Under the pieces are notes generated by a model. The model searched no databases and was not told where the DNA came from. It worked only from the letters and a program-made list of their open reading frames with translations. The position numbers and the translations under genes were made by a program. A DNA stretch of 64,000 nt from Agrococcus baldri (GTDB lineage: Bacteria > Actinomycetota > Actinomycetes > Actinomycetales > Microbacteriaceae). Every line of letters starts with the position of its first letter. The first letter of the stretch is position 1. This document shows positions 1 through 64,000 of the stretch, piece after piece. The stretch is from contig FOZN01000003.1 in NCBI GenBank assembly GCA_900114805.1, forward strand, positions 186,001 through 250,000, in the 5' to 3' direction.

Positions 1-1075
1 GCTCGACTTCGCCGAGTCGACCGGTGCGCCGGTCGTCACGACGCTGATGGCGCGCGGCGCCTTCCCCGACTCGCACCCGCAGCACCTCGGCATGCCCGGC
101 ATGCACGGCGCTGTGCCGGCGGTGCTCGCCTTCCAGGAGTGCGACCTCATCATCGCCCTCGGCGCGCGCTTCGACGACCGCGTCACCGGCAAGGTGCACG
201 AGTTCGCGCCCGGCGCGAAGGTGATCCACGTCGACGTCGACCCGGCCGAGATCTCCAAGATCCGCACGGCCGACGTGCCGATCGTCGGCGACGTGCGCGA
301 CGTGCTCTCCGACCTGTCGATCGCCTTCCAGGAGCTCGCTGTCGACGAGCGCCCCGATCTCACCGACTGGTGGGAGCGGCTGCACGGCCTGCAGGAGCGC
401 TTCCCGCTCGGCTTCACCGAGCCCAGCGACGGCAAGCTCTCGCCGCAGCACGTCATCCAGCGCATCGGCGCGATCACCGGGCCGGAGGCGATCTACGCCG
501 CGGGCGTCGGCCAGCACCAGATGTGGGCGGCGCAGTTCATCAAGTACGAGCGCCCCAACTCGTGGCTCAACTCCGGCGGCGCCGGCACGATGGGCTACGG
601 CGTGCCCGCGGCGATGGGCGCGAAGGTTGCGGAGCCCGACCGCGTGGTGTGGGCGATCGACGGCGACGGATGCTTCCAGATGACCAATCAGGAGCTCGCC
701 ACCTGCACGCTCAACGACATCCCCATCAAGGTCGCGATCATCAACAACTCGTCGCTCGGCATGGTGCGGCAGTGGCAGAGCCTGTTCTACGAGGGCCGGC
801 ACTCCTTCACCGACCTGGAGACGGGCTCCGACGCCAAGATGATCCCCGACTTCGTGAAGCTCGGCGACGCCTACGGCTGCCTCGCCATCCGGGTCACGAA
901 GCCCGAGGAGGTCGACCCGGCCATCAAGCTCGCGCTCGAGACCAACGACCGGCCCGTGGTGATCGACTTCATCGTGTCGAAGGATTCGATGGTGTGGCCG
1001 ATGGTGCCACAGGGGGTCTCGAACTCCTTCGTGCAGTACGCCGTCGATCACAGCCCGGTGTGGGAGGAGGAGTGA
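1..1075 (+). CDS. ilvB: Acetolactate synthase large subunit (5'-partial)
   Basis: This is the C-terminal part of the thiamine-diphosphate enzyme that makes 2-acetolactate or 2-aceto-2-hydroxybutyrate, the first shared step of valine, leucine and isoleucine synthesis. The frame is open from base 2 to the TGA ending at 1075; the N-terminal ThDP domain lies outside the window. Visible are the central domain ([11 protein letters not shown]) and the C-terminal ThDP-binding stretch [14 protein letters not shown]...[12 protein letters not shown], with the GDG...NN signature. The stop overlaps the ilvN start as ATGA, which fits translational coupling of the two subunits. The catabolic ALS enzyme is unlikely because ilvN and ilvC follow. 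Confidence 0.97.
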
Positions 1076-1593
1076 TGAGCACCCACGTCCTGTCCCTCCT
1101 GGTGGAGGACAAGCCGGGTCTGCTGACCCGCGTCGCCGGGCTCTTCGCCCGCCGCGGCTTCAACATCGACTCGCTCGCGGTCGGCCGCACCGAGGTGCCG
1201 GGCCTGAGCCGCATCACGGTCGTCGTCGACGTCGACAAGCTGCCGCTCGAGCAGGTCACGAAGCAGCTGAACAAGCTCGTCAACGTCGTCAAGATCGTCG
1301 AGCTCGAGCCCGAGCAGTCGGTGCAGCGCGAGCACATGCTCGTCAAGGTGAAGGTCGACAACGCGACGCGCTCGCAGATCCTGGAGGCGGCGACGCTGTT
1401 CCGCGCCCGGGTCGTCGACGTCACCACCGACGCGCTCGTGATCGAGGTCACGGGCGACTCGCCGAAGTGCCAGGCGCTGCTGAAGCTGCTCGAGCCCTAC
1501 GGCATCAAGGAGATCGCGCAGTCCGGGCTGCTGGCCATCGGCCGCGGCGGCAAGTCCATCAGCGAGCGCGTGCTCAAGGGCGACCGCGCCTGA
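1075..1593 (+). CDS. ilvN: Acetolactate synthase small (regulatory) subunit
   Basis: 172-aa regulatory subunit that binds the large subunit and gives valine feedback inhibition. The N-terminal ACT domain is plain (STHVLSLLVEDKPGLLTRVAGLFARRGFN...), followed by the ALS small-subunit C-terminal domain ending near IAQSGLLAIGRG. Length is typical for the family. The start at 1075 was chosen because its ATG overlaps the ilvB stop and the ACT domain begins immediately. A 64-bp gap then leads to ilvC. Confidence 0.97.
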   Translation: MSTHVLSLLVEDKPGLLTRVAGLFARRGFNIDSLAVGRTEVPGLSRITVVVDVDKLPLEQVTKQLNKLVNVVKIVELEPEQSVQREHMLVKVKVDNATRSQILEAATLFRARVVDVTTDALVIEVTGDSPKCQALLKLLEPYGIKEIAQSGLLAIGRGGKSISERVLKGDRA

Positions 1594-1657
1594 GGCGCGA
1601 CCGCACCTGCGAGCAGCGCGCGACCACGAACATCCGAACGAACATGAAGGAGTCACC

Positions 1658-2683
1658 ATGACTGAGGTCATCTACGACGACGGTGCCGACCTCGGCATCA
1701 TCCAGGGCAAGAAGGTCGCCATCATCGGCTACGGCTCGCAGGGCCACGCCCACGCACAGAACCTGCGCGACTCGGGTGTCGACGTGCGCGTCGGCCTGCA
1801 GCCGGAGTCGAAGAGCCGCCAGAAGGCGACCGAGGCCGGCTTCGAGGTGGGCACGCCCGCCGAGGTCGCCGAGTGGGCGGACGTCGTCGTCCTGCTCGCG
1901 CCCGACCAGTTCCAGCGCCACATCTACAACGACGAGGTCGCCCAGCACATGCGGTCGGGCAAGACCCTGCTCTTCAGCCACGGCTTCAACGTGCGCTTCG
2001 GCTACATCGACGCACCCGAGGGCATCGACGTCGTGCTCGTCGCGCCCAAGGGCCCGGGCCACACCGTGCGCCGCGAGTTCGAGGCCGGCCGCGGCGTGCC
2101 CGTGATCGTCGCCGTCGAGTCGGATGCCTCGGGCTCGGCCTGGCAGACGGCCTGGTCGTACTCGAAGGCGATCGGCGGCCTGCGCGCCGGCGGCATCAAG
2201 ACGACCTTCACCGAGGAGACCGAGACCGACCTGTTCGGCGAGCAGGCCGTGCTCTGCGGCGGTGTCTCGCAGCTCGTGCAGTACGGCTTCGAGACGCTCA
2301 CCGAGGCCGGCTACCAGCCGGAGATCGCCTACTTCGAGGTGCTGCACGAGCTCAAGCTCATCGTCGACCTCATGTGGGAGGGCGGCATCGCCAAGCAGCG
2401 CTGGTCGGTCAGCGACACGGCCGAGTACGGCGACTACGTCTCCGGCCCGCGCGTCGTCGACCCGAGCGTCAAGGAGAACATGCAGGCAGTGCTGAAGGAC
2501 ATCCAGTCGGGCGCCTTCGCCGAGCGCTTCATCGGCGACCAGGACGCCGGCGGCCCCGAGTTCAAGGAGCTGCGCGCCAAGGCCGAGGGTCACCCGATCG
2601 AGGCGACCGGCAAGAAGCTGCGCGGCCTGTTCGCGTGGGAGCAGCCCGACACCGACTACGTCGACGGCAGCGCCCAGCGCTGA
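1658..2683 (+). CDS. ilvC: Ketol-acid reductoisomerase
   Basis: 341-aa NADPH- and Mg-dependent enzyme that isomerises and reduces acetolactate to 2,3-dihydroxy-isovalerate. The N-terminal Rossmann fold shows GYGSQGHAHAQNLRDSG. The C-terminal knotted domain carries the metal-binding acidic residues (for example TETDLFGEQAVLCGG and YFEVLHELKLIVDLM). Length matches the short class I enzymes. A GAAGGAG ribosome site lies about 6 nt before the ATG. It is the last gene of ilvBNC and is followed at once by a strong hairpin. Confidence 0.98.
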   Translation: MTEVIYDDGADLGIIQGKKVAIIGYGSQGHAHAQNLRDSGVDVRVGLQPESKSRQKATEAGFEVGTPAEVAEWADVVVLLAPDQFQRHIYNDEVAQHMRSGKTLLFSHGFNVRFGYIDAPEGIDVVLVAPKGPGHTVRREFEAGRGVPVIVAVESDASGSAWQTAWSYSKAIGGLRAGGIKTTFTEETETDLFGEQAVLCGGVSQLVQYGFETLTEAGYQPEIAYFEVLHELKLIVDLMWEGGIAKQRWSVSDTAEYGDYVSGPRVVDPSVKENMQAVLKDIQSGAFAERFIGDQDAGGPEFKELRAKAEGHPIEATGKKLRGLFAWEQPDTDYVDGSAQR

Positions 2684-2690
2684 CCGGGCC

Positions 2691-2733
2691 GCGCAAGGGG
2701 CGGGGATCCAACCTGGATCCCCGCCCCTTGCGC
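2691..2733. terminator. Perfect 20-bp hairpin terminator after ilvC
   Basis: Arms 2691-2710 and 2714-2733 are exact reverse complements with a 3-nt loop, and the stem is GC-rich. There is no U-tract, as is common for actinobacterial terminators. It ends the ilvBNC transcript; being symmetrical, it could act in both directions. Confidence 0.85.
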
Positions 2734-2763
2734 ATCCCGCCGCTGCCGCGTTGAGTGGGGGAC

Positions 2764-4242
2764 ATGCGCTCCCTCTGGCAGGCGACCGGCCCCACCATCG
2801 GCTTCGACGAGGAGGCGCCCAGGCGCACGGACGTCGCCGTCGTCGGCGCCGGCATCACCGGGCTGATGACCGCCGTGCTGCTCGCCCGTCGCGGCATGGG
2901 CGTGGTCGTGCTCGAGGCGCGCGAGGTCGGTGCGGTCGCGACCGGCAACACCACCGCCAAGCTGAGCCTGCTGCAGGGCGACCGGCTGCACCGCATCCTG
3001 GCGCTGGCGTCGGCCGAGGCGGCGCGGGCGTTCGTCGACGGCTCGCTCGAGGGTCAGCGGCGGCTGCTCGAGCTGCTCGAGGAGCGGGGCGAGCCGACGC
3101 AGAGGATGCCGGCGGTGTCCTACGCCTCCGGCATCGAGGGTGCGGCCGGGCTCGAGCGTGAGCTGGAGGCGGCGCGCAGCCTCGGTCTGCCGGTCGAGCA
3201 GGGCGGCGCGGAGTCGCTGCAGTTCCCGGTGGCCGGGGCGATCCGGCTCGAGCAGCAGGCGCAGCTGCAGCCGATGACGGTGCTCGCCGTGCTCGCGCAG
3301 GAGCTGCGCGATCGCGGCGGCCGCATCATGCGCGCCGCCGTGCGCAGTGCGCACGCCACGGGCGAGGGCCTGCGCCTCGACACCGACGCGGGTCAGTGGC
3401 ACGCCGATCTCGCCGTGCTCGCGACCGGCGCTCCCGTGCCGGCCAGGCTCACCGCTGCGCCCCTCGAGGCGCACCGCTCCTATGCCGCCGCCTACCGCGT
3501 CGCCGGTGGGCTCCCCGAGGTCATGGCGCTCAGCGTGGATGCGCCGTCGCGCTCGCTGCGGACGGCCAGCGTCGACGGCGAGACGCTCCTGGTCGCCGGC
3601 GGCGTCGGCCACGTGGTCGGCCGGCATGCCGACCCGCGGCGGCTGGTGGCCGAGCTCGACGACTGGGTGCTGCAGCACTGGCAGGGTGCGGAGCGCACGC
3701 ACGTGTGGAGCGCGCAGGACTACCGCACGCCGGACCGGCTGCCCTGGATCGGTGCCCGGCCGGGATCCCGCGGCCGCGTGCTGCTGGCCACCGGCTTCGA
3801 CAAGTGGGGGATGACCGGCGGGGCGATGAGCGCGCTCGCCCTCACCGGCCGCATCACCGGGCGCGAGCCCGAGTGGGCGCGCACGCTGCGCCGACGCGGC
3901 ACGACGCCCGCCGCGGCGGGACACCTCACCGGAACGCTCGGCGCCGTCGCGAGCACGCAGGCCCGCCGCCTGGCTGCTGCGCTCGCGCCCGCATCGACGC
4001 CGCCTGAGGGCGAGGGTCGCGTCGGCCGAGACGGCTTTCGCCTCGTCGCGACCTCGACGGTGGACGGAGCGACGCAGCGCGTATCTGCGCACTGCCCCCA
4101 CGTCGGCGCGCTCGTGCGCTGGAACGCCGAGGAGCGCAGCTGGGACTGCACGGCGCACGGCTCCCGCTTCGCCCCCGACGGCAGCCGTCTGGAGGGCCCG
4201 GCCGCGTGCCCGCTGCACGCGCTCCGCGCCCCAGCGCGGTAG
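2764..4242 (+). CDS. FAD-dependent oxidoreductase with C-terminal Rieske domain
   Basis: A predicted 492-aa DAO-type flavoprotein fused to a Rieske [2Fe-2S] domain. The dinucleotide fold VVGAGITGLMTAVLLARRG is near residue 30. The C-terminus has the Rieske ligand pattern C-P-H...C-T-A-H (AHCPHVGALVRW...WDCTAHGSRF). Such fusions are widespread in actinobacteria, but the substrate is unknown. ATG 2764 is preferred over GTG 2755 because GTGGGGG lies just before it. The gene stands alone between the ilvC hairpin and the convergent ABC permease. Confidence 0.85.
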   Translation: MRSLWQATGPTIGFDEEAPRRTDVAVVGAGITGLMTAVLLARRGMGVVVLEAREVGAVATGNTTAKLSLLQGDRLHRILALASAEAARAFVDGSLEGQRRLLELLEERGEPTQRMPAVSYASGIEGAAGLERELEAARSLGLPVEQGGAESLQFPVAGAIRLEQQAQLQPMTVLAVLAQELRDRGGRIMRAAVRSAHATGEGLRLDTDAGQWHADLAVLATGAPVPARLTAAPLEAHRSYAAAYRVAGGLPEVMALSVDAPSRSLRTASVDGETLLVAGGVGHVVGRHADPRRLVAELDDWVLQHWQGAERTHVWSAQDYRTPDRLPWIGARPGSRGRVLLATGFDKWGMTGGAMSALALTGRITGREPEWARTLRRRGTTPAAAGHLTGTLGAVASTQARRLAAALAPASTPPEGEGRVGRDGFRLVATSTVDGATQRVSAHCPHVGALVRWNAEERSWDCTAHGSRFAPDGSRLEGPAACPLHALRAPAR

Positions 4243-4248
4243 GAGGCG

Positions 4249-5070
4249 CTACCGCACGCGCGTCCGCGGGAAGCGCCAGGCAGCCAGCACCGCCGCGACC
4301 AGCAGGATCCCCGCGCACCACAGCACCGCCTCGAGCGCCCGCGTCTCACCGCCCATCAGCAGCCCGCGGATGGTCTCGATGATCGGCGTGACCGGCTGGT
4401 GCTGGGCGACGCCGTGCAGCCACTCGGGCATGGTCGCGATCGGCACGAAGGCGCTCGAGACGTAGGGCAGGAACAGGATCAGGAAGCCGTAGCCGTTCGC
4501 CGCCTCCGGGCTGCCGGCGACGAGCCCGATGAGGGCGAAGACGGCGGTGACCGCGAGGATCCACAGCGTCACGATGCCGAGCGCACCCAGCCAGCCCAGC
4601 GCATCCGCCGTGGGTCGGAACCCGATCAGCAGCCCCACGCCGATCACGATGGCCGTGGCGATGAGGTTGCGCACCACGCTCGCCACCACGTGGCCGACGA
4701 TCGCGGTCGCCGCGATGATCGGCATGGTGCGATAGCGCAGCATGGCGCCGGCGGTCATGTCGCGGCTGACGGAGACGGCCGTCGAGGCGGCGCCGAAGCC
4801 CGCGCAGATGAGGATGATGCCGGGCACGACGTAGTCGATGTAGCCGCCGTCGCCCTGGATGGCGCCGCCGAAGACGGTGGTGAACAGCAGCATCAGGATC
4901 ACCGGCAGCGCGATGGCCATGATCAGGCCCTCGCCGTCGCGGACGCTGTGCAGGAGGCTGCGGCCGATGAAGATGCCGCTCGATGCCAGCGGCGAGCTGC
5001 CGGCGGTGCGTGCTGCCGGGCTCTGCTCGTGCGCAGGCTGTCGGGGCGTGTGCAGGGTCGCGGTGCTCAT
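4249..5070 (-). CDS. ABC-2 type transporter permease (drug-efflux type)
   Basis: 273-aa integral membrane subunit of an exporter of the DrrB/ABC-2 type. After about 45 polar residues come some six hydrophobic segments, including IMAIALPVILMLLFTTVF, VVPGIILICAGFGAAS and LGIVTLWILAVTAVFALIG. Its start overlaps the stop of the upstream ATPase gene as ATGA (5067-5070), so the two are translated together. The substrate cannot be read from sequence; lipophilic drugs are the usual guess for this family. Confidence 0.9.
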   Translation of the reverse strand: MSTATLHTPRQPAHEQSPAARTAGSSPLASSGIFIGRSLLHSVRDGEGLIMAIALPVILMLLFTTVFGGAIQGDGGYIDYVVPGIILICAGFGAASTAVSVSRDMTAGAMLRYRTMPIIAATAIVGHVVASVVRNLIATAIVIGVGLLIGFRPTADALGWLGALGIVTLWILAVTAVFALIGLVAGSPEAANGYGFLILFLPYVSSAFVPIATMPEWLHGVAQHQPVTPIIETIRGLLMGGETRALEAVLWCAGILLVAAVLAAWRFPRTRVR

Positions 5071-5963
5071 GCTGCGACCTCCTCTCGGGGTCGGGAGGTG
5101 GTGATCGCCGTGAAGGCGTCGTCGAGGGTGGGGGAGCGCAGCTCGATGCGCGTGCCCTCGCCGTCGCCGCTGGCGAGGTGCTCGCGGTCGAGGGCGGTGA
5201 GCGCGCGGGCGACGGATGCCGGGGTGCCGTCGGTCTCGGATCGGCCGATGACGCTGCCGCTCGCGTCGAGCAGCACGACCGTCTGCCCGCCTACCAGGGC
5301 GGTCAGCTCGTCGGCCGTGCCGTCGGCGACGATGCGGCCGTGGTGGAGCACCGTGATGCGGTCGGCGAGCGCCTCGGCCTCGTCGAGCGTCTGGGTGGTG
5401 AGGAGCACCGTGGTGCCGGCCGTCGCCAGCGCGCGCACGTCCTCCCAGACGCGGGCGCGGCTGCTGGGGTCGAGGCCGGTGGTGGGCTCGTCGAGGAACA
5501 GCACCCCCGCGGGGGCGATGAGACTCGCGGCGAGGTCGATGCGCCGCCGCATGCCGCCGGAGTAGCTGCGCACCGACCGGCCGCCCGCCGTCGTGAGGTC
5601 GAGGCGCTCGAGCAGCTCATCGGCGCGGCCTCTGGCGCGCCGGCCGAGGCCGAGGAGCCTGCCGAGCAGCACGAGGTTCTCGCGGCCGGTGAGCAGCTCG
5701 TCGAGCGAGGACGACTGGCCGGTGACGCGCACGAGCCGGCGCACGGCCGCTGCCTCGCGCACGACGTCGTGGCCGAGCACGCGCGCCGTGCCGCTGTCGG
5801 GCCGCACGAGCGTGGTGAGGATCGACACGAGCGTGGTCTTGCCCGCGCCGTTCGGGCCCAGCAGTGCCAGCACGCCGCCGTCGACCGAGAGGTCGAGCCG
5901 GTGGAGCACGCGCTCGGAGCCGTAGGTCTTCCCGAGGCCGGCGACCTCGATGGTGGGTGTCAT
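5067..5963 (-). CDS. ABC transporter ATP-binding protein, DrrA-like
   Basis: 298-aa ATPase partner of the adjacent permease. It shows Walker A (GPNGAGKTT), the ABC signature (YSGGMRRRIDLA), Walker B (VLFLDEPTTGLDP) and a DrrA-like C-terminal tail (LRSPTLDDAFTAIT). The start at 5963 is supported by AGAGAGGGG about 5 nt upstream and by homology beginning there. The gene is divergent from a TetR-family gene, and the shared 102-bp control region carries repeated half-sites, so TetR repression is likely. Confidence 0.95.
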   Translation of the reverse strand: MTPTIEVAGLGKTYGSERVLHRLDLSVDGGVLALLGPNGAGKTTLVSILTTLVRPDSGTARVLGHDVVREAAAVRRLVRVTGQSSSLDELLTGRENLVLLGRLLGLGRRARGRADELLERLDLTTAGGRSVRSYSGGMRRRIDLAASLIAPAGVLFLDEPTTGLDPSSRARVWEDVRALATAGTTVLLTTQTLDEAEALADRITVLHHGRIVADGTADELTALVGGQTVVLLDASGSVIGRSETDGTPASVARALTALDREHLASGDGEGTRIELRSPTLDDAFTAITTSRPREEVAA

Positions 5964-5991
5964 GGCGACCCCTCTCTGTGTATGTGACAGA

Positions 5992-6039
5992 CAGTATGCG
6001 GCATAAACAGTATGCACGCAACACAGTATGCTTGGCATA
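5992..6039. promoter_or_regulatory. Three CAGTATGC repeats and TATGC/GCATA palindromes, likely TetR operator array
   Basis: CAGTATGC occurs at 5992, 6008 and 6024, exactly 16 bp apart. Two copies are completed to inverted repeats: TATGC-G-GCATA (5995-6005) and TATGC-TTG-GCATA (6027-6039). The block lies in the divergent ABC/TetR control region. It is the expected place for autoregulated repression of both directions. Confidence 0.65.
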
Positions 6040-6065
6040 CCGTGGGCCAGGAGATGGGAGAGCAG

Positions 6066-7019
6066 ATGGCATCGGAGGACGTGTCGCGCGTCGTGGCGCT
6101 CGCCTGGGGCGTGGCGGCCGCGCCGCAGCGCGGCCCCAAGCGCGAGCTGAGCCATGAGCGCATCGTCGAGACCGCGATCGAGATCGCCGATGCGGAGGGC
6201 CTGCCGGCGGTCACGATGCAGCGGGTGGCGCAGTCGTTCGGCTACACCACCATGGCGATCTACCGCTACGTCGCCACGAAGGACGACCTGCATCAGCTCA
6301 TGCTCGACGCGGCTTTCGCCGACCTCGCTCCGCCCGCGGTGACCGGCGACTGGCGCGAGGGTCTCGGCGCGTGGATGGGCTGGCTGTTCGAGGCCTATGG
6401 CGCGCATCCATGGGTGCTCGACATCCCGATCAGCATGGAGGCGCTGCTGATGCCCTCGCAGATGCGGCTCGCGGACGCGATGCTGCGCACGTTCAGGGAC
6501 CTGCCCGCGACCGACGGCGAGCGGCTCGCGCTGCTCATGTCGCTGTCCACGTTCCTGCGCGGCATGGCCGGCATCCAGCGCGACATCGCGCATGAGGGCG
6601 CCGAGGTGAGCGCGGCCACGAAGGCTCTGATCCGCGAGGTGGCCACGCCGGCGTCGCTGCCTGCGCTGCAGCCGCTGATCGACAGCGGGGCGTACTTCGG
6701 CGAGTACCCCGGCGAGTCCGGAGCCTCGGCCGAGGTGACCGAGGAGGACTTCGCCATCGGGTTCCAGGTCTGGATGGCTGGCATCGCGGCCGTCTTCGAG
6801 TCGCGCGAGGCCGTGCCGCAGGAGCATCCGCGGCCCGCACCCGAGACCCCGGCCGAGCAGCACGAGCGCGCCGAGGTGGAGCTCGCCGCCGGCGTCGCCG
6901 CGCGCAAGGCCGCGGAGCAGCGGGTCAAGGTCCTCTACAAGGAGGAGGCGGCGCTGCGGAAGCGCCGCGACAGCGCGAAGGAGCTCGCCAAGGCCGCCGC
7001 GCGCGCCGAGCGCGGCTGA
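6066..7019 (+). CDS. TetR/AcrR family transcriptional regulator
   Basis: 317-aa regulator, probably the repressor of the divergent ABC exporter. The N-terminal helix-turn-helix is visible at about residues 25-70 (SHERIVETAIEIADAEG...FGYTTMAIYRYVATKDDL). The ligand-binding domain follows, with a TetR_C-like middle. The last 50 residues form a charged Ala/Lys/Glu-rich tail of likely coiled-coil nature, longer than in most relatives. ATG 6066 is chosen over 6012 and 6054 because GGGAGA precedes it at good spacing and the upstream codons overlap the operator repeats. Confidence 0.9.
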   Translation: MASEDVSRVVALAWGVAAAPQRGPKRELSHERIVETAIEIADAEGLPAVTMQRVAQSFGYTTMAIYRYVATKDDLHQLMLDAAFADLAPPAVTGDWREGLGAWMGWLFEAYGAHPWVLDIPISMEALLMPSQMRLADAMLRTFRDLPATDGERLALLMSLSTFLRGMAGIQRDIAHEGAEVSAATKALIREVATPASLPALQPLIDSGAYFGEYPGESGASAEVTEEDFAIGFQVWMAGIAAVFESREAVPQEHPRPAPETPAEQHERAEVELAAGVAARKAAEQRVKVLYKEEAALRKRRDSAKELAKAAARAERG

Positions 7020-7064
7020 GCCGGTCGAGGCTCGCCCCAGCCCCGAAGTGGCAGGCTGGGGCGG

Positions 7065-8054
7065 GTGGAGAGCGTGAGTGACGACAAGAAGGTCAGCGAT
7101 GCTTACCTGCGCTGGGCGCAGATGGAGGCCGGCGACCGCTCGCCGCGCTACGCCGAATGGGCGCGCGGCGTCGCCGCCGACCCGGTGCTGTGCGCGGCGA
7201 TCGCCGAGCTCGAGCCGATCAAGCGGCAAGCGAACCTGCTCTTCGCCGCCGCCCGCTTCGAGGGGGTGCCGCTGCAGCCGTGGAGCGATGTGCGCGACAT
7301 GCTCGCCGGCAGCTGGAGCCGCATCCGCTCGACCATGCTCGCCCGCATGACGCAGACCAACGAGGCGCGCCGCATGGCCACGCTGCTGCCCGCGATCGCG
7401 CACCTGCGGGGGCCGATCGCGCTGGTCGAGGTGGGCGCCTCCGCCGGCCTGTGCCTCTACCCGGATCGCTGGCGCTACCGCTTCGGCGCCGGCAAGTACG
7501 TCGGCGACGCGTCGCTGCCGCTGCTGGAGACCGTCGCCTCGCCGTCGACGCCGCTGCCCGAGCGGCTGCCGCAGATCGCCTGGCGCGGCGGCCTCGACCT
7601 GCAGCCGCTCGATCCCGACGAGCCCGACACGAAGGCGTGGCTCGAGGCGCTCGTGTGGCCGGATGCGTCGGGTGGCGTCGACGGCGCACGCGTCGACCGG
7701 GTGCGCACCGCCATCGCGATCGCCCGGCGGGAGCCGGCGCACGTGCGGCGCGGCGACCTGACCGTCGACACGCGCGCGGTGGTCGAGGAGGCGGCGCGGC
7801 ACGCGCCCACGGTGGTCGTGTGGCACTCGGCGGTGCTCGCGTATGTCTCCGCCTTCGACCGGGCCGCCTTCGCCGACCTGATGGGGGAGCTGCCGGTGAC
7901 CTGGGTCGCGAACGAGGGCGCGACGCTCGAGATCGGCCCGCCCGCGCCATGGGCGCAGCCGGCCGACTTCGTGCTGCGGCGCGACGCGCAGCCGCTCGCG
8001 ATCACCGATCCGCACGGCGCCGCCATCACCTGGCTCGACGACATCCCTCGCTAG
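7065..8054 (+). CDS. DUF2332 family protein
   Basis: 329-aa protein matching the DUF2332 family, which is common in actinobacteria and has no assigned function. Characteristic stretches are YAEWARGVAADP, LVEVGASAGLCLYPDRW and VVVWHSAVLAY; the GASAGL segment recalls a nucleotide or SAM-binding loop, but that is only a resemblance. Start is GTG 7065 or GTG 7074; both have weak upstream purine runs. It follows the TetR gene by 45 bp on the same strand, but a functional link is not shown. Confidence 0.85.
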   Translation: MESVSDDKKVSDAYLRWAQMEAGDRSPRYAEWARGVAADPVLCAAIAELEPIKRQANLLFAAARFEGVPLQPWSDVRDMLAGSWSRIRSTMLARMTQTNEARRMATLLPAIAHLRGPIALVEVGASAGLCLYPDRWRYRFGAGKYVGDASLPLLETVASPSTPLPERLPQIAWRGGLDLQPLDPDEPDTKAWLEALVWPDASGGVDGARVDRVRTAIAIARREPAHVRRGDLTVDTRAVVEEAARHAPTVVVWHSAVLAYVSAFDRAAFADLMGELPVTWVANEGATLEIGPPAPWAQPADFVLRRDAQPLAITDPHGAAITWLDDIPR

Positions 8055-8109
8055 CGGCCCCCGCGAGCGGCACATGGCCCGACTGCGGTGTCGCGAGCAG
8101 AGGAGATGT

Positions 8110-8142
8110 TGCGAGCAGAGGACGATGCTTCCTCCTCTCGCA
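8110..8142. terminator. Imperfect hairpin downstream of the DUF2332 gene
   Basis: TGCGAG at 8110 pairs with CTCGCA ending at 8142, with an inner AGGA/TCCT pairing. A 12-bp direct repeat, GCGAGCAGAGGA, occurs at 8093 and 8111. The rest of the 222-bp gap (8055-8276) holds no convincing coding sequence, only the promoter for the next gene. Confidence 0.4.
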
Positions 8143-8276
8143 GCACACTCCGCGTTCCATCCTCGTTTCGCGACAGTGCATCGGCGCGGCGAGGCGGGCT
8201 CCGGCGCGAGCGGGCAGGCGAGGGAGGCGTGCGAGGTGGGCGGGGCACCGCGGCCAGCGCGGGTAAACTCGATCCG

Positions 8277-8681
8277 ATGAACCGCGACGAGGATGCCCTC
8301 CACTGGGAGGGCGACGACGAGCTCGATCGCCTGTCCGTCGTCGATGCAGCGGACGAGGCCGACGGCGCTGCCGAGCCAGGCGCATCCGCCCCCGTGGTGC
8401 GCGAAGCGCGGCACCGCGGCCCGCTCGGCTGGCTGATGCTGGTGCTCGCGGTCGCCGCGACCGCCGGCTGGGTCGTCATCCTGGTCGCGAACCCCGTGCA
8501 GCAGCCGAGCCTCGTCGCGCTCGCGATGTATCAACTGGGCGAGCTGCTGGCGGTGCTGACGCCGCTGCTGTGGTGGTTCGTCGTCGACCGTGTCGCACCG
8601 CTGCCGCGCCGGGCGCTGTGGTGGCTCGCCGGGCTCGTCGTGACCGCGCCGTGGCCGCTCGTCGCCGGGGTGCTGGCGTGA
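8277..8681 (+). CDS. Small three-helix membrane protein, unknown function
   Basis: 134-aa protein. About 40 acidic N-terminal residues are followed by three hydrophobic segments (WLMLVLAVAATAGWVVILV; ALAMYQLGELLAVLTPLLWWFVV; ALWWLAGLVVTAPWPLVAGV). The start is ATG 8277, with a TAAACT -10 hexamer at 8264-8269 only 7 nt upstream and no ribosome site, so it is probably leaderless. It overlaps the next membrane-protein gene as GTGA, and the two likely work together. No family was recognised with confidence. Confidence 0.75.
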   Translation: MNRDEDALHWEGDDELDRLSVVDAADEADGAAEPGASAPVVREARHRGPLGWLMLVLAVAATAGWVVILVANPVQQPSLVALAMYQLGELLAVLTPLLWWFVVDRVAPLPRRALWWLAGLVVTAPWPLVAGVLA

Positions 8682-9052
8682 GCGCCGGTGATGGCATGAC
8701 GACCGCCGCGGCGCGCGAGCCGCGCGAGGAGCGCCCCGGCGACAGCTGGATCGTCGCGCTGCTGTTCGCGCTCGCCTTCGGCTACGACACCGTCGAGGCG
8801 GTCGCCAACCTGCAGCAGCTCCCGCTGCTCTACCTCGGCAACGCCATCGAGGGCGCGACCCCGTGGTGGCTGCTCTACGCCGGCATCGCGCTGCCGGTGC
8901 TGCTGTTCGCGGCGGCGCTCTGGGTCGGGCGGCGGATGCGGCTGGTGCCGAAGGCGGGCGTGCTGCTGGTCGCGCTCGGCGTGAGCGCGCAGCTGAGCCT
9001 GCTCGCCGAGCAGCTCGCGCGGCAGATCGCTCTGACCGCGCTGGGCGGATAG
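8678..9052 (+). CDS. Small membrane protein, unknown function
   Basis: 124-aa protein with three predicted membrane helices (WIVALLFALAFGYDTVEAV; WWLLYAGIALPVLLFAAALWVG; AGVLLVALGVSAQLSLLAEQL). GTG 8678 overlaps the stop of the preceding membrane gene by 4 bp, indicating translational coupling. An in-frame ATG at 8696 is an alternative. No family assignment is made. Confidence 0.7.
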   Translation: MSAGDGMTTAAAREPREERPGDSWIVALLFALAFGYDTVEAVANLQQLPLLYLGNAIEGATPWWLLYAGIALPVLLFAAALWVGRRMRLVPKAGVLLVALGVSAQLSLLAEQLARQIALTALGG

Positions 9053-9062
9053 CGTCGCCGGA

Positions 9063-9890
9063 ATGCATCGCCCGCGCGGGACGTCTGCATCTGCGATGGG
9101 GATCGGCGAGAGGGCACACCGGCGGCGCCGGGTGTCTCGGCCGATCGCGGGCACCGCGCTGCTCGGTGCGCTGGTCGCGGCGCTGGTGGTGGTGGCGCTG
9201 CTGCTCGGGTCCGGCCTGTTCGGGCAGGGTCTGCCGAACGCGCTGCGGGAATGGGGCGGCCCGCTGCCGAGGGTGTCGCCGTGCACGGTCGAGACGGCGC
9301 ACGGCGAGGTGGGGCTCGACCGCGCTCAGGCTCAACGTGCCACCACTGCGGTCGCGCTGCATGCGCGCGGGCAGGGGGCGCCCGACACCTCAGACATCGA
9401 CGGGGCCGCGCTGCAGCGGCTCGCCGAGGGCGCGCCCGGCGACGCCGGCGCGAGCCTGGCCTGCCGGGGCACGCCCGCCGACGAACTGGCCGAGCAGCAG
9501 CCGGCAGCGAGCGGGCTGACACCGCGAGCGGAGCGGCTGCTGGACGAGATGACGGCTGTGTTCGGCGAGCAGCGCCTGGGCGGGTTCGCCCCGGGCGGGG
9601 TCGACCACGGCCACATGCCGGGGTCGACGCACTACGAGGGCCGGGCCATCGACATCTTCTTCCGCCCGGTGACCGAGGAGCATCGGCGGCAGGGCTGGCT
9701 GCTCGCCCACTGGCTCGTCGCTCACGCCGACGAGCTGGAGGTGCAGTACGTCATCTTCGACGACCGGGTTTGGAGCGTTCACCGCCCGGACGGGCAGTGG
9801 CGGCAGTACCGGGCGCCCGACCCGGGCAATGAGATCCTGCGCCACCTCGACCACGTGCACGTCGATGTGCTGCGCGGAGGGACAGGCTGA
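9063..9890 (+). CDS. Membrane-anchored M15-like peptidase domain protein (ARB_07466-like)
   Basis: 275-aa protein with one N-terminal membrane anchor (about residues 28-50, GTALLGALVAALVVVALLLG) and an extracytoplasmic C-terminal domain. That domain carries a zinc-peptidase-like pattern, STHYEGRAIDIFF and LDHVHVDV, matching the H-x(6)-D ... H-x-H arrangement of LAS/M15 cell-wall enzymes. A role in peptidoglycan processing is inferred. The start ATG 9063 has TAGCGT at 9050-9055 and no ribosome site, so it is likely leaderless. Confidence 0.75.
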   Translation: MHRPRGTSASAMGIGERAHRRRRVSRPIAGTALLGALVAALVVVALLLGSGLFGQGLPNALREWGGPLPRVSPCTVETAHGEVGLDRAQAQRATTAVALHARGQGAPDTSDIDGAALQRLAEGAPGDAGASLACRGTPADELAEQQPAASGLTPRAERLLDEMTAVFGEQRLGGFAPGGVDHGHMPGSTHYEGRAIDIFFRPVTEEHRRQGWLLAHWLVAHADELEVQYVIFDDRVWSVHRPDGQWRQYRAPDPGNEILRHLDHVHVDVLRGGTG

Positions 9891-9914
9891 GGACGGCGGA
9901 CGCTGCCGGAGCGG

Positions 9915-10310
9915 TCAGATCACGGCGACGAGCAGCAGCGCGCCGAGCGCGACCTGCCCGATCGCGCGCGGCACGAGCGGCATGGCGACGGCGCCGAAGC
10001 GCTTCGGGTCCTTCGCGGCCTCGGCGTTCGCCGGGAACACCGCGACCAGCAGCGCGATGAGCGCGAGCCCGGCGGCGAAGCGCACACCCCACCAGGGCGC
10101 CAGCAGCCCGATGCCGCCGAGGATCTCCGCGACGCCCGAGATGGTCACGAGCGGCATCGCGCGCGTGCGCTCGGGGCCGGCGAGCCCGGCCGGGATCATC
10201 GCCGCCATGGTGCGGCGCACGCGGGGGAGGAAGTGCGTGACCCCCATGCCGATGAAGACAGCGGCGAGGATGATGCGCAGCACGAGCTGCACGATTGCGA
10301 AGGCGTCCAT
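9915..10310 (-). CDS. DoxX family membrane protein
   Basis: About 131-aa four-helix membrane protein of the DoxX/DoxD type (VLRIILAAVFIGMGVTHFLP...ISGVAEILGGIGLLAPWW...IALLVAVFPANAEAA). Members associate with redox or thiol stress proteins in some bacteria; the role here is unknown. ATG 10310 is preferred over ATG 10319 because GGGAGA lies 9 nt before it and touches the other. Confidence 0.85.
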   Translation of the reverse strand: MDAFAIVQLVLRIILAAVFIGMGVTHFLPRVRRTMAAMIPAGLAGPERTRAMPLVTISGVAEILGGIGLLAPWWGVRFAAGLALIALLVAVFPANAEAAKDPKRFGAVAMPLVPRAIGQVALGALLLVAVI

Positions 10311-10492
10311 CGCGACCATTCTCCCGCATCCACGGACCGGCTCGCGCCAGGCCGCTCGTCACGGTCGGCCGCGATGCACCCCACAAAGTTGCGCCCCGAG
10401 ACGCGCGGGAACGGCGGCGCACACGCCGGTCGGTACGCTGGAGGCCTGGCACGACGACGTGCTGCCTGCCCACACCTCCCGAGGAGTCCCGC

Positions 10493-12085
10493 ATGTCCAA
10501 GCCCGTCGTCCTGATCGCCGAGGAGCTCTCGGCCGCCACCGTCGATGCCCTCGGCCCCGACTTCGATGTGCGCAACGTGGACGGCACCGACCGGCCCGCG
10601 CTCTTCGCGGCGCTCGCGGACGCATCCGCCGTGCTCGTGCGCAGCGCCACGAAGATCGACGCCGAGGCGCTCTCGCACGCGCCGAAGCTGCGGGTCGTCG
10701 CCCGCGCCGGCGTGGGCCTCGACAACGTCGAGATCCCGGCCGCGACGAAGGCCGGCGTCATGGTCGTCAACGCGCCGACCTCGAACATCGTCTCGGCGGC
10801 CGAGCTGGCCATCGCGCACCTGCTGGGCCTCGCCCGGCACATCCCGGCGGCGGATGCGTCGCTCAAGGCGGGCGAGTGGAAGCGCTCGGCGTACACGGGC
10901 GTCGAGCTGTACGAGAAGACGGTCGGCATCGTGGGCCTCGGCCGCATCGGCGTGCTGGTGGCCGAGCGCCTCGCGGCCTTCGGCACCAAGCTGATCGCCT
11001 TCGATCCTTTCGTGAGCCCCGCGCGCGCCGCCCAGCTGGGCGTCGAGCTGCGCTCGCTCGACGAGCTGATGGCCGAGAGCGACTTCGTCACCATCCACAT
11101 CCCGCGCACGCCCGAGACCGTCGGCCTGATCGGCGCCGAGCAGTTCGCGCTCGCGAAGCCGACCCTGCGCATCGTCAACGCGTCGCGCGGCGGCATCATC
11201 GACGAGGCCGCGCTCGCCGAGGCGCTGCGCTCCGGGCAGATCGCGGGCGCCGGCATCGACGTGTTCGTGAACGAGCCGCCGAAGGACGACGCGCTCACCT
11301 CGGCCCCGAACATCCAGGTGACGCCGCACCTGGGCGCCTCCACCGATGAGGCGCAGGAGAAGGCCGGCGTCGCCGTCGCCCGCTCGGTGCGGCTGGCGCT
11401 CGCGGGTGACCTGGTGCCGGATGCGGTGAACGTCGCGGGCGGCGTGATCGACGAGTACGTGCGCCCCGGGATCCCGCTGGCCGAGCGGCTCGGACAGTTC
11501 GCAGCCGGCCTCGCGGGCGGCCCGGTCGAGGCCGTGGACGTCGCGGTGCACGGCGAGCTCGCCGCCTACGACGTCAAGGTGCTGAGGCTCGCGGCCCTCA
11601 AGGGCTTCTTCTCGTCGATCGTGAGCGAGCAGGTGACCTTCGTGAACGCGCCGGTGCTCGCCGAGTCGCGCGGCGTGACGAGCGAGCTGACCGCCGACGA
11701 GCGCAGCGACGAGTACCGCAACGTCATCGAGATCGTGGTCGCCACGAGCGAGGGCCGCCGCGTGACCGTCGAGGGCACGCTGACCGGACCGAAGCAGATC
11801 GAGAAGATCGTCGGCGTCAACGGCCAGTCGGTCGAGGTGCCGCTGGCGCAGCACTTCATCGTCATGCAGTACGTCGACCGCCCCGGTGTCGTCGCGACCT
11901 ACGGCACCCTCTTCGGCGAGGCCGGCATCAACATCGCCGGCATGCAGATCGCCCGCACCGAGGCCGGCGGTGAGGCGCTCTCGATCGTCACCATCGACCA
12001 GTCCGCGCCCGACGAGCTGGTCGAGGCGCTCGGCAGCGCGATCGAGGCGAAGGCGATCCGGCAGATCGAGATCCGCGAGTTCTAG
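10493..12085 (+). CDS. serA: D-3-phosphoglycerate dehydrogenase
   Basis: 530-aa enzyme for the first step of serine synthesis. The order is the substrate-binding half (ARAGVGLDNVEIPAATKAGVMV), the NAD Rossmann fold (VGIVGLGRIGVLVAERL), catalytic His in TPHLGAST, the ASB intervening domain, and a C-terminal ACT domain (YVDRPGVVATYGTLFGEAGINIAGMQIAR) for serine feedback. Length matches the long actinobacterial form. A GAGGAG ribosome site lies 6 nt before ATG 10493; the frame is open further upstream but lacks support. Confidence 0.97.
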   Translation: MSKPVVLIAEELSAATVDALGPDFDVRNVDGTDRPALFAALADASAVLVRSATKIDAEALSHAPKLRVVARAGVGLDNVEIPAATKAGVMVVNAPTSNIVSAAELAIAHLLGLARHIPAADASLKAGEWKRSAYTGVELYEKTVGIVGLGRIGVLVAERLAAFGTKLIAFDPFVSPARAAQLGVELRSLDELMAESDFVTIHIPRTPETVGLIGAEQFALAKPTLRIVNASRGGIIDEAALAEALRSGQIAGAGIDVFVNEPPKDDALTSAPNIQVTPHLGASTDEAQEKAGVAVARSVRLALAGDLVPDAVNVAGGVIDEYVRPGIPLAERLGQFAAGLAGGPVEAVDVAVHGELAAYDVKVLRLAALKGFFSSIVSEQVTFVNAPVLAESRGVTSELTADERSDEYRNVIEIVVATSEGRRVTVEGTLTGPKQIEKIVGVNGQSVEVPLAQHFIVMQYVDRPGVVATYGTLFGEAGINIAGMQIARTEAGGEALSIVTIDQSAPDELVEALGSAIEAKAIRQIEIREF

Positions 12086-12088
12086 CCG

Positions 12089-12628
12089 TCAGCCGGTCGG
12101 GGCGAGCAGCGACTGCAGCCGCACGATCACCTGCTCGACCGAGTCGGGCGGCAGCGAACCGGCGCCGCCGATGACCGAGCGCAGGTAGATGCCGTCACTC
12201 AGCCGCACGACCAGCAGCGCGAGGTCGCGGTCGCCGAGGCTGGTCGTGAGCGCGGCGAGGTAGTGCTCGTCGAGCCGCTCGAGGGCGTCGCGCGCGGCGG
12301 CGTGCTCGTCGAGCTGCCCGAGCTTCAGCAGCGCCACGAGCGTGCGATCGATGGGGTCCTCGGCCGCGAGCGACTCGCGCAGGAAGACGGTGACGGCATC
12401 GGCCATGGGGGAGAGGCGCTGCTCCTCCCGCTCGCCGAAGCGGTCGAGGCGCTCGGCGAGCCCGTCGACGAGCGCGCCCTTGGAGCCGAAGTGATAGAGC
12501 AGGCCGCCCTTCGAGACGCCTGCGGCATCAGCGGTCGCCGCGATCGTGCCGGCGCGCTCACCGAAGTCCACCACCAGCTGCTCGAACGCGTCCAGGATCC
12601 GCTCTCGGGTGTCGTCCGCCTTGCTCAT
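12089..12628 (-). CDS. TetR family regulator of the divergent MFS gene
   Basis: 179-aa repressor. The N-terminal HTH is clear (TRERILDAFEQLVVDFGER...ADAAGVSKGGLLYHFGSKGAL). It is divergent from an MFS exporter, with a 14-bp palindrome in the 50-bp gap, the usual layout for substrate-induced efflux. It ends 4 bp from the serA stop (convergent). An upstream in-frame ATG would add three residues (MPG). Confidence 0.92.
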   Translation of the reverse strand: MSKADDTRERILDAFEQLVVDFGERAGTIAATADAAGVSKGGLLYHFGSKGALVDGLAERLDRFGEREEQRLSPMADAVTVFLRESLAAEDPIDRTLVALLKLGQLDEHAAARDALERLDEHYLAALTTSLGDRDLALLVVRLSDGIYLRSVIGGAGSLPPDSVEQVIVRLQSLLAPTG

Positions 12629-12653
12629 GCCTGGCATCCTACCTCGACAACAA

Positions 12654-12672
12654 ACCGTCCAGACGGTACAGT
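12654..12672. promoter_or_regulatory. TetR operator overlapping the MFS promoter
   Basis: ACCGTC-CA-GACGGT is a 14-bp palindrome at 12654-12667. It runs into a TACAGT -10 hexamer at 12667-12672, 6 nt before the GTG start of the MFS gene. Binding here would block a leaderless promoter directly, and also sits next to the TetR start. Confidence 0.8.
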
Positions 12673-12678
12673 ATTCGG

Positions 12679-14214
12679 GTGACGAACGAGGACACGACTG
12701 ACGGCATCGCTGCGGCGACTGCACCCCCGCGCGCCGGCGCACGCGCCTGGGGCGCCCTCGCGGTGCTGATGCTGCCGGTGCTGCTCGTCTCGATCGACAT
12801 CACCGCGCTCAACTTCGCGCTGCCGGAGATCGCGATCGCGCTGCAGCCCAGCGCCGCCCAGCAGCTCTGGATCATCGACGCCTACTCGCTCGTGCTGGCG
12901 ACGCTGCTGGTCGCCATGGGCAACCTCGGCGACCGCATCGGGCGGCGCCGGCTGCTGCTGATCGGCGCGACCGGCTTCGCCGCCTTCTCGGCGCTCGCAG
13001 CATTCGCCCCGACGGCAGAGCTGCTCATCGCCGCGCGCGCCGCGATCGGCTTCTTCGGCGCCACCCTGATGCCCTCCACCCTCGCCTTGCTGCGCTCGAT
13101 CTTCCTCGATCGCCGACAGCGGCGGCTGGCCGTGGCGATCTGGGCGACGGCGTTCTCCGTGGGTTCCGCCGCCGGGCCGATCGTCGGCGGCGTGCTGCTG
13201 GCGCACTTCCACTGGGGCGCCATCTTCCTGATCGCGGTGCCCGTGCTGGTGCCGCTGCTGGTGCTCGCGCCGCTGCTGGTCGACGAGTCGCGCGACCCCG
13301 CGCCCGGCCCCATCGACCCGATCGGCATCGTGCTGTCGATGCTCGCGCTGGGCGGTCTCGCCGCCGGCATCAAGGAGCTCGCGGCAGCGGGCGCCGACCC
13401 GCTCGGCATCGGCCTGGTGCTGCTGGCAGGCCTGGCGGGCTGGCTGTTCGTGCGACGGATGCGTCGGGTCGCGTCCCCGATGCTCGACGTCGGGCTGTTC
13501 CGCGTGCCGCAGTTCAGCGGCGCCCTGCTGGTCAACCTGCTGAGCGTGGTCGCGCTCACCGGCTTCCTGTTCTTCGTCACGCAGCACCTGCAGCTCGTCG
13601 AGGGGATGCCGGTGCTCGACGCGGCGCTCGTGCTGGTGCCGGGGGTGGTGGCGATGATCCTCGCCGGCCTGCTGGTCGTGCGGGTGGTGCGCTCGGTCGA
13701 CCCGGGGGTCGCCGTGGTCGTCGCGCTCGGCTCCTCGCTCGCCGCCTACGGCATGCTCGCGGTGCTGGGGGAGAACGTCAGCGTCCTGGGCATCGCCGTG
13801 TCGTTCGCCCTGCTGGGCCTCGGCATCGGCGCCGCCGAGACGATCTCGAACGACCTCATCCTCTCCGCCGTGCCGCCCGCGAAGGCCGGTGCCGCATCCG
13901 CCCTCTCCGAGACCGCGTACGAGTTCGGCGCCGTGCTGGGCACGACGCTGCTCGGCGGCCTGCTGACGGCCGTCTACCGCGCGACGCTCGTCGTGCCGGC
14001 CGGCACGGACGCCGCGATGGCGCAGGCGGCGCGCGAGACGCTCGGCGGCGCGGTCGCGGTGACCGACGGCGCGGGACCGGCGGGGGAGCGGCTGCTCGAG
14101 GCGGCCCGCATCGCCTTCGACCACGGCGTGATCGCCACCAGCATCTCAGGCGCGGTGCTCATGCTGCTGGCAATGGTCGTCGCGTGGCGCTCGCTTCGCG
14201 GCACCGGCGACTGA
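12679..14214 (+). CDS. MFS drug efflux transporter, DHA2 (14-helix) family
   Basis: 511-aa proton-driven exporter. Motif A (GNLGDRIGRRRLLLIGA) lies after helix 2, and early motif LLVSIDITALNFALPEIA is typical of QacA/SmvA-like proteins. Hydrophobic segments are consistent with 14 helices. GTG 12679 is the start because a TACAGT box and TetR operator directly precede it. Substrates are probably cationic or lipophilic toxicants, by family. Confidence 0.93.
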   Translation: MTNEDTTDGIAAATAPPRAGARAWGALAVLMLPVLLVSIDITALNFALPEIAIALQPSAAQQLWIIDAYSLVLATLLVAMGNLGDRIGRRRLLLIGATGFAAFSALAAFAPTAELLIAARAAIGFFGATLMPSTLALLRSIFLDRRQRRLAVAIWATAFSVGSAAGPIVGGVLLAHFHWGAIFLIAVPVLVPLLVLAPLLVDESRDPAPGPIDPIGIVLSMLALGGLAAGIKELAAAGADPLGIGLVLLAGLAGWLFVRRMRRVASPMLDVGLFRVPQFSGALLVNLLSVVALTGFLFFVTQHLQLVEGMPVLDAALVLVPGVVAMILAGLLVVRVVRSVDPGVAVVVALGSSLAAYGMLAVLGENVSVLGIAVSFALLGLGIGAAETISNDLILSAVPPAKAGAASALSETAYEFGAVLGTTLLGGLLTAVYRATLVVPAGTDAAMAQAARETLGGAVAVTDGAGPAGERLLEAARIAFDHGVIATSISGAVLMLLAMVVAWRSLRGTGD

Positions 14215-14276
14215 ACGCCGTCGAGCGAGCGCCCCAACGATGGCGCGTGTGGGCGCCCGCGGCTAGCGTCGCCCAC

Positions 14277-14993
14277 ATGACCACTCCCACCGAGAACGAC
14301 GCTGCCCGCATCATCCTCGTGCCCGGCTTCTGGCTGGGCGCATGGGCCTGGGACGACGTCGCCGCGAGGCTCCGCAGCCTCGGCCACGAGGTCACCGCGC
14401 TCACCCTCCCGGGGCTCGAGCCCGGCTCCGACCCGAGCGGCGTCTCGCTCGAGGCTCACGCCGCCGCGATCGAGGCCGCGATCGGCGACGGTCCGGTGGT
14501 GCTCGTCGCGCACAGCGGCGCCGCGTTCCCGGCGACGATCGCGATCGACCGCAACGTCGATGGCATCGCCCGTTCCGTCTGGGTCGACACCGCGCCGGTG
14601 GTCGACGGCGCCGCGATGGACGCCTCGTTCGAGGGGGACGCGCTGCCGCTCGAGGCCAACTGGGAGGAGGAGCTCGAGGCCGGCTCGATGCGCGATCTCA
14701 CCGACGCGCAGCTCGAGGAGTTCCGTCGCCGGGCCGTGCCGCAGCCGGCCGGCACCGTGCGCGACGCGGTGAGCCTCGCCGACGACCGACGGCTCGACGT
14801 GCCCGCAACCATCATCTGCACGGCGTACTCCGCAGCCGACTACCGCTCGTACGCCGAGCAGGGCGTGCCCTTCCTGCAGGGCGTGCTCGAGCAGCGGGCG
14901 CTCACGATGGTCGACCTGCCCACCGGGCACTGGCCGATGTGGTCGAAGCCGGCCGAGCTCGCGGCGCTCATCGATGAGGCAGCGCGCGGCTGA
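14277..14993 (+). CDS. Alpha/beta hydrolase
   Basis: 238-aa alpha/beta-hydrolase fold protein. An oxyanion-type loop VPGFWLGAWAWDD and nucleophile elbow AHSGAAFPATIA are visible, with a late His in DLPTGHWPMWSKP. It resembles small esterases such as salicylate/pheophorbide esterase-like proteins; the substrate is not determinable. ATG 14277 has TAGCGT at 14264-14269 upstream and no ribosome site, so it is likely leaderless and not co-transcribed with the MFS gene. Confidence 0.85.
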   Translation: MTTPTENDAARIILVPGFWLGAWAWDDVAARLRSLGHEVTALTLPGLEPGSDPSGVSLEAHAAAIEAAIGDGPVVLVAHSGAAFPATIAIDRNVDGIARSVWVDTAPVVDGAAMDASFEGDALPLEANWEEELEAGSMRDLTDAQLEEFRRRAVPQPAGTVRDAVSLADDRRLDVPATIICTAYSAADYRSYAEQGVPFLQGVLEQRALTMVDLPTGHWPMWSKPAELAALIDEAARG

Positions 14994-15013
14994 GGCTCGC
15001 GGCGCTGCGCGGG

Positions 15014-16936
15014 TCAGGCCCGCCCGAACGCGCCCGCGTCACCGACCTGGGCGCGCACGAGCGCGACGACGAGCGTGCCCTGCCCACGTGCGGTGAACGC
15101 ATCCGCCTCGGTCTCGATCTCGGCCTGGACGCCGTCGATCCAGACGGCGATCGCGTCGCCGCGCGCACTGCCGCGCACCACGAGCGCGTCGCCGGTGCGC
15201 TCGACCGCAAGCGTCAGCTGCGGCGCCTCGGAGCGGATCGGCAGCGCGAGCCAATCGGTCGCGGCCAGCGGCGGCGTCCGCGCGGGCGTCGTGCGCCGCG
15301 GCCGCAGCGCCTCGATCGCGAGCGCCAGCCGCAGCACGCGCTCGTCCTCGTGCGGCCTGCCCGCGATCGTGAGCCCCACCGGCATGCCGGTGTCGGCCAT
15401 CGTGCCCATCGGGACGGTGACAGTCGGGATGCCGAAGTGCCGCCAGACGAGGTTGCCGTTCGCCACCCACGTGCCGTTGCGCCAGGCGAGTCTCGCCGAG
15501 GCCGGCTCAGTGTCGGCATCGGCGGGCCCGACGTCGGCAACCGTCGGCATGACGACCGCATCGATGCCGTGCTCGGCGAGCCAGTCGTCCCAGTCGCGCT
15601 CGCGCGTGCGCTCAAGCCCCGCGAGCCCCTCGGCCATCGCGGGGATGTCCTCGAGCCTGGGCACCGGCATCGCGGGCAGCGACGCCAGGTCGACCTCGGC
15701 CGCCAGCTCGAGCGCCGGCGGGCGCTCGTCGTAGCGGTCGCTGAGCGCGCCGGGCGGGTGGGGGAAGATGCGCTCGCCGTCGACCTCCGCCAGCCGCTGC
15801 AGCGCCGGGTCGCCGTTGCGGCGCAGGAAGCCGTCCCAGCCCCAGACCGTCAGCTCCACCAGCTCGCTGCGCAGGAAGCGCTCCGGCACGAGGCCACGGG
15901 TCACGATCTCGGGCGCCCCCTCGCGGTCGCCCTCGTAGTTCGACACCAGCGGCAGGTCGGTCTCGATGACCGTGGCGCCGGCCGCGCGCAGGTCGTCCGC
16001 CATCGCCCGCCACAGAGCCAGCACGCTCTCGCGCGTGGCGATGGGGGATCGGATGCCGACGTCGGCGCCGATGTACATGCGGGGCACGGCGAGCGTGAGG
16101 CCGGCGAGCGAGGCGGGCTCGAGGCCGGCGAAGCGGCTCGGGCGCACCTTGTCGACCGGCGGCACCGGCAGCCAGGCCTGCTCGCGCCAGAAGTCGCCGT
16201 CGGTGCGGCGGTCGGGCTGCACGAGCACGTCGAGCGCGGCCAGCAGATCGGCCATCGACCGCGCGTGCGGCACCGCGACATCCATCGTCGGCACGAGCGG
16301 CCAGTTGCCGCGCATCGAGATCACGCCGCGCGAGGGCGTGTAGGCGACGAGCGCGTTGCAGCTCGCCGGCGCCCTGCCCGACGACCACGTCTCCTCGCCC
16401 AACCCGATGACGCCGATCGAGGCGCCGGTGGCCGATCCGGAGCCGTTGGACGAGCCGGAGCCGATGGCGCTGGTGAGGAAGTCGCCGTTGTAGGGGCTCT
16501 CGGCCCGGCCGTGCACGCCGCGCTGCATGCCGCCGTTGGCCATCGGGGGCATGGTCGTCAGGCCGATGAGCACGGCGCCCGCCGCCCGCATGCGCTCGAT
16601 GGCGAAGGCGTCCTCGCCGGCGACGAGGTGCTCGAACGCGGGGCTCCCGGCCGAGACCGTCATGCCGCGCACCGAGTAGCTCTCCTTGGCGGTGTAGGGG
16701 ATGCCGTCGAGCGCGCTCGCGGGCCGACCCGCGCGGATGCGCTCGTCAGCGGCGCGCGCGGCGTCGAAGATGTCGGATGCGAGCACCGGCACGGCGTTCA
16801 GCCGCGGCCCCGCCGCGTCGAACCTCCCGATGCGCGCGAGCGTCAGCGCCGCGAGCTCGGTCGCGGTGGTCTCGCCCGCGTCGAGGGCCGCGCGCAGGGT
16901 CCCGACGCTGGCCTCGTGCAGCTGCGGCGTGCTCAC
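15014..16936 (-). CDS. Amidase-signature family hydrolase with C-terminal extension, polyamine module
   Basis: 640-aa amidase-signature protein. The catalytic lysine region (IPYTAKESYSVRG), the Ser-rich core (SGSSNGSGSATGA) and a nucleophile segment (ETWSSGRAPAS) are present. About 90 C-terminal residues (from near ALPIRSEAPQ) form an extra, probably beta-rich domain. GTG 16936 overlaps the stop of the agmatine deiminase gene by 4 bp, so the two are one operon. No nitrilase-type AguB is in the window, so this enzyme may hydrolyse N-carbamoylputrescine; this is an inference from context only. Confidence 0.85.
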   Translation of the reverse strand: MSTPQLHEASVGTLRAALDAGETTATELAALTLARIGRFDAAGPRLNAVPVLASDIFDAARAADERIRAGRPASALDGIPYTAKESYSVRGMTVSAGSPAFEHLVAGEDAFAIERMRAAGAVLIGLTTMPPMANGGMQRGVHGRAESPYNGDFLTSAIGSGSSNGSGSATGASIGVIGLGEETWSSGRAPASCNALVAYTPSRGVISMRGNWPLVPTMDVAVPHARSMADLLAALDVLVQPDRRTDGDFWREQAWLPVPPVDKVRPSRFAGLEPASLAGLTLAVPRMYIGADVGIRSPIATRESVLALWRAMADDLRAAGATVIETDLPLVSNYEGDREGAPEIVTRGLVPERFLRSELVELTVWGWDGFLRRNGDPALQRLAEVDGERIFPHPPGALSDRYDERPPALELAAEVDLASLPAMPVPRLEDIPAMAEGLAGLERTRERDWDDWLAEHGIDAVVMPTVADVGPADADTEPASARLAWRNGTWVANGNLVWRHFGIPTVTVPMGTMADTGMPVGLTIAGRPHEDERVLRLALAIEALRPRRTTPARTPPLAATDWLALPIRSEAPQLTLAVERTGDALVVRGSARGDAIAVWIDGVQAEIETEADAFTARGQGTLVVALVRAQVGDAGAFGRA

Positions 16937-17958
16937 CGGGTGGCCTTCGGCTGCTGCTGCGTGATGCAGTGGATGCCGCCGCCACGGGCGAAGATCTCGC
17001 GGGCGTCGACGGTGACGGCGCGGCGACCGGGGTAGGCCGCCTCGAGCGTCTCGCGCGCGGCGGCGTCGGCGGCCGGGTCGTCGAAGCCGCAGGCGATGAT
17101 GCCCTCGTTCACGAGCACATGATTGACGTACGACCAGTCGACCCAGCCCTCGTCGTCGCGCAGCGCGGCGGGAGCCGCGAGCGGGATGACCTCGAGCGCG
17201 CGGCCTGTCGCGTCGCTCTGCTCGGCGAGCAGCCGGGCGATCTCGCGCGTCACGTCGTGATCGGGGTGCTCGGTTGAGCCCTGCTGGTGCACGAGCACGC
17301 GGCCGTCGCCCACGAGCGTCGCGACCATGTCGACATGCCCGCGCGTGCCGTAGCGCTCGTAGTCGCGGGTGAGACCGCGCGGGATCCAGATGGGATGCAT
17401 CGCGCCGATCGTGCGGGCGAGCTCGGCTTCGACGGCCTCGCGGGTGATGCCGGGGTTGCGACCCGGGTCCCGCTGCACCGTCTCGGTGAGCAGCACCGTG
17501 CCCTGCCCGTCGACGTGGATCGCTCCGCCCTCGTTGACGAGCGAGGAGGGGATGCGCTCGGCGCCCGCGGTCTCCGCCACGACCCTGCCGATCTGGCCGT
17601 CGTGCTCCCAGCTCGCCCAGTCCTGGCCGCCCCAGCCGTTGAAGACCCAGTCGACGGCGCCCAGCCTGCCCTGCTCGTCGAGCACGAAGGACGGGCCGAT
17701 GTCGCGCATCCACGCATCGTCGAGCGGCGCTTCGAGGATGGTGATGGAGCCCGCGAGCAGGCGCCGGGCGGCGTCACGCTCGGCCGGATCGACCACCACC
17801 GTGACGGGTTCGAACTCGCTCGCCGCGTTCGCGACCGCGGCCCAAGCATCGTGCGCCGCGGCCACGCCGGCGGCGTCGTCGCCGGCGTTCTCGCCGTGGG
17901 GGAACGCCATCCACAGCCGCTCGTGCTCGGTGCCCTCTGCCGGCATCGTCCAGGCCAT
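16933..17958 (-). CDS. aguA: Agmatine deiminase
   Basis: 341-aa guanidine-modifying enzyme converting agmatine to N-carbamoylputrescine and ammonia. The catalytic cysteine motif GGGIHCITQQQP is at the C-terminus, and ERLWMAFPH, DDAWMRDIGPSF, NEGGAIHVDG and TRGHVDM (catalytic His/Asp positions) follow family pattern. Length is typical. ATG 17958 has GGGAG 5-6 nt upstream. It heads the minus-strand operon and is divergent from a TetR gene, with a 20-bp palindrome between. Confidence 0.93.
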   Translation of the reverse strand: MAWTMPAEGTEHERLWMAFPHGENAGDDAAGVAAAHDAWAAVANAASEFEPVTVVVDPAERDAARRLLAGSITILEAPLDDAWMRDIGPSFVLDEQGRLGAVDWVFNGWGGQDWASWEHDGQIGRVVAETAGAERIPSSLVNEGGAIHVDGQGTVLLTETVQRDPGRNPGITREAVEAELARTIGAMHPIWIPRGLTRDYERYGTRGHVDMVATLVGDGRVLVHQQGSTEHPDHDVTREIARLLAEQSDATGRALEVIPLAAPAALRDDEGWVDWSYVNHVLVNEGIIACGFDDPAADAAARETLEAAYPGRRAVTVDAREIFARGGGIHCITQQQPKATR

Positions 17959-17981
17959 CGCTGCTCCCACGTCATCGTAGA

Positions 17982-18001
17982 TATTGACCAAATGATCAAT
18001 A
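17982..18001. promoter_or_regulatory. Operator palindrome TATTG-N10-CAATA, divergent aguA/tetR region
   Basis: TATTG (17982-17986) and CAATA (17997-18001) flank a 10-nt spacer that itself reads as an imperfect palindrome. The site lies in the -35 zone of TetR (-10 TACTGT at 18021) and of aguA (-10 TACGAT on the minus strand, 17974-17979). The same architecture recurs at 18663-18682. Confidence 0.75.
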
Positions 18002-18044
18002 AGTCGGTAGGGAGAGACAATACTGTGGAGCCCGTGAGGACGCA

Positions 18045-18668
18045 ATGACCGAGCGCAAGCGCATCCGGAAGAGCCCTGCCGTCCGCCGCGACGAGATCCG
18101 CGCTGCGGCGCGCGCGATCGCGCTCGAGCGCGGGCTGAGCGCGGTGACGCAGCGCGCGGTCGCCGAGCGGGTGGGCATCGTGCCCGGGCTCGTCACGCAC
18201 TACGTCGACCGCATGGAGCTGCTGGTCGCCGAGATCTTCCGAGACATCGCGCGCGAGGAGCTCGTGCAGGTGCGCGGCGAGGTCGAGGCCGCCGGCGCGG
18301 ACGTCGACCGGGTGCTGGTGCTGCTGCGTGAGCTGATCGGCGACTACCGGCGCGACGTGGCGCTCGTCTGGGTCGACGGCTGGAGCCTCTCGCGCCGCAA
18401 CGACGACCTCGCAGCGGTGCTGACGGAGGAGGCGCGCGCGTGGGAGGCATTCGTCGCAGGGGTGCTCGAGGACGGTCATCGTGCAGCGGCGCTCCATGCC
18501 CCCGACCCGCTGGCGCTGGCGCGTTTCGTGGTGGGTGCGACCGACGGGCTCAGTGCCCAGGCCGCCGTCTGGGCCGGGTACGAGGCGGAGACGCTCGGCA
18601 CCGTCGTGCGCACGGTCGCCGGCCTGCTCCGGATCTCGCCGGAGGAAGTGGCCCTCCGCGGCTATTGA
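18045..18668 (+). CDS. TetR family regulator of the agmatine/putrescine module
   Basis: 207-aa regulator with an N-terminal HTH (RRDEIRAAARAIALERGLSAVTQRAVAERVGIVPGLVTHYV). The C-terminal part resembles the BetI/TetR_C_6-like ligand domain. ATG 18045 has GAGGA 5 nt upstream. It sits between the agmatine deiminase operon and the amine oxidase-permease genes, with matching palindromes on both sides. A polyamine or derived aldehyde as inducer is a reasonable but untested guess. Confidence 0.92.
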   Translation: MTERKRIRKSPAVRRDEIRAAARAIALERGLSAVTQRAVAERVGIVPGLVTHYVDRMELLVAEIFRDIAREELVQVRGEVEAAGADVDRVLVLLRELIGDYRRDVALVWVDGWSLSRRNDDLAAVLTEEARAWEAFVAGVLEDGHRAAALHAPDPLALARFVVGATDGLSAQAAVWAGYEAETLGTVVRTVAGLLRISPEEVALRGY

Positions 18669-18682
18669 TCGTTCGCCCAATA
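18663..18682. promoter_or_regulatory. Second TATTG-N10-CAATA operator, upstream of the amine oxidase
   Basis: TATTG (18663-18667) and CAATA (18678-18682) with a 10-nt spacer repeat the outer sequence and geometry of the site at 17982. It overlaps the TetR stop codon and lies 66 bp before the amine oxidase start. Confidence 0.7.
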
Positions 18683-18748
18683 GTGTGCGATAGTCGTCGT
18701 CAGCGATGGCGCGTCGGTCCGTCGTCCTGAGGCGGAGGAGCGCACACC

Positions 18749-20110
18749 ATGGCGGAGCACAGCGTGGACGTCGTCGTCATCGGAGCCGGGGCTGCGGGCC
18801 TGAGCGCCGCGACGCGGCTGGCCAGGGCCGGCAGGAGCGTGCACGTGCTGGAGGCGCGCGACCGCGTCGGCGGCCGCACCTGGACGCGCGAGATCGACGG
18901 TGCGATGCTCGAGATCGGCGGGCAGTGGGTCTCGCCCGACCAGACCGCGCTGCTGCAGACGCTCGAAGAGCTCGGGCTGGAGACCTACCTGCGCTACCGA
19001 GACGGCGAGAGCCTCTACGTCGACCGTGCCGGCACGACCCACCGCTACACCGGCGAGCTCTTCCCGGCCGGCGAGCAGACCGAGGCCGAGATCGAGCGGC
19101 TCGTCGCGCTCGTCCACGGCATGAGCCTGGAGGTCGGCGCGGACGCACCGTGGGCCCACCCGAGCGCGGCGGAGTACGACGCCATCTCGTGGCGCGAGTG
19201 GCTGCGCGGCCAGTCCGACGACGAGACCGCGACCGACATCGTCTCGCTCTACGTCGCCGAGGCGATGCTCACGAAGCCCGCGCACTCGATCAGCCTGCTG
19301 CAGGCGCTGCTGATGGCCGCGTCGGCCGGCGGCTTCGAGCACCTCGTCGACGAGGGATTCATCCTCGACCGCCGCGTCGTCGGCGGCATGCAGCAGGTCT
19401 CCGAGCGGCTCGCGGCAGAGCTCGGCGATGCCGTGACGCTCGGCGCCCCCGTGCGTCGCCTCGAGCGCGGCGACGACGGTGTCACCGCCTACGCCGACGG
19501 CGACGTCGTGGTGCACGCGAAGCGAGCGATCGTCGCCGTGCCGCCCAACCTCTACTCCCGCATCGACTTCCAGCCGCCGCTGCCGCGCATGCGGCACCAG
19601 GCGCACCAGCATGTCTCGCTCGGCCTCGTCATCAAGGTGCACGCCGTCTACGCCACGCCCTTCTGGCGCGAGGACGGCCTCTCCGGCACCGTCTTCGCCC
19701 CCTTCGAGACCATCTCCGAGGTCTACGACAACACGAACCACGACGACCCCAAGGGCACGCTGGTGGGCTTCATCTCCGACCTCGAGGCGGATGCGTCGTT
19801 CGGCCTGGGCGAGGATGCGCAGCGCGCGCAGATCCTCGAAAGCCTCGCGGCCTACTTCGGGCCGCAGGCGCTCGAGCCGGAGGTCTTCTACCTCTCGGAC
19901 TGGGGCTCGGAGGAGTGGACGCGCGGCGCCTACGCCGCGAGCTTCGACCTCGGCGGCCTCTCCCGCTACGGCGCGCTGCAGACGCAGCCAGAGGGCGTCA
20001 TCCACTGGGCCTGCAGCGACATCGCGGCGGCCGGCTACCAGCACGTCGACGGCGCGATCCGCCGCGGCTGGGCGGCCGCCGACGAGGTGCTCGAGCAGCT
20101 GCCCGTCTGA
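18749..20110 (+). CDS. puo: Flavin monoamine oxidase, putrescine-oxidase-like
   Basis: 453-aa FAD enzyme of the monoamine oxidase family. The N-terminus has VVIGAGAAGLSAATRLARAG and the RVGGRTWT flavin motif, then LEIGGQWVSPDQTAL, a signature of actinobacterial putrescine oxidases. A C-terminal flavin-contact stretch (YQHVDGAIRRGWAAADEVL) completes the fold. The reaction would be putrescine to 4-aminobutanal with O2. GGAGGAG lies about 9 nt before the start. A permease follows after 27 bp. The substrate call rests on motif and neighbourhood. Confidence 0.85.
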   Translation: MAEHSVDVVVIGAGAAGLSAATRLARAGRSVHVLEARDRVGGRTWTREIDGAMLEIGGQWVSPDQTALLQTLEELGLETYLRYRDGESLYVDRAGTTHRYTGELFPAGEQTEAEIERLVALVHGMSLEVGADAPWAHPSAAEYDAISWREWLRGQSDDETATDIVSLYVAEAMLTKPAHSISLLQALLMAASAGGFEHLVDEGFILDRRVVGGMQQVSERLAAELGDAVTLGAPVRRLERGDDGVTAYADGDVVVHAKRAIVAVPPNLYSRIDFQPPLPRMRHQAHQHVSLGLVIKVHAVYATPFWREDGLSGTVFAPFETISEVYDNTNHDDPKGTLVGFISDLEADASFGLGEDAQRAQILESLAAYFGPQALEPEVFYLSDWGSEEWTRGAYAASFDLGGLSRYGALQTQPEGVIHWACSDIAAAGYQHVDGAIRRGWAAADEVLEQLPV

Positions 20111-20137
20111 TCCACAGCACGAACCCAGGAGTCAACG

Positions 20138-21688
20138 ATGACCACCACCGCCACCACCAGCGATCCCGATACCGGCATCTCACCCAAGGGCCTCTCGAAG
20201 GGCACCGTGACGGTGCTGGGCGCCGTCGTGATCGGCGTCTCGACCATTGCGCCGGCTTACACCTTCACGGCCGCCATCGGCCCGACCGTCAGCGCGGTCG
20301 GCCTGCAGGTGCCCGCGATCATCCTCATCGGCTTCATCCCGATGCTGCTGGTCGCCTTCGGCTATCGCGAGCTGAATCAGGCCATCCCCGACGCCGGCAC
20401 CTCGTTCACCTGGGGCACCCGCGCGTTCGGCCCCTACCTCGGCTGGATGACCGGCTGGGGGCTCGTGATCGCCACGGTGCTCGTGCTCTCGAATCTCGCG
20501 GGCATCGCCGTCGACTTCCTCTACCTGCTCATCGCGCAGCTCACCGGCGACGCCGCCATCGCCGAGCTCGCGGCGAACCCGTTCATCAACGTCGCCACGT
20601 GCCTCGCGTTCATGGCGATCGCCACCTGGGTCTCCTGCCGCGACATCACCACGGCGCAGAAGCTGCAGGCCGTCCTCGTCGCCTTCCAGGTGCTGGTGCT
20701 TGTCGGCTTCGGCATCGCGGCGCTCGTGCAGGCGAACGGCGGCGGCGCGATCGACCACACGCCCATCGAGCTCTCGTGGTTCAACGTCTTCGACGCGCCC
20801 TCGCTGAGCGCCGTCGTCGCCGGCCTGTCCCTGTCGATCTTCATCTTCTGGGGCTGGGACGTCGTTCTCACCATGAACGAGGAGGCGAAGGACCCCAAGC
20901 GCACGCCCGGCCGTGCCGCCGCCATCACGATCCTGATCGTCCTCGGCCTCTACCTGCTGCTGGCGATCGCGCTGCTGTCGTTCGCCGGCAACGGTGAGAG
21001 CGGCCTGGGACTCGGCAATCCCGACATCCAGGACAACGTGCTCTTCCACCTGTCGAATCCGATCATGGGCCCGCTCGGCTGGCTCATCTCGCTCGCGGTG
21101 CTCTCGTCGTCGGCGGCCTCATTGCAGTCGACGGCGATCTCCCCCGCCCGCACACTGCTGGCGATGGGTCACTACGGCGCGGTGCCGAAGCGCTTCGCAT
21201 CGGTACACCCGCGCTTCCTCACCCCCGTGTTCGGCACCATCGCCTCCGCCGTCGTGGCGAGCACCTTCTACGCAGTCATGCGGTTCATCAGCGAGAACGT
21301 GCTGTGGGACACCATCACGGCGCTCGGCATGATGGTGTGCTTCTACTACGGCCTCACCGCGCTGAGTGCTGTCTGGTACTTCCGCAAGAACGCCTTCGGC
21401 TCGGCGCGCACCGCGTTCACGCAGTTCTTCGCCCCGCTCATCGGCGGTGTGGTGCTCATGGCGCTGTTCGTGCAGACGCTCGTCGACAGCTTCGATCCGG
21501 CCTACGGCTCGGGCTCCGAGATCGGGGGCGTGGGCCTGGTCGGCATCCTGGGGGTCGGGATGCTGCTGCTGGGCGTCGTGCTCATGCTCGTCATGCGCGT
21601 GCGGGAGCCCGCCTTCTTCCGGGGTGAGATCCTGCCCCGCGGCTACAGCAAGGGCGGGCTCGACACGAAGGCGCAGTTCATCCAGTAG
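20138..21688 (+). CDS. APC superfamily amino acid/polyamine permease
   Basis: 516-aa, about 12-helix secondary transporter. Helix 1 carries the APC substrate loop (GAVVIGVSTIAPAYTFTAAIG). Placement directly after the amine oxidase, with AGGAG before ATG, indicates co-transcription. Import of putrescine or a similar amine is inferred from context; family members also carry amino acids. Confidence 0.9.
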   Translation: MTTTATTSDPDTGISPKGLSKGTVTVLGAVVIGVSTIAPAYTFTAAIGPTVSAVGLQVPAIILIGFIPMLLVAFGYRELNQAIPDAGTSFTWGTRAFGPYLGWMTGWGLVIATVLVLSNLAGIAVDFLYLLIAQLTGDAAIAELAANPFINVATCLAFMAIATWVSCRDITTAQKLQAVLVAFQVLVLVGFGIAALVQANGGGAIDHTPIELSWFNVFDAPSLSAVVAGLSLSIFIFWGWDVVLTMNEEAKDPKRTPGRAAAITILIVLGLYLLLAIALLSFAGNGESGLGLGNPDIQDNVLFHLSNPIMGPLGWLISLAVLSSSAASLQSTAISPARTLLAMGHYGAVPKRFASVHPRFLTPVFGTIASAVVASTFYAVMRFISENVLWDTITALGMMVCFYYGLTALSAVWYFRKNAFGSARTAFTQFFAPLIGGVVLMALFVQTLVDSFDPAYGSGSEIGGVGLVGILGVGMLLLGVVLMLVMRVREPAFFRGEILPRGYSKGGLDTKAQFIQ

Positions 21689-21733
21689 CGGCCGCCAGCC
21701 GGGAGCTCCCTGCCTCGGCGAGGTCCCGGCACG

Positions 21734-21773
21734 GCGGAGGGCGCCGACCCGTCTTCGGATCGGCGCCCTCCGC
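21734..21773. terminator. Bidirectional terminator between convergent genes
   Basis: Arms 21734-21747 and 21760-21773 pair perfectly over 14 bp with a 12-nt loop. It sits between the permease stop and the convergent DUF6458 gene. Confidence 0.85.
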
Positions 21774-21780
21774 GCTGCGC

Positions 21781-22050
21781 TCAGACGACGTCGTCGCGGC
21801 GCTCGGTGCGCTCGATGCGCGTGCCGGAATCCGGGTCGACGGTCGACCGGGAGACCTGCGAGGTGCGGCCGCGACTGGCGGCCATGATGATGCCGATGAG
21901 GGTGATGAGCGCGCCCGCGCCCAGGAGGATGTAGCCGATCAGCGCCCAGTTGGCGCCATCGACCTGCCACAGTGCTGGCACTGCCCACGCGACGATCGCG
22001 CCGACGGCCATCAGGAAGATGCCGAAGCCGATGCTCAAGGTGCTCTCCAT
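21781..22050 (-). CDS. DUF6458 family small membrane protein
   Basis: 89-aa protein with two membrane helices ([18 protein letters not shown] and [21 protein letters not shown]) and a charged C-terminal tail. The N-terminal pattern matches DUF6458 proteins of actinobacteria, whose role is unknown. It is a single gene facing the permease. Confidence 0.8.
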
Positions 22051-22211
22051 TCGTCGGGACGGCCAGGGACCAGGCCGACTCTGGTGCGAATGTACCCCGT
22101 GATCCTGGACGCGTCGATGGCATCGTGCTCGCCGCTAGGCTGGAACCCGCGGTCCGTGCGGGTGCGGCGCCGCCGGTCGACGGGTGCGCTGGCGCACCAG
22201 GAGGAGGAAGT

Positions 22212-23270
22212 GTGGAGCAGCTGCGCCTCGCGGTCATCGCAGGAGACGGCATCGGGCCCGAGGTGACGCTCGAGGCACGGAAGGCCATGCGCGCCGCGCT
22301 CGACGGCGTCGAGCTCGTCGAGACCGAGTACAGCCTCGGTGCAGCGCACTACCTCGACACCGGCGAGATCCTGAGCGACGAGACGCTGGCGAGCCTCAGG
22401 CAGCACGACGCGATCCTGCTCGGCGCCGTCGGCGGCGACCCCGCGGATGCGCGCCTGGCAGGCGGCATCATCGAGCGCGGCCTGCTGCTGCGCCTACGCT
22501 TCGCGTTCGACCACCACGTCAACCTGCGCCCCACCAAGCTGCATCCCAAGGTCACCAGCCCGCTCCGCGAGCCCGGCGCGATCGACTTCGTCGTCGTGCG
22601 CGAGGGCACCGAGGGCCCCTACGTCGGCAACGGCGGCTCGTTGCGCACCGGCACCGAGCACGAGATCGCCAACGAGACGAGCGTCAACACCGCCTTCGGC
22701 GTCGAGCGCGTCGTGCGCTTCGCCTTCGAGCTCGCCGAGCAGCGCAGCAAGCGCCTCACGCTCGTGCACAAGAAGAACGTGCTGGTGCACGCGGGCGGCC
22801 TGTGGCAGCGCATCGTCGCTGAGGTCGGCCAGCAGCATCCGGACGTCGCGGTCGACTACCTGCACGTCGACGCCGCCACCATCTTCCTGGTCGAGCAGCC
22901 CAGTCGCTTCGACGTGATCGTCACCGACAACCTCTTCGGCGACATCCTCACCGACCTGGCTGGCGCCGTGGGCGGCGGCATCGGGCTCGCCGCATCCGGC
23001 AACCTCAACCCGTCCGGCGAGTTCCCCAGCATGTACGAGCCGGTGCACGGCTCTGCGCCCGACATCGCCGGCCGCGGCATCGCCGACCCGACCGCCGCGA
23101 TCATCTCCGCCGCGCTGCTGCTCGAGCACTCCGGACACCCCGACGCCGGCCAGCGGATCAGGGACGCCGTCGACGGCGACGTCGACGCGCGCGACGGATC
23201 CCGCCGCACCACCAGTCAGGTCGGCGACGCCATCGTCGATCGCATCACCGCTTCCAAGGAGCAAGCATGA
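22212..23270 (+). CDS. leuB: 3-isopropylmalate dehydrogenase
   Basis: 352-aa NAD-dependent decarboxylating dehydrogenase of leucine synthesis. Seen are [14 protein letters not shown], the substrate-binding [28 protein letters not shown], and the metal/NAD region [28 protein letters not shown] plus [17 protein letters not shown] 22212 is preceded by AGGAGG; upstream open frame is promoter DNA. The stop overlaps ilvE as ATGA, an unusual pairing that links two branched-chain steps. Confidence 0.95.
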
Positions 23271-24355
23271 CTCTCGAGTTCGCGCTCACCCGCAACGAGC
23301 AGCCGGCGGCCGACGACGTCCGCCAGGGCGTGCTCGACGAGCCCGGCTTCGGCCGCCACTTCACCGACCACATGGTCTCGATCGACTGGACGGCGGAGGG
23401 CGGCTGGCAGAACGCGCGCGTCGAGCCCTACGGCCCGCTGCAGATGGACCCGGCCTCGGCCGTGCTGCACTACGGCCAGGAGATCTTCGAGGGCATGAAG
23501 GCCTACCGTCGCGCCGACGGCTCGGTCTGGACCTTCCGGCCCGACCAGAACGCGCAGCGCATGCAGCGCTCGGCGGCCAGGCTGGCGCTGCCGCAGCTGC
23601 CCGAGCAGGACTTCCTCGAGGCGGTGCGGCAGCTCGTCGAGGTCGATGAGGCGTGGGTGCCCAGCGGCGGCGAGAATTCGCTCTACCTGCGACCGTTCAT
23701 GATCGCGAACGAGGTCTTCCTGGGCGTGCGCGCGGCGCAGACCGTGCGCTTCATGGTGATCGCCAGCCCGGCCGGCCCCTACTTCGCCGGCGGCGTCAAG
23801 CCCGTCTCCATCTGGCTCTCGCGCGAGTACAACCGCGCCGGCAAGGGCGGCACCGGCGCCGCCAAGTGCGGCGGCAACTACGCCGCCAGCCTGCTGCCGA
23901 CGCAGCTCGCCGTCGCGCAGGGCTGCGCGCAGGTGCTGTTCCTCAACGAGGAGGGCACCGACCTCGAGGAGCTCGGCGGCATGAACGTCGTGCTGGTCAA
24001 GTCCGATGGCACCCTCATCACTCCCGACTCGGACTCGATACTCGACGGCGTCACCCGCAACTCGCTGCTGCAGCTGGCTGAGGACGCCGGCCACAGGGTG
24101 GAGCGCCGGCCCGTCACGCTCGCCGAATGGCGCGACGGCGTCGCCGACGGCTCGATCACCGAGGCGTTCGCCTGCGGCACCGCGGCGGTGCTCACGCCCA
24201 TCGCGGCGCTGAAGAGCACCGACGAGGTCATCGGCGACCCGGATGCGCCGGCCGGCCCCGTCGCGACCGCCCTGCGCGCACAGCTCACCGACCTGCAGTA
24301 CGGCCGGGCGGAGGACCCGCACGGCTGGATGGTGCAGCTCACCGAGGCACGCTGA
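23267..24355 (+). CDS. ilvE: Branched-chain amino acid aminotransferase
   Basis: 362-aa class IV PLP aminotransferase performing the last step of Val/Leu/Ile synthesis. The catalytic lysine lies in [33 protein letters not shown] and [17 protein letters not shown] are family hallmarks. It overlaps leuB (ATGA) and the next gene (TGATG). Confidence 0.96.
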
Positions 24356-25128
24356 TGCGCGTCACCCGGTTCCTGCAGGGCGACCGCATCGGCTACGGCG
24401 TCGTCGACGAGGATGCGCTCGTCGAGCTCGTCGGCGACCCGCTCGCCACGGGCTTCGACACCACCGGTCAGCGCCTGGCGCTCAGCGACGTGCGACTGCT
24501 GGCGCCGGTCATCCCGCGCTCGAAGGTGGTCGCGGTGGGGCGCAACTACGCCAAGCACGCCGCCGAGATGGGCAACGACGTGCCCACCGAGCCGCTCGTG
24601 TTCCTGAAGCCGAACACCTCGGTGGTCGGCCCAGGCGATGCCATCGTGCTGCCGCCGGAATCCGAGGACGTGCACTTCGAGGGCGAGGTGGCGCTCGTCA
24701 TCGGCCGCGTCGCCCGCAGGCTCACGCCGGAGAACGCGCTCGGCGCAGTCTTCGGGGTGACCGTCGCCAACGACGTCACGGCGCGCGACCTGCAGCGCCG
24801 CGAACCCCAGTGGGCGCGCGCGAAGGGCTTCGACACCTTCTGCCCGCTCGGCCCGGCGATCGAGACCGAGCCGGATTGGGACGACCTGCGGGTCATCACG
24901 CGCCTGGACGGCGAGGTCAAGCAGGACGGTCCCTCGACCGACTGGATCTTCGACGCACCGACCGTGCTCAGCTGGATCACCGCATCCATGACCCTGCTGC
25001 CCGGCGACGTCGTGCTGATGGGCACGCCGGACGGTGTCGGCCCGCTGCGGGCTGGTCAGACCGTCGAGGTCGAGATCCCCGGCATCGGCACCCTGCGCAA
25101 CCCTGTGGTGGCCCAGCAGGCCGTCTGA
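24355..25128 (+). CDS. Fumarylacetoacetate hydrolase family protein
   Basis: 257-aa FAH-fold enzyme. VGRNYAKHAAEMGNDVP, the metal site HFEGEVALVIG, VTVANDVTARDLQRREPQWARAKGFDTFCPLGP and LMGTPDGVGPL are all present. Relatives act as acylpyruvate hydrolases or oxaloacetate tautomerases/decarboxylases; the exact substrate is not fixed. Its start shares one base with the ilvE stop, so it is the third gene of the leuB-ilvE operon, an arrangement common in actinobacteria near gltX. Confidence 0.9.
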   Translation: MRVTRFLQGDRIGYGVVDEDALVELVGDPLATGFDTTGQRLALSDVRLLAPVIPRSKVVAVGRNYAKHAAEMGNDVPTEPLVFLKPNTSVVGPGDAIVLPPESEDVHFEGEVALVIGRVARRLTPENALGAVFGVTVANDVTARDLQRREPQWARAKGFDTFCPLGPAIETEPDWDDLRVITRLDGEVKQDGPSTDWIFDAPTVLSWITASMTLLPGDVVLMGTPDGVGPLRAGQTVEVEIPGIGTLRNPVVAQQAV

Positions 25129-25181
25129 GTAGCATCGCTGGCATCGGCGGCGTCGGTCGCCGCGGGACTCGAGGAGGAGTC

Positions 25182-25844
25182 ATGTCGGAGATCCAGCAGC
25201 TGATCGGCCAGATGCCCGTGCAGCAGATCGCACAGCAGGCCGGTGTCGATGAAGCCGAAGCGCGACAGGCGATCGAGGCGATCGTGCCCGCGCTCGTCGG
25301 CGGCATGCAGGCCAATGCCCACGACCCCGCTGGCGCACAGTCGCTGATGGGCGCGCTCGGCGGCCACCAGGGTCACCTCGACGAGCGACTGGCGGGCGAC
25401 GTCGACACCGCCGACGGCGAGAAGATCGTGCACAACATCTTCGGCGACAACACCGAGCAGATCGCCCGTGCGGCCGGGGGAGGCTCGGCGCTGGGCGGGA
25501 TCATCAAGAAGATCCTGCCGATCGTGGCGCCGATCGTCATCGCCTGGATCGCCAACAAGTTCTTCGGCCAGGGCGGCGGTCAGCAGCACGCTCCGCAGCA
25601 GCCGGAGGCCGGCGGCGGCTTCGACTCGCCCTTCGGGCAGGGCTCACCCGGCTCGCAGCAGCAGGTGCCCACGCCCCAGCAGACGCCGCAGGGCCAGCAA
25701 CCGGAGCAGGGCGGCGGCTTCGGCCTCGACGACCTGCTCGGCGGCATCCTGGGCGGCGGCTCCTCGAGCCAGCAGGGCGGCAGCGGTCCGCTCGGGCCGC
25801 TCGGCGACATCCTCGGCGGGCTGCTCGGCGGCGGCCGCCGCTGA
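25182..25844 (+). CDS. DUF937 domain protein with Gly/Gln-rich tail
   Basis: 220-aa protein. Residues 1-125 match DUF937 (tandem short helices: VDEAEARQAIEAIVPALVGGMQANA...GEKIVHNIFG...ALGGIIKKILPIVAPIVIAWIANKFFG). The rest is low-complexity Gly/Gln/Pro, ending in repeated LGG units (DDLLGGILGGG, DILGGLLGGGRR). Function is unknown. A GAGGAGGAG ribosome site precedes ATG 25182. Confidence 0.85.
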   Translation: MSEIQQLIGQMPVQQIAQQAGVDEAEARQAIEAIVPALVGGMQANAHDPAGAQSLMGALGGHQGHLDERLAGDVDTADGEKIVHNIFGDNTEQIARAAGGGSALGGIIKKILPIVAPIVIAWIANKFFGQGGGQQHAPQQPEAGGGFDSPFGQGSPGSQQQVPTPQQTPQGQQPEQGGGFGLDDLLGGILGGGSSSQQGGSGPLGPLGDILGGLLGGGRR

Positions 25845-25849
25845 CAGTT

Positions 25850-25879
25850 GGAGGCTGTCTGCATATGCAGGCAGCCTCC
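25850..25879. promoter_or_regulatory. 30-bp near-perfect palindrome before the PadR gene
   Basis: Two 15-nt halves centred on CATATG pair at 14 of 15 positions (25850-25864 with 25865-25879). It covers the -35 zone of a TAGACT -10 hexamer (25883-25888) that lies 6 nt before the PadR ATG. It may be the PadR operator, and as RNA it could also terminate the DUF937 transcript, whose stop is 5 bp away. Confidence 0.65.
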
Positions 25880-25894
25880 CGCTAGACTGCCCGC

Positions 25895-26221
25895 ATGGCT
25901 TCCCCCGATGCGCTCCGCGGCCACGTCGACGCGATGCTGCTCGCCGTGCTCGCCGAAGGCCCCGTGCACGGCTACGGTGCAGTCGAGCGCATCCGCGAGC
26001 GCTCGAGCGGGGTGCTCGACTTCCCCAGCGGCACCGTCTACCCGGCGCTCAAGCGGCTCGAGCGCCGCGGCCTCATCGAGGGGGAGTGGCAGGCGAGCGG
26101 CCGGTCGAAGCGTGTCTACCGGCTGACGAGCGCCGGCACGAAGGCGCTCGAGACCGAGCGGAGCGACTGGGCGGCGACCGCGTCGCTCATCACGCGCGTG
26201 CTCGGAGCGGCTCGAGCCTGA
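25895..26221 (+). CDS. PadR family transcriptional regulator
   Basis: 108-aa winged-helix repressor (LAEGPVHGYGAVERIRERSSGVLDFPSGTVYPALKRLERRGLIEG..., YRLTSAGTKAL). PadR proteins usually repress an adjacent efflux or membrane-stress gene. The start is likely leaderless (TAGACT box 6 nt upstream). Its last 32 bp overlap the 3' end of the convergent membrane-protein gene. Confidence 0.93.
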   Translation: MASPDALRGHVDAMLLAVLAEGPVHGYGAVERIRERSSGVLDFPSGTVYPALKRLERRGLIEGEWQASGRSKRVYRLTSAGTKALETERSDWAATASLITRVLGAARA

Positions 26222-26870
26222 CCGCGCCCCAGCGCAGCAGCACCCCCGCGGCGGAGGCGATGAGCCCCGTGCCCAGCAGCAGGGTCACCGCGACCAGCGC
26301 GGCGAGCACGGCCGTGCCCGCGGCCGGCACCGTCACGGCGCCCACCATCGCGACGGCGCCGACCACGAGCGCGAGCGCGTAGCCCAGCTGCAGCAGCGCC
26401 ACGGCGACGATCGCGGCGAGAGAGCCGGATCGCCGGATCGCGAGCCAGCCGACGACCGCGGCGCCGACCACCAGCGGGCCGGCGACGTCGAGACCCCGCG
26501 AGACCTGCAGCATCCACCCGCCCTCGACCGGCACGCGGAAGCCGGGCATGCCCACGAGCGTCGTCATGGCGGCGAACCAGGCGACCAGCAGCGTGACTGC
26601 GCCCAGTGCCGCGAACGAGGCGAAGCGCTTGCCGCGGTCGGCGAGCAGCTCGAGCGACAGCTCGACGGCCAGCTCGCCCGGATCGCCGAACTCGGCCACG
26701 ACCGCCTCGGCGGCGTCGCGCTCGGGCACACCGGCGCGCACGCGCGCGGCGACGTCCTCACGCAGGTCGCCCTCGATCTCGCGCGCCAGCTCCCTGCGGT
26801 GCCGGCCCGTGGCCACGACGGCACGCTCGAGGCGGCCGACGAGCAGGGCGACGGGATCGGGGGAGGGCAT
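26190..26870 (-). CDS. HAAS/permease-prefix domain membrane protein
   Basis: 226-aa protein. Residues about 1-70 look like the cytoplasmic HAAS-type helical domain found next to PadR genes (ELAREIEGDLREDVAARVRAGVPERDAAEAVVAEFGDPGELAVEL). Four to five membrane helices follow. Such proteins normally lie downstream of padR in the same direction; here the gene is convergent and overlaps padR by 32 bp. A shared regulatory role is inferred from family association. Confidence 0.8.
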   Translation of the reverse strand: MPSPDPVALLVGRLERAVVATGRHRRELAREIEGDLREDVAARVRAGVPERDAAEAVVAEFGDPGELAVELSLELLADRGKRFASFAALGAVTLLVAWFAAMTTLVGMPGFRVPVEGGWMLQVSRGLDVAGPLVVGAAVVGWLAIRRSGSLAAIVAVALLQLGYALALVVGAVAMVGAVTVPAAGTAVLAALVAVTLLLGTGLIASAAGVLLRWGAVRLEPLRARA

Positions 26871-26905
26871 CCCCGCTATTCTCCCACGCCTAGGATGGAG
26901 CCATC

Positions 26906-28396
26906 ATGAGCGTTCCCTTCTCGTCGGCCACTGGCAGCGATGTCGTCGTCCGCTTCTGCCCCTCGCCCACCGGCACCCCGCACGTCGGACTCATCCGCAC
27001 GGCGCTGTTCAACTGGGCCTACGCCCGCCACCACGGCGGCAAGATGGTCTTCCGCATCGAGGACACCGACGCAGCCCGCGACAGCCAGGAGTCGTACGAG
27101 CAGCTGCTCGAGGCGATGCGCTGGCTCGGCATCGACTGGGACGAGGGCGTCGAGACCGGCGGCCCGCACGAGCCCTACCGGCAGTCGCAGCGCGGCGAGA
27201 TCTACGCCGGCCTCATCAGCCGGCTCACCGCATCCGGTCACCTGTACGAATCCTTCGCGACCGCCGAGGAGATCGAGGCGCGCAACCGCGAGGCAGGCCG
27301 CGACCCGCGCCAGGGCTACGACAACTTCGAGCGCGACCTGAGCGTCGAGCAGCGCGAGGCGCTCCGCGCCGAGGGCCGCGTGCCCAGCCTGCGCCTGCGC
27401 GTGCCCGACGAGGATCTCTCGTTCGACGATCTGGTGCGGGGCGAGATCACCTTCCCGGCCGGCTCCTTCAGCGACTTCGTGGTCGTGCGCCCCAACGGCG
27501 CCCCGCTCTACACCTTCGTCAACCCGGTCGACGATGCGCTGATGGGCGTCACGCACGTGCTGCGCGGCGAGGACCTGCTCTCGTCGACCCCGCGCCAGAT
27601 CGCCCTCTACCGTGCGCTCGCCGAGATCGGTGTCGTGAGCGCCATCCCGCGCTTCGGCCACCTGCCGTACGTGATGGGCGAGGGCAACAAGAAGCTCTCG
27701 AAGCGCGACCCGCAGTCGAACCTGTTCCTGCTGCGCGAGGCCGGATTCATCCCCGAGGGGCTGCTGAACTACCTCTCGCTGCTGGGCTGGTCGATCGCGC
27801 CCGATCGCGACGTCTTCACCCGCGACGAGCTGATCGCCGCCTTCGACGTCGCCGACGTGAATCCCAACCCGAGCCGCTTCGACCCGAAGAAGGCCGAGTC
27901 GATCAACGGCGACCATGTGCGCATGCTCGAAGCATCCGACTTCGCCAAGCGCCTGGAGCCCTACCTGGGCCGGGTCTTCGACGGCGAGCCGAGCGAGGCG
28001 CAGCGCGCGCTGCTCGCGCAGGCCGCGCCGCTCGTGCAGGAGCGCATGCAGCTGATCGGCCAGGCCGAGGACATGCTGGGCTTCCTCTTCCTCGACACCG
28101 AAGACATCAAGCACGACACGGATGCGGTGGCGAAGCTGGGCGATGACGTGCTCGCGGTGCTCGAAGGATCCCGACGCGCGCTCGCCGAGCTCGAGACCTT
28201 CGACACGGCATCGATCGAGGCCACGCTGCGCGAGGTGCTCATCGACGGGCTGGGGCTCAAGCCGCGCTTCGCGTTCACCCCGCTGCGGGTGGCCGTCACC
28301 GGCCGCCGCGTCTCGCCACCGCTGTTCGAGTCGATGGAGCTGCTCGGCCGAGAGTCGACGCTCGCCCGCATCGACCGGTTGGCCGCGAGCGTCTGA
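26906..28396 (+). CDS. gltX: Glutamate-tRNA ligase
   Basis: 496-aa class I aminoacyl-tRNA synthetase. The HIGH-type motif reads [18 protein letters not shown] and the KMSKS-type motif reads KLSKRD. FRIEDTD and [14 protein letters not shown] are typical of GluRS. A TAGGAT hexamer at 26891-26896 lies 9 nt before ATG. The downstream oxidoreductase start overlaps the stop (TGATG). Confidence 0.98.
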
Positions 28397-29310
28397 TGGA
28401 CGTGGACGTCGTCGTCATCGGCGCCGGCCCCGCCGGCCTCGCCGCGACGCTGAACCTGGCGCGGCAGCAGCGCACGGTGCTGCTGGTCGACTCCAACCGA
28501 CCCCGCCACGCGGCGACGCTCCAGTCGCACGGCTTCATCACCCGCGACGGCATCTCGCCGCTCGAGCTGCGCACCCTCGGTCGCGAAGAGGTGCTGCGCT
28601 ACCCGACGGTCGACCATCAGCGCATGCTGGTGACGCAGGTCGCGGCGGTCGATGGCGGCTTCGCCGTGCAGGCCGAGCAGGCCGGATCCCGCGCCGAGAG
28701 CGAGACCCGCGCATCCGCCGTGCTCCTCGCCACCGGCCTGAGCGAGACGCTGCCGCTGTCGCAGCAGGTGCGCCCCTGGTACGGCACGAGCCTGCACTCC
28801 TGCATGGACTGCGACGGCTACGACAAGCGCGGCCAGGCGCTCGCGCTGATCGGCGAGACCGACGACCTCGTCGAGCGCGCCATGGTCATCCGCCGCCACA
28901 CCGACGACCTCGCGGTGTTCACGAACGGGGTGGCGGATGCGGTGAGTGCGGCCGGCGAGGCCCGCCTGGCCGAGCACGGGGTCGCCCTGGTGCGCGCCCC
29001 GATCGCTGCGATCGAGGGCGACCGCGACGGCATGCAGGCCATCGTGCTGGAGGACGGGACGCGGAGCGAGCGCACCGGCGGCTTCGTGCGACCGTGGTGG
29101 CACGCGCAGCTCGGCTTCGCGGAGTCGCTGGGGCTGGAGACCGATGAGGACGGCCTGGTGGTCGTCGACCGCACGCAGCGCACCTCCGTCGAGGGCATCT
29201 ACGCCGCCGGCGACATCACGCCCGGCTTCCGCCAGCTGGCGGTCGCCGCCGGCGCCGGCACCATCGCGGCATCCGTCATCAACCGCGACCTCATCGCCCG
29301 CGGCCTCTGA
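28396..29310 (+). CDS. Thioredoxin-reductase-like NAD(P)/FAD oxidoreductase
   Basis: 304-aa pyridine nucleotide-disulphide oxidoreductase. The FAD site VVIGAGPAGLAATLNLARQ is N-terminal. A CxxC pair occurs in HSCMDCDGYDK, the position of the thioredoxin reductase active site, and the terminal FAD motif is IYAAGDITPGFRQLAVAAGAG. The redox motif differs from the usual CATCDG, so the partner may not be thioredoxin. It overlaps gltX by one base. Confidence 0.85.
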   Translation: MDVDVVVIGAGPAGLAATLNLARQQRTVLLVDSNRPRHAATLQSHGFITRDGISPLELRTLGREEVLRYPTVDHQRMLVTQVAAVDGGFAVQAEQAGSRAESETRASAVLLATGLSETLPLSQQVRPWYGTSLHSCMDCDGYDKRGQALALIGETDDLVERAMVIRRHTDDLAVFTNGVADAVSAAGEARLAEHGVALVRAPIAAIEGDRDGMQAIVLEDGTRSERTGGFVRPWWHAQLGFAESLGLETDEDGLVVVDRTQRTSVEGIYAAGDITPGFRQLAVAAGAGTIAASVINRDLIARGL

Positions 29311-29361
29311 CCGCCGCCTGTCTGGTCACGACGCACTCCCGCTGGTGAAGACTGTCCTCTG

Positions 29362-30138
29362 ATGGACACCGAGCTCTGGATCCGCACCGCGCTCGCCATC
29401 GCGCTGCTCGCCGCGATCGCGCTCGCGGGTCTGCGCGCCTTCCGCGTCGCCGCCCCGTGGGAGGTCGTCATCGCGATCCTGCGGGCGGCCGTGCAGCTGG
29501 CGCTGCTGAGCGTCGTGCTCGCGGGGCTGATCCAGGATGTGCGGTGGGTGGCGCTCGGCCTCCTCGTCATGCTGGTGGCGGCCGTGCTGACCGCCGCTCG
29601 CCGCGGTCGGGGCGCATCGGCACCGCTGCCCCTGCTGGCAGTCGCGATCGTCGCTGGCCCGCTGACGGCGATGCTCGTCGTGTTCGGCACCGGTGCGGTC
29701 GGCATCACGCCGGAGTACCTGCTCGCGGTGGGCGGCATCGTGATCGGCAACGCGATGACGATGGCGATCCTCGTGCAGCGTGTGCTGCACGCCTCGATCG
29801 ACGATCACTGGGACGAGGTGGAGGGCTGGCTCGCGCTCGGGGCGACACCCAGGCAGTCGATCGCGACGCTCGCGAGGGGAGCGGTGCGGACGGCGCTGCT
29901 GCCCGCGATCGACCAGACCCGCACGACCGGCATCGTGGTGCTGCCCGGCGCCTTCGTCGGCGCGGTGTTCGCGGGCCTGTCGCCGCTCGAGGCCGGCCGC
30001 TTCCAGCTGATCGTGCTCGCGTCCATCCTGGCCGCCGGTGTCGTCACCGCCACGATCCTCGCGTTCGCACCGATCAGGTCGTCCGCATCCCGGGCGGCGC
30101 CGGCGCGGGCCTTCGACTCCGGCGAGGCGAAAGCGTGA
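29362..30138 (+). CDS. FetB/UPF0014 family ABC permease
   Basis: 258-aa membrane protein with about seven helices and the family stretch IVIGNAMTMAILVQRVLHASIDDHWDEVEGWLALGATPRQS followed by IDQTRTTGIVVLPGAFVGAVFAGLSPLEAGRFQ. In E. coli FetB pairs with ATPase FetA in iron efflux. No ATPase gene is adjacent here, so the partner must be elsewhere or the protein acts differently. Confidence 0.85.
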   Translation: MDTELWIRTALAIALLAAIALAGLRAFRVAAPWEVVIAILRAAVQLALLSVVLAGLIQDVRWVALGLLVMLVAAVLTAARRGRGASAPLPLLAVAIVAGPLTAMLVVFGTGAVGITPEYLLAVGGIVIGNAMTMAILVQRVLHASIDDHWDEVEGWLALGATPRQSIATLARGAVRTALLPAIDQTRTTGIVVLPGAFVGAVFAGLSPLEAGRFQLIVLASILAAGVVTATILAFAPIRSSASRAAPARAFDSGEAKA

Positions 30139-30197
30139 GCCCTCATCGCGCGGATATCTTCCTTTCCATCTCGCGATCTTCCTCCTAAGGTAGAAGC

Positions 30198-30449
30198 ATG
30201 GCGCTCAACATCAAGGATCCAGAGACCGATCGCCTCGCCCGCGAGCTGGCGCAGGCCACAGGTGAGACGATCACGGTCGCGGCCCGTCGTGCGATCGAGG
30301 AGCGCCTCCGGCGAGTGAGGGCGCGGAGCGCCAGCGGCGTCGAGGCCCAAGTGCAGGCGATCATCGACCGTGGGCGCGCGCGAACGGTGCTCGACGATCG
30401 CACTGCCGACGAGATCCTCGGCTACGACACGGTCGGGCTGCCCCAGTGA
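30198..30449 (+). CDS. vapB: VapB-type antitoxin
   Basis: 83-aa antitoxin of the Rv0623/RHH-like type (MALNIKDPETDRLARELAQATGET...VAARRAIEERLRR), with a C-terminal tail expected to wrap the toxin. TAAGGT at 30186-30191 lies 6 nt before ATG. Upstream purine/pyrimidine repeats (GAT...CTTCC twice) may be the autoregulatory site. It overlaps vapC as GTGA. Confidence 0.9.
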   Translation: MALNIKDPETDRLARELAQATGETITVAARRAIEERLRRVRARSASGVEAQVQAIIDRGRARTVLDDRTADEILGYDTVGLPQ

Positions 30450-30844
30450 TCGTCGTCGACACATCAGCGCTGGTCGCCGTCGTCGCGGCGGAGTCGGATG
30501 CCGAGCGGTTCGCGGCAGTGCTCGTCAGGAACGCGGGTGATGTGGAGGTGAGCGCAGCGGCGCTGCTCGAGGCGACGATCGTGCTTGAGGCGCGGTATGG
30601 CGCGGAGGCGTCGACGGATCTTGAGCTGCTCATCGATCGTCTCGGCATCGCCGTTGCGCCGGTCGACGCCGACCAGGCCGCGATCGCGGCGCAGGCGTGG
30701 CGAAGGTTCGGCAAGGGGCGGCATCCTGCGGCGCTGAACTTCGGCGACTGCTTCTCCTATGCGCTCGCGGCAGCACGAGGCGTTCCGCTGCTGTTCAAGG
30801 GCCGTGACTTCGCGCAGACCGACGTGCGCGACGCAAGCGCCTGA
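30446..30844 (+). CDS. vapC: VapC-type PIN ribonuclease toxin
   Basis: 132-aa PIN-domain toxin. Acidic catalytic residues are visible in IVVDTSALVAVVAAE, in the ALLEATIV helix and in LNFGDCFSYALAAARGVPLLFKGRDF. GTG 30446 overlaps the antitoxin stop by 4 bp. It forms a complete type II toxin-antitoxin pair in a chromosomal setting. Confidence 0.93.
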   Translation: MIVVDTSALVAVVAAESDAERFAAVLVRNAGDVEVSAAALLEATIVLEARYGAEASTDLELLIDRLGIAVAPVDADQAAIAAQAWRRFGKGRHPAALNFGDCFSYALAAARGVPLLFKGRDFAQTDVRDASA

Positions 30845-30893
30845 CGGTCGAGGGGAACGTGCGTACCGTCGCCCGTGTGCGCGGAGTCCGCGC

Positions 30894-31733
30894 GTGACCT
30901 ACGAGGAGATCGGCCCGCCGGCGCGCCTCACGGGGATCGCGACCCGGCTCTGGCACCTCGAGGCGGTGCCGCTGCGCCGCTACGAGAAGATCCTGCCGCT
31001 GCCGAACGTCCACCTGATCGTCAACCTCTCGCGGCCCTACCGGCTGTTCGACCGCGCAGGCCGCGCCAGCGAGGTGGTGGACGCGTTCGTCTCCGGGCTG
31101 CAGCGCGAGTGCCTGATGATCGAGTCGCCGACCCGCATCCACCACGTCGGCGTCGAGCTCACGCCCGCCGGGCTGCACACCTTGGCGCCGCATCAGGCTG
31201 CGGCGAGTGCGGGCACGGTGCAGGACGCCCGCCGGTTGCTGGCGGGCATCGGCGCGCTCGTGGCGCAGCTGCACGCGGCATCCGCGCCCGACGTGAGCCT
31301 GCGCATCCTCGTCGACTTCCTGAGCGGCGCGGTCGTGCAGCCGCCCGATCGGCTCGTCGCCGATGCGCTGCAGCTGATCGGGGCGGAGTTCGACCGCACC
31401 GTCGAGTCGGTCTCCATCGAGCTGGGTGTCTCGCAGCGCACGCTCATGACGCGCTTTCGCACCGTCACCGGCACGACGCCGAAGCAGCACGCTCAGGTGC
31501 TGCGATTCCACCGCTTCGTCGACGCGGTGCATGCCGCCGGCGGTCGGCCGGACTGGGCCGCGCTCGCCGTCACGAGCGGGTACTACGATCAGCCGCACGT
31601 CATCCGCGCTTTCCGCCGCTTCAGCGGCTGGACGCCGGGGGAGTACTACCGGCTGGCCGCCGAGCACGGACCGGACGCGGCGCACTTCGTGCCGCTCGAC
31701 CAGTTGCCGCGCGCGGCTCAGGCGAGCGCGTAG
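30894..31733 (+). CDS. AraC family transcriptional regulator
   Basis: 279-aa regulator. The C-terminal AraC DNA-binding domain has two helix-turn-helix units (VSIELGVSQRTLMTRFRTVTGTTPKQH and WAALAVTSGYYDQPHVIRAFRRFSGWTPGEYY). The N-terminal half resembles DUF6597-type sensor domains. GTG 30894 has GGAG 7 nt upstream. Its 3' end overlaps the convergent DUF4287 gene by 16 bp. Target genes are unknown. Confidence 0.88.
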   Translation: MTYEEIGPPARLTGIATRLWHLEAVPLRRYEKILPLPNVHLIVNLSRPYRLFDRAGRASEVVDAFVSGLQRECLMIESPTRIHHVGVELTPAGLHTLAPHQAAASAGTVQDARRLLAGIGALVAQLHAASAPDVSLRILVDFLSGAVVQPPDRLVADALQLIGAEFDRTVESVSIELGVSQRTLMTRFRTVTGTTPKQHAQVLRFHRFVDAVHAAGGRPDWAALAVTSGYYDQPHVIRAFRRFSGWTPGEYYRLAAEHGPDAAHFVPLDQLPRAAQASA

Positions 31734-32266
31734 GCGTCGCGCAGCCAACCCAGCAGCTCGTCGTCGACATCGTCGATCGCGGCGACGTCGACGCGGTGGG
31801 TGCACATGCCGCCGGCCGCTTTGAGCCGCTCGGTCGGCGGGGCATCGGCGAGGTTGACGCCCAGTTGCACGCGCTTGGCGCTCGCGGCCTCGATGACCGC
31901 GAACTGCTTGCGACGGCGCAGCGAGACGCTCGTCTTCTTCGGCGCCACCTCGACGTCGTCGCCGAAGTCCGCCACGACCGCCAGGATGCGGTCGAGGATC
32001 GGCCGCAGCGCCGCCTTGCCGCCGGTGTACTGCGCGTCGACGAGGCCGTCGGGGATCACGGGGCCAGCGCTGCGTGCGCGGTGCTGCAGCGCCATGAGGT
32101 TGGCGAAGCCGTGCGTCATGCCGTGCTCACCCTTGAGCAGCGCCATCGCCTGGCCGTGCTTCTCGGGGGCTGCGGCATCGAGCACCGCGAACCACTCCGC
32201 GAGGCTCTTGCCGGTCTTCGCGGGCAGGTTGTCGATCATCGTCTGCGTCGCAGCGTCTACGTCCAT
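31718..32266 (-). CDS. DUF4287/DUF5655 domain protein
   Basis: 182-aa protein. The N-terminal DUF4287 region (TQTMIDNLPAKTGKSLAEWFAVLDA...KHGQAMALLKGEHGMTHGFANLMAL) is followed by a DUF5655-like region (LRPILDRILAVVADFGDDVEVAPKKTSVSLRRRKQFAVIEAASAKRVQLGVNL). Both are conserved but without known function. It is convergent with the AraC gene and is the last clearly chromosomal gene before tRNA-Gln. Confidence 0.85.
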   Translation of the reverse strand: MDVDAATQTMIDNLPAKTGKSLAEWFAVLDAAAPEKHGQAMALLKGEHGMTHGFANLMALQHRARSAGPVIPDGLVDAQYTGGKAALRPILDRILAVVADFGDDVEVAPKKTSVSLRRRKQFAVIEAASAKRVQLGVNLADAPPTERLKAAGGMCTHRVDVAAIDDVDDELLGWLRDAYALA

Positions 32267-32334
32267 GGCATCACGCGAACGCCGCCCCTGCGGTCGCGAT
32301 CGGACGAAGTTGACCCGTCGGCAGGCGGATGCGG

Positions 32335-32364
32335 TTGGCGCTCGGGTGCCCGAGCCGCTATGCT
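32335..32364 (+). promoter_or_regulatory. Promoter of tRNA-Gln
   Basis: A -35 TTGGCG (32335-32340) and -10 TATGCT (32359-32364) are separated by 18 bp. The mature tRNA begins 35 nt downstream of the -10 box. Confidence 0.6.
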
Positions 32365-32399
32365 TGACTCTTGGTTCGCCCGCTCCGGCGCGCGACCAT

Positions 32400-32471
32400 T
32401 GGGGTATGGTGTAATTGGCAACACGGAGGTTTCTGGTACCTTTGTTCTTGGTTCGAGTCCAGGTACCCCAG
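32400..32471 (+). tRNA. tRNA-Gln (anticodon CTG)
   Basis: A complete cloverleaf can be drawn: acceptor TGGGGTA/TACCCCA, anticodon stem GAGGT/ACCTT around loop TTCTGGT (anticodon CUG), and T stem CTTGG/CCAGG around TTCGAGT. CCA is encoded at 32472-32474. A hairpin terminator with a U-tract lies 53 bp downstream. The gene marks the left edge of the accessory island and is read antisense by the recombinase frame. Confidence 0.93.
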
Positions 32472-32491
32472 CCAGATGAACGTTACTCGAA

Positions 32492-32516
32492 CCATGGTCA
32501 AACGAACTGACCATGG
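32492..32516. repeat. 9-bp inverted repeat between tRNA-Gln and its terminator
   Basis: CCATGGTCA (32492-32500) and TGACCATGG (32508-32516) are exact inverted copies around a 7-nt spacer. Given the neighbouring serine recombinase fragment it may be part of an attachment site, but no second copy was found. Confidence 0.5.
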
Positions 32517-32524
32517 GTCTTGCA

Positions 32525-32558
32525 GGGCTCTCCGCTTTTGAGCGGGGAGTCCTTTTTT
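32525..32558 (+). terminator. Rho-independent terminator of tRNA-Gln
   Basis: The stem (32525-32536 with 32541-32552) contains GU/AT wobble pairs and is followed by six T residues (32553-32558). It is one of few terminators in the window with a proper U-tract. Confidence 0.8.
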
Positions 32559-33411
32559 GTTGCGCGGTGTGGCCCGCGCTGCCGCCCTGTGTGGCCTCGT
32601 TCAGCCCTCGGACGGCACGGTTAACCTTGCTGCGCTCGGCGGCCACCTCTGTGCGCTCGTCGCGCACGAAGACGGCCAGGTGCTCGAAGCACGCCAGCAA
32701 GAGGTCTCGGCGCACCGTGTCGGATGCACGTTTGTAGAGCTCTTCCGGAGACGCTAGTAGGTCCATGAAGGCGACTGCTGTGTCAGCGCCGTACTGGAGA
32801 CGATCGGCCGTCTGCTCGAGCCTCTCCTGCAGCGCTGCCTTCGCTAAGGTCGTGTGCTCGATGCGCTCTCGGATCTTGGTAATCGGCAGTGTTCCCGAAG
32901 CGGCCAGGTCGATCAGCCGCTCCTCCTGCCGTTCCAACTTGCCAAGCTGCTTCCGCAGTTGAGCCTTGGCATCGCGATCCTCGGCCAGCAGGTTGTCGAC
33001 CGCGCCAGTCAACGCCTCGCGCATGTCATCGAGGGCTTCGGTGCTCAGTCGTTCGCGCGACACCACTTCCAGGAGGCGATCCTCAATCTGTTCGACGCGG
33101 CTCCACGGCATCGAGCACTGCTTGCGCTGCTTGGCCGCACAGACGAGGTACTCGTAGGTGCCGCCGTTCCCGTTGACCTGGCTGTAGATCAGGCGGCTGG
33201 TTCGCCCTTCCTCCGCGCAGTGCCCGCACCGCAACAACCCCTTCAAGTAGTGATGGTGCGTGATGTCCCGATCGCCCTGTCGCTTGCGCTGATCCAAGAT
33301 CTCCTGCACTTTGAGGAACGTCTCCTTGGTGACGAGCGGCTCGTGGCGACCGACGTAGAGTTTGCCCTTATCGCGCATGGGTCTGCTGCACGGATAGGTG
33401 ACGGTTCCTAG

Positions 33412-34455
33412 TCACGCCGCCAGTGCGGCGGGCGTGTTCATGATGGTCTCGAACTCGATGGGGGTCAAACGCCCGAGCGCGGCCTGTCGGCGGCGGCGGT
33501 GATAGGTCCGTTCGATCCAGGTCACGATCGCGATGCGCAGCTCGTCACGAGTGGCCCACGAGCGGCGGTTGAGGACGTTCTTCTGCAGCAGCGAGAAGAA
33601 GCTCTCCATGGCCGCGTTGTCGCCCGCGGCGCCGACTCTGCCCATCGATCCGACCATGCGGTGACGCGTCAGGGCGCGCAGGAACTTCCGGCTTCGAAAT
33701 TGCGATCCGCGGTCGCTGTGGACCACGCACCCGGCGACTCCACCGCGCATTGCGGCGGCGTTGTCCAGCGCGCTCACGGCCAGTCTGGACTTCATCCTGG
33801 AGTCGATCGAGTAGCCGACGATCTTGTTCCCGAAGACGTCCTTGATGGCGCAAAGGTAGAGCTTGCCCTCGGCGGTGCGATGTTCGGTGATGTCGGTCAG
33901 CCAGAGCTGGTTCGGGGCGATAGCGGTGAAGTCCCGGCCGACGAGGTCGTCGTGGACTGGCGGGCCGGCCTTCTTCCCACCGCCACGGGCCTTCTTCTTC
34001 CCGAACGCGCTCCACCAGCCGTGCTGAGACGCGATCCGCCACGCGGTGCGATCCGCCATCGGCTCACCGGCCTCGCGGGCCTCGTCAGCGAGCAGCCGGT
34101 GCCCGAACTCTGGATCGTCGTGGTGCGCGTCATACAGAGCGTTCGCGCGATACGCCTCCACCACCTCGCTCGGCGTGATGGGGTTCGCCAGCCACCGGCA
34201 ATAGGGCTGGCGAGCGAGCTTGAGCACCCGGCACGTCACCGTCACGGGGATCCCCGCAGCGGCGAGCTCGGTCACGAGCGGGTAGAGCCTTTTCCCGGCA
34301 GGTTCGCCTGCGACAGATACGCCGCCGCCCGCCGCAGGACCTCGTTCTCCTGTTCCAGCAGCCGGTTGCGCTTGCGCAGTTCGCGGATCTCCGCCGACTC
34401 GCTTCGCATCTGGCCAGGCGCCGATCCGTCTTCGACCTTGGCCCGCTGGAGCCAC
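33412..34455 (-). CDS. IS3-family transposase OrfB (DDE integrase)
   Basis: The functional part starts near residue 54 (RLYPLVTELAAAGIPVTVTCRVLKLARQPYCRW, the HTH_21-like region) and continues through the rve integrase core. The DDE triad is visible as TDITEH, HSDRGSQ and NAAMESFF, and a YHRRRRQAALGRLTPIEFE tail is typical. It is probably made as an OrfAB fusion by -1 frameshifting from orfA; the upstream in-frame residues are orfA read in the other frame. The gene looks intact. Confidence 0.92.
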   Translation of the reverse strand: MAPAGQGRRRIGAWPDAKRVGGDPRTAQAQPAAGTGERGPAAGGGVSVAGEPAGKRLYPLVTELAAAGIPVTVTCRVLKLARQPYCRWLANPITPSEVVEAYRANALYDAHHDDPEFGHRLLADEAREAGEPMADRTAWRIASQHGWWSAFGKKKARGGGKKAGPPVHDDLVGRDFTAIAPNQLWLTDITEHRTAEGKLYLCAIKDVFGNKIVGYSIDSRMKSRLAVSALDNAAAMRGGVAGCVVHSDRGSQFRSRKFLRALTRHRMVGSMGRVGAAGDNAAMESFFSLLQKNVLNRRSWATRDELRIAIVTWIERTYHRRRRQAALGRLTPIEFETIMNTPAALAA

Positions 34456-34613
34456 TTCTGCAACGTCATCGGATGGACCCCGAAGTCGTGCGCGATCTGC
34501 TCGATCGTGACGCCGGGTTCACGGTGCCGCGCGACGCGGACGACGTCGTCACGGAACTCACTCGGGTAGGGCTTGGGCACGATGGCATCCTTCCAGGCCT
34601 GCCCCTCGGGCAA
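34272..34613 (-). CDS. IS3-family transposase OrfA
   Basis: 113-aa HTH protein (PSEFRDDVVRVARHREPGVTIEQIAHDFGVHPMTLQKWLQRA) followed by a leucine-zipper-like helix (IRELRKRNRLLEQENEVLRRAAAYL). It binds the inverted repeats. An internal GTG at 34580 is an alternative start. It ends just past the run used for frameshifting into orfB. Confidence 0.92.
   Translation of the reverse strand: MPEGQAWKDAIVPKPYPSEFRDDVVRVARHREPGVTIEQIAHDFGVHPMTLQKWLQRAKVEDGSAPGQMRSESAEIRELRKRNRLLEQENEVLRRAAAYLSQANLPGKGSTRS
34288..34296 (-). other. Putative -1 programmed frameshift site, orfA/orfB
   Basis: On the coding strand GGGAAAAGG places an AAAA run where the orfA reading (GGA AAA GGC) can slip back to AAA AGG and enter the orfB frame. 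Position and type match the usual IS3-family mechanism. Confidence 0.6.
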
Positions 34614-34649
34614 GCCAGATCAGATGTCACCTACACGTGCAGCAGACCC

Positions 34650-34895
34650 GATCTGCGGGCGCAGCTGGACGTCATCGCCCAACTCAACGACCGCAGCGTC
34701 ACCGAAGAGATCCGCCTGGCTCTCGAGTCCTGGGTTCAGACCAGCAAGTCCGATCCCAAGGTTCTCGCCCGAGCTGAGACGGTCAGGGCTGAGATCGACC
34801 GCGAGGCCAAGACCAAGCAGTCGGCAATCGAGGCCATCTTCGGAGGACCGGCGGCGAGCAAGCCTCCCCGCCAGACCAAGCAGGCACCCGCCTGA
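34650..34895 (+). pseudogene. Ribbon-helix-helix protein, 5' end removed by the IS
   Basis: 81 remaining codons begin exactly at the IS right end with DLRAQLDVIAQLNDRSVTEEIRLALESWV, a ribbon-helix-helix pattern, then a basic, Pro/Lys tail (SKPPRQTKQAPA). The start codon and first strand are lost or supplied by IS sequence, where the frame happens to stay open. It may have been a plasmid or ICE partition/antitoxin-type regulator. Confidence 0.6.
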
Positions 34896-34904
34896 ACGGT
34901 GGTG

Positions 34905-34947
34905 GCTGGACCCGGGCTTGAGAGCAATCGCTCTCGCCTGGGCCAGC
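34905..34947. terminator. Hairpin after the RHH fragment
   Basis: GAGAGC (34920-34925) and GCTCTC (34930-34935) form the core of a longer imperfect GC-rich stem. It separates the truncated gene from the DUF3846 gene. Confidence 0.5.
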
Positions 34948-35032
34948 TGCCGCCCGACCAGCCTCGTTGTCCCGCTGCGGCTTGCCAGGTGAACGATCGC
35001 GTTCGCCGGCCGCACGAAGGCAAGGAGGAACC

Positions 35033-35632
35033 ATGACTACAGCGGTATGGATCCAGGCCGACACTATCTGGTCGCCGAGCATCATCGAGGTCGATGAGAT
35101 GGCGGACTACCAGTCACTGGTGGACGGCTGGGTCGAAGCGCTTCAGGTGCCGAGCCTCGGCATCACGATCTTCGTCAACGAGGAAGGTCGGCTGAGACGG
35201 CTGAAGTTTAACGCCAGGGCATCCCTGCTGTGGTGGCAGCGCACACCGGAGGCACGCAACCAGATGATCTGCGGTGACGCCGTCATCGTCGGCACACCCG
35301 ACGCCACCGGCAAGTCGACGGACGCACCGGACGATCTCGTCACGATGCTGACCGAGGATGGCTTGTTCGCCGTCCTGGTGAAGATCCCGTACGAAGACCA
35401 GGGCGTGTACGTCGATCCGGTCACAGGCACGAGCAACCACGTCGTGCCCCTACCTCCGAGCATGGAGGGCTGGTACGTCTGTCAGGGGATGTACCCGGAC
35501 TACTTCTCTGCAGCAGTCTGGGCGATGCTCATCGAGGAGCGGTGGGCCTCCGTCGACGACACCAAGGTCGCGTCGGTCGCCGGGATGGAGCACTTGTTCC
35601 CGAAATTCATGCAACGCCGGTCGACAGACTGA
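35033..35632 (+). CDS. DUF3846 domain protein
   Basis: 199-aa protein. Residues 1-90 match DUF3846 (DEMADYQSLVDGWVEALQV...ITIFVNEEGRLRRLKFNARASLLWW...ICGDAVIVG). Such proteins are found on actinobacterial plasmids and integrative elements. The second half (CQGMYPDYFSAAVWAMLIEERW) is not recognised. A strong AAGGAGGAA site precedes ATG 35033. Function is unknown; it supports a mobile-element origin for this stretch. Confidence 0.75.
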   Translation: MTTAVWIQADTIWSPSIIEVDEMADYQSLVDGWVEALQVPSLGITIFVNEEGRLRRLKFNARASLLWWQRTPEARNQMICGDAVIVGTPDATGKSTDAPDDLVTMLTEDGLFAVLVKIPYEDQGVYVDPVTGTSNHVVPLPPSMEGWYVCQGMYPDYFSAAVWAMLIEERWASVDDTKVASVAGMEHLFPKFMQRRSTD

Positions 35633-35642
35633 CCGGCTATCC

Positions 35643-35698
35643 GGCGGCAGCCTCCTGGGATCGAGAGCGACGCGCTCTCTCCCGGGTGGGCTGCCGCC
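35643..35698 (+). terminator. Two-tier hairpin terminator after the DUF3846 gene
   Basis: An outer 10-bp perfect stem (GGCGGCAGCC 35643-35652 with 35689-35698) encloses an inner GAGAGC/GCTCTC stem. It starts 11 bp after the stop codon. Confidence 0.75.
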
Positions 35699-35768
35699 TG
35701 TTTCACGTTGGAGAGTCCGCTGTGGAGAACTTCTACGACTTATCTGCCGCTCTCGCTAGCGTGCTGAA

Positions 35769-35939
35769 ATGCCAGACATCTTCGACGAGCTCGACTTCCG
35801 CTGCCCGAAGTGCAACGTCCTCGTGTACGACGAGCGCTGTCGTGGTTGCGGGTATGTCATCGAGGCGCTCCGGATCCCTGAAGTTGAATCGAAGCGTGTG
35901 GCGGGGCACGACGATGTGCCAGGGATCGGTGGTTGGTAG
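35769..35939 (+). CDS. Very small zinc-ribbon protein (56 aa)
   Basis: A 57-codon frame that encodes two CxxC knuckles, CPKC at residues 12-15 and CRGC at 24-27, the spacing of a rubredoxin-like zinc ribbon. The tail is acidic and ends GIGGW. TAGCGT at 35757-35762 lies 6 nt before the ATG, the leaderless pattern of this genome. Paired cysteines and a promoter make it a likely real gene of unknown function; it could contact a nucleic acid or a partner protein. Confidence 0.65.
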   Translation: MPDIFDELDFRCPKCNVLVYDERCRGCGYVIEALRIPEVESKRVAGHDDVPGIGGW

Positions 35940-36005
35940 CGAGTTAATGTCACCGGCTCGACGTACCGTCGTGGCATCGGCTTGTCCCCAGCAAAGGCGG
36001 TTGTC

Positions 36006-36647
36006 ATGGATCCCTCGCAGCACGTTCCCTCGCTCACGCACCTGCGTGACTTCGCCCGAGCACGGAAGGCCGGGCGCCGCACACACGTCGCCCAGGACCG
36101 CGCCCAAGTGACCGCACCAATCGGTGAGCGGTTTCCGGCCTTCTATTACGAGAAGTTCCTGAGCGCGGTCATCGAGTACATCGACAACGGCTGCTTCGGA
36201 GGGGCACTCGAACGTGTCGTCGAGGCCGCTTCGGCGCGAAAGCGTGCAAGTTACGCCGCGGCGGCACGCGGCATGACGGTAATGCTCTCTGAACTCCGGC
36301 CGATTGCGGCGAAGCGGAAGCAGCGGAATGTGGTCGTCAATGACAAGTACGTCCAGCTCGTGAGCTTACGTATCCACCTGCTGATCGAACTGGCAGATTA
36401 CTCGGTGGTCGCGGCGCACTTCTACTTCTCAGAGAAGGCGCTGACCGAGGTGGAGCTGCGTCTAATGGAGACTTCCATCGCCCTCGCCTCGCTGGAGTCG
36501 GTCCCTGGTGCCGCGCCCGCAATCGCCATGGCGCGCTCTGGTCGTCTGCATCTGATTGACGTAGCCGAGGCGACGTCGGCAGATCGAGTCGAAGAGCTGC
36601 GCGATGCGTCCGAGGCATACCTCGACGAGTGGCGGGCCGCGGCGTGA
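36006..36647 (+). CDS. Hypothetical protein, island cargo
   Basis: 213-aa soluble, mostly helical protein (if ATG 36006 is used; an in-frame start at 35982 adds eight residues). No signal peptide, membrane segment or known motif was recognised. Central segments such as YYEKFLSAVIEYIDNGCFGG and LRIHLLIELADYSVVAAHFYFSEKALTEVELRLME suggest a helical repeat or bundle. It is followed 30 bp later by another unknown gene with its own leaderless promoter. Confidence 0.7.
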   Translation: MDPSQHVPSLTHLRDFARARKAGRRTHVAQDRAQVTAPIGERFPAFYYEKFLSAVIEYIDNGCFGGALERVVEAASARKRASYAAAARGMTVMLSELRPIAAKRKQRNVVVNDKYVQLVSLRIHLLIELADYSVVAAHFYFSEKALTEVELRLMETSIALASLESVPGAAPAIAMARSGRLHLIDVAEATSADRVEELRDASEAYLDEWRAAA

Positions 36648-36676
36648 CGGGTCAACAGAACTCGATACCGTCGAGC

Positions 36677-37135
36677 ATGACCAACACACCTGCGCTCCGC
36701 ATTGGTGATTCCAGCGCTCAGATCGCAGCTGAGTCCGTGCTCCTGGCGGCCGCGTCGAAAGCGCTGGGTGTTGAATTGTCGCCGTCTCGCGTTCATGTCG
36801 GTGATGTCTACATCGACGTCGACGGCGTTGACCCCGGGCGGACGGTGCTTGTCGAAGCGACTGCAATGATCGGGGCGCCGAAGGCTGCGCAGCAGAAGAA
36901 GCTTGCCGCTGACGTCCTCAAGCTCGGGTGGGCAAGTCGCACGCTCGGAGACGTCCGGTGTGTCATCGTCACCTGGAGCCCAGAGGTCCAGGCCTTCCTC
37001 TCACGGCCGCGTGCTTGGCTGACGGCAGCGCGACTCGAAGCCGGCGTAGAGCTGATCCTGGCTGAACCCGACGACACAGCCTTCGTTGCAGTCTCTGCAG
37101 CCCGGCTCGCGCAGGATAGATACGCGATGGAGTAA
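36677..37135 (+). CDS. Hypothetical protein, possible PD-(D/E)xK-like fold
   Basis: 152-aa protein. VYIDVDGVDPGRTVLVEATAM and QQKKLAADVLKL have the layout of a restriction-nuclease-like core: an Asp on one strand, Glu on the next, and a Lys/Gln-rich helix. However, the exact E-x-K is absent, so nuclease activity is uncertain. TACCGT at 36666-36671 lies 5 nt before ATG, so it is probably leaderless. Its position just before the restriction-Gabija operon makes a defence link plausible but unproven. Confidence 0.65.
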   Translation: MTNTPALRIGDSSAQIAAESVLLAAASKALGVELSPSRVHVGDVYIDVDGVDPGRTVLVEATAMIGAPKAAQQKKLAADVLKLGWASRTLGDVRCVIVTWSPEVQAFLSRPRAWLTAARLEAGVELILAEPDDTAFVAVSAARLAQDRYAME

Positions 37136-37155
37136 TCAACAGGTCATTGCGTCTA

Positions 37156-37186
37156 TTCAACAATTCTCGCAATTGTGCGATAATTG
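37156..37186 (+). promoter_or_regulatory. Promoter with 26-bp palindrome, upstream of hsdM
   Basis: A -35-like TTCAAC (37156-37161) and -10 GATAAT (37179-37184) are 17 bp apart. Over them lies an inverted repeat, 11-nt arms 37161-37171 and 37176-37186 around ATTG, with 10 of 11 positions matching. It lies 160 bp before hsdM in the 210-bp gap 37136-37345. The rest of the gap holds only a weak 6-bp hairpin at 37201-37226. Confidence 0.65.
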
Positions 37187-37345
37187 TCACAGATTGCAAT
37201 AGCCGGTTCGAGCCTCGCTCCCGGCTGAATCGAGTCCAGGCCCCGCGCGCCGTGCTGACGTTCTGTCAGTACGCGCCGATACGGTGGCCAAGGAGCCCCC
37301 AGCGCCAACCAACGCACGCCCTCAGCGTGGAGGAGAACAGAACAC

Positions 37346-38917
37346 ATGCCGCCGACCACCAAAGAAGCCCAGCGCGCCGAGCTGCACAAGACCATCTGGC
37401 GCATCGCCAACGACCTGCGAGGCAGCGTCGACGGATGGGACTTCAAGAGTTACGTGCTCGGCATGCTGTTCTACCGCTTCATCTCGGAGAACCTCACGGC
37501 ATACATCAACGTCGGCGAGCGCGAGGCCGGACACCCCGACTTCGACTACTCCAAGCTCGCTGACAAGGATGCCGAGTTCGGGCGGGCCGACACGGTATCG
37601 GAGAAGGGCTTCTACATCCTGCCTTCGGAGCTCTTCCAGAACGTCCGGAAGCGCGCGAGCGACGACGAGAACCTCAATGAGACCCTGGCTGGCATCTTCG
37701 CCGACATCGAGGGCTCCGCGAAGGGCACAGACAGTGAGGATGACCTCAAGGGTCTGTTCCATGACCTCGATGTCAACAGCCCGAAGCTCGGCAGCACTGT
37801 CGCGAAGCGCAATCAGAAGCTCGTAAAGTTGCTCGACGCGATCGGTGATCTGCCGCTCGGTAACTTCGAGGACAACTCGATCGACCTGTTTGGCGACGCG
37901 TACGAGTACCTCATGCAGATGTATGCCTCTCAGGCGGGCAAGTCCGGTGGTGAGTACTACACGCCGCAGGAAGTGTCAGAACTGCTGGCTCGGATCACCG
38001 TTGTCGGCAAGACCAGCGTCAATAAGGTCTACGACCCGGCGGTCGGCTCGGGATCCCTGCTGCTCAAGTTCGCCAAGGTGCTGGGCAAGGAGAACGTTCG
38101 CCAGGGCTTCTATGGCCAGGAGATCAACCTGACCACCTACAACCTCGCGCGGATCAACATGTTCCTGCACGACGTCAACTACGAGCAGTTCAACCTCGCC
38201 CACGGTGACACTCTGATCGACCCTGCGCACTGGGACGATGAGCCGTTCGAAGCGATCGTTTCCAATCCTCCATATTCGATTTCATGGGAGGGCGATGCGA
38301 ACCCGCTCCTGATCAATGACCCGCGCTTTGCGCCGGCCGGAGTGCTTGCGCCGAAGTCCAAGGCTGACCTTGCCTTCACGATGCACATACTTTCGTGGCT
38401 GGCGGTAAACGGCACCGCCGCCATCGTCGAGTTCCCTGGCGTGCTCTACCGTGGCGGCGCGGAGAAGAAGATCCGCCAGTACCTCATCGACAACAACTAC
38501 GTCGATGCCGTCATCCAGTTGCCGCCGGACCTGTTCTTCGGAACAGGCATTGCAACCTGCATCATCGTGCTCAAGAAGTCCAAGGCCGACAACAGCGTTC
38601 TGTTCATCGATGCGTCAACTGAATTTTCGCGCGTTGGAACGAAGAACAAGCTGCAGGCGGTCAACCAGGCCAAGATTCTTGATTCACTGGTTGCTAGGAG
38701 CGCGGTCGCTCACTTCTCTGCGCTGATCCCGAATGAGCAGATTGCACAGAATGACTACAACCTCGGCATTTCTTCGTACGTGGAGCAATCGGTCGTGGAG
38801 GATAATCTGGATATTGCCCAACTCAACGCCCGAATCGCCGATATTGTAGAGCGGCAAGCGGAGTTGAGGACGATCGTCGATCGAACCGTTGCTGACATCG
38901 AGGGGATGGTCGGATGA
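37346..38917 (+). CDS. hsdM: Type I restriction-modification, methyltransferase subunit
   Basis: 523-aa N6-adenine methyltransferase subunit. An N-terminal helical HsdM_N domain (TIWRIANDLRGSVDGWDFKSYVLGMLFYRFIS) precedes the SAM site DPAVGSGSLLL (near residue 230) and the catalytic NPPYS (near 306). Length is usual. It methylates the host target and joins HsdS and HsdR in the R2M2S1 complex. Its stop overlaps hsdS as ATGA. GC content is high, like the chromosome. Confidence 0.96.
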   Translation: MPPTTKEAQRAELHKTIWRIANDLRGSVDGWDFKSYVLGMLFYRFISENLTAYINVGEREAGHPDFDYSKLADKDAEFGRADTVSEKGFYILPSELFQNVRKRASDDENLNETLAGIFADIEGSAKGTDSEDDLKGLFHDLDVNSPKLGSTVAKRNQKLVKLLDAIGDLPLGNFEDNSIDLFGDAYEYLMQMYASQAGKSGGEYYTPQEVSELLARITVVGKTSVNKVYDPAVGSGSLLLKFAKVLGKENVRQGFYGQEINLTTYNLARINMFLHDVNYEQFNLAHGDTLIDPAHWDDEPFEAIVSNPPYSISWEGDANPLLINDPRFAPAGVLAPKSKADLAFTMHILSWLAVNGTAAIVEFPGVLYRGGAEKKIRQYLIDNNYVDAVIQLPPDLFFGTGIATCIIVLKKSKADNSVLFIDASTEFSRVGTKNKLQAVNQAKILDSLVARSAVAHFSALIPNEQIAQNDYNLGISSYVEQSVVEDNLDIAQLNARIADIVERQAELRTIVDRTVADIEGMVG

Positions 38918-40104
38918 TCGCTGCGGATGTATTCACGACTGTTCGGAAGAAGGTGCGTCTTTCTGACGTGACGTCGGAGAGTAGAGAGCGGAACATCGAT
39001 CGACTCGTGACCGATGTACGAACGGTCACGAATCAACAACAACTGATCCCGACCGCAGACTTCTTTGCGAACGCGCGCACCAGCGAGGACACGAAGAACT
39101 ATAAGATCGCTCGTCCGGGTGCGTTCGTTTACAACCCTTCTCGAATCAATGTGGGCTCGGTTGCTTCGGTTGTGGGCGACAAGCCGGTCATAGTCAGCCC
39201 AATGTATGTAGTCTTTGACGTCGATCAATCGTGCGTGTTGCCACGATATCTAATGCATTTCCTGACCTCCCGAGCAGGTCGCCGAATGATTGAGGGTGGA
39301 GTCGAGATCGGCGCTCGCTTTCGACTTACCTATGCGAGTCTTTCGAAGTTTGTCATTAGCTTGCCAAGTCTCCAAGTGCAACAAGCGATTGTCGACGCGC
39401 TTGGCGACTTCGAACGACTTATTGACGCCCTTGAGGAGGAGTCGGATCTCCGGCGTTTGCAGTACGTTCACTACGCTGACCGTCTTGTCGCCAGCGGCGA
39501 GAAGACCAGCAGTGCCCTGCTCGGTGATGTGGCGACCGTAGTTCGAGGGGCTTCGCCGAGACCGATTCAGGAGTTTCTTACCGACAATGCCGACGGTATT
39601 CCTTGGATAAAGATTGGCGATGTTGCGACCGGCGAGAAGTACATTACTTCGACATCTCAGCGAGTGACGAAAGCAGGCGCGGAGAAGTCGCGTCGAGTTC
39701 GGCCGGGTGACTTTGTGCTCTCTAACTCCATGAGTTTTGGTCGCCCCTATATATCCAAGATCGACGGCTGTATTCATGATGGCTGGCTTGCCATAAGTGC
39801 TTTTGACGACGCCTTCATTCCAGACTACCTCTATCACCTGTTGCGTTCCTCCATAATTCAGGCAGAGTTTTCGCGACGCGCGGGTTCGGGCGCGGTACGG
39901 AATCTCAACTCCGAAATTGTGAGGTCTGTGCGAGTGCCTGTCCCTTCGCGCATCGAACAGGAGCGAGTGGTGGTTAGGCTCGATGGTTTCGAGAAGCTTG
40001 CCAACGACTCCTCGAGCGGCATCCCTGCAGAGGGCAAGCTCAGGCGACGACAGTACGAGTACTACCGCGACAAGCTCCTGACCTTCGAGGAGCTGCCAGC
40101 ATGA
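38914..40104 (+). CDS. hsdS: Type I restriction-modification, specificity subunit
   Basis: 396-aa DNA-recognition subunit with two target-recognition domains and two helical spacers. The spacers end in related repeats (EEESDLRRLQYVHYADRLV near residue 180 and KLRRRQYEYYRDKLLTF at the end), the usual HsdS duplication. The DNA is clearly more AT-rich than hsdM or hsdR, consistent with exchange of recognition domains. It overlaps hsdM and hsdR by 4 bp each. The target sequence cannot be predicted by eye. Confidence 0.93.
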   Translation: MIAADVFTTVRKKVRLSDVTSESRERNIDRLVTDVRTVTNQQQLIPTADFFANARTSEDTKNYKIARPGAFVYNPSRINVGSVASVVGDKPVIVSPMYVVFDVDQSCVLPRYLMHFLTSRAGRRMIEGGVEIGARFRLTYASLSKFVISLPSLQVQQAIVDALGDFERLIDALEEESDLRRLQYVHYADRLVASGEKTSSALLGDVATVVRGASPRPIQEFLTDNADGIPWIKIGDVATGEKYITSTSQRVTKAGAEKSRRVRPGDFVLSNSMSFGRPYISKIDGCIHDGWLAISAFDDAFIPDYLYHLLRSSIIQAEFSRRAGSGAVRNLNSEIVRSVRVPVPSRIEQERVVVRLDGFEKLANDSSSGIPAEGKLRRRQYEYYRDKLLTFEELPA

Positions 40105-43100
40105 ACGAGCTCAGCAACCGCAAGTACGACCCGATCGCCATCAGCAGCGAGAGCACCGTGGTCGCCGAGTACATCCCGGACGCGGCGCAGCAGTCGGCGT
40201 ATCAGTCGGAGGCAGAGCTCGAGCGCGAGTTCATCCGACTTCTGGAGTCGCAGGCCTACGAGCGCCTGACGATCACGTCAGAGGCTCAACTGGTGGACAA
40301 CCTCCGGGTTCAGCTCGAGGCGCTCAACGGCATCGCGTTCTCCGACGAGGAGTGGACGCGCTTCTTCAACGAGCGGATCGCCGGAGCTAACGACGGCATC
40401 GTCGAGAAGACGCTGCGTATCCAGGAAGACCACGTTCAGGTCCTGACTCGTGATGACGGCTCGACGAAGAACATCACCCTGCTCGACAAGCGTCACATCC
40501 ACAACAACCGGCTGCAGGTCATCAACCAGTACGAGACCAGCCAAGAACAGGGTGCCAAGCACGCGACTCGCTTCGACGTGACCGTGCTGGTCAACGGGCT
40601 GCCGATGGTTCACGTCGAGCTGAAGCGCCGCGGTGTCGACATCCGTGAGGCCTTCAATCAGATTGACCGCTATCAGCGAGACAGCTTCTGGGCCAGTTCC
40701 GGCTTGTTCGAGTACGTCCAGCTGTTCGTGATCAGCAACGGCACCCTGACGAAGTACTACTCGAACACCACGCGCCGCGAGCACCTCAGCGAAGAGACTG
40801 GCAAGCGCAAGTCTCGCAAGACCTCGAACTCCTACGAGTTCACCTCCTGGTGGGCGGACGCGCAGAACAAGCCGATCCAGGATCTGACGGCGTTCGCCAA
40901 GACCTTCTTCGCCAAGCACACGCTGCTCAACATCCTGACGCGCTACTGCGTCCTCACCGCCGACCGCATGTTGCTGGTGATGCGGCCGTACCAAATCGTG
41001 GCGACCGAGAAGATTCTTCAGAAGCTCGAGATCTCGACGAACTACAAGCAGCTCGGCACGATCGATGCCGGTGGCTACGTCTGGCACACGACCGGCTCGG
41101 GCAAGACCCTGACCAGCTTCAAGGCTGCCCAGTTGGCGTCGAAGGTGCCCAGCGTCGACAAGGTGCTGTTTGTCGTCGACCGCAAGGACCTCGACTACCA
41201 AACCATGAGGGAGTACGACCGCTTCGAGAAGGGCGCGGCCAACTCCAACACCTCGACTGCAGTGCTGAAGAAGCAGCTCGAGGATCCCAACGCCCGGATC
41301 ATCATCACGACGATCCAGAAGCTCGCGACGTTCATCAAGGCCAACAAGGGCCACGACATTTACTCCGGCCACATCGTCATCATCTTCGACGAGTGCCACC
41401 GCTCTCAGTTCGGCGACATGCACTCGGCCATTACGAAGGCGTTCAAGCGGTACAACCTGTTCGGCTTCACCGGCACGCCGATCTTTGCGGCCAACTCCGG
41501 CAGTGGCGGCAATCCCCAGCTGAAGACCACTGAGCAGGCGTTCGGTGAGAAGCTCCACACCTACACAATCGTCGACGCCATCACCGACAAGAACGTCCTG
41601 CCGTTCCGCATCGATTACGTCAACACCGTCAAGGTCGGCAACGTCGTCGACAAGCAGGTTTCGGCGATCGACACTGAGAAGGCTTTGCTCGCACCCGAGC
41701 GCATGAGCCAGGTCGCGGCTTACGTCCTAGAGCACTTCGACCAGAAAACGAAGCGTGCCGAGCACTACACGCTGGGGGAGCGGCGCGTCCGCGGCTTCAA
41801 CGCCCTGTTCGCCACTGCCTCGATCGATGCGGCTCGTCTCTACTACCAACTGTTCGCACTGCAGCAGGAACAGCTGCCGCCGGCCCGCCGCTTGAAGATC
41901 GCCACGATCTTCTCGTACGCCGCCAATGAGGCAGTCGAGGACGGTGCGCTCGAGGAAGAAGGCTTCGACACCAGCGCCCTCGACGGAGACGCTCGGTCGT
42001 TCCTCGAGGAGGCGATCAAGGACTACAACCGGATGTTCGGCACGAGCTTCGACACCTCGTCCGATCGCTTCCAGAACTACTACAAGGACCTGTCGCTACG
42101 GCTGAAGCAGCGCGAGATCGACCTGGTCATCGTGGTCAACATGTTCCTGACTGGCTTTGACGCCACCACGCTGAACACCCTGTTCGTCGACAAGAACCTG
42201 CGCACCCACGGCCTGATCCAGGCATACTCCCGCACCAACCGCATCCTGAACTCGGTCAAGACCTACGGCAACATCGTTTCGTTCCGCGACCTCGAGGAAG
42301 CGACCAACGACGCCATCGCGCTGTTTGGCAACAAGGACGCCCGCGGCGTCGTCCTGCTGAAGCCGTACGGCGAGTACTACAGCGACTACGCCGACAAGGT
42401 CACCGAGCTTCCCGAAGCGTTCCCGCTCGGAATTCCGATCGTTGGCGAGGCTGCACAGAAGACATTCATTGCTCTGTTCGGAGCCATCCTGCGCCTGCAG
42501 AACATCCTGACCTCGTTCGACGACTTCGTCGGCAACGAGATCGTCAATGAGCGCCAGATCCAGGACTACCGCAGCGTCTACCTCGACCTGTACGCCGAGT
42601 TCCGCAAGGACAAGGACGGCGACAAGGAACTGATCAACGACGACGTCGTCTTCGAGATCGAGCTCATCAAGCAGGTCGAGATCAACGTCGACTACATCCT
42701 GATGCTCGTCCAGAAGTACCGCGCGGAGCGCGGCGACGGCGACGATAAGGAGATTCGGGCTGAGATCGCCCGGGCGGTCGACTCCAGCCCGAGCCTGCGC
42801 AACAAGAAGGACCTGATTGAGGACTTCGTCGACTCCGTCTCAACCGACGGCGCGCTCGATGAGGAGTGGCGAGCCTTCATCGCAGCCCGACGCGAGGCCG
42901 AGTTGAACGCCATCGTCGATGACGAGGGTCTCCGGCCCGAAGCCACGCGCGAGTTCATTGACAACGCGTTCCGTGACGGCAACGTCCGCACCAGCGGAAC
43001 GGCCATAACGAAGGTGCTGCCGCCGGTGTCACGCTTCGCCGCTGGCGGCAATCGCGCGGAGAAGAAGGAGCGAGTACTCACTCGCCTGAGCCAGTTCTTC

Positions 43101-43148
43101 GAGCGATTCTTTGGGCTTGGTGCGCAGGAGGATCAGGGTTCGTCATGA
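40101..43148 (+). CDS. hsdR: Type I restriction-modification, restriction/translocase subunit
   Basis: 1015-aa motor-nuclease. The N-terminal PD-(D/E)xK domain shows FDVTVLVNGLPMVHVELKRRG. The SF2 helicase core has Walker A (TTGSGKTLTSFKAA, near 332), DECH (FDECHRSQFGD, near 429), GFTGTPIF and the arginine-finger motif QAYSRTNRIL. A C-terminal helical region contacts HsdM. It starts inside the hsdS stop (ATGA). After a 19-bp gap comes a 55-codon gene and then the Gabija genes on the same strand. Confidence 0.96.
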   Translation: MNELSNRKYDPIAISSESTVVAEYIPDAAQQSAYQSEAELEREFIRLLESQAYERLTITSEAQLVDNLRVQLEALNGIAFSDEEWTRFFNERIAGANDGIVEKTLRIQEDHVQVLTRDDGSTKNITLLDKRHIHNNRLQVINQYETSQEQGAKHATRFDVTVLVNGLPMVHVELKRRGVDIREAFNQIDRYQRDSFWASSGLFEYVQLFVISNGTLTKYYSNTTRREHLSEETGKRKSRKTSNSYEFTSWWADAQNKPIQDLTAFAKTFFAKHTLLNILTRYCVLTADRMLLVMRPYQIVATEKILQKLEISTNYKQLGTIDAGGYVWHTTGSGKTLTSFKAAQLASKVPSVDKVLFVVDRKDLDYQTMREYDRFEKGAANSNTSTAVLKKQLEDPNARIIITTIQKLATFIKANKGHDIYSGHIVIIFDECHRSQFGDMHSAITKAFKRYNLFGFTGTPIFAANSGSGGNPQLKTTEQAFGEKLHTYTIVDAITDKNVLPFRIDYVNTVKVGNVVDKQVSAIDTEKALLAPERMSQVAAYVLEHFDQKTKRAEHYTLGERRVRGFNALFATASIDAARLYYQLFALQQEQLPPARRLKIATIFSYAANEAVEDGALEEEGFDTSALDGDARSFLEEAIKDYNRMFGTSFDTSSDRFQNYYKDLSLRLKQREIDLVIVVNMFLTGFDATTLNTLFVDKNLRTHGLIQAYSRTNRILNSVKTYGNIVSFRDLEEATNDAIALFGNKDARGVVLLKPYGEYYSDYADKVTELPEAFPLGIPIVGEAAQKTFIALFGAILRLQNILTSFDDFVGNEIVNERQIQDYRSVYLDLYAEFRKDKDGDKELINDDVVFEIELIKQVEINVDYILMLVQKYRAERGDGDDKEIRAEIARAVDSSPSLRNKKDLIEDFVDSVSTDGALDEEWRAFIAARREAELNAIVDDEGLRPEATREFIDNAFRDGNVRTSGTAITKVLPPVSRFAAGGNRAEKKERVLTRLSQFFERFFGLGAQEDQGSS

Positions 43149-43167
43149 CTGGGTGGGAGTGGTCGTG

Positions 43168-43335
43168 ATGGCAATCAACCTGCTTCCTGGCGACGTCTGT
43201 GTCGGCCACCCCTTCGGTGATTACGCACGTGACGAGCACGTCGTTGCGTTGATGGATGCATCGGTGCCGAGATGGCAAACACTACTTTATGAACTGAACA
43301 GCGCGCCTTTGGCGGAACAGGAGCGACAACTCTAA
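43168..43335 (+). CDS. Unknown 55-aa protein between HsdR and GajA
   Basis: A short frame, MAINLLPGDVCVGHPFGDY..., with GGGAG upstream of ATG 43168. Its TAA stop overlaps the GajA ATG as TAATG, so translation of the nuclease is probably coupled to it. The N-terminus (LLPGDVCVGHPFGDYARDEHVVALMD) looks like a small beta-rich fold. No family is recognised. An upstream TTG at 43111 would extend it into hsdR and is less likely. It could be a regulator, an inhibitor or an accessory subunit. Confidence 0.6.
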   Translation: MAINLLPGDVCVGHPFGDYARDEHVVALMDASVPRWQTLLYELNSAPLAEQERQL

Positions 43336-45470
43336 TGCATATATCCAAGCTGAGCATGGTCAACTTCCGAAATTTCTCTAGCACCGAGTTCCACTTCACC
43401 GCGGGTGTAAACACTGTGATCGGTGAGAACGGCACAGGCAAAACGAACCTGTTTCGCGCGATACGACTGCTTCTCGACGAGAGCATGCTACCCGCTGCGT
43501 ATCGGTTGAACGAGGGTGACTTCCATCGCGGCCTTACGAATTGGAGAGGTCATTGGATTGTCATCAGCGCCGAATTTGCGAATATAACTATGGACGAATC
43601 GGTGCAAGCTTTATTCGTGCATGGCACGGGAAATCTCGAAGAGGAGCCGGTCGACACCGCGACCTTCAACCTCATCTTTCGGCCGCGGAAGGATGTACGA
43701 GCAGGCCTGGCCGCACTCACCGATGGCGACGAGATAGCAATGCGCGCCATCCTGGACCCGCTCACAATCGATGACTACGAGACTGTTTTCACCGGTCGGA
43801 GCACAGCAGATTTCAGCGACCCCGAACTCTATAGGTCGATCGTCGGCGACTTCGACAATGTGATCTTCAGCGACGAGACTGAGTTTCCCGAACTGGGCGC
43901 AATGCTGCCGAGACAGCTTGCTGTTGCCAAAGAAGTCTCTTTCTCACACATTCAGGCGCTCCGCGACGTAGTACAGGACTTCCAGAACAATCGGGCAAAT
44001 CCACTTCGAACGCTATTGAGAATCAAGAGCGGCGAGATCGACACTGCCGGATTCAAGACAATCGCCGACAAGGTACTTGAACTCAACAAGTCGATCGAAG
44101 AGTGGCCTGACGTCGAGGAAATCAGTGGTGACATAAAGCAAACAATCAAGGACGCGGTTGGTGAGGCATACTCGCCGTCGTCGCTGAATATCAAGTCCGA
44201 TCTCCCTGGCGATGCCGATCGCCTGTTCCAGTCACTGAAGCTCTTCGTGGGTGAGGACGGCGCGGATTATGAAGGTGGTATCCACGAACTGAGCCTTGGA
44301 GGAGCCAACTTGATATACTTAACTCTCAAGCTCCTTGAGTTCAAGTATCAGAAGGCCAAGCAGGCTGTTGCGAACTTCCTCCTCATTGAAGAGCCTGAAG
44401 CGCACATCCACACACACATCCAAAAGACGTTGTTCGACCGTCTAAATTACAGCGATACTCAGATAATCTATTCGACCCACTCCACGCAAATCTCGGAGGT
44501 GAGCAAGGTCGAGAGTATGAACATCGTTGGTCGCGACAATGGACGATGCGAGGCTTATCAGCCTTCACGTGGCTTGGAGCCGACCCAAATTGTGCATGTC
44601 CAGAGGTATCTCGACTCGGTTCGAAGCAATCTCCTCTTTGCTCGAAGCGTGTTGCTTGTCGAAGGTGACGCAGAAGAGATCTTGATCCCGGCACTGATCA
44701 AGAAGGTCTTGGGAATAGGTCTGGATGAACTTGGGATCAGCCTTATCAATATCCGTAGCACTGGATTCGAAAACGTGGCGCTGCTCTTCCATGATGAACG
44801 CATCCGGAAGAGGTGCAGCATCATTAGTGACCTGGATGCCGCGTTCTTCGACACGACTGCCGACACCAAGGACGATGAATCGCGTGTAAAGCTCAAGAAG
44901 CGGGCGCGTGCATCAGAGACATCGGGCGCCGCTAGAAAAGTTCGACTCGACGCCTTTGCGTCCGGCAACCAATGGGTTTCCACGTTCTATGCGGACCACA
45001 CTCTCGAGGTTGATTTTGTTAAAGTTGGAAACGCGCCTGCTGCGGTAGGTGTAATCGACGATGTGTACGTCGATCCTCCAACGCGCGCGACGGCTAAATT
45101 GTCCTTAGAGTCTGACGACAGCTTCCGCTACGGGCATCGAATCCTTACGATGGCTAAGTCAGCGGGTAAGGGGTGGTTCGCGATCCTTCTTGCTGGCAAG
45201 CTTGACCATCACGTCGTGATCCCCGGATATCTCTTGGATGCACTGTGTTTCGCGCATCCCGTGATTAGCAGGGAGACATGGTTCAACATTTTTACTTATC
45301 GGATTGCTCTTGATGAGCTGGAGGCAATCACAGAGGCAACCGTGCGTGAATCGTTCTTAGCGCGCTTGCAAGAATACCGTCGGGGTGACCTCGCGTTCGC
45401 GGATGTTAAGTCCGAGTTCGCGGAGGCTTTTCCTTCAGATCGAATTAATGAAGTATTGGGTCGCTACTAA
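43335..45470 (+). CDS. gajA: Gabija GajA-like OLD-family ATP-dependent nuclease
   Basis: 711-aa class 2 OLD protein. The ABC-type ATPase half has Walker A (GENGTGKTN, residues 30-38), signature ELSLGGAN (318-325), Walker B (FLLIEEPEAHIH, 348-359) and the switch His in STHSTQIS. The Toprim half follows, with the metal-binding glutamate in LLVEGDAEE (440-448) and the DxD in ISDLDAAFFD (497-506). The adjacent UvrD-like helicase gene defines the Gabija arrangement. It is longer than the studied Bacillus protein. Codon use is notably AT-richer than hsdR. Confidence 0.88.
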   Translation: MHISKLSMVNFRNFSSTEFHFTAGVNTVIGENGTGKTNLFRAIRLLLDESMLPAAYRLNEGDFHRGLTNWRGHWIVISAEFANITMDESVQALFVHGTGNLEEEPVDTATFNLIFRPRKDVRAGLAALTDGDEIAMRAILDPLTIDDYETVFTGRSTADFSDPELYRSIVGDFDNVIFSDETEFPELGAMLPRQLAVAKEVSFSHIQALRDVVQDFQNNRANPLRTLLRIKSGEIDTAGFKTIADKVLELNKSIEEWPDVEEISGDIKQTIKDAVGEAYSPSSLNIKSDLPGDADRLFQSLKLFVGEDGADYEGGIHELSLGGANLIYLTLKLLEFKYQKAKQAVANFLLIEEPEAHIHTHIQKTLFDRLNYSDTQIIYSTHSTQISEVSKVESMNIVGRDNGRCEAYQPSRGLEPTQIVHVQRYLDSVRSNLLFARSVLLVEGDAEEILIPALIKKVLGIGLDELGISLINIRSTGFENVALLFHDERIRKRCSIISDLDAAFFDTTADTKDDESRVKLKKRARASETSGAARKVRLDAFASGNQWVSTFYADHTLEVDFVKVGNAPAAVGVIDDVYVDPPTRATAKLSLESDDSFRYGHRILTMAKSAGKGWFAILLAGKLDHHVVIPGYLLDALCFAHPVISRETWFNIFTYRIALDELEAITEATVRESFLARLQEYRRGDLAFADVKSEFAEAFPSDRINEVLGRY

Positions 45471-45472
45471 AA

Positions 45473-47266
45473 ATGCTTGTCAGCGATCGAGGTGCACTGA
45501 ATGCTGAGCAGGAAGCTGCGATCGCGGAGCCTGGAAGCGTCTTCCTGATTGCATGTCCAGGCAGCGGCAAAACTCGAACACTCACCTATAAGGTCGCGAG
45601 TGAGTTGGAGAAGATCGATTCTCATCGAAGCTTTGTAGCCGCCATTACCTATACGCATCGGGCAGCAGATGAAATCGAGGAGCGGATCTCTGGCCTGGGC
45701 GTGGACACGTCACAGTTGTGGATTGGGACTATCCACGCTTTTTGCTTAGAGTGGATTCTCAAGCCGTATGGGAAGTATCACCCCGACTTGCAGTATGGTT
45801 TTCAGGTGATCAATTCCCATGAAAGTGAAGTCATTCTTAAGCGGCTTTGTGCCACCTCTCGAAATCCGGCCGTGACAACCTTCGACTGCGACTACTACTT
45901 CACGGACTCGTCGATGGAGCTTGGTTGTAGAACAGCGTCGAAAATCCCAAGCGTGCACCGGATCCTGCAGGAATATTTCGGCGAATTGCACGCGTCGCGC
46001 CAGATCGACTTCGAGCACATTCTCAAGTATGCGTTCGAAATTGTCAGAGATAATCCGTCGGTTAGCACGATCCTTTCGCAGATCTTCACTTTCATCGCGA
46101 TCGACGAGTACCAGGACACGAAGCAGGTCCAGTATTCGATCCTTGGAGCGATAATCAAGGCCGGCGCTGGTTCCACTCGAACTCTGATTGTGGGAGACCC
46201 AAATCAGTCGATCTTCGCTTCGCTTGGCGGATACGCAATCGCCCCGGGCGACTTTCGCTCACTTATCGGCGTGCCTTTGAGGGAAATGGCTCTCTCTCGA
46301 AACTACAGATCGTCCGAGCGTATAATCGACTATTTTGGAAACTTCAACGTGCATGGAACTCTGATAGAGGCCGCATCGGAGCACGCTGCCTACGCCAGCG
46401 CGATCACGTTTGATAATGTGACCACAAGGAACGAGTTGGAGACCGAACTTGCGCGCCTCATCCGACACAATATTGAGGTAGAGGGAGTTTCCCCAAACGA
46501 AATCTGCGTCGTGGCGCCTTGGTGGATCCACCTCGCTCATATGACCAGGCGGCTCGTTGCCTTGATGCCCGAGTATGAGTTCGATGGGCCAGGCTTGGTT
46601 CCGTTCTCCCGCGACATCGACAACTTTTGGTACAAGTTGGCAAAGCTTGCACTGACAGAGGCATCGCCGCGTATGTTCGTTCTCAGGCTGCGGTGGGCGG
46701 GCGACATAATCAACGACTTGGAGCTAGCTGGCGTCGACACGTCTCGGATTTCAAGGAGATCGCTTCTCCGGGAATCAAATTCCATCGCTCCTCCGGATGT
46801 CGAGGGTCTCGATTACTTGGCGTCCTATTTCCGGACTCTTTTCGAGAATCTAAGTATCGACTATGCGCAGTACCGTCCTCTGCAAGAACAACATGATGCA
46901 TTCTTTGCCAGTTCGCGACAACGAGTTGATCGATTAGTTGCCGAAGGTGCTCCTTACGTCAGTGACATTGCTACTTTTCGGCGGGTCTTCCGTCCGCGAA
47001 CGGGCATCACTGTCTCAACGATTCACGGCATCAAGGGCGCGGAGTTCGATACTGTAGTGGCGTTTGCGTTGCTGGATGGCATGGTTCCTCACTTTAGTGA
47101 TGCCGATCAACTCGATAGTGCCAAGAAGCTCATGTACGTAATTGGTTCTCGCGCACGCAAGCATCTGCACTTGATTGCTGAGCGCGGCAGAACGAAAAAG
47201 GGCAATTGGCCGGACTACGATACAACGATTCCATTGAAGAACTTGCAATATGCCTACGACCGTTAG
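45473..47266 (+). CDS. gajB: Gabija GajB-like UvrD/REP helicase
   Basis: 597-aa superfamily 1A helicase. Motif I is CPGSGKTRT (28-36), motif II DEYQD (211-215), motif III GDPNQSIF, motif V VSTIHGIKGAEFD, and motif VI YVIGSRARKHLHL. Partner of GajA in phage defence, in which nucleotide or DNA-end sensing triggers DNA cleavage. The ATG lies 2 bp after the gajA stop, so the two are co-translated. GC content resembles gajA and not the chromosome. Confidence 0.88.
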   Translation: MLVSDRGALNAEQEAAIAEPGSVFLIACPGSGKTRTLTYKVASELEKIDSHRSFVAAITYTHRAADEIEERISGLGVDTSQLWIGTIHAFCLEWILKPYGKYHPDLQYGFQVINSHESEVILKRLCATSRNPAVTTFDCDYYFTDSSMELGCRTASKIPSVHRILQEYFGELHASRQIDFEHILKYAFEIVRDNPSVSTILSQIFTFIAIDEYQDTKQVQYSILGAIIKAGAGSTRTLIVGDPNQSIFASLGGYAIAPGDFRSLIGVPLREMALSRNYRSSERIIDYFGNFNVHGTLIEAASEHAAYASAITFDNVTTRNELETELARLIRHNIEVEGVSPNEICVVAPWWIHLAHMTRRLVALMPEYEFDGPGLVPFSRDIDNFWYKLAKLALTEASPRMFVLRLRWAGDIINDLELAGVDTSRISRRSLLRESNSIAPPDVEGLDYLASYFRTLFENLSIDYAQYRPLQEQHDAFFASSRQRVDRLVAEGAPYVSDIATFRRVFRPRTGITVSTIHGIKGAEFDTVVAFALLDGMVPHFSDADQLDSAKKLMYVIGSRARKHLHLIAERGRTKKGNWPDYDTTIPLKNLQYAYDR

Positions 47267-47342
47267 TTCATGAGCAATGGCTTTGAGTGAAGGCGCACAA
47301 GAAGGACCTAGGGCGAAGGGGCTGATCGATCGCAAACTTAGC

Positions 47343-47690
47343 TCACGTGGATGACTTCTTCCGCGGCGCCTTCGCCCGCATCTCCACGCCACTGCGGTGC
47401 AGTGCGCGCATTACCGCGCCGTGCGAGAGTCCGAACTTCCTCTCCAGCTCTCGCATCGTGGCTCCGGCCTCATAGTTCTCAGCCAAGCGCCGTGCTTCCG
47501 TCTCCGTGACTTTCTGCTTCGTCACAACCACGTCATGTTCGCGGAGGAGCCGCACGAGTGCCGATGGCGCGACCTCGTACTGCTTGGCTAGTGACCGCGC
47601 GCTTGCACCGGCCGCAGCTCTGCTTACGATCTCTGTGATTGCTTCAGTGCTGAGCCGCTTCTTCAGTGCCTGCGCCCGGTACGAGGGTGT
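47343..47690 (-). pseudogene. Serine recombinase C-terminal remnant with two HTH units
   Basis: An open minus-strand frame encodes two tandem resolvase-type helix-turn-helix units: AITEIVSRAAAGASARSLAKQYEVAPSALVRLLREHDV and EARRLAENYEAGATMRELERKFGLSHGAVMRALHRSGVEMR, then a basic tail. The only start codon (GTG 47555) cuts off the first unit. The frame stays open to 47831 with no start, and no catalytic domain is present. It reads as the decayed tail of a recombinase, different from the one at 32-33 kb. The rest of 47267-47958 holds no other gene, only a terminator and operator. Confidence 0.6.
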
Positions 47691-47799
47691 ATTGCTCGAA
47701 CCCTGGTCTCGATCGCCAGGGACCGCCAGCTTCCGCAGCTGACTAGGGTTAAACCCCGCTCTGCAATGGTTCGAGCAGACGTCAAGTAGGCCAGCAGTA

Positions 47800-47823
47800 A
47801 AGCCCTCGCAGACGCGGGGGCTT
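47800..47823 (+). terminator. Hairpin terminator at the right edge of the island
   Basis: A 10-bp stem (47800-47809 with 47814-47823, one wobble pair) with a short loop is followed by CTTGCGTTT. It would protect the downstream operon from island transcription. Confidence 0.65.
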
Positions 47824-47870
47824 CTTGCGTTTCACGACACGAAGATTGGCATTGCCTCTGCGGGCGGCTG

Positions 47871-47890
47871 TGTGTAATGTCTGTTACACA
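47871..47890. promoter_or_regulatory. Operator palindrome TGTGTAA-N6-TTACACA upstream of the APC operon
   Basis: Perfect 7-bp arms flank TGTCTG. The site lies 68 bp before the permease start. Its core TGTAATGTCTGTTACA matches 14 of 16 positions of a site in front of the RpiR gene at 55390-55405, on the opposite strand. Confidence 0.75.
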
Positions 47891-47958
47891 TTGCTCCCCT
47901 CGACGGCTTGCCGTCTGAAGAACGTCAAGGACGACGTTCGCAGGAAAGGTTCGAATCG

Positions 47959-49398
47959 ATGACTTCGACGGCAGATATCTCCAGGGATCCGGTCACTGCA
48001 CCGCGCAAGAGCCTGCGCCTCTGGGAGGTCGTGGCGATCTCGGTGGGCTTCATGGGCCCGGTGATGGCGATGTCGCTCAACGGCATCGGGGTCGCGGGCC
48101 TCGTCGGCTCGGGCGTGCCGTTCACGTTCGTGGTGTCGTTCCTCGGCACCATGCTGGTGGCCTACGCCTTCATCCGCCTCACGCGCTACGTCACCCATGC
48201 CGGATCGGTCTACGCGCTCGCGGGTGCGACGCTCGGCCCGCGCGCCGGCTTCTTCGGCGGCTTCGCGCTGCTCGGCACCTACCTCTTCTTCGCCGCTTGC
48301 ATCGCTGGCGCGTGCGCCGTGTTCTTCGAGGCGATGATGACCGAGCTCGGCGTCACGCTGCCCGCCTGGTCGTGGATCCTGGTGCCCGTGGTGGTGGCCG
48401 TGTTCGTGCTGCTGCTCAACGTGCGCGAGTCGACGGTCACGGCGCGCACCCTGCTCGGCATCGGCTTCGTGGGCATCGCCGCGATGGTGGTGCTGTCGAT
48501 CGTGATCATCGCGAAGGTGGCGGCGGGCGACGCGCCGGTCTCGACCGGCGTCGACTTCTCCGTGCTGCTGCCGGGCGACGCGCCGATCAGCGCCGTGATG
48601 ACGGCTGCGGTGTTCGGCTTCCTGTCGTGGGCGGGCTTCGAGTCGGGCACCTCGCTCGGCGAGGAGACGCGCAACCCCAAGCGCGTCGTGCCGATCGCGC
48701 TGCTGCTCGCGGTCGTGCTCGCGGGCGTCATCTACGTGCTCGTCATGTTCGCGCAGACCATCGGCTTCGGCACCGATGCCGCCGGCATCGAAGCGTTCGC
48801 GGGTGCCTCGTCGACGCTCACGACGCTCGCCTCCAGCTACATCGGGCCGTGGTTCGCCGTCATCATCTCGATGCTCGCCTTCCTCGTCGCCTTCGCCTCG
48901 CTGCTGAGCTCGACCGCCGCGGCCTCGCGACTGCTGTTCGCGCTCGCCCGCGACGGCTTCGGGCCGCGCACGTTCGCGCAGACGAGCCCGAAGACGGGCG
49001 TGCCCGTGCACAGCACCGTGTTCGTCGTCGTGCTCACGGTCGTGCTCGCGGTCGGCTTCGGCCTGTTCGGCGCGACGAGCGTCGACGTCTACTACTGGTT
49101 CGCGACCATCGCGACCCTCTGCATGGTGGTCGCCTACGCGATGTGCTCGGTCGGCGTCATCCGCTACGCCTTCAAGCGCGGCTCGAAGATTCCGAAGTGG
49201 GAGATCGTCTTCCCGGTGCTCGGCATCGCGTTCCTGGTCTACGTCTACGTCATCCAGATCGCCGGCCAGGTGGCGCCGTACACCTACTTCCCCTGGATCG
49301 CAGGCGCGTGGTGCATCATCGGCCTCGTGATCGTCGTCGCCAAGCCCGCCCTCGCCGACCGCATCGGTTCGCGCCTCACCACGGAGGATCTGGATTGA
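47959..49398 (+). CDS. APC superfamily amine/amino acid permease
   Basis: 479-aa transporter of about 12 helices, first gene of a five-gene operon. The N-terminal APC motif region is VVAISVGFMGPVMAMSLNGIG. Substrate is probably the amine or amino acid processed by the following enzymes. ATG 47959 is used with AGGAAAGG 9 nt upstream. Its stop overlaps the next start (TTGA). Confidence 0.9.
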   Translation: MTSTADISRDPVTAPRKSLRLWEVVAISVGFMGPVMAMSLNGIGVAGLVGSGVPFTFVVSFLGTMLVAYAFIRLTRYVTHAGSVYALAGATLGPRAGFFGGFALLGTYLFFAACIAGACAVFFEAMMTELGVTLPAWSWILVPVVVAVFVLLLNVRESTVTARTLLGIGFVGIAAMVVLSIVIIAKVAAGDAPVSTGVDFSVLLPGDAPISAVMTAAVFGFLSWAGFESGTSLGEETRNPKRVVPIALLLAVVLAGVIYVLVMFAQTIGFGTDAAGIEAFAGASSTLTTLASSYIGPWFAVIISMLAFLVAFASLLSSTAAASRLLFALARDGFGPRTFAQTSPKTGVPVHSTVFVVVLTVVLAVGFGLFGATSVDVYYWFATIATLCMVVAYAMCSVGVIRYAFKRGSKIPKWEIVFPVLGIAFLVYVYVIQIAGQVAPYTYFPWIAGAWCIIGLVIVVAKPALADRIGSRLTTEDLD

Positions 49399-50726
49399 GC
49401 ATGCCCGACACCGACCCGCGTCAGAGCGCGCCCGAGCTCGACGAGCTCATCTTCGTCGCGACGACCGACATCGCCGCGCGCACCAAGGGCCGCTCGATGC
49501 GACTGGCCGACTTCGACGACGACACCACCCTCGGCTGGGTGCCGGCCAACCTCGGCATCGGCTCGCTCGGCCACATCGTCGACGACATCCCCTACGGCTC
49601 GACGGGCGACCTGCGCCTGCAGCCCGACCGCTCGTCGCTCACGCGCGTCGACGGCATCCCCGGCCGGCCGCCGCTCAACATCGTCTTCGCCGACCTGGTG
49701 AACACGGATGGGTCGGCGTGGGAGAGCTGCCCGCGCACCTTCCTGCGCGAGGCCGTCGAGCAGCTGCGGGACGAGTTCGGCATCACCACCCGCTGCTCCT
49801 TCGAGCACGAGTTCGTCGACGCGAGCGCGCAGGGCGACCACCACCCGTTCTCGCTGCAGGCCTTCCGCAACGCCGAGCCGCTCGGCTCGGAGCTCATGAG
49901 CGTGCTGCACCGAGCCGGCCTGGAACCCGAGACCTGGCTGCCCGAGTACGGCCGGCACCAGTACGAGATCACCGTCGCGCCCACCGACCCCGTGGCTGCG
50001 GCCGATCGCGCGATCCTGGTGCGCGACATCGTCTACGACCTCTTCGACGCCCACGGCCGCGAGGCGACCTTCGCCCCCGTCGTCGCGCCCGGTGAGACCG
50101 GCAACGGCGTGCACGTGCACTTCGGCCTGAACGACGCCGACGGCAGCACGCTCGTGTTCGATCCCTCGCGCCCCGGCCGCCTCTCCGCGCTCGCGGGCAG
50201 CTTCGCCGCCGGCATCGTGCGCCACGGCCCGGCGATGGCTGCGCTCTTCGCCCCGCTCGCGACGAGCTACCTGCGGCTCGCTCCGCACAACTGGTCGACG
50301 GCCCGCTCGTTCCTGGGGCTGCAGAACCGTGAGGCGCTGCTGCGCATCTGCCCCACGAACGAGATCGACGGCCGCGACCCGAAGGACCAGCTGCACTTCG
50401 AGTTCCGCGGCAGCGACATCGGCGCCAACCCGTGGATCCTGCTCGGCATGATCCTGCGCGCGGGCATGCAGGGCATGCGCGAGGGCCTCGAGACCCCCGA
50501 GATCGTGGAGGGTGAGCTCGACCTCGACGGTCGCGACGCGGGTCTCGCGCGACTCCCGCGCGACCTCGAGGAGGCGCTCGACGTGCTGCGCCGCGACGAG
50601 CTCGTCTCCGGCTGGTTCTCGCCCGCGTTCCTCGCCACCTACGAGGCGATCAAGCGCGACGAGTTCGCCTCTGTGCAGGCGCGATCGCTCGCCGAGCAGT
50701 GCGAGGTCTACAAGCGTGTCTACTGA
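49395..50726 (+). CDS. Glutamine-synthetase-like gamma-glutamyl ligase
   Basis: 443-aa protein of the GlnA superfamily (GlnA3/FluG-C/PuuA-like). Visible are CSFEHEFVD (metal-binding Glu pair), GRHQYEITVAPTDP, GNGVHVHFGL, and an active-site Arg region PTNEIDGRDPKDQLHFEFRGSD. Adenylylation-type sequences of housekeeping GlnA are not seen. TTG 49395 overlaps the permease stop and has GGAGG at 7 nt; ATG 49401 is the alternative. It likely links glutamate to an amine, as in gamma-glutamylation pathways. Confidence 0.85.
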   Translation: MSMPDTDPRQSAPELDELIFVATTDIAARTKGRSMRLADFDDDTTLGWVPANLGIGSLGHIVDDIPYGSTGDLRLQPDRSSLTRVDGIPGRPPLNIVFADLVNTDGSAWESCPRTFLREAVEQLRDEFGITTRCSFEHEFVDASAQGDHHPFSLQAFRNAEPLGSELMSVLHRAGLEPETWLPEYGRHQYEITVAPTDPVAAADRAILVRDIVYDLFDAHGREATFAPVVAPGETGNGVHVHFGLNDADGSTLVFDPSRPGRLSALAGSFAAGIVRHGPAMAALFAPLATSYLRLAPHNWSTARSFLGLQNREALLRICPTNEIDGRDPKDQLHFEFRGSDIGANPWILLGMILRAGMQGMREGLETPEIVEGELDLDGRDAGLARLPRDLEEALDVLRRDELVSGWFSPAFLATYEAIKRDEFASVQARSLAEQCEVYKRVY

Positions 50727-51894
50727 CCTGCAGGCGGATGCGTCCGGTCCCGGCGCGCTCCACGGCCTCCCGCTGTTCGACCACCACTGCCACGGCGTCA
50801 CCACGGCAGCGCTCGATCGCCCGAGCTTCGAGGATCTGATCACCGAGTCCGACTGGGCCGCCCCCGACGGCACGACCCACTTCGACACCCAGGTGGGCTT
50901 CGCCATCCGCCGGCACTGCGCGCCCGTGCTCGGGCTCGAACCCTTCGCGAGCCCCGACGAGTACCTGGCGCGCCGCCGCGAGCTCGGCACCGAGGCGAGC
51001 GAGCGGCTGCTGCGCGCGACGGGCATCAGCGACTACGGCATCGAGACGGGCCATCGCGGCGACGAGATCCTCGATCCCGCAGGCATGGCCGCCGCGGGGG
51101 CCGCACGCGCGCACGAGATCGTGCGCCTCGAGCGGCTCGCCGAGGAGCTCATGATCGGCGAATGCTCGCCACAGGCGTTCCGCGCGGCCTACGGCCGCGT
51201 GCTCGACGAGCGCCTCGAGAGCGCCATCGGCGTGAAATCGATCGCCGCGTACCGCATCGGGCTCGACTTCGACCCCGCGCGCCCGGCCGACGGCGAGGTG
51301 GACGCGGCGATCGGCGCATGGGCGGCGCACATCGCCGACGGCGCGCCCGTGCGACTCGACGACCCCGTCATCATCCGCCACGTGCTGTGGGCGGCCGTCG
51401 ACCGGGCCTGCGCCATCCAGTTCCACATCGGCTACGGCGACGCCGACGTCGACCTGCACCGCTGCAGCCCGCTGCTGCTCACCGAGTTCCTGCGCCGCAC
51501 GCGCGAATCCGGCGCGCGCGTGCTGCTGCTGCACTGCTACCCGTTCCAGCGCGAGGCCGGCTACCTCGCGCAGGTCTTCCCGCACGTGTACTTCGATGTC
51601 GGGCTCGCGATCAACTACACGGGCTCGCGCTCGGTCGAGGTGATCGCCGAGACGCTCGAGCTCGCGCCGTTCCACAAGATCCTCTTCTCGTCCGATGCCT
51701 TCGGCGTCGCCGAGCTGTACCACCTCGGCGCGCTGCTGTTCCGGCGCGGCCTCGAGCAGGTCCTCGAGACCTTCGCCGAGCGCGACGGCTGGCCCTCTGA
51801 GGAGCGCCAGCGCATCGCGGAGCTCATCGCGTGGCGCAACGCGCTGCGGGCCTATCGGCTCGACGCTGCGATGCCGGAGACGGAGCGGCCGTGA
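50716..51894 (+). CDS. Amidohydrolase 2 family protein, FluG N-terminal-like
   Basis: 392-aa TIM-barrel hydrolase. An HxH-type metal motif FDHHCHG is N-terminal, with FHIGYGD, LLHCYPFQREAGYLA and ILFSSDAFG as later metal and active-site strands. In fungal FluG and plant nodulin/GS proteins this domain is fused in front of a GS domain; here the two are separate genes overlapping by 11 bp. GTG 50716 is the start. A hydrolytic role on a gamma-glutamyl or related amide is inferred. Confidence 0.85.
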   Translation: MSTDLQADASGPGALHGLPLFDHHCHGVTTAALDRPSFEDLITESDWAAPDGTTHFDTQVGFAIRRHCAPVLGLEPFASPDEYLARRRELGTEASERLLRATGISDYGIETGHRGDEILDPAGMAAAGAARAHEIVRLERLAEELMIGECSPQAFRAAYGRVLDERLESAIGVKSIAAYRIGLDFDPARPADGEVDAAIGAWAAHIADGAPVRLDDPVIIRHVLWAAVDRACAIQFHIGYGDADVDLHRCSPLLLTEFLRRTRESGARVLLLHCYPFQREAGYLAQVFPHVYFDVGLAINYTGSRSVEVIAETLELAPFHKILFSSDAFGVAELYHLGALLFRRGLEQVLETFAERDGWPSEERQRIAELIAWRNALRAYRLDAAMPETERP

Positions 51895-53135
51895 GCGTCG
51901 CCGTCTCCCAGCTCGCCGAGCTCGCGACGCGGTGGAGCGCCGCGCTCGAACGCCAGCTGCCCGCGGCCCAGCGCCTGCGCGAGCAGCTGCACGCGGCACC
52001 GCGGCTCTCGGGGCACGAGCACGACGTGACCGAGCGCCTCACGCGGGAGCTCGACGGCGTCGTGCGCCTCCAGCCGGTGGCGGATGCGGGCGCGATCGGC
52101 CGCGTCGGACCGCGCGGGCCCGCGGTGATGCTGCGAGCCGAGCTCGACGCGCTGCCAGTCGCCGAGCTCACCGGCGCCCGCTTCGCCGCCGCCGGCGGCG
52201 TGATGCACGCGTGCGGCCACGACGTCCACCAGGCCGCGCTGACGGCGCTGCTGCGCGCATCCGTCGGCCTCGATCTGCCCGTCGGGGTCGTCGCGCTGCT
52301 CCAGCCGCGGGAGGAGGCCTACCCCTCCGGTGCGCTCGACATTCTGCGCGACGGCGTGCTGCAGCAGCACGAGGTCGCGCACGTCATCGCGGCGCACGTG
52401 CACCCCGGCGTGCCCGTGGGCGCCGTCGCGGTCGGCGGCGGCTTCATCAACGCGGCGGCCGACGAGATCGAGGTGCGGCTCGCGGGCCGCGGCGGGCACG
52501 GCGGCTACCCGCACGAGGGGGCAGACACGGTCGCCGCCATCGCGCACATCGCGACCGCGATCCCCGAGGTCGTGCGCCGAGCGGTCTCGCCCCTCAACCC
52601 CGCGATCATCAGCGTCGGCACGCTGACCGCGGGCGACGGCGCCGCAAACGTGCTGCCGGCTGAGGCGCGCCTGCTGGCCACCATGCGCACGACCGACCCG
52701 GCCGACCGCGAGCCGCTGTTCGAGGCCGTCCGCGCGATGGCGGAGGGGATGGCCGCGGCGTTCGGCACGCGCGCAGAGGTCGAGCGCGTCGAGGGCGAGC
52801 CGGTGCTCGTCAACGACGTCGGCCTCGCCCAGGGCGCCGACGACTGGCTCGCGCGGCTCGGCGTCGACGGTGCGCAGCCGATGCGGTCGCTGGGCGCCGA
52901 TGACTTCTCCTACTTCAGCGACGCTGTGCCCTCGCTCATGCTGTTCGTGGGCGTCGAGACGGCGGGGGAGTCGCCGCAGCCCGCGCTGCACCACCCGCGC
53001 TTCCTGCCCGGCGACGAGGCGGTCGGCGCGGTCGCGCATGCGCTGCTGGCCGGCTACCTCGCCGCCGCGGAGCGAGTGCTCGGCATCCCGCATCACCGTG
53101 GCGAGCCGGCGGGGTCGCAGGGGACGGCGTCGTGA
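51891..53135 (+). CDS. M20D family amidohydrolase
   Basis: 414-aa dinuclear-metal aminoacylase/hippurate-hydrolase type enzyme. HACGHDVHQAAL carries the metal-bridging residues, LLQPREEAYPSGA the catalytic Glu pair, and GRGGHGGYPHEGADTV the dimerisation-domain motif. It overlaps genes on both sides by 4 bp (GTGA). It probably hydrolyses an N-acyl or gamma-glutamyl product in the same pathway. Confidence 0.9.
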   Translation: MSVAVSQLAELATRWSAALERQLPAAQRLREQLHAAPRLSGHEHDVTERLTRELDGVVRLQPVADAGAIGRVGPRGPAVMLRAELDALPVAELTGARFAAAGGVMHACGHDVHQAALTALLRASVGLDLPVGVVALLQPREEAYPSGALDILRDGVLQQHEVAHVIAAHVHPGVPVGAVAVGGGFINAAADEIEVRLAGRGGHGGYPHEGADTVAAIAHIATAIPEVVRRAVSPLNPAIISVGTLTAGDGAANVLPAEARLLATMRTTDPADREPLFEAVRAMAEGMAAAFGTRAEVERVEGEPVLVNDVGLAQGADDWLARLGVDGAQPMRSLGADDFSYFSDAVPSLMLFVGVETAGESPQPALHHPRFLPGDEAVGAVAHALLAGYLAAAERVLGIPHHRGEPAGSQGTAS

Positions 53136-54481
53136 GCGCACCGGCGCCGAGCCGACTCGAGCACCTCATGGCGCGCGACGCGCAGGCGATCGCGGGCGTC
53201 GAGCGGCTGCGCTTCTTCCCGCTCGCCGCGATCGCCGGCCGCGGCGAGCTGCTCGTCGAGCCCGGTGGCCGCGAGCTGCTCGACCTCAGCGCGAGCTGGA
53301 CGGCCGCTGGCTTCGGCTACGGCAACCCCGCCATCGCCGAGGCCATCGCGGCTGCCGCCGCGACCGCGCCGGGCGCCTCGATCCTCTCCGGCACGCACCC
53401 CGACGCGGTGGCGCTCGCCGAGGAGCTGCTCGAGCTCGTGCCGGCTCGCGCACCCGAGCAGCCGCGCCGCGTGTACCTCGGGCACGCCGGCACCGACGCG
53501 AACGACGTCGCGCTGCGCGGCTGCCGCCACGCGACCGGTCGCCCGGGCGTGCTCGCGTTCGAGCATGGCTACCACGGCGGCTTCGGCGCCGCGCAAGGCG
53601 TCTCGGGCGTGCACGTCGCCGCGGGCGCGAGCGCTGATCCCGACGTCGTCTTCCTGCCCTATCCCGATCGCTTCCGCCCGCACACGGGCGACGCGGCGAT
53701 GGTCGTCGACGACGTGCTGGAGCGCGCCGCCGCCGCGCTGTCGCGCGGCCGCATCGCCGCGGTCATCGTCGAGCCGCTGCAGTCGGACGGCGGCCTCATC
53801 GTGCCGCCCGACGGCTTCCTCGCGGGGCTGCGCGCGCTGTGCGACGAGCACGGCTCGTACCTGATCGTCGATGAGGTGAAGGTCGGGCTCGGGCGCACGG
53901 GCCGCACGCACGCGTTCGAGCACGCGGGCATCGTGCCCGACGTCGTGACGCTCGGCAAGGCGCTCGGCGGCGGCGTGCCCCTCTCGGCCGCGATCGGTCC
54001 CGCTGACGTGCTCGACGAGCCGACCGCATCCGCTCTCATGACGACCATCGGCAACCCGATCTCGTGCGCTGCCGGTCGCGCGGTGCTCGCGCTCGTGCGC
54101 GACGGCGCAGCGACGCGCAACGCCGACGAGCGCGGCACCCAGCTGCGGGCCCTGCTCGCGCAGTACGCCGCCAGCGGCCGGCCCGGAGCGGAGCGGGTCG
54201 GGGATGTGCGCGGGCTGGGCCTGTCGATCGGCGTCGAGCTCGTCGTCGGAGCTGGCGACGACGCCCCGGATGCGGTGCTGACGGCGAAGGCGGCGTACCG
54301 GGCTTGGGAGCTCGGTGCGGTCGCGTTCCCCGTGCGCGGCAACGTGCTCGAGCTCACCCCCGCGCTCACGATCTCCGCCGAGGCGATCGACCGCGCCGCG
54401 ACGATCCTCACGCGGGCGATCGACGACGCGGCCGCCGGAGCCGTCTCCGACGAGCAGATCGCTGCGTTCCAGGGCTGGTAG
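53132..54481 (+). CDS. Class III PLP aminotransferase
   Basis: 449-aa omega-aminotransferase-type enzyme. The PLP-binding lysine is in VTLGKALGGGVPLSAAIG, with LIVDEVKVGLGRTG carrying the cofactor Asp. SILSGTHPDAVALAEEL and AFEHGYHGGFGA are family positions. It is the last gene of the operon and would deaminate the amine or amino acid released earlier. It is convergent with the RpiR gene, 9 bp away. Confidence 0.92.
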   Translation: MSAPAPSRLEHLMARDAQAIAGVERLRFFPLAAIAGRGELLVEPGGRELLDLSASWTAAGFGYGNPAIAEAIAAAAATAPGASILSGTHPDAVALAEELLELVPARAPEQPRRVYLGHAGTDANDVALRGCRHATGRPGVLAFEHGYHGGFGAAQGVSGVHVAAGASADPDVVFLPYPDRFRPHTGDAAMVVDDVLERAAAALSRGRIAAVIVEPLQSDGGLIVPPDGFLAGLRALCDEHGSYLIVDEVKVGLGRTGRTHAFEHAGIVPDVVTLGKALGGGVPLSAAIGPADVLDEPTASALMTTIGNPISCAAGRAVLALVRDGAATRNADERGTQLRALLAQYAASGRPGAERVGDVRGLGLSIGVELVVGAGDDAPDAVLTAKAAYRAWELGAVAFPVRGNVLELTPALTISAEAIDRAATILTRAIDDAAAGAVSDEQIAAFQGW

Positions 54482-54490
54482 TCAGCGCCG

Positions 54491-55372
54491 TCAGGCCCGC
54501 GGCGGGCCCGCGATGTGCCCGCGCATCGCCTCGATCGCCGCGAGCCGCTGTCTGCCGCTCTCGCCCAGCCGATCGGTGACGCCCGCGATAACCGCCTCGA
54601 CGAGCGCGAGCGCCGGCACGAGCGAGTCGAACGGCGAGGGTGCCTGTACGTCGGCGGAGAGCACGGTCGTGGCGACATCGGCAGCCGGGGAGAGCCAGCG
54701 GTCGGTGAACAGCACGATCTCGGCACCGCGACCGGCGGTCTGCTGTGCGACGTCGACGATGCGCGGGTCGTAGCGCCGGTAGTCGAACACGATGAAGACG
54801 TCGCCGCGGCGAGCATCGGCGATCGCGCCGAGGCGGGCGAGCTCATCGGGTTCGACCACCGCGACGTCGCGCCGCAGCAGCACCAGGTGCGCGCCGAGGT
54901 ACTCGGCAAGCATCCCGCTGAAGCGCCCGCCGACGAGGCGGATGCGGTGCTTGGCATCGGCCAGCAGCGCGACGGCGCGGTCGAACTCGCTCTGCGGCAG
55001 CTCGTCGATCGTGCTCGCGATGCCGGCCGCGAAGACGCGCGCCGCCCGAGCGAGGTCGTCGTCGGCCGACTGCAGGTCAGCGCGTCCGTACTGCTCGAGC
55101 GGCGAGCCGAGCCGCTCGTGCACCTCGCGCATGAGGCGGCGCTGGAAGTCGGGGTAGCCGCTGAAGCCGAGCCGGGCCACGAAGCGCACCACGGTCGGCG
55201 GGCTGACTGACGCGCGCTTGGCGAGCTCGGCGACGGTCTCGAGTCCCGCGATCGGGTAGTTCGCGAGCAGGGCCCGGCCCACCTTGCGCTCGCCGGAGCT
55301 CAGCGCATCCAGCGATCCGCGCACGACGTCGCTGAGCGAGCCTGCGTCTGCGCCATCGGGGAGCTGCGTCAT
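54491..55372 (-). CDS. MurR/RpiR family transcriptional regulator
   Basis: 293-aa regulator with an N-terminal HTH_6 domain (SSGERKVGRALLANYPIAGLETVAELAKRASVSPPTVVRFVARLGFSGYPDFQRRL) and a C-terminal SIS domain (HRIRLVGGRFSGMLAEYLGAHL...GDVFIVFDYRRYD). Although RpiR proteins often bind sugar phosphates, this one most likely controls the convergent amine operon, because similar 16-bp sites precede both. ATG 55372 is the start. Confidence 0.92.
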   Translation of the reverse strand: MTQLPDGADAGSLSDVVRGSLDALSSGERKVGRALLANYPIAGLETVAELAKRASVSPPTVVRFVARLGFSGYPDFQRRLMREVHERLGSPLEQYGRADLQSADDDLARAARVFAAGIASTIDELPQSEFDRAVALLADAKHRIRLVGGRFSGMLAEYLGAHLVLLRRDVAVVEPDELARLGAIADARRGDVFIVFDYRRYDPRIVDVAQQTAGRGAEIVLFTDRWLSPAADVATTVLSADVQAPSPFDSLVPALALVEAVIAGVTDRLGESGRQRLAAIEAMRGHIAGPPRA

Positions 55373-55389
55373 GTTCCGCCCTTCGAGCT

Positions 55390-55405
55390 TGGAACAGACG
55401 TTACA
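55390..55405. promoter_or_regulatory. RpiR-gene operator, related to the site at 47871
   Basis: On the minus strand the sequence is TGTAACGTCTGTTCCA, 18 bp before the RpiR start codon. It differs at two positions from TGTAATGTCTGTTACA (47873-47888). Position suggests autoregulation. Confidence 0.65.
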
Positions 55406-55487
55406 GGGCTGCCGAGCGGTGCTGGGTGCGGCCTGCACCATAGGCTCGGCTGAGTGCCGGACTCGGCAAGCACAGCGAAGGGGACCG

Positions 55488-56249
55488 ATGGCCCAGCGAC
55501 ACGTGGTGCAGCGGCTGCACCCCACCCTCGCCGACGTGCTGAGCCAGCTGGATGGCACACCGTTGGGGCGGGCGCTCAACGATCGCGCCGTCGAGCTGGC
55601 GACATCGCAGGTGCTCGGCGATCCGATCGATCGGTCTGCGGCTCTCGCCGGGCACCGCTGGCTGCTCGAGCGCGCCGACGGCGACGGTCTGCCGCTGACC
55701 GCGGCCGGCTACCTGAAGCCAGCCGCAGTCCGCGAGCTTGCGGCGGTGCTCCCGACCATGCACGACTGGCCGTTCGGCCTCGCGAAGGAGGTCGATGCGC
55801 ACCCGCTGCTGCACTTCCACGGGTATCTCAAGTCCATCGGCCTGCTTCGCAGGTACAAGGGCACCCTGCGGCTGACGAAGGCCGGCCGTGCGGCGCAGCA
55901 GGATCCTGCGCTGCTGTGGCAGCACCTGGCCGACGCTCTCGTGTCATCCGATTCGCCGTTCGAAGAGACCACGGGCGTGGTGATGCTCGTGCACGCGGCG
56001 ACCTCCGCGGACGACATCGACGTCGACGTGGTGGCCCGCACGATGGCCGAGCTCGGCTGGAGGGTGGACGACGGCTCGTCCGTCGAGCGGCGGGATGTGT
56101 ATCCGGTCTGGAACCAGCTGTGGGATGCGCTCGGCAACGTCGGCGCGCCCGTCACCAGGAGCGTCATGGATCGCGCGCTCAGCCCCGCAGCACGGGCTCT
56201 GGTCGCCGACGCACTCTTCAAGATTGTTGAGAACGAAGCCCACGGCTGA
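55488..56249 (+). CDS. Hypothetical protein, 253 aa
   Basis: Soluble protein not assigned to a family. The middle (GYLKSIGLLRRYKGTLRLTKAGRAAQQDPALLWQHLADAL) reads like a winged-helix unit. The N-terminal part (LADVLSQLDGTPLGRALNDRAVELA) and C-terminal part are helical. GAAGGGGA lies before ATG 55488, and a TAGGCT box at 55441-55446 could be its -10. It stands alone. Confidence 0.75.
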   Translation: MAQRHVVQRLHPTLADVLSQLDGTPLGRALNDRAVELATSQVLGDPIDRSAALAGHRWLLERADGDGLPLTAAGYLKPAAVRELAAVLPTMHDWPFGLAKEVDAHPLLHFHGYLKSIGLLRRYKGTLRLTKAGRAAQQDPALLWQHLADALVSSDSPFEETTGVVMLVHAATSADDIDVDVVARTMAELGWRVDDGSSVERRDVYPVWNQLWDALGNVGAPVTRSVMDRALSPAARALVADALFKIVENEAHG

Positions 56250-56303
56250 CCGCGAGCGTCGCCGTACCGCTGCTCGTCGCGTTGCACGAGTGACGTCCGG
56301 CGC

Positions 56304-56588
56304 TCAGGCGAGCGCCAGGAAGAGCTGCTCGAGTTCCTCGGTCGTCAGCCCATCGCGCTCCTTGCGGCCCTCTGGGTCGCTGACGCACTCCTCCATCGCG
56401 CTCGCGACCACGACGAAGCCTGCGCGGTTGAGCGCATGCGTCACCGCCGAGAGCTGCGTGACGACGTCGCGGCACGGCGCGCCGTCCTCGACGGCCGCGA
56501 TCACCGCATCCAGCTGCCCGCGGGCGCGCTTGAGGCGGTTCGCGATGCGCCGCTGTGCCGCTGCCTGCTCGTCGGCCGTGCCAGGCAT
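56304..56588 (-). CDS. CsoR/CstR family thiol- or metal-sensing repressor
   Basis: 94-aa all-helical DUF156 protein. Cys39 and Cys68 are 29 residues apart, the spacing of the paired sensor thiols in this family. The copper-ligand His expected 25 residues after the first Cys is replaced by Ala64, so the protein resembles CstR (persulfide sensor) more than copper-binding CsoR. It is separated by 1 bp from the upstream thioredoxin gene, so they form an operon. An ATACCCC/GGGGTAT palindrome precedes that operon. Confidence 0.85.
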   Translation of the reverse strand: MPGTADEQAAAQRRIANRLKRARGQLDAVIAAVEDGAPCRDVVTQLSAVTHALNRAGFVVVASAMEECVSDPEGRKERDGLTTEELEQLFLALA

Positions 56589-56589
56589 C

Positions 56590-56973
56590 TCAGACCTGGT
56601 CTGCGGAGGCCTGCGCCTGCTGCTCGGCGACCTTCGCGTGCACCTCGTCCATGTCGAGGTCGCGCACGGCGGTGATCAGCTGCTCGAGCTGCGGCTCGGG
56701 GAGGGCGCCGGCTTGGCGGAAGACCAGCACGCCGTCGCGGAACGCCATCAGCGTCGGGATCGACGTGATCTGCAGGCCAGCGGCGAGCTCCTGCTCGGCC
56801 TCGGTGTCGATCTTGCCGAAGGTGATGTCGCCGTGCTTCTCGGAAGCCTGCTCGAAGATGGGGCCGAACATGCGGCACGGCCCGCACCATGCGGCCCAGA
56901 AGTCGAGCAGCACGATGCCGTCCGACTCGATCGTCTGCTCGAGGGTGTCCTTGGTGATCTCTGTCGTAGCCAT
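56590..56973 (-). CDS. trxA: Thioredoxin
   Basis: 127-aa thioredoxin fold with active site FWAAWCGPCRM at residues about 21-31 and the cis-proline loop ITSIPTLMAF. A C-terminal Ala/Gln-rich extension (AKVAEQQAQASADQV) is longer than in classical TrxA. Start ATG 56973 is the first codon before the domain; the open frame upstream is control DNA. Co-expression with a CstR-like repressor suggests a job in reactive sulfur or thiol stress. Confidence 0.92.
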   Translation of the reverse strand: MATTEITKDTLEQTIESDGIVLLDFWAAWCGPCRMFGPIFEQASEKHGDITFGKIDTEAEQELAAGLQITSIPTLMAFRDGVLVFRQAGALPEPQLEQLITAVRDLDMDEVHAKVAEQQAQASADQV

Positions 56974-56992
56974 CCGTCCAGGGTACACCCGC

Positions 56993-57008
56993 ATACCCCT
57001 GGGGGTAT
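56993..57008. promoter_or_regulatory. CsoR/CstR-type operator, ATACCCC-TG-GGGGTAT
   Basis: A G-tract palindrome with 7-bp perfect arms, 20 bp upstream of the thioredoxin start. Its form is typical of CsoR-family operators. It is also 41 bp upstream of the divergent DUF1304 gene and could affect both. Confidence 0.8.
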
Positions 57009-57049
57009 AGGGCGGAGGTGCCGTTCGCCGCAGGCATAGACTCCGGCGC

Positions 57050-57445
57050 ATGGATCCCGCTGCCGTCGTCGTCTGCATCGCCGCGACGCTCGCCGCGCTG
57101 GTGCACGGCTACATCTTCGTGCTCGAGACGCTGCGATGGCAGCACCCGGCGACCCGGCGCGTGTTCGGCACCAGCGCCGAGCAGGCTGCGCAGTCGAAGC
57201 AGCTCGCCGCCAACCAGGGCGTCTACAACCTGCTGCTGGGCATCGCCGCCCTCGTCGGCGTGCTCGTGCTGCTCACGGGTGGGGCGGATGCGGGCCTTGC
57301 AGTCGCGCTGACCGCCACCGGCATCATGCTCGGCGCGGCCGTGTATCTCGTGGCCAGCGACCGCCGACTGGCGCGCGCCGCCCTCGTGCAAGGCCTCTTT
57401 CCGCTGATCGCCGTGGTCGCGGCCCTCGTCGCGCTCGCGGGCTGA
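57050..57445 (+). CDS. DUF1304 family membrane protein
   Basis: 131-aa protein with four helices (VVCIAATLAALVHGYIFVLE; NLLLGIAALVGVLVLLTG; ALTATGIMLGAAVYLVAS; GLFPLIAVVAALVAL) and the DUF1304 stretch RRVFGTSAEQAAQSKQLAANQGVYN. TAGACT at 57037-57042 lies 7 nt before ATG, so it is probably leaderless. Function is unknown. Confidence 0.85.
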   Translation: MDPAAVVVCIAATLAALVHGYIFVLETLRWQHPATRRVFGTSAEQAAQSKQLAANQGVYNLLLGIAALVGVLVLLTGGADAGLAVALTATGIMLGAAVYLVASDRRLARAALVQGLFPLIAVVAALVALAG

Positions 57446-57447
57446 AC

Positions 57448-57484
57448 GATGCGGGCCCGGCGCATCGCGCGCCGGGCCCGCATC
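57448..57484. terminator. 16-bp perfect hairpin between convergent DUF1304 and hpaI
   Basis: Arms 57448-57463 and 57469-57484 are exact inverted copies with a 5-nt loop, placed between two stop codons. It likely terminates both transcripts. Confidence 0.88.
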
Positions 57485-57493
57485 CGTCTCGGG

Positions 57494-58300
57494 TCAGTAC
57501 GAGTCGGCCTCGCCCCGCGGTTGCTTCAGGCGCGCCACGGCCGCCTCGGAGCCGCGCGCCATCAGCGACACGTCGGCGGCCACGAAGACGAAGCTTGCGC
57601 CGCGCGCGAGCACGCGATCCTGGTCGGCCTCGGCGAAGGCGTTCACGCCGACGGGCTTGCCGGCGGCGCGCACCGCGTCGATGGCTGCGTCGACGGCGTC
57701 GACCACCGCCTGCTCGCCGGGCCGCCCGGGGTAGCCCATCGATCCGGCGAGATCGGCGGGGCCGATGAAGAGCGCGTCCACGCCGTCGACGGCCGCGATC
57801 TCGGCGGCGTTCGCCACCGCATCCGCTGTCTCGATCTGCACCGTCACCGACACGTGCTGGTCGGCGTTCGCCACGTAGCCGGCCGCCCGGCCCCAGCGCG
57901 CCGAGCGCGCCAGCGCCGAACCGATGCCGCGCGTGCCGGCCCGCTCGCCGGCGCCGCCGGGGTAGCGGGCGGCGAGCACGGCCGCCTCGGCGTCGGCGGC
58001 CGTGGAGACCATCGGCACGATGATGTTCTGCGCGCCCAGGTCGAGTACCTGCTTGATGCGCACCGGGTCATTCGAGGCGACGCGCACCAGCGTGGTGACC
58101 GGATAGGCCTCCGAGGCCTGCAGGATGTGCAGCAGATCGCGCAGCTCGATCGGGCCGTGCTCGCCGTCGACGAGCAGCAGGTCGGCGCCCGAGCCCGCCA
58201 TGAGCTCAGCGGCGACCGGGCTGCCGGATGCGTTCCACAGGCCCACGAGGGGCGCGGTCGCCTCGGCAAGGGCGTGACGGAAGGTCGGCTTGAGGGTCAC
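57494..58300 (-). CDS. hpaI: 4-hydroxy-2-oxoheptanedioate aldolase
   Basis: 268-aa class II pyruvate aldolase of the HpcH/HpaI family. GLWNASGSPVAAELMAGSGADLLLVDGEHGP holds the base/phosphate region; VQIETADAVANAAEIAAVDGVDALFIGPADLAGSMG holds the metal-binding Glu and Asp. It splits the last pathway intermediate to pyruvate and succinate semialdehyde. GTG 58300 overlaps the hydratase stop by 4 bp. It is the last gene of the operon. Confidence 0.92.
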   Translation of the reverse strand: MTLKPTFRHALAEATAPLVGLWNASGSPVAAELMAGSGADLLLVDGEHGPIELRDLLHILQASEAYPVTTLVRVASNDPVRIKQVLDLGAQNIIVPMVSTAADAEAAVLAARYPGGAGERAGTRGIGSALARSARWGRAAGYVANADQHVSVTVQIETADAVANAAEIAAVDGVDALFIGPADLAGSMGYPGRPGEQAVVDAVDAAIDAVRAAGKPVGVNAFAEADQDRVLARGASFVFVAADVSLMARGSEAAVARLKQPRGEADSY

Positions 58301-59115
58301 CGGAAGGTCACCTCGACCGTGCCCATGTCCTGGTACTCGGCGCGCACGGTGTCGCCGGGCTCGACCCAGACCGGCCGCGTGAACGAGCCGGCGAGGATGA
58401 GCTCGCCCGCCTCGAGTCGGTCGCCGTGCTGCGCAAGCTTGCCCGCGAGCCAGGCGACGCCGAGGGCGGGGTTGCCGAGCACGCCGCCCGAGACGCCGGT
58501 CTCGATGATCTCGTCGTTCACGAGGCAGAGCGAGCCGATCCAGGACAGGTTGCGGTCGCGTGGGCCGATCTCGTAGTCGCCGACGACGACGGCACCCAGC
58601 GCCGCGTTGTCGCTGATGGTGTCGACGATCGTGCGGCCCTCGAGCTCGATGTGCGAGTCGAGGATCTCGAGCGCCGGCACCACGACCTCGGTGGCGTCGA
58701 GCACCTGGTCGACCGTGAGGCCCTCGCCCTCGAGCGGCGCCTGCAGTACGAACGCGAGCTCGACCTCGACACGCACATTCGACCACTGCGCGTGCTCGAC
58801 CGTAGCGCCGTTCGGGTAGGCCTGGTCGGCGAAGATCACGCCGTAGTCGGGCTCGGTGATGCCGGTGGCGAACTGCATCGCCTTGCTGGTCAGGCCGATC
58901 TTGCGGCCGACCAGGCGCGCGCCGCCCTGCTCGCGGCGCGTGCGCCAGACGCGCTGCACCGCGTAGGAGTCCTCGATGGTCGCCGCGGGGAAGCGGGTCG
59001 AGATCTTCTCGATCGTGCCGCGCGAGCGGGTGGCCTCGGCGAGCTCGTCGGCGATCTGCGTCACCGTCGCGTCGTCGAGGCCGCGCCCTGGGCGCGTGGG
59101 CTCCGGGGTGCTCAA
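58297..59115 (-). CDS. hpaH: 2-oxo-hepta-3-ene-1,7-dioate hydratase
   Basis: 272-aa FAH-superfamily hydratase of the MhpD/HpaH type (VQRVWRTRREQGGARLVGRKIGLTSKAMQFATGITEPDYG; VEVELAFVL; GSFTRPVWVEPGDTVRAEY). It adds water before the aldolase step. The start is TTG 59115, which overlaps the dioxygenase stop as TTGA; this start was chosen because the family N-terminus fits. Confidence 0.92.
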   Translation of the reverse strand: MSTPEPTRPGRGLDDATVTQIADELAEATRSRGTIEKISTRFPAATIEDSYAVQRVWRTRREQGGARLVGRKIGLTSKAMQFATGITEPDYGVIFADQAYPNGATVEHAQWSNVRVEVELAFVLQAPLEGEGLTVDQVLDATEVVVPALEILDSHIELEGRTIVDTISDNAALGAVVVGDYEIGPRDRNLSWIGSLCLVNDEIIETGVSGGVLGNPALGVAWLAGKLAQHGDRLEAGELILAGSFTRPVWVEPGDTVRAEYQDMGTVEVTFR

Positions 59116-60209
59116 ACCTGGTTGCCCATCTTGAAGCCGATCTCCTCGGCCGGCTCACCCTTGATGGCGTCGCCCGGCGCACGCGTGTAGGAGAAGCCGT
59201 CGGCGCCGACCGTGACGGCCATCTCGCTCGCATCCGTGCGCTCGATCACCGGCTGCGGGTTGCCGTCCAGGTCGAGCACCAGCGATGCCTCGGTGTACCA
59301 GGAGGGCACGACCGGGTTGCCCCACCAGTCGCGGCGCTGGTTGTCGTGCACGTCCCAGGTCACGGTGGGGTTGTCGGGGTCGCCGGTGTAGTAGTCCTGC
59401 GTGTAGATCTCGACGCGGTGGCCGTCCGGGTCGAGGATGTACAGGTAGAACGCGTTCGAGACGCCGTGGCGGCCGGGGCCGCGCTCGATGCGGTCGGAGA
59501 TGCGCAGGGCGCCCATCTTGTCGCAGATCTGGATGATGTTGTGCTTCTCGTGGGTCGAGAAGGCGATGTGGTGCATGCGGGGGCCGTCGCCGCCGGTGAG
59601 GGCGGTGTCGTGCACGGTCTGCTTGCGGTGCATCCAGGCGGCGTAGGTGACGCCGTCCGAGTCCTGGATGTCCTCCGAGACGCGGAAGCCGAGATCCTCG
59701 AGGTAGGCGCGGCCGCGGGGCACGTCGGGCGTGACCTGGTTGAAGTGGTCGAGCCGCACGAGCTCGCCTGCCGAGTAGAGGTCGTAGCGCTGCGTGAGCC
59801 GCTCGACGTGCTCGGTGGCGTAGAAGAACTCGTACGGGAAGCCCAGCGGGTCCTCGACGCGCACGCTGTCGCCGAAGCCCTTCTGGAAGCCGTCCTTGCG
59901 GCGCTCGGTGCGGCAGCCGAGCTCCCGGTAGTAGGCCTCGGCGGCGTCGACGTCCTCCGGCGTGCGCACGCGGTACGCGAACGCGGCGACCGCGGCTACC
60001 GGTCCCTTGCGCAGCACGATGTTGTGGTGGATGAACTCCTCGAACGACCGCAGGTAGATCGCCTCGTCGTCCTCCTCCGTCACGTGCAGGCCGAGCAGGT
60101 CGACGTAGAACGTGCGGCTGGCCTCGAGGTCGGTGACGACCAAGTCCATCGCCGCGCAGCGCACGATGTCGGGCGCGGGCGCCGAGGGGGTGGGGATCTT
60201 CTCGTTCAT
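59112..60209 (-). CDS. hpaD: Homoprotocatechuate (3,4-dihydroxyphenylacetate) 2,3-dioxygenase
   Basis: 365-aa extradiol ring-cleaving dioxygenase. The metal ligands fall at His155 (RLDHFNQ), His214 (MHHIAFS) and Glu267 (RVEIYTQD), with the acid-base His200 (TVHDTAL). Numbers and length equal the well-studied Brevibacterium fuscum enzyme, so reaction and substrate can be called with confidence. GAAGGAG precedes ATG 60209. The iron or manganese preference is not decided by these residues. Confidence 0.97.
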   Translation of the reverse strand: MNEKIPTPSAPAPDIVRCAAMDLVVTDLEASRTFYVDLLGLHVTEEDDEAIYLRSFEEFIHHNIVLRKGPVAAVAAFAYRVRTPEDVDAAEAYYRELGCRTERRKDGFQKGFGDSVRVEDPLGFPYEFFYATEHVERLTQRYDLYSAGELVRLDHFNQVTPDVPRGRAYLEDLGFRVSEDIQDSDGVTYAAWMHRKQTVHDTALTGGDGPRMHHIAFSTHEKHNIIQICDKMGALRISDRIERGPGRHGVSNAFYLYILDPDGHRVEIYTQDYYTGDPDNPTVTWDVHDNQRRDWWGNPVVPSWYTEASLVLDLDGNPQPVIERTDASEMAVTVGADGFSYTRAPGDAIKGEPAEEIGFKMGNQV

Positions 60210-60251
60210 GATTGCTTCTCCTTCGAAGTGTGCGGAGCGGTGCTGACCGCG

Positions 60252-61745
60252 TCAGGCGGATGCGCCGAAGCGGGCGGTGTGGACGTCGCCGAGGGTGATG
60301 TGCACGGCCTGCTGGTCGCTGTAGAAGTCGAGCGAGCGGTAGCCGCCCTCATGGCCGAGGCCGGAGGCCTTCACGCCCCCGAAGGGGCTGCGCAGGTCGC
60401 GCACGTTGTGGCTGTTGAGCCACACCATGCCCGCCTCCACGTTCTGCGAGAACAGGTGCGCGCGCTTGAGATTGTTCGTCCAGATGTAGGCGGCCAGGCC
60501 GTAGCGGGTGTTGTTCGCGAGCTCGAGCGCCTCCTCGTCGGAGTCGAACGGGGTGATCGAGACGACCGGGCCGAAGATCTCCTCCTGGAAGATGCGCGCA
60601 TCCGGCGCCACGTCGGCGAACACGGTCGGGGCGACGTAGTTGCCCTCCGGCAGACCCTCGGGGCGGCCGCCGCCGGCGAGCAGGCGGCCCTCCTGCTTGC
60701 CGATCTCGACGTACGACATCACCTTGTCGAAGTGCTCGGGGTGCACGAGCGCGCCCACTTCGGTCGTCGGGTCGTGCGGGTCACCGACGACGATGCGCTT
60801 CGCCCGCTCGGCGTAGCGCTCGAGGAACTCCTCGTAGATCGAGCGCTCGACCAGGATGCGGCTGCCGGCGGTGCAGCGCTCGCCGTTGAGCGAGAAGACG
60901 CCGAACAGCGTCGAGTCGATCGCGGCGTCCAGGTCGGCGTCGGCGAAGACCACCGCGGGGCTCTTGCCGCCGAGCTCCATCGAGAGCGCCTTCAGGTGCG
61001 GCGCGGCATTGCCGAAGATCAGCTTGCCGGTGCTCGACTCGCCCGTGAACGAGATGAGCGGCACGTCGGGGTGCTTGACGAGCGCGTCGCCAGCGGTCTC
61101 ACCGAAGCCGTTCACGAGGTTGAACACGCCCGCCGGCAGCTCGGCCTCCTCGAAGATGCCGGCCCAGAGCGATGCCGACAGCGGCGTGAACTCGGCAGGC
61201 TTCAGCACCACGGTGCAGCCGGAGGCCAGCGCCGGGCCCAGCTTCCACGACTCGAGCATGAAGGGGGTGTTCCAGGGGGTGATGAGGCCCGCGACGCCCT
61301 TGGGCTTGCGGTTGACGTAGTTCACCTGGCTGCCGGGCACCTTGTAGGTGTCGTCGCGACCGGCGACGATGAGGTCGGCGAAGAAGCGGAAGTTCTCGGC
61401 CGCGCGCTGCGCCTGGCCCTTCGCCTGCGTGATCGGCAGCCCGGAGTCCCACGACTCGAGCTGCGCGAGCTCCTGGTCGCGCGACTCGACGATGTCGGCG
61501 ATGCGGCTGAGGATGCGGGCGCGCTCGCGGTTCTTCATGCGCGGCCAGGGGCCCTCGTGGAAGGCGCGCGTGGCGGCGGCCACGGCGAGGTCGATGTCGG
61601 CCTGCTTGCCGGAGGCGGCGACGGTGTAGTCCTCGTTCGTGACCGGGTTCAGCACGCCGAACGTGTCGCCGTCGACCGAGGGCACGCGCTCACCGTCGAT
61701 GTAGTGGGGGATCAGGTCAGGGATGCCTGCGGGCTGGTTCGCCAT
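60252..61745 (-). CDS. hpaE: 5-carboxymethyl-2-hydroxymuconate semialdehyde dehydrogenase
   Basis: 497-aa NAD-dependent aldehyde dehydrogenase. The catalytic Cys is in NGERCTAGSRIL, the general-base Glu in SMELGGKSPAVVF, and EEIFGPVVSI closes the cofactor site. It oxidises the ring-cleavage semialdehyde made by HpaD. AAGGAG precedes ATG 61745; the GntR stop is 9 bp upstream. Confidence 0.95.
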   Translation of the reverse strand: MANQPAGIPDLIPHYIDGERVPSVDGDTFGVLNPVTNEDYTVAASGKQADIDLAVAAATRAFHEGPWPRMKNRERARILSRIADIVESRDQELAQLESWDSGLPITQAKGQAQRAAENFRFFADLIVAGRDDTYKVPGSQVNYVNRKPKGVAGLITPWNTPFMLESWKLGPALASGCTVVLKPAEFTPLSASLWAGIFEEAELPAGVFNLVNGFGETAGDALVKHPDVPLISFTGESSTGKLIFGNAAPHLKALSMELGGKSPAVVFADADLDAAIDSTLFGVFSLNGERCTAGSRILVERSIYEEFLERYAERAKRIVVGDPHDPTTEVGALVHPEHFDKVMSYVEIGKQEGRLLAGGGRPEGLPEGNYVAPTVFADVAPDARIFQEEIFGPVVSITPFDSDEEALELANNTRYGLAAYIWTNNLKRAHLFSQNVEAGMVWLNSHNVRDLRSPFGGVKASGLGHEGGYRSLDFYSDQQAVHITLGDVHTARFGASA

Positions 61746-61754
61746 GATGGCTCC

Positions 61755-62471
61755 TTACGGTCGGTTCTGGCTGGTGTCTGCGTGCGTGCGCTGGAGGTAC
61801 GCGTCGGGCGTCGCGAGCCGGTGGGCGCGCACGGCGAGCTCGATGCGGCGGGGGTCGGCGCCCGCCTCGATGAGGCCGAGGATCGCCTCGTGCTCGTCGA
61901 CCGAGGGCAGCGCGCGGCTGGGCACGAAGGAGAAGGTCGACTGGCGCAGTCGTGCGAGGCGCTTCCAGCAGGTGTCGATCACGTCGCCGAGCACGGCGTT
62001 GGGGGAGACGTCGCTGAGCCGCCGGTGGAAGGCCTCGTTGAGGGCAGTGAACTTGACCGGGTCGAAGGCCGCGAGCGACTCGCGCATCTGCTCGTTGATC
62101 GTGCGCGCCTCATCGACGTCCGCCTTGGAGTAGAGGCCGGCGGCGAGCGAGATGGCGGCGCCCTCGACGAACGAGAGCGTCTCCATCGTGTCGTGGTACT
62201 CGAGCTCGTCGATCTCCGCCACCCGGGCGCCGATGTTGCGCTCGAAGGTGACGAGGCCTTCGGCCTCGAGCCGCCGGATGGCCTCGCGGACGGGCACGAC
62301 GCTCATGTCGAGCTCGCGGGCGATCGCGTCGAGCACCAGGCGGTAGCCGGGGGAGTAGGTGCCCTCGACGATGCGGTCGTGCAGCAGCTGGTAGGCGCGC
62401 TGCGACTTCGACTGCGTGATGGCGCCTCCGGCCTCGTCGGCCGTGGCTGCCGTGAGCCGTCGGGGGCTCAC
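61755..62471 (-). CDS. GntR family (FCD domain) regulator inside the hpa operon
   Basis: 238-aa regulator. The winged helix is at residues about 22-90 (YQLLHDRIVEGTYSPGYRLVLDAIARELDMSVVPVREAIRRLEAEGLVTFERN), followed by an FCD ligand domain with metal-binding His residues (FHRRLSDV, DEHEAIL, AVRAHRL). GTG 62471 overlaps the stop of the upstream FAH-RraA gene by 4 bp, so the regulator is translated as part of the operon. It probably responds to a homoprotocatechuate pathway acid. Confidence 0.93.
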   Translation of the reverse strand: MSPRRLTAATADEAGGAITQSKSQRAYQLLHDRIVEGTYSPGYRLVLDAIARELDMSVVPVREAIRRLEAEGLVTFERNIGARVAEIDELEYHDTMETLSFVEGAAISLAAGLYSKADVDEARTINEQMRESLAAFDPVKFTALNEAFHRRLSDVSPNAVLGDVIDTCWKRLARLRQSTFSFVPSRALPSVDEHEAILGLIEAGADPRRIELAVRAHRLATPDAYLQRTHADTSQNRP

Positions 62472-64000
62472 GCGTGTTCCGGCCCGGTCTGGGCCGGCCC
62501 GGCCTGGGCCGACGCCTGCTGGGTCGCCTCGTATTTCGCGCGCCACTCGGCGTTCATCGGGAAGAGTCCGTCGAGCGGCTCGCCGGCGTCCATCTGCTGC
62601 GCGATGTACTCCTCGGCGCGCTCGGCCTCGATGCACTCGGCGACGAGCTCGCGCACCAGCGCCGGCGGGATGACGAGCACGCCGTCGCCGTCGGCGACGA
62701 TGACGTCGCCGGCCTGCACGGTGGCGCCGCCGCAGGCGACGGTCTCGTCGAAGCTCCACGGCACGTGCAGGCGCCCGAGCACCGCGGGGTGGCCGCCGCC
62801 GTGGTAGGTCGGCACGCCGATCTCGGTGACGACGTCGAGGTCGCGCACGCCGCCATCGGTGATGATGCCCGCTGCGCCGAGATGGCGCGCGCGCAGCGCG
62901 AGGATGTCGCCGAGCGTGCCGGATCGGTTGTCGCCGCGCGCTTCGATGACGACGACGTCGCCCTCGTGCAGGTCGTCGAAGAGGCGCTTCTGCGCGTTGT
63001 AGCCGCCGCCGTGGCTCTTGAAGAGGTCCTCGCGGTTGGGCACGTACCGCAGCGTGCGCGCGGTGCCGACGATGCGCTTGCCCGGCTGCGTCGAGCGCAG
63101 GCCGTCGATCGAGACGTTGTTGAGCCCGCGCTTGCGCAGTGCGGAGGACAGGGTCGCCAGGGCGACGGTCGAGAGCTGCGCGCGCAGCTCGTCGTCGAGC
63201 ACCGGTGCGGCGGCCTGCTGGAACTGGGAGACCGGGCGCCCGGATGCGTCGGCCCACTGCTGCGGCGTCGGCTTCGGCTGGGCGGAGTATGCCGGCAGCC
63301 GCTGCTCGCCCACGCGCACGGTGGAGGCGAGGCGGCCGGTGGAGACCTGCTCGCCGTCGAGCGTCGTCGCGGTGACCTCGACCTCGACGGTCTGGCCGGG
63401 CGCGAAGGTGGAGGCGTTCGCGGGCGTGCCGGTCAGGATGACGTCGCCGGGCTCGAGCGTCACGAGCTGCGAGAGGTCGCTGACGATCTGCGCGAGCGAG
63501 AAGATCAGGGTCGAGGTCGAATCCGCCTGCACGAGCTCGCCGTCGAGCCAGGTGCGCACCTCGATGGCGTTCGGGTCGAGCAGCGCGGCATCCAGCAGCT
63601 TCGGGCCGATGGGGGTGAAGCCGTCGCCGCCCTTGGAGCGGAGGTTGGAGCCCTTGTCGACCCAGCGCAGGTCGAACACACCCAGGTCGTTCGATGCGGT
63701 GACGTGCGCGACGTGACCCCACGCATCCGCTTCGCTGACCGCACGCGCGGCGGTGCCGATGACGATCGCGATCTCGCCCTCGAAGCCGAAGATTTCCGTG
63801 CCCTCCGGCATGACGAGCTCGCCGCCGAGGGAGAGGGAGGTGGAGGGTTTGAGGAAGTAGCCGGGCGCCTCGGGGGTGCGGCCCTTCTGGGCGGCGCGGG
63901 CGCGGTAGCCGATGTGCATCGCGAAGATCTTCGAGGGCCGGGAGCCGAGCAGCTGCCAGGCGTCGACTGCGGCCTGAGGGGCGCCCGCTCGGGGCTGCGA
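62468..64000 (-). CDS. hpaG: FAH-RraA fusion: HpaG-type isomerase/decarboxylase with RraA-like domain (5'-partial)
   Basis: The frame is open to the window edge, so the N-terminus is missing; 510 codons are seen. The FAH part (PSKIFAMHIGYRARAAQKG, GFEGEIAIVIG, ASNDLGVFDLRW, LTGTPANASTF) matches HpaG-type OPET decarboxylase/HHDD isomerase. From about 240 residues on comes an RraA-like/HMG-aldolase domain (VVVIEARGDNRSGTLGDILALRARHLGAAGIITDGGVRDLD, GDVIVADGDGVLVIP), containing the metal/substrate-binding GxxR-D pattern. Two catalytic folds in one chain would act at the decarboxylation or aldol end of the route. Confidence 0.88.
   Translation of the reverse strand, partial: SQPRAGAPQAAVDAWQLLGSRPSKIFAMHIGYRARAAQKGRTPEAPGYFLKPSTSLSLGGELVMPEGTEIFGFEGEIAIVIGTAARAVSEADAWGHVAHVTASNDLGVFDLRWVDKGSNLRSKGGDGFTPIGPKLLDAALLDPNAIEVRTWLDGELVQADSTSTLIFSLAQIVSDLSQLVTLEPGDVILTGTPANASTFAPGQTVEVEVTATTLDGEQVSTGRLASTVRVGEQRLPAYSAQPKPTPQQWADASGRPVSQFQQAAAPVLDDELRAQLSTVALATLSSALRKRGLNNVSIDGLRSTQPGKRIVGTARTLRYVPNREDLFKSHGGGYNAQKRLFDDLHEGDVVVIEARGDNRSGTLGDILALRARHLGAAGIITDGGVRDLDVVTEIGVPTYHGGGHPAVLGRLHVPWSFDETVACGGATVQAGDVIVADGDGVLVIPPALVRELVAECIEAERAEEYIAQQMDAGEPLDGLFPMNAEWRAKYEATQQASAQAGPAQTGPEHA

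Follow-up and report, generated by a model that had tools for sequence, protein, structure and literature searches.

The locus considered here lies in a 64,000-nucleotide stretch of the Agrococcus baldri genome, referred to as the window, and consists of six ORFs on the forward strand, the first three of which encode a type I restriction system. The methyltransferase subunit HsdM (37346..38917, 523 aa) matched TIGR00497 with 729 bits as well as N6_Mtase and HsdM_N, the specificity subunit HsdS (38914..40104, 396 aa) contains two Methylase_S stretches (PF01420, PDLC03057), and the EcoR124-type motor/nuclease subunit HsdR (40101..43148, 1015 aa) carries HSDR_N, SWI2_SNF2 and EcoR124_C and matched PDLC03048 with 1180 bits. 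These are followed by a 55-codon ORF with an ATG start (43168..43335), which matched the YgjP profile and is a probable YgjP-like remnant; a longer, TTG-opened version of its frame begins at 43111. The last two genes are gajA (43335..45470, 711 aa), encoding an OLD-family ATPase-TOPRIM nuclease (PDLC00072, 999 bits over residues 1-709; PF20469; AAA_15), and gajB (45473..47266, 597 aa), encoding a UvrD-like helicase (PDLC00127, 799 bits; PF00580). The ORF coordinates give successive gaps of -4, -4, +19, -1 and +2 nt, which confirms the preliminary description of 4-bp overlaps among the hsd genes, of a small ORF 19 nt past hsdR that overlaps gajA by 1 nt (TAATG), and of gajB 2 nt further on. Its six-gene operon holds in order and spacing, but the content is better given as five intact genes and one probable remnant: the five large genes look intact, and the PADLOC, Pfam and NCBIfam models for GajA, GajB, HsdM and HsdR were matched over their full or nearly full length. 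A complete EcoR124-like (type IC) gene set is present in one operon, with HsdM, a two-target-domain HsdS and an HsdR combining nuclease, SF2 motor and EcoR124_C, together with a Gabija pair in which GajA has the ATPase and the OLD-type TOPRIM and the UvrD-like GajB lies directly 3'. The accessory defence genes are co-directional with the hsd genes, with gaps of at most 19 nt, in one likely transcription unit.

The operon is carried by a genomic island of approximately 15.3 kb (32475..47795), with putative ends at the 3' end of a tRNA-Gln (CTG) gene (32400..32474, forward strand) and at a hairpin that was probably the tRNA's own. The G+C content of the island is 52-66% in 2-kb windows vs 72% outside, and two genomes of the same genus (G413 and G399) have 0.5 and 2.9 kb between the corresponding flanks. 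Near the left end, a large serine recombinase gene, interrupted by an IS3-like element, survives in part on the reverse strand (32637..33378, an extent taken from the matched residues; phrog_95, 1e-31; Zn_ribbon_recom), and no direct repeat of at least 12 nt of the tRNA 3' region was detected within 33000-52000. Within the operon, GC3 is 0.80 in hsdM and 0.88 in hsdR vs 0.62 (gajA), 0.61 (gajB) and 0.59 (small ORF), a contrast that fits separate donors for the hsd and gaj genes, although hsdS is also low (0.61).

In a consensus scan, promoter-like sites on the forward strand were detected only at 37157, 5' of hsdM, and at 46297, within gajB. The former overlaps an imperfect palindrome rich in A+T (37160-37187, 22 of 28 positions; the composite site spans 37157..37187), a possible operator. 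The absence of a visible internal promoter or terminator, as described previously, was borne out for the forward strand between 43148 and 43335, but the scan says little either way, since its counts were near shuffle level (4 promoters vs 3.5, 11 terminators vs 9.0). It is the tight co-directional packing that suggests a single transcription unit from hsdM to gajB. Alternatively, gajAB could retain a promoter of its own within hsdR or the small ORF.

The 55-codon ORF had no match in Pfam, PADLOC, NCBIfam or PHROG, nor among the Gabija relatives at an E-value of 1e-3. A search of 396 genomes of the order gave matches at E-values up to 0.01 in seven genomes, its own included: two of these (loci L154 and L155) are the C-termini of YgjP proteins adjoining hsdR, and four others (L156-L159) sit in larger frames. 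Residues 21-52 of the small ORF align to columns 207-238, in the C-terminal part of a YgjP profile, with 16.8 bits, compared with a best score of 5.3 bits in 2000 shuffles, the match covering approximately 32 residues and the YgjP family having been reached via the small ORF's own weak hits. Pairwise, four of five YgjP homologues matched at 45-52% over 26-30 residues, and the fifth (L343) gave no match; the similarity is a short one, as the lack of a Pfam match for the 55 residues also indicates. The zinc motif of YgjP-like (M48/PF01863) metallopeptidases is HExxH. It is present as HEMTH or HELTH in L154 and L155 and absent from the 55 residues, so the small ORF is to be regarded as a remnant and not as a member of this family. 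In five hsdR-linked loci examined (L279, L280, L346, L347 and L343), an intact ygjP overlaps hsdR by 4-14 nt. Such linkage was found in four of the 30 loci fetched in a YgjP family search, namely the four best-scoring ones, and no hsd gene was present within about 1.5 kb in the remaining 26. The 55-codon ORF is probably the C-terminal remnant (approximately 32 residues) of an hsdR-linked YgjP-like (M48) metallopeptidase, and its sole present role may be translational coupling to gajA. The possibility of a new gene was rejected, based on the lack of family matches and on the identity of the L154 and L155 matches as YgjP C-termini. More generally, caution is called for with short ORFs in closely packed operons, as they can represent what is left of lost genes.

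For GajA, the residues K36, H382, E443, D499, D501 and K612 are invariant across 24 aligned sequences, and the best Foldseek match of its predicted model, which is of middling quality (pLDDT 76, pTM 0.67), in the pdb set was Bacillus cereus GajA (8u7i). In the GajA clade, gajB was located directly 3' in 91 of 91 loci, and neither hsdM nor hsdR was found upstream in any of the 87 loci for which 1 kb or more of preceding sequence was available (77 distinct contexts); hsdMSR occurred once downstream of gajB (L082). The translationally linked unit of the preliminary description therefore survives as a tightly packed and probably co-transcribed arrangement, but not as a conserved one: the order hsdMSR-small ORF-gajAB, proposed as a check, is lacking in these relatives, the HsdR relatives bear other tails, and a conserved unit is thereby ruled out for this lineage. 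The hsdMSR-gajAB linkage is not passed on as one block. The layout nevertheless recurs with GajA proteins that are only distantly related, which argues for repeated assembly. In L174, Shedu-GajA-GajB begins 5 nt past hsdR, and in L182, GajA begins 16 nt past hsdR and is followed by a UvrD-type GajB. A weaker third case, L279, has the order hsdMSR-YgjP-GajA-like-GajB-like, with YgjP kept between hsdR and the GajA-like gene. A further candidate (L341, genome G046) was not counted, as no helicase follows the OLD-like gene up to the contig end. When viral contigs were scanned, the L182 GajA retrieved only L182 itself and the L174 GajA had no match.

The 3' end of hsdR was then compared among loci with HsdR at least 55% identical, the window left out. 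Loci were fetched from 40 of the 48 further genomes of the order in which HsdR was matched. A tight co-directional ORF (150 aa or longer, with its start between -30 and +100 nt relative to the hsdR stop) was present downstream in 38 of 64 loci vs 11 of 56 before hsdM (Fisher p 1.4e-5). When each cluster of HsdR proteins at 95% identity was given a single weight, the counts were 33.8/57 and 10.0/51, and among the 52 loci with both sides available, the ORF was present on the downstream side alone in 23, on the upstream side alone in none and on both sides in 10. At 40-55% HsdR identity, a tail was found in just 2 of 48 loci (many near-identical), so the slot is not general. Under a looser rule, 45 tail ORFs (window included) fell into 42 clusters. 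Twenty-eight hand-chosen tails, mostly larger ORFs, were scanned, 17 by PADLOC (12 matches, some partial, as in L161 and L163) and 11 by Pfam only (2 Abi); of the other 16 tails under the looser rule, one (L254) is a piece of hsdR. Thus, 14 of the 28 matched PADLOC models or Abi families, a count that is circular in part since the PDC families in PADLOC were themselves found by embedding (PMC12988326). The remainder includes three of seemingly defensive nature (AAA_5 with EVE, SIR2, reverse transcriptase), three with DUF or GIY-YIG only, six without a match and two housekeeping-like ones (phosphatase, exonuclease). In close relatives, the 3' end of hsdR is a variable tail that often holds other defence genes.

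The explanation that we favor, at a probability of roughly 0.55, is an island-borne modular defence operon. It builds on what was observed, namely the order of the genes, the intactness of their domains, their differing composition, the similarity of the stump to YgjP and the recurrence of the layout. In this explanation, a type IC-like hsdMSR would be followed by a slot that receives other genes time and again, many of which are defensive. The slot would formerly have housed a YgjP-like metallopeptidase, of which the C-terminal stump was left. The gajAB cassette, autonomous and derived from a different donor, would have joined directly onto this stump, giving gajA its TAATG start, and the whole would be read from the promoter before hsdM as a single transcript. 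HsdMSR would form the first, methylation-dependent line and GajAB, simultaneously expressed, a second, methylation-blind one. The benefit of co-expression would be that GajAB, presumably triggered in this host by linear ends unhandled by the host end-processing enzyme, blocks the genomes of phages that slip past or overcome restriction. Speaking against this explanation, closely spaced genes of one orientation are a frequent feature of bacterial genomes, and defence genes tend to cluster in any case.

Pure hitch-hiking, in which gajAB landed behind hsdR by chance and the shared transcription is accidental and of no functional benefit, is unlikely, though it fits the 87 unlinked GajA-clade loci and the fact that the hsdR tails are nearly all different. 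It also gains from plain island clustering: in 297 genomes of the order, at least 6 of 60 listed OLD-TOPRIM matches (35 of them in frames of at least 500 aa) have an HSDR_N match no more than 8 kb away, the positions and orientations being mixed, as matched by eye. However, a tight co-directional ORF is threefold more frequent past hsdR than ahead of hsdM, and at least three more loci have a GajAB-like pair in the slot. A bolder reading is unlikely as well: the slot would be a dedicated exchange site in this HsdR lineage, to which GajAB would be recruited repeatedly because its activity on linear ends or against disarming phages complements restriction, the two forming a synergistic pair. A guard arrangement, like that of PrrC beside EcoprrI, in which anti-restriction proteins disabling HsdMSR would trigger GajAB or expose the phage to it, is improbable. 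PrrC in a type IC locus provides a precedent (PMC12707154), and activation of Gabija by T7 Ocr is stated, citing others, in PMC12255303, but the available part of the cited source (PMC9122126) mentions GajA only as a homologue. Proteins of the AAA_13/PDC-S06 type with weak PrrC matches, which fill the slot after hsdR in L165, L166, L167 and L186, also speak for this arrangement. HsdR makes double-strand breaks, which counts for a direct handoff, as put forward in the preliminary description, where its ends on unmodified phage DNA would be GajAB substrates, both acting in series on one molecule. This seems very improbable: Gabija works at linear DNA ends (PMC12407980), and Shedu, reviewed as another DNA-end sensor (PMC12904381), accompanies Gabija in the L174 tail, but in Pseudomonas the injection of cos ends was not enough by itself to license Gabija, which also required that RecBCD be kept off or missing (PMC12407980), which makes a handoff conditional at best, the neighboring PDDEXK_1 protein pair of the host, probably AdnAB, should protect HsdR-made ends, and the GajA clade lives without an upstream hsdR in the 87 relatives.

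The modular operon resembles several known systems in part. It shares with the Gabija of Bacillus cereus VD045 the adjacent ATPase-TOPRIM GajA and UvrD-like GajB, the GajA fold and the full-length PADLOC models, whereas the proteins here have 711 and 597 aa compared with 578 and 494 in the solved B. cereus chains, the best PADLOC model for GajA is PDLC00072, and the pair is encoded behind hsdR. Embedding-found defence genes inside or beside genes of other systems were reportedly described in a 2024 preprint by Payne et al.; here, in contrast, a complete known system stands at the 3' end of hsdMSR. EcoprrI-PrrC is likewise a type IC hsd operon bearing a second defence, but its accessory is a single embedded tRNase (anticodon nuclease; PMC12707154) and not a two-gene nuclease-helicase system after hsdR. 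The E. coli RRDM island (RptR, hsdMSR with DarTG2, M48 peptidase; PMC12255303) is also a composite type I operon with an M48-type peptidase 3' of hsdR, the peptidases being likened at the level of M48 type; there DarTG2 lies between hsdS and hsdR, whereas here the peptidase is a stump with Gabija after it.

For the building of defence islands, these results mean that a restriction operon may keep its first three genes and swap what hangs behind hsdR. The tails offer natural pairs of restriction with Gabija, Shedu, a CBASS cyclase, AAA_13, Abi or McrB-like proteins for testing synergy between co-transcribed defences, and they provide a simple search rule for new defence genes, namely to read the gene after hsdR.

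The six ORFs of the unit lie on the forward strand as hsdM (37346-38917), hsdS (38914-40104), hsdR (40101-43148), a 55-codon ORF (43168-43335), gajA (43335-45470) and gajB (45473-47266), and ORF calls, translations and reading of the junctions agreed with the preliminary description, with spacings of -4, -4, +19, -1 and +2 nt. The type I restriction-modification and Gabija identities were borne out by PADLOC, Pfam and NCBIfam, which named HsdM, HsdS, HsdR, GajA and GajB. HsdR contains HSDR_N, SWI2_SNF2 and EcoR124_C domains and is therefore type IC-like. In PADLOC, GajA was matched over its full length by PDLC00072 (999 bits), and the GajB model was PDLC00127 (799 bits). GajA residues K36, H382, E443, D499, D501 and K612 were invariant in an alignment of 24 sequences (relatives 41-78% identical); the available text of Cheng et al. 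(PMC8136825) reports that residues of the TOPRIM and ATPase domains matter in B. cereus GajA, and we infer that the invariant positions correspond to these. The closest structures to the predicted GajA fold, a model of middling quality, were B. cereus GajA 8u7i and 8x5i. The absence of a promoter or terminator between hsdR and gajA holds for the forward strand there, but scan counts were near the shuffle level throughout; gene spacing suggests shared transcription of hsdMSR-gajAB. An imperfect 28-nt palindrome (37160-37187; 22/28 positions) spans the promoter-like site 5' of hsdM and is possibly a repressor operator. Immediately 5' of this promoter lies an overlapping co-directional gene pair (36006-36647 and 36644-37135), for which neither a Pfam match nor a convincing PHROG match was found.

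Residues 21-52 of the 55-codon ORF resemble the C-terminal end of YgjP-like peptidases, scoring 16.8 bits (E 8e-4) against a best of 5.3 bits in 2000 shuffles, and among other window ORFs none came near except its own longer frame. Intact ygjP overlaps the hsdR end by 14 nt in L279, L280, L346 and L347 and by 4 nt in L343. In a family search an hsd gene lay nearby in 4 of 30 YgjP loci, and because these were the four best-scoring only, the linkage is confined to one YgjP branch. In an E. coli island an M48 peptidase is located downstream of hsdR, according to the available part of PMC12255303; in the window the 55-codon ORF occupies this place, 19 nt after hsdR. Because of this position and the lack of the HExxH zinc motif, what had been counted as the sixth gene is read instead as a ygjP C-terminal stump that probably remained when gajAB was joined to the operon. 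GC3 is 0.88 in hsdR but drops to 0.59 in the stump and is 0.62 in gajA, a shift consistent with a junction at this point.

Relatives of HsdR were drawn from 40 of the 48 other genomes of the order with a match and from 78 viral-contig loci (from the best 80 of 91 relatives). A tail was defined as a co-directional ORF of at least 150 aa whose start lies between -30 and +100 nt relative to the hsdR stop, and was compared with an ORF ending just before hsdM. Where HsdR was at least 55% identical (viral loci from the best 80 of 91), a tail ORF was present in 38/64 loci versus 11/56 before hsdM (p 1.4e-5), the loci being non-independent and some plain ORFs on either side being spurious. When each HsdR cluster counted once, the values were 33.8/57 downstream versus 10.0/51 upstream at 95% identity and 18.7/36 versus 5.8/31 at 80%, and of 52 loci with both sides, 23 had only a downstream ORF, none only an upstream one and 10 both; weighting and pairing make the contrast firmer. 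At 40-55% HsdR identity a tail ORF was found in 2/48. Under a looser rule there are 45 first tail ORFs (window included), and nearly all differ from one another, falling into 42 clusters. Among 28 scanned tails, picked mainly for size, 14 had a PADLOC or Abi match: GajAB (L182), Shedu-GajAB (L174), a CBASS-type cyclase (L185, 13078-14385, 348 bits, starting 5 nt after hsdR), PDC-S06/AAA_13 proteins (L165, L166, L167, L186), PDC-S60 (L188), PDC-S53 (L201), Orf5 (L195), partly Ppl-like (L161) and partly McrB-like (L163) proteins, AbiH (L197) and AbiTii (L268). The PDC matches are not independent support, since these families were defined by embedding, as stated in the accessible text of PMC12988326.

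Relatives of GajA (91 loci, 40-78% identical) comprised 8 viral-contig loci, the best 80 of 192 named-genome relatives, two plasmids and one genome of the order, and gajB directly followed gajA in all 91. Conserved hsdMSR-small ORF-gajAB linkage, the check previously proposed, was not observed: upstream sequence of 1 kb or more was available for 87 loci (best 80 of 192 named-genome relatives included), representing 77 distinct 300-nt contexts, and in none of them was hsdM or hsdR found upstream of gajA at E up to 1e-3. One of the 87, L082, carries a divergent hsdMSR downstream, and the neighbour in the nearest relative (L043, Agreia, GajA 78%) is an unrelated ORF on the opposite strand. In ten loci gajA is preceded by a Shedu-type gene. 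Nine of these loci (L033, L041, L042, L048-L053) share one upstream context and carry the same Shedu-GajA-GajB segment, on two plasmids (Klebsiella, Azospira), six genome contigs and one viral contig.

Unions of hsdMSR with Gabija were found elsewhere. L174 (G075) has hsdR (75%), followed after 5 nt by SduA and then GajA (PDLC04168, 546 bits) and GajB (PDLC04173, 402 bits); in L182 (hsdM 74%, hsdR 64%) a GajA of 753 aa begins 16 nt after hsdR and is followed by a GajB of 646 aa and a PD-(D/E)XK protein. A weaker case is L279 (G342), with HsdR of another type (25%), where the overlapping ygjP is followed by GajA-like (68 bits) and GajB-like (137 bits) proteins. These are separate assemblies, because their GajA aligns to that of the window at ~25% or over short stretches only. 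Among the matches listed for 297 genomes of the order, paired by eye, at least six had OLD-TOPRIM and HSDR_N no more than 8 kb apart, namely that of the window, G046, G118, G170, G274 and G286. G046 has an OLD-TOPRIM gene after hsdR and no helicase was seen, while in G118 (L343) a gajA-like and gajB-like pair precedes hsdMSR-ygjP by 0.9 kb, all co-directional.

The unit lies in an island (probable ends 32475 and 47795) with a G+C of 52-66% in 2-kb windows over 32-48 kb versus 72% outside, the low-G+C stretch beginning at the tRNA-Gln 3' end. From tRNA-Gln to the right flank (47870 on) the distance is 15.4 kb in the window versus ~0.5 kb in G413 and ~2.9 kb in G399, both of the same genus; in G413 a hairpin directly 3' of tRNA-Gln resembles the window hairpin at 47800. 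The left end retains part of a large serine recombinase, cut by an element bounded by inverted repeats at 33380 and 34648 that was labelled IS3-like by eye. A DUF3846 protein (PF12957, 3e-17) is encoded at 35033-35632. At the right end of the island (47343-47742) both strands carry short ORFs that, judged by eye, may derive from a decayed DNA-binding or recombinase gene.

Type I operons with accessory defence are a known kind, of which hsdMSR-gajAB is a variant; no description of such operons or of the slot 3' of hsdR was found in the literature examined, outside which lies the likeliest place, Payne et al. 2024 (embedding). According to the available text of PMC12407980, Gabija acts on linear DNA left unprocessed by RecBCD, cos ends alone are insufficient, and RecBCD protects host ends. 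In the genome of the window two neighbouring genes with long frames encode PDDEXK_1 proteins that are probably AdnAB. On this basis HsdR-cut ends would be protected by default, becoming accessible to GajAB only when a phage blocked the host end-processing enzyme. It is unlikely that GajAB serves as a guard, triggered by phage anti-restriction proteins that disable HsdMSR, or to which such proteins expose the phage: PrrC offers a precedent by analogy (PMC12707154, in part), and a statement on Ocr in PMC12255303 would agree, but finds no confirmation in the accessible part of PMC9122126. Since HsdR-cut ends would by default be kept from GajAB, the best reading is that HsdMSR and GajAB are two layers expressed together, in which Gabija would be the methylation-blind layer.
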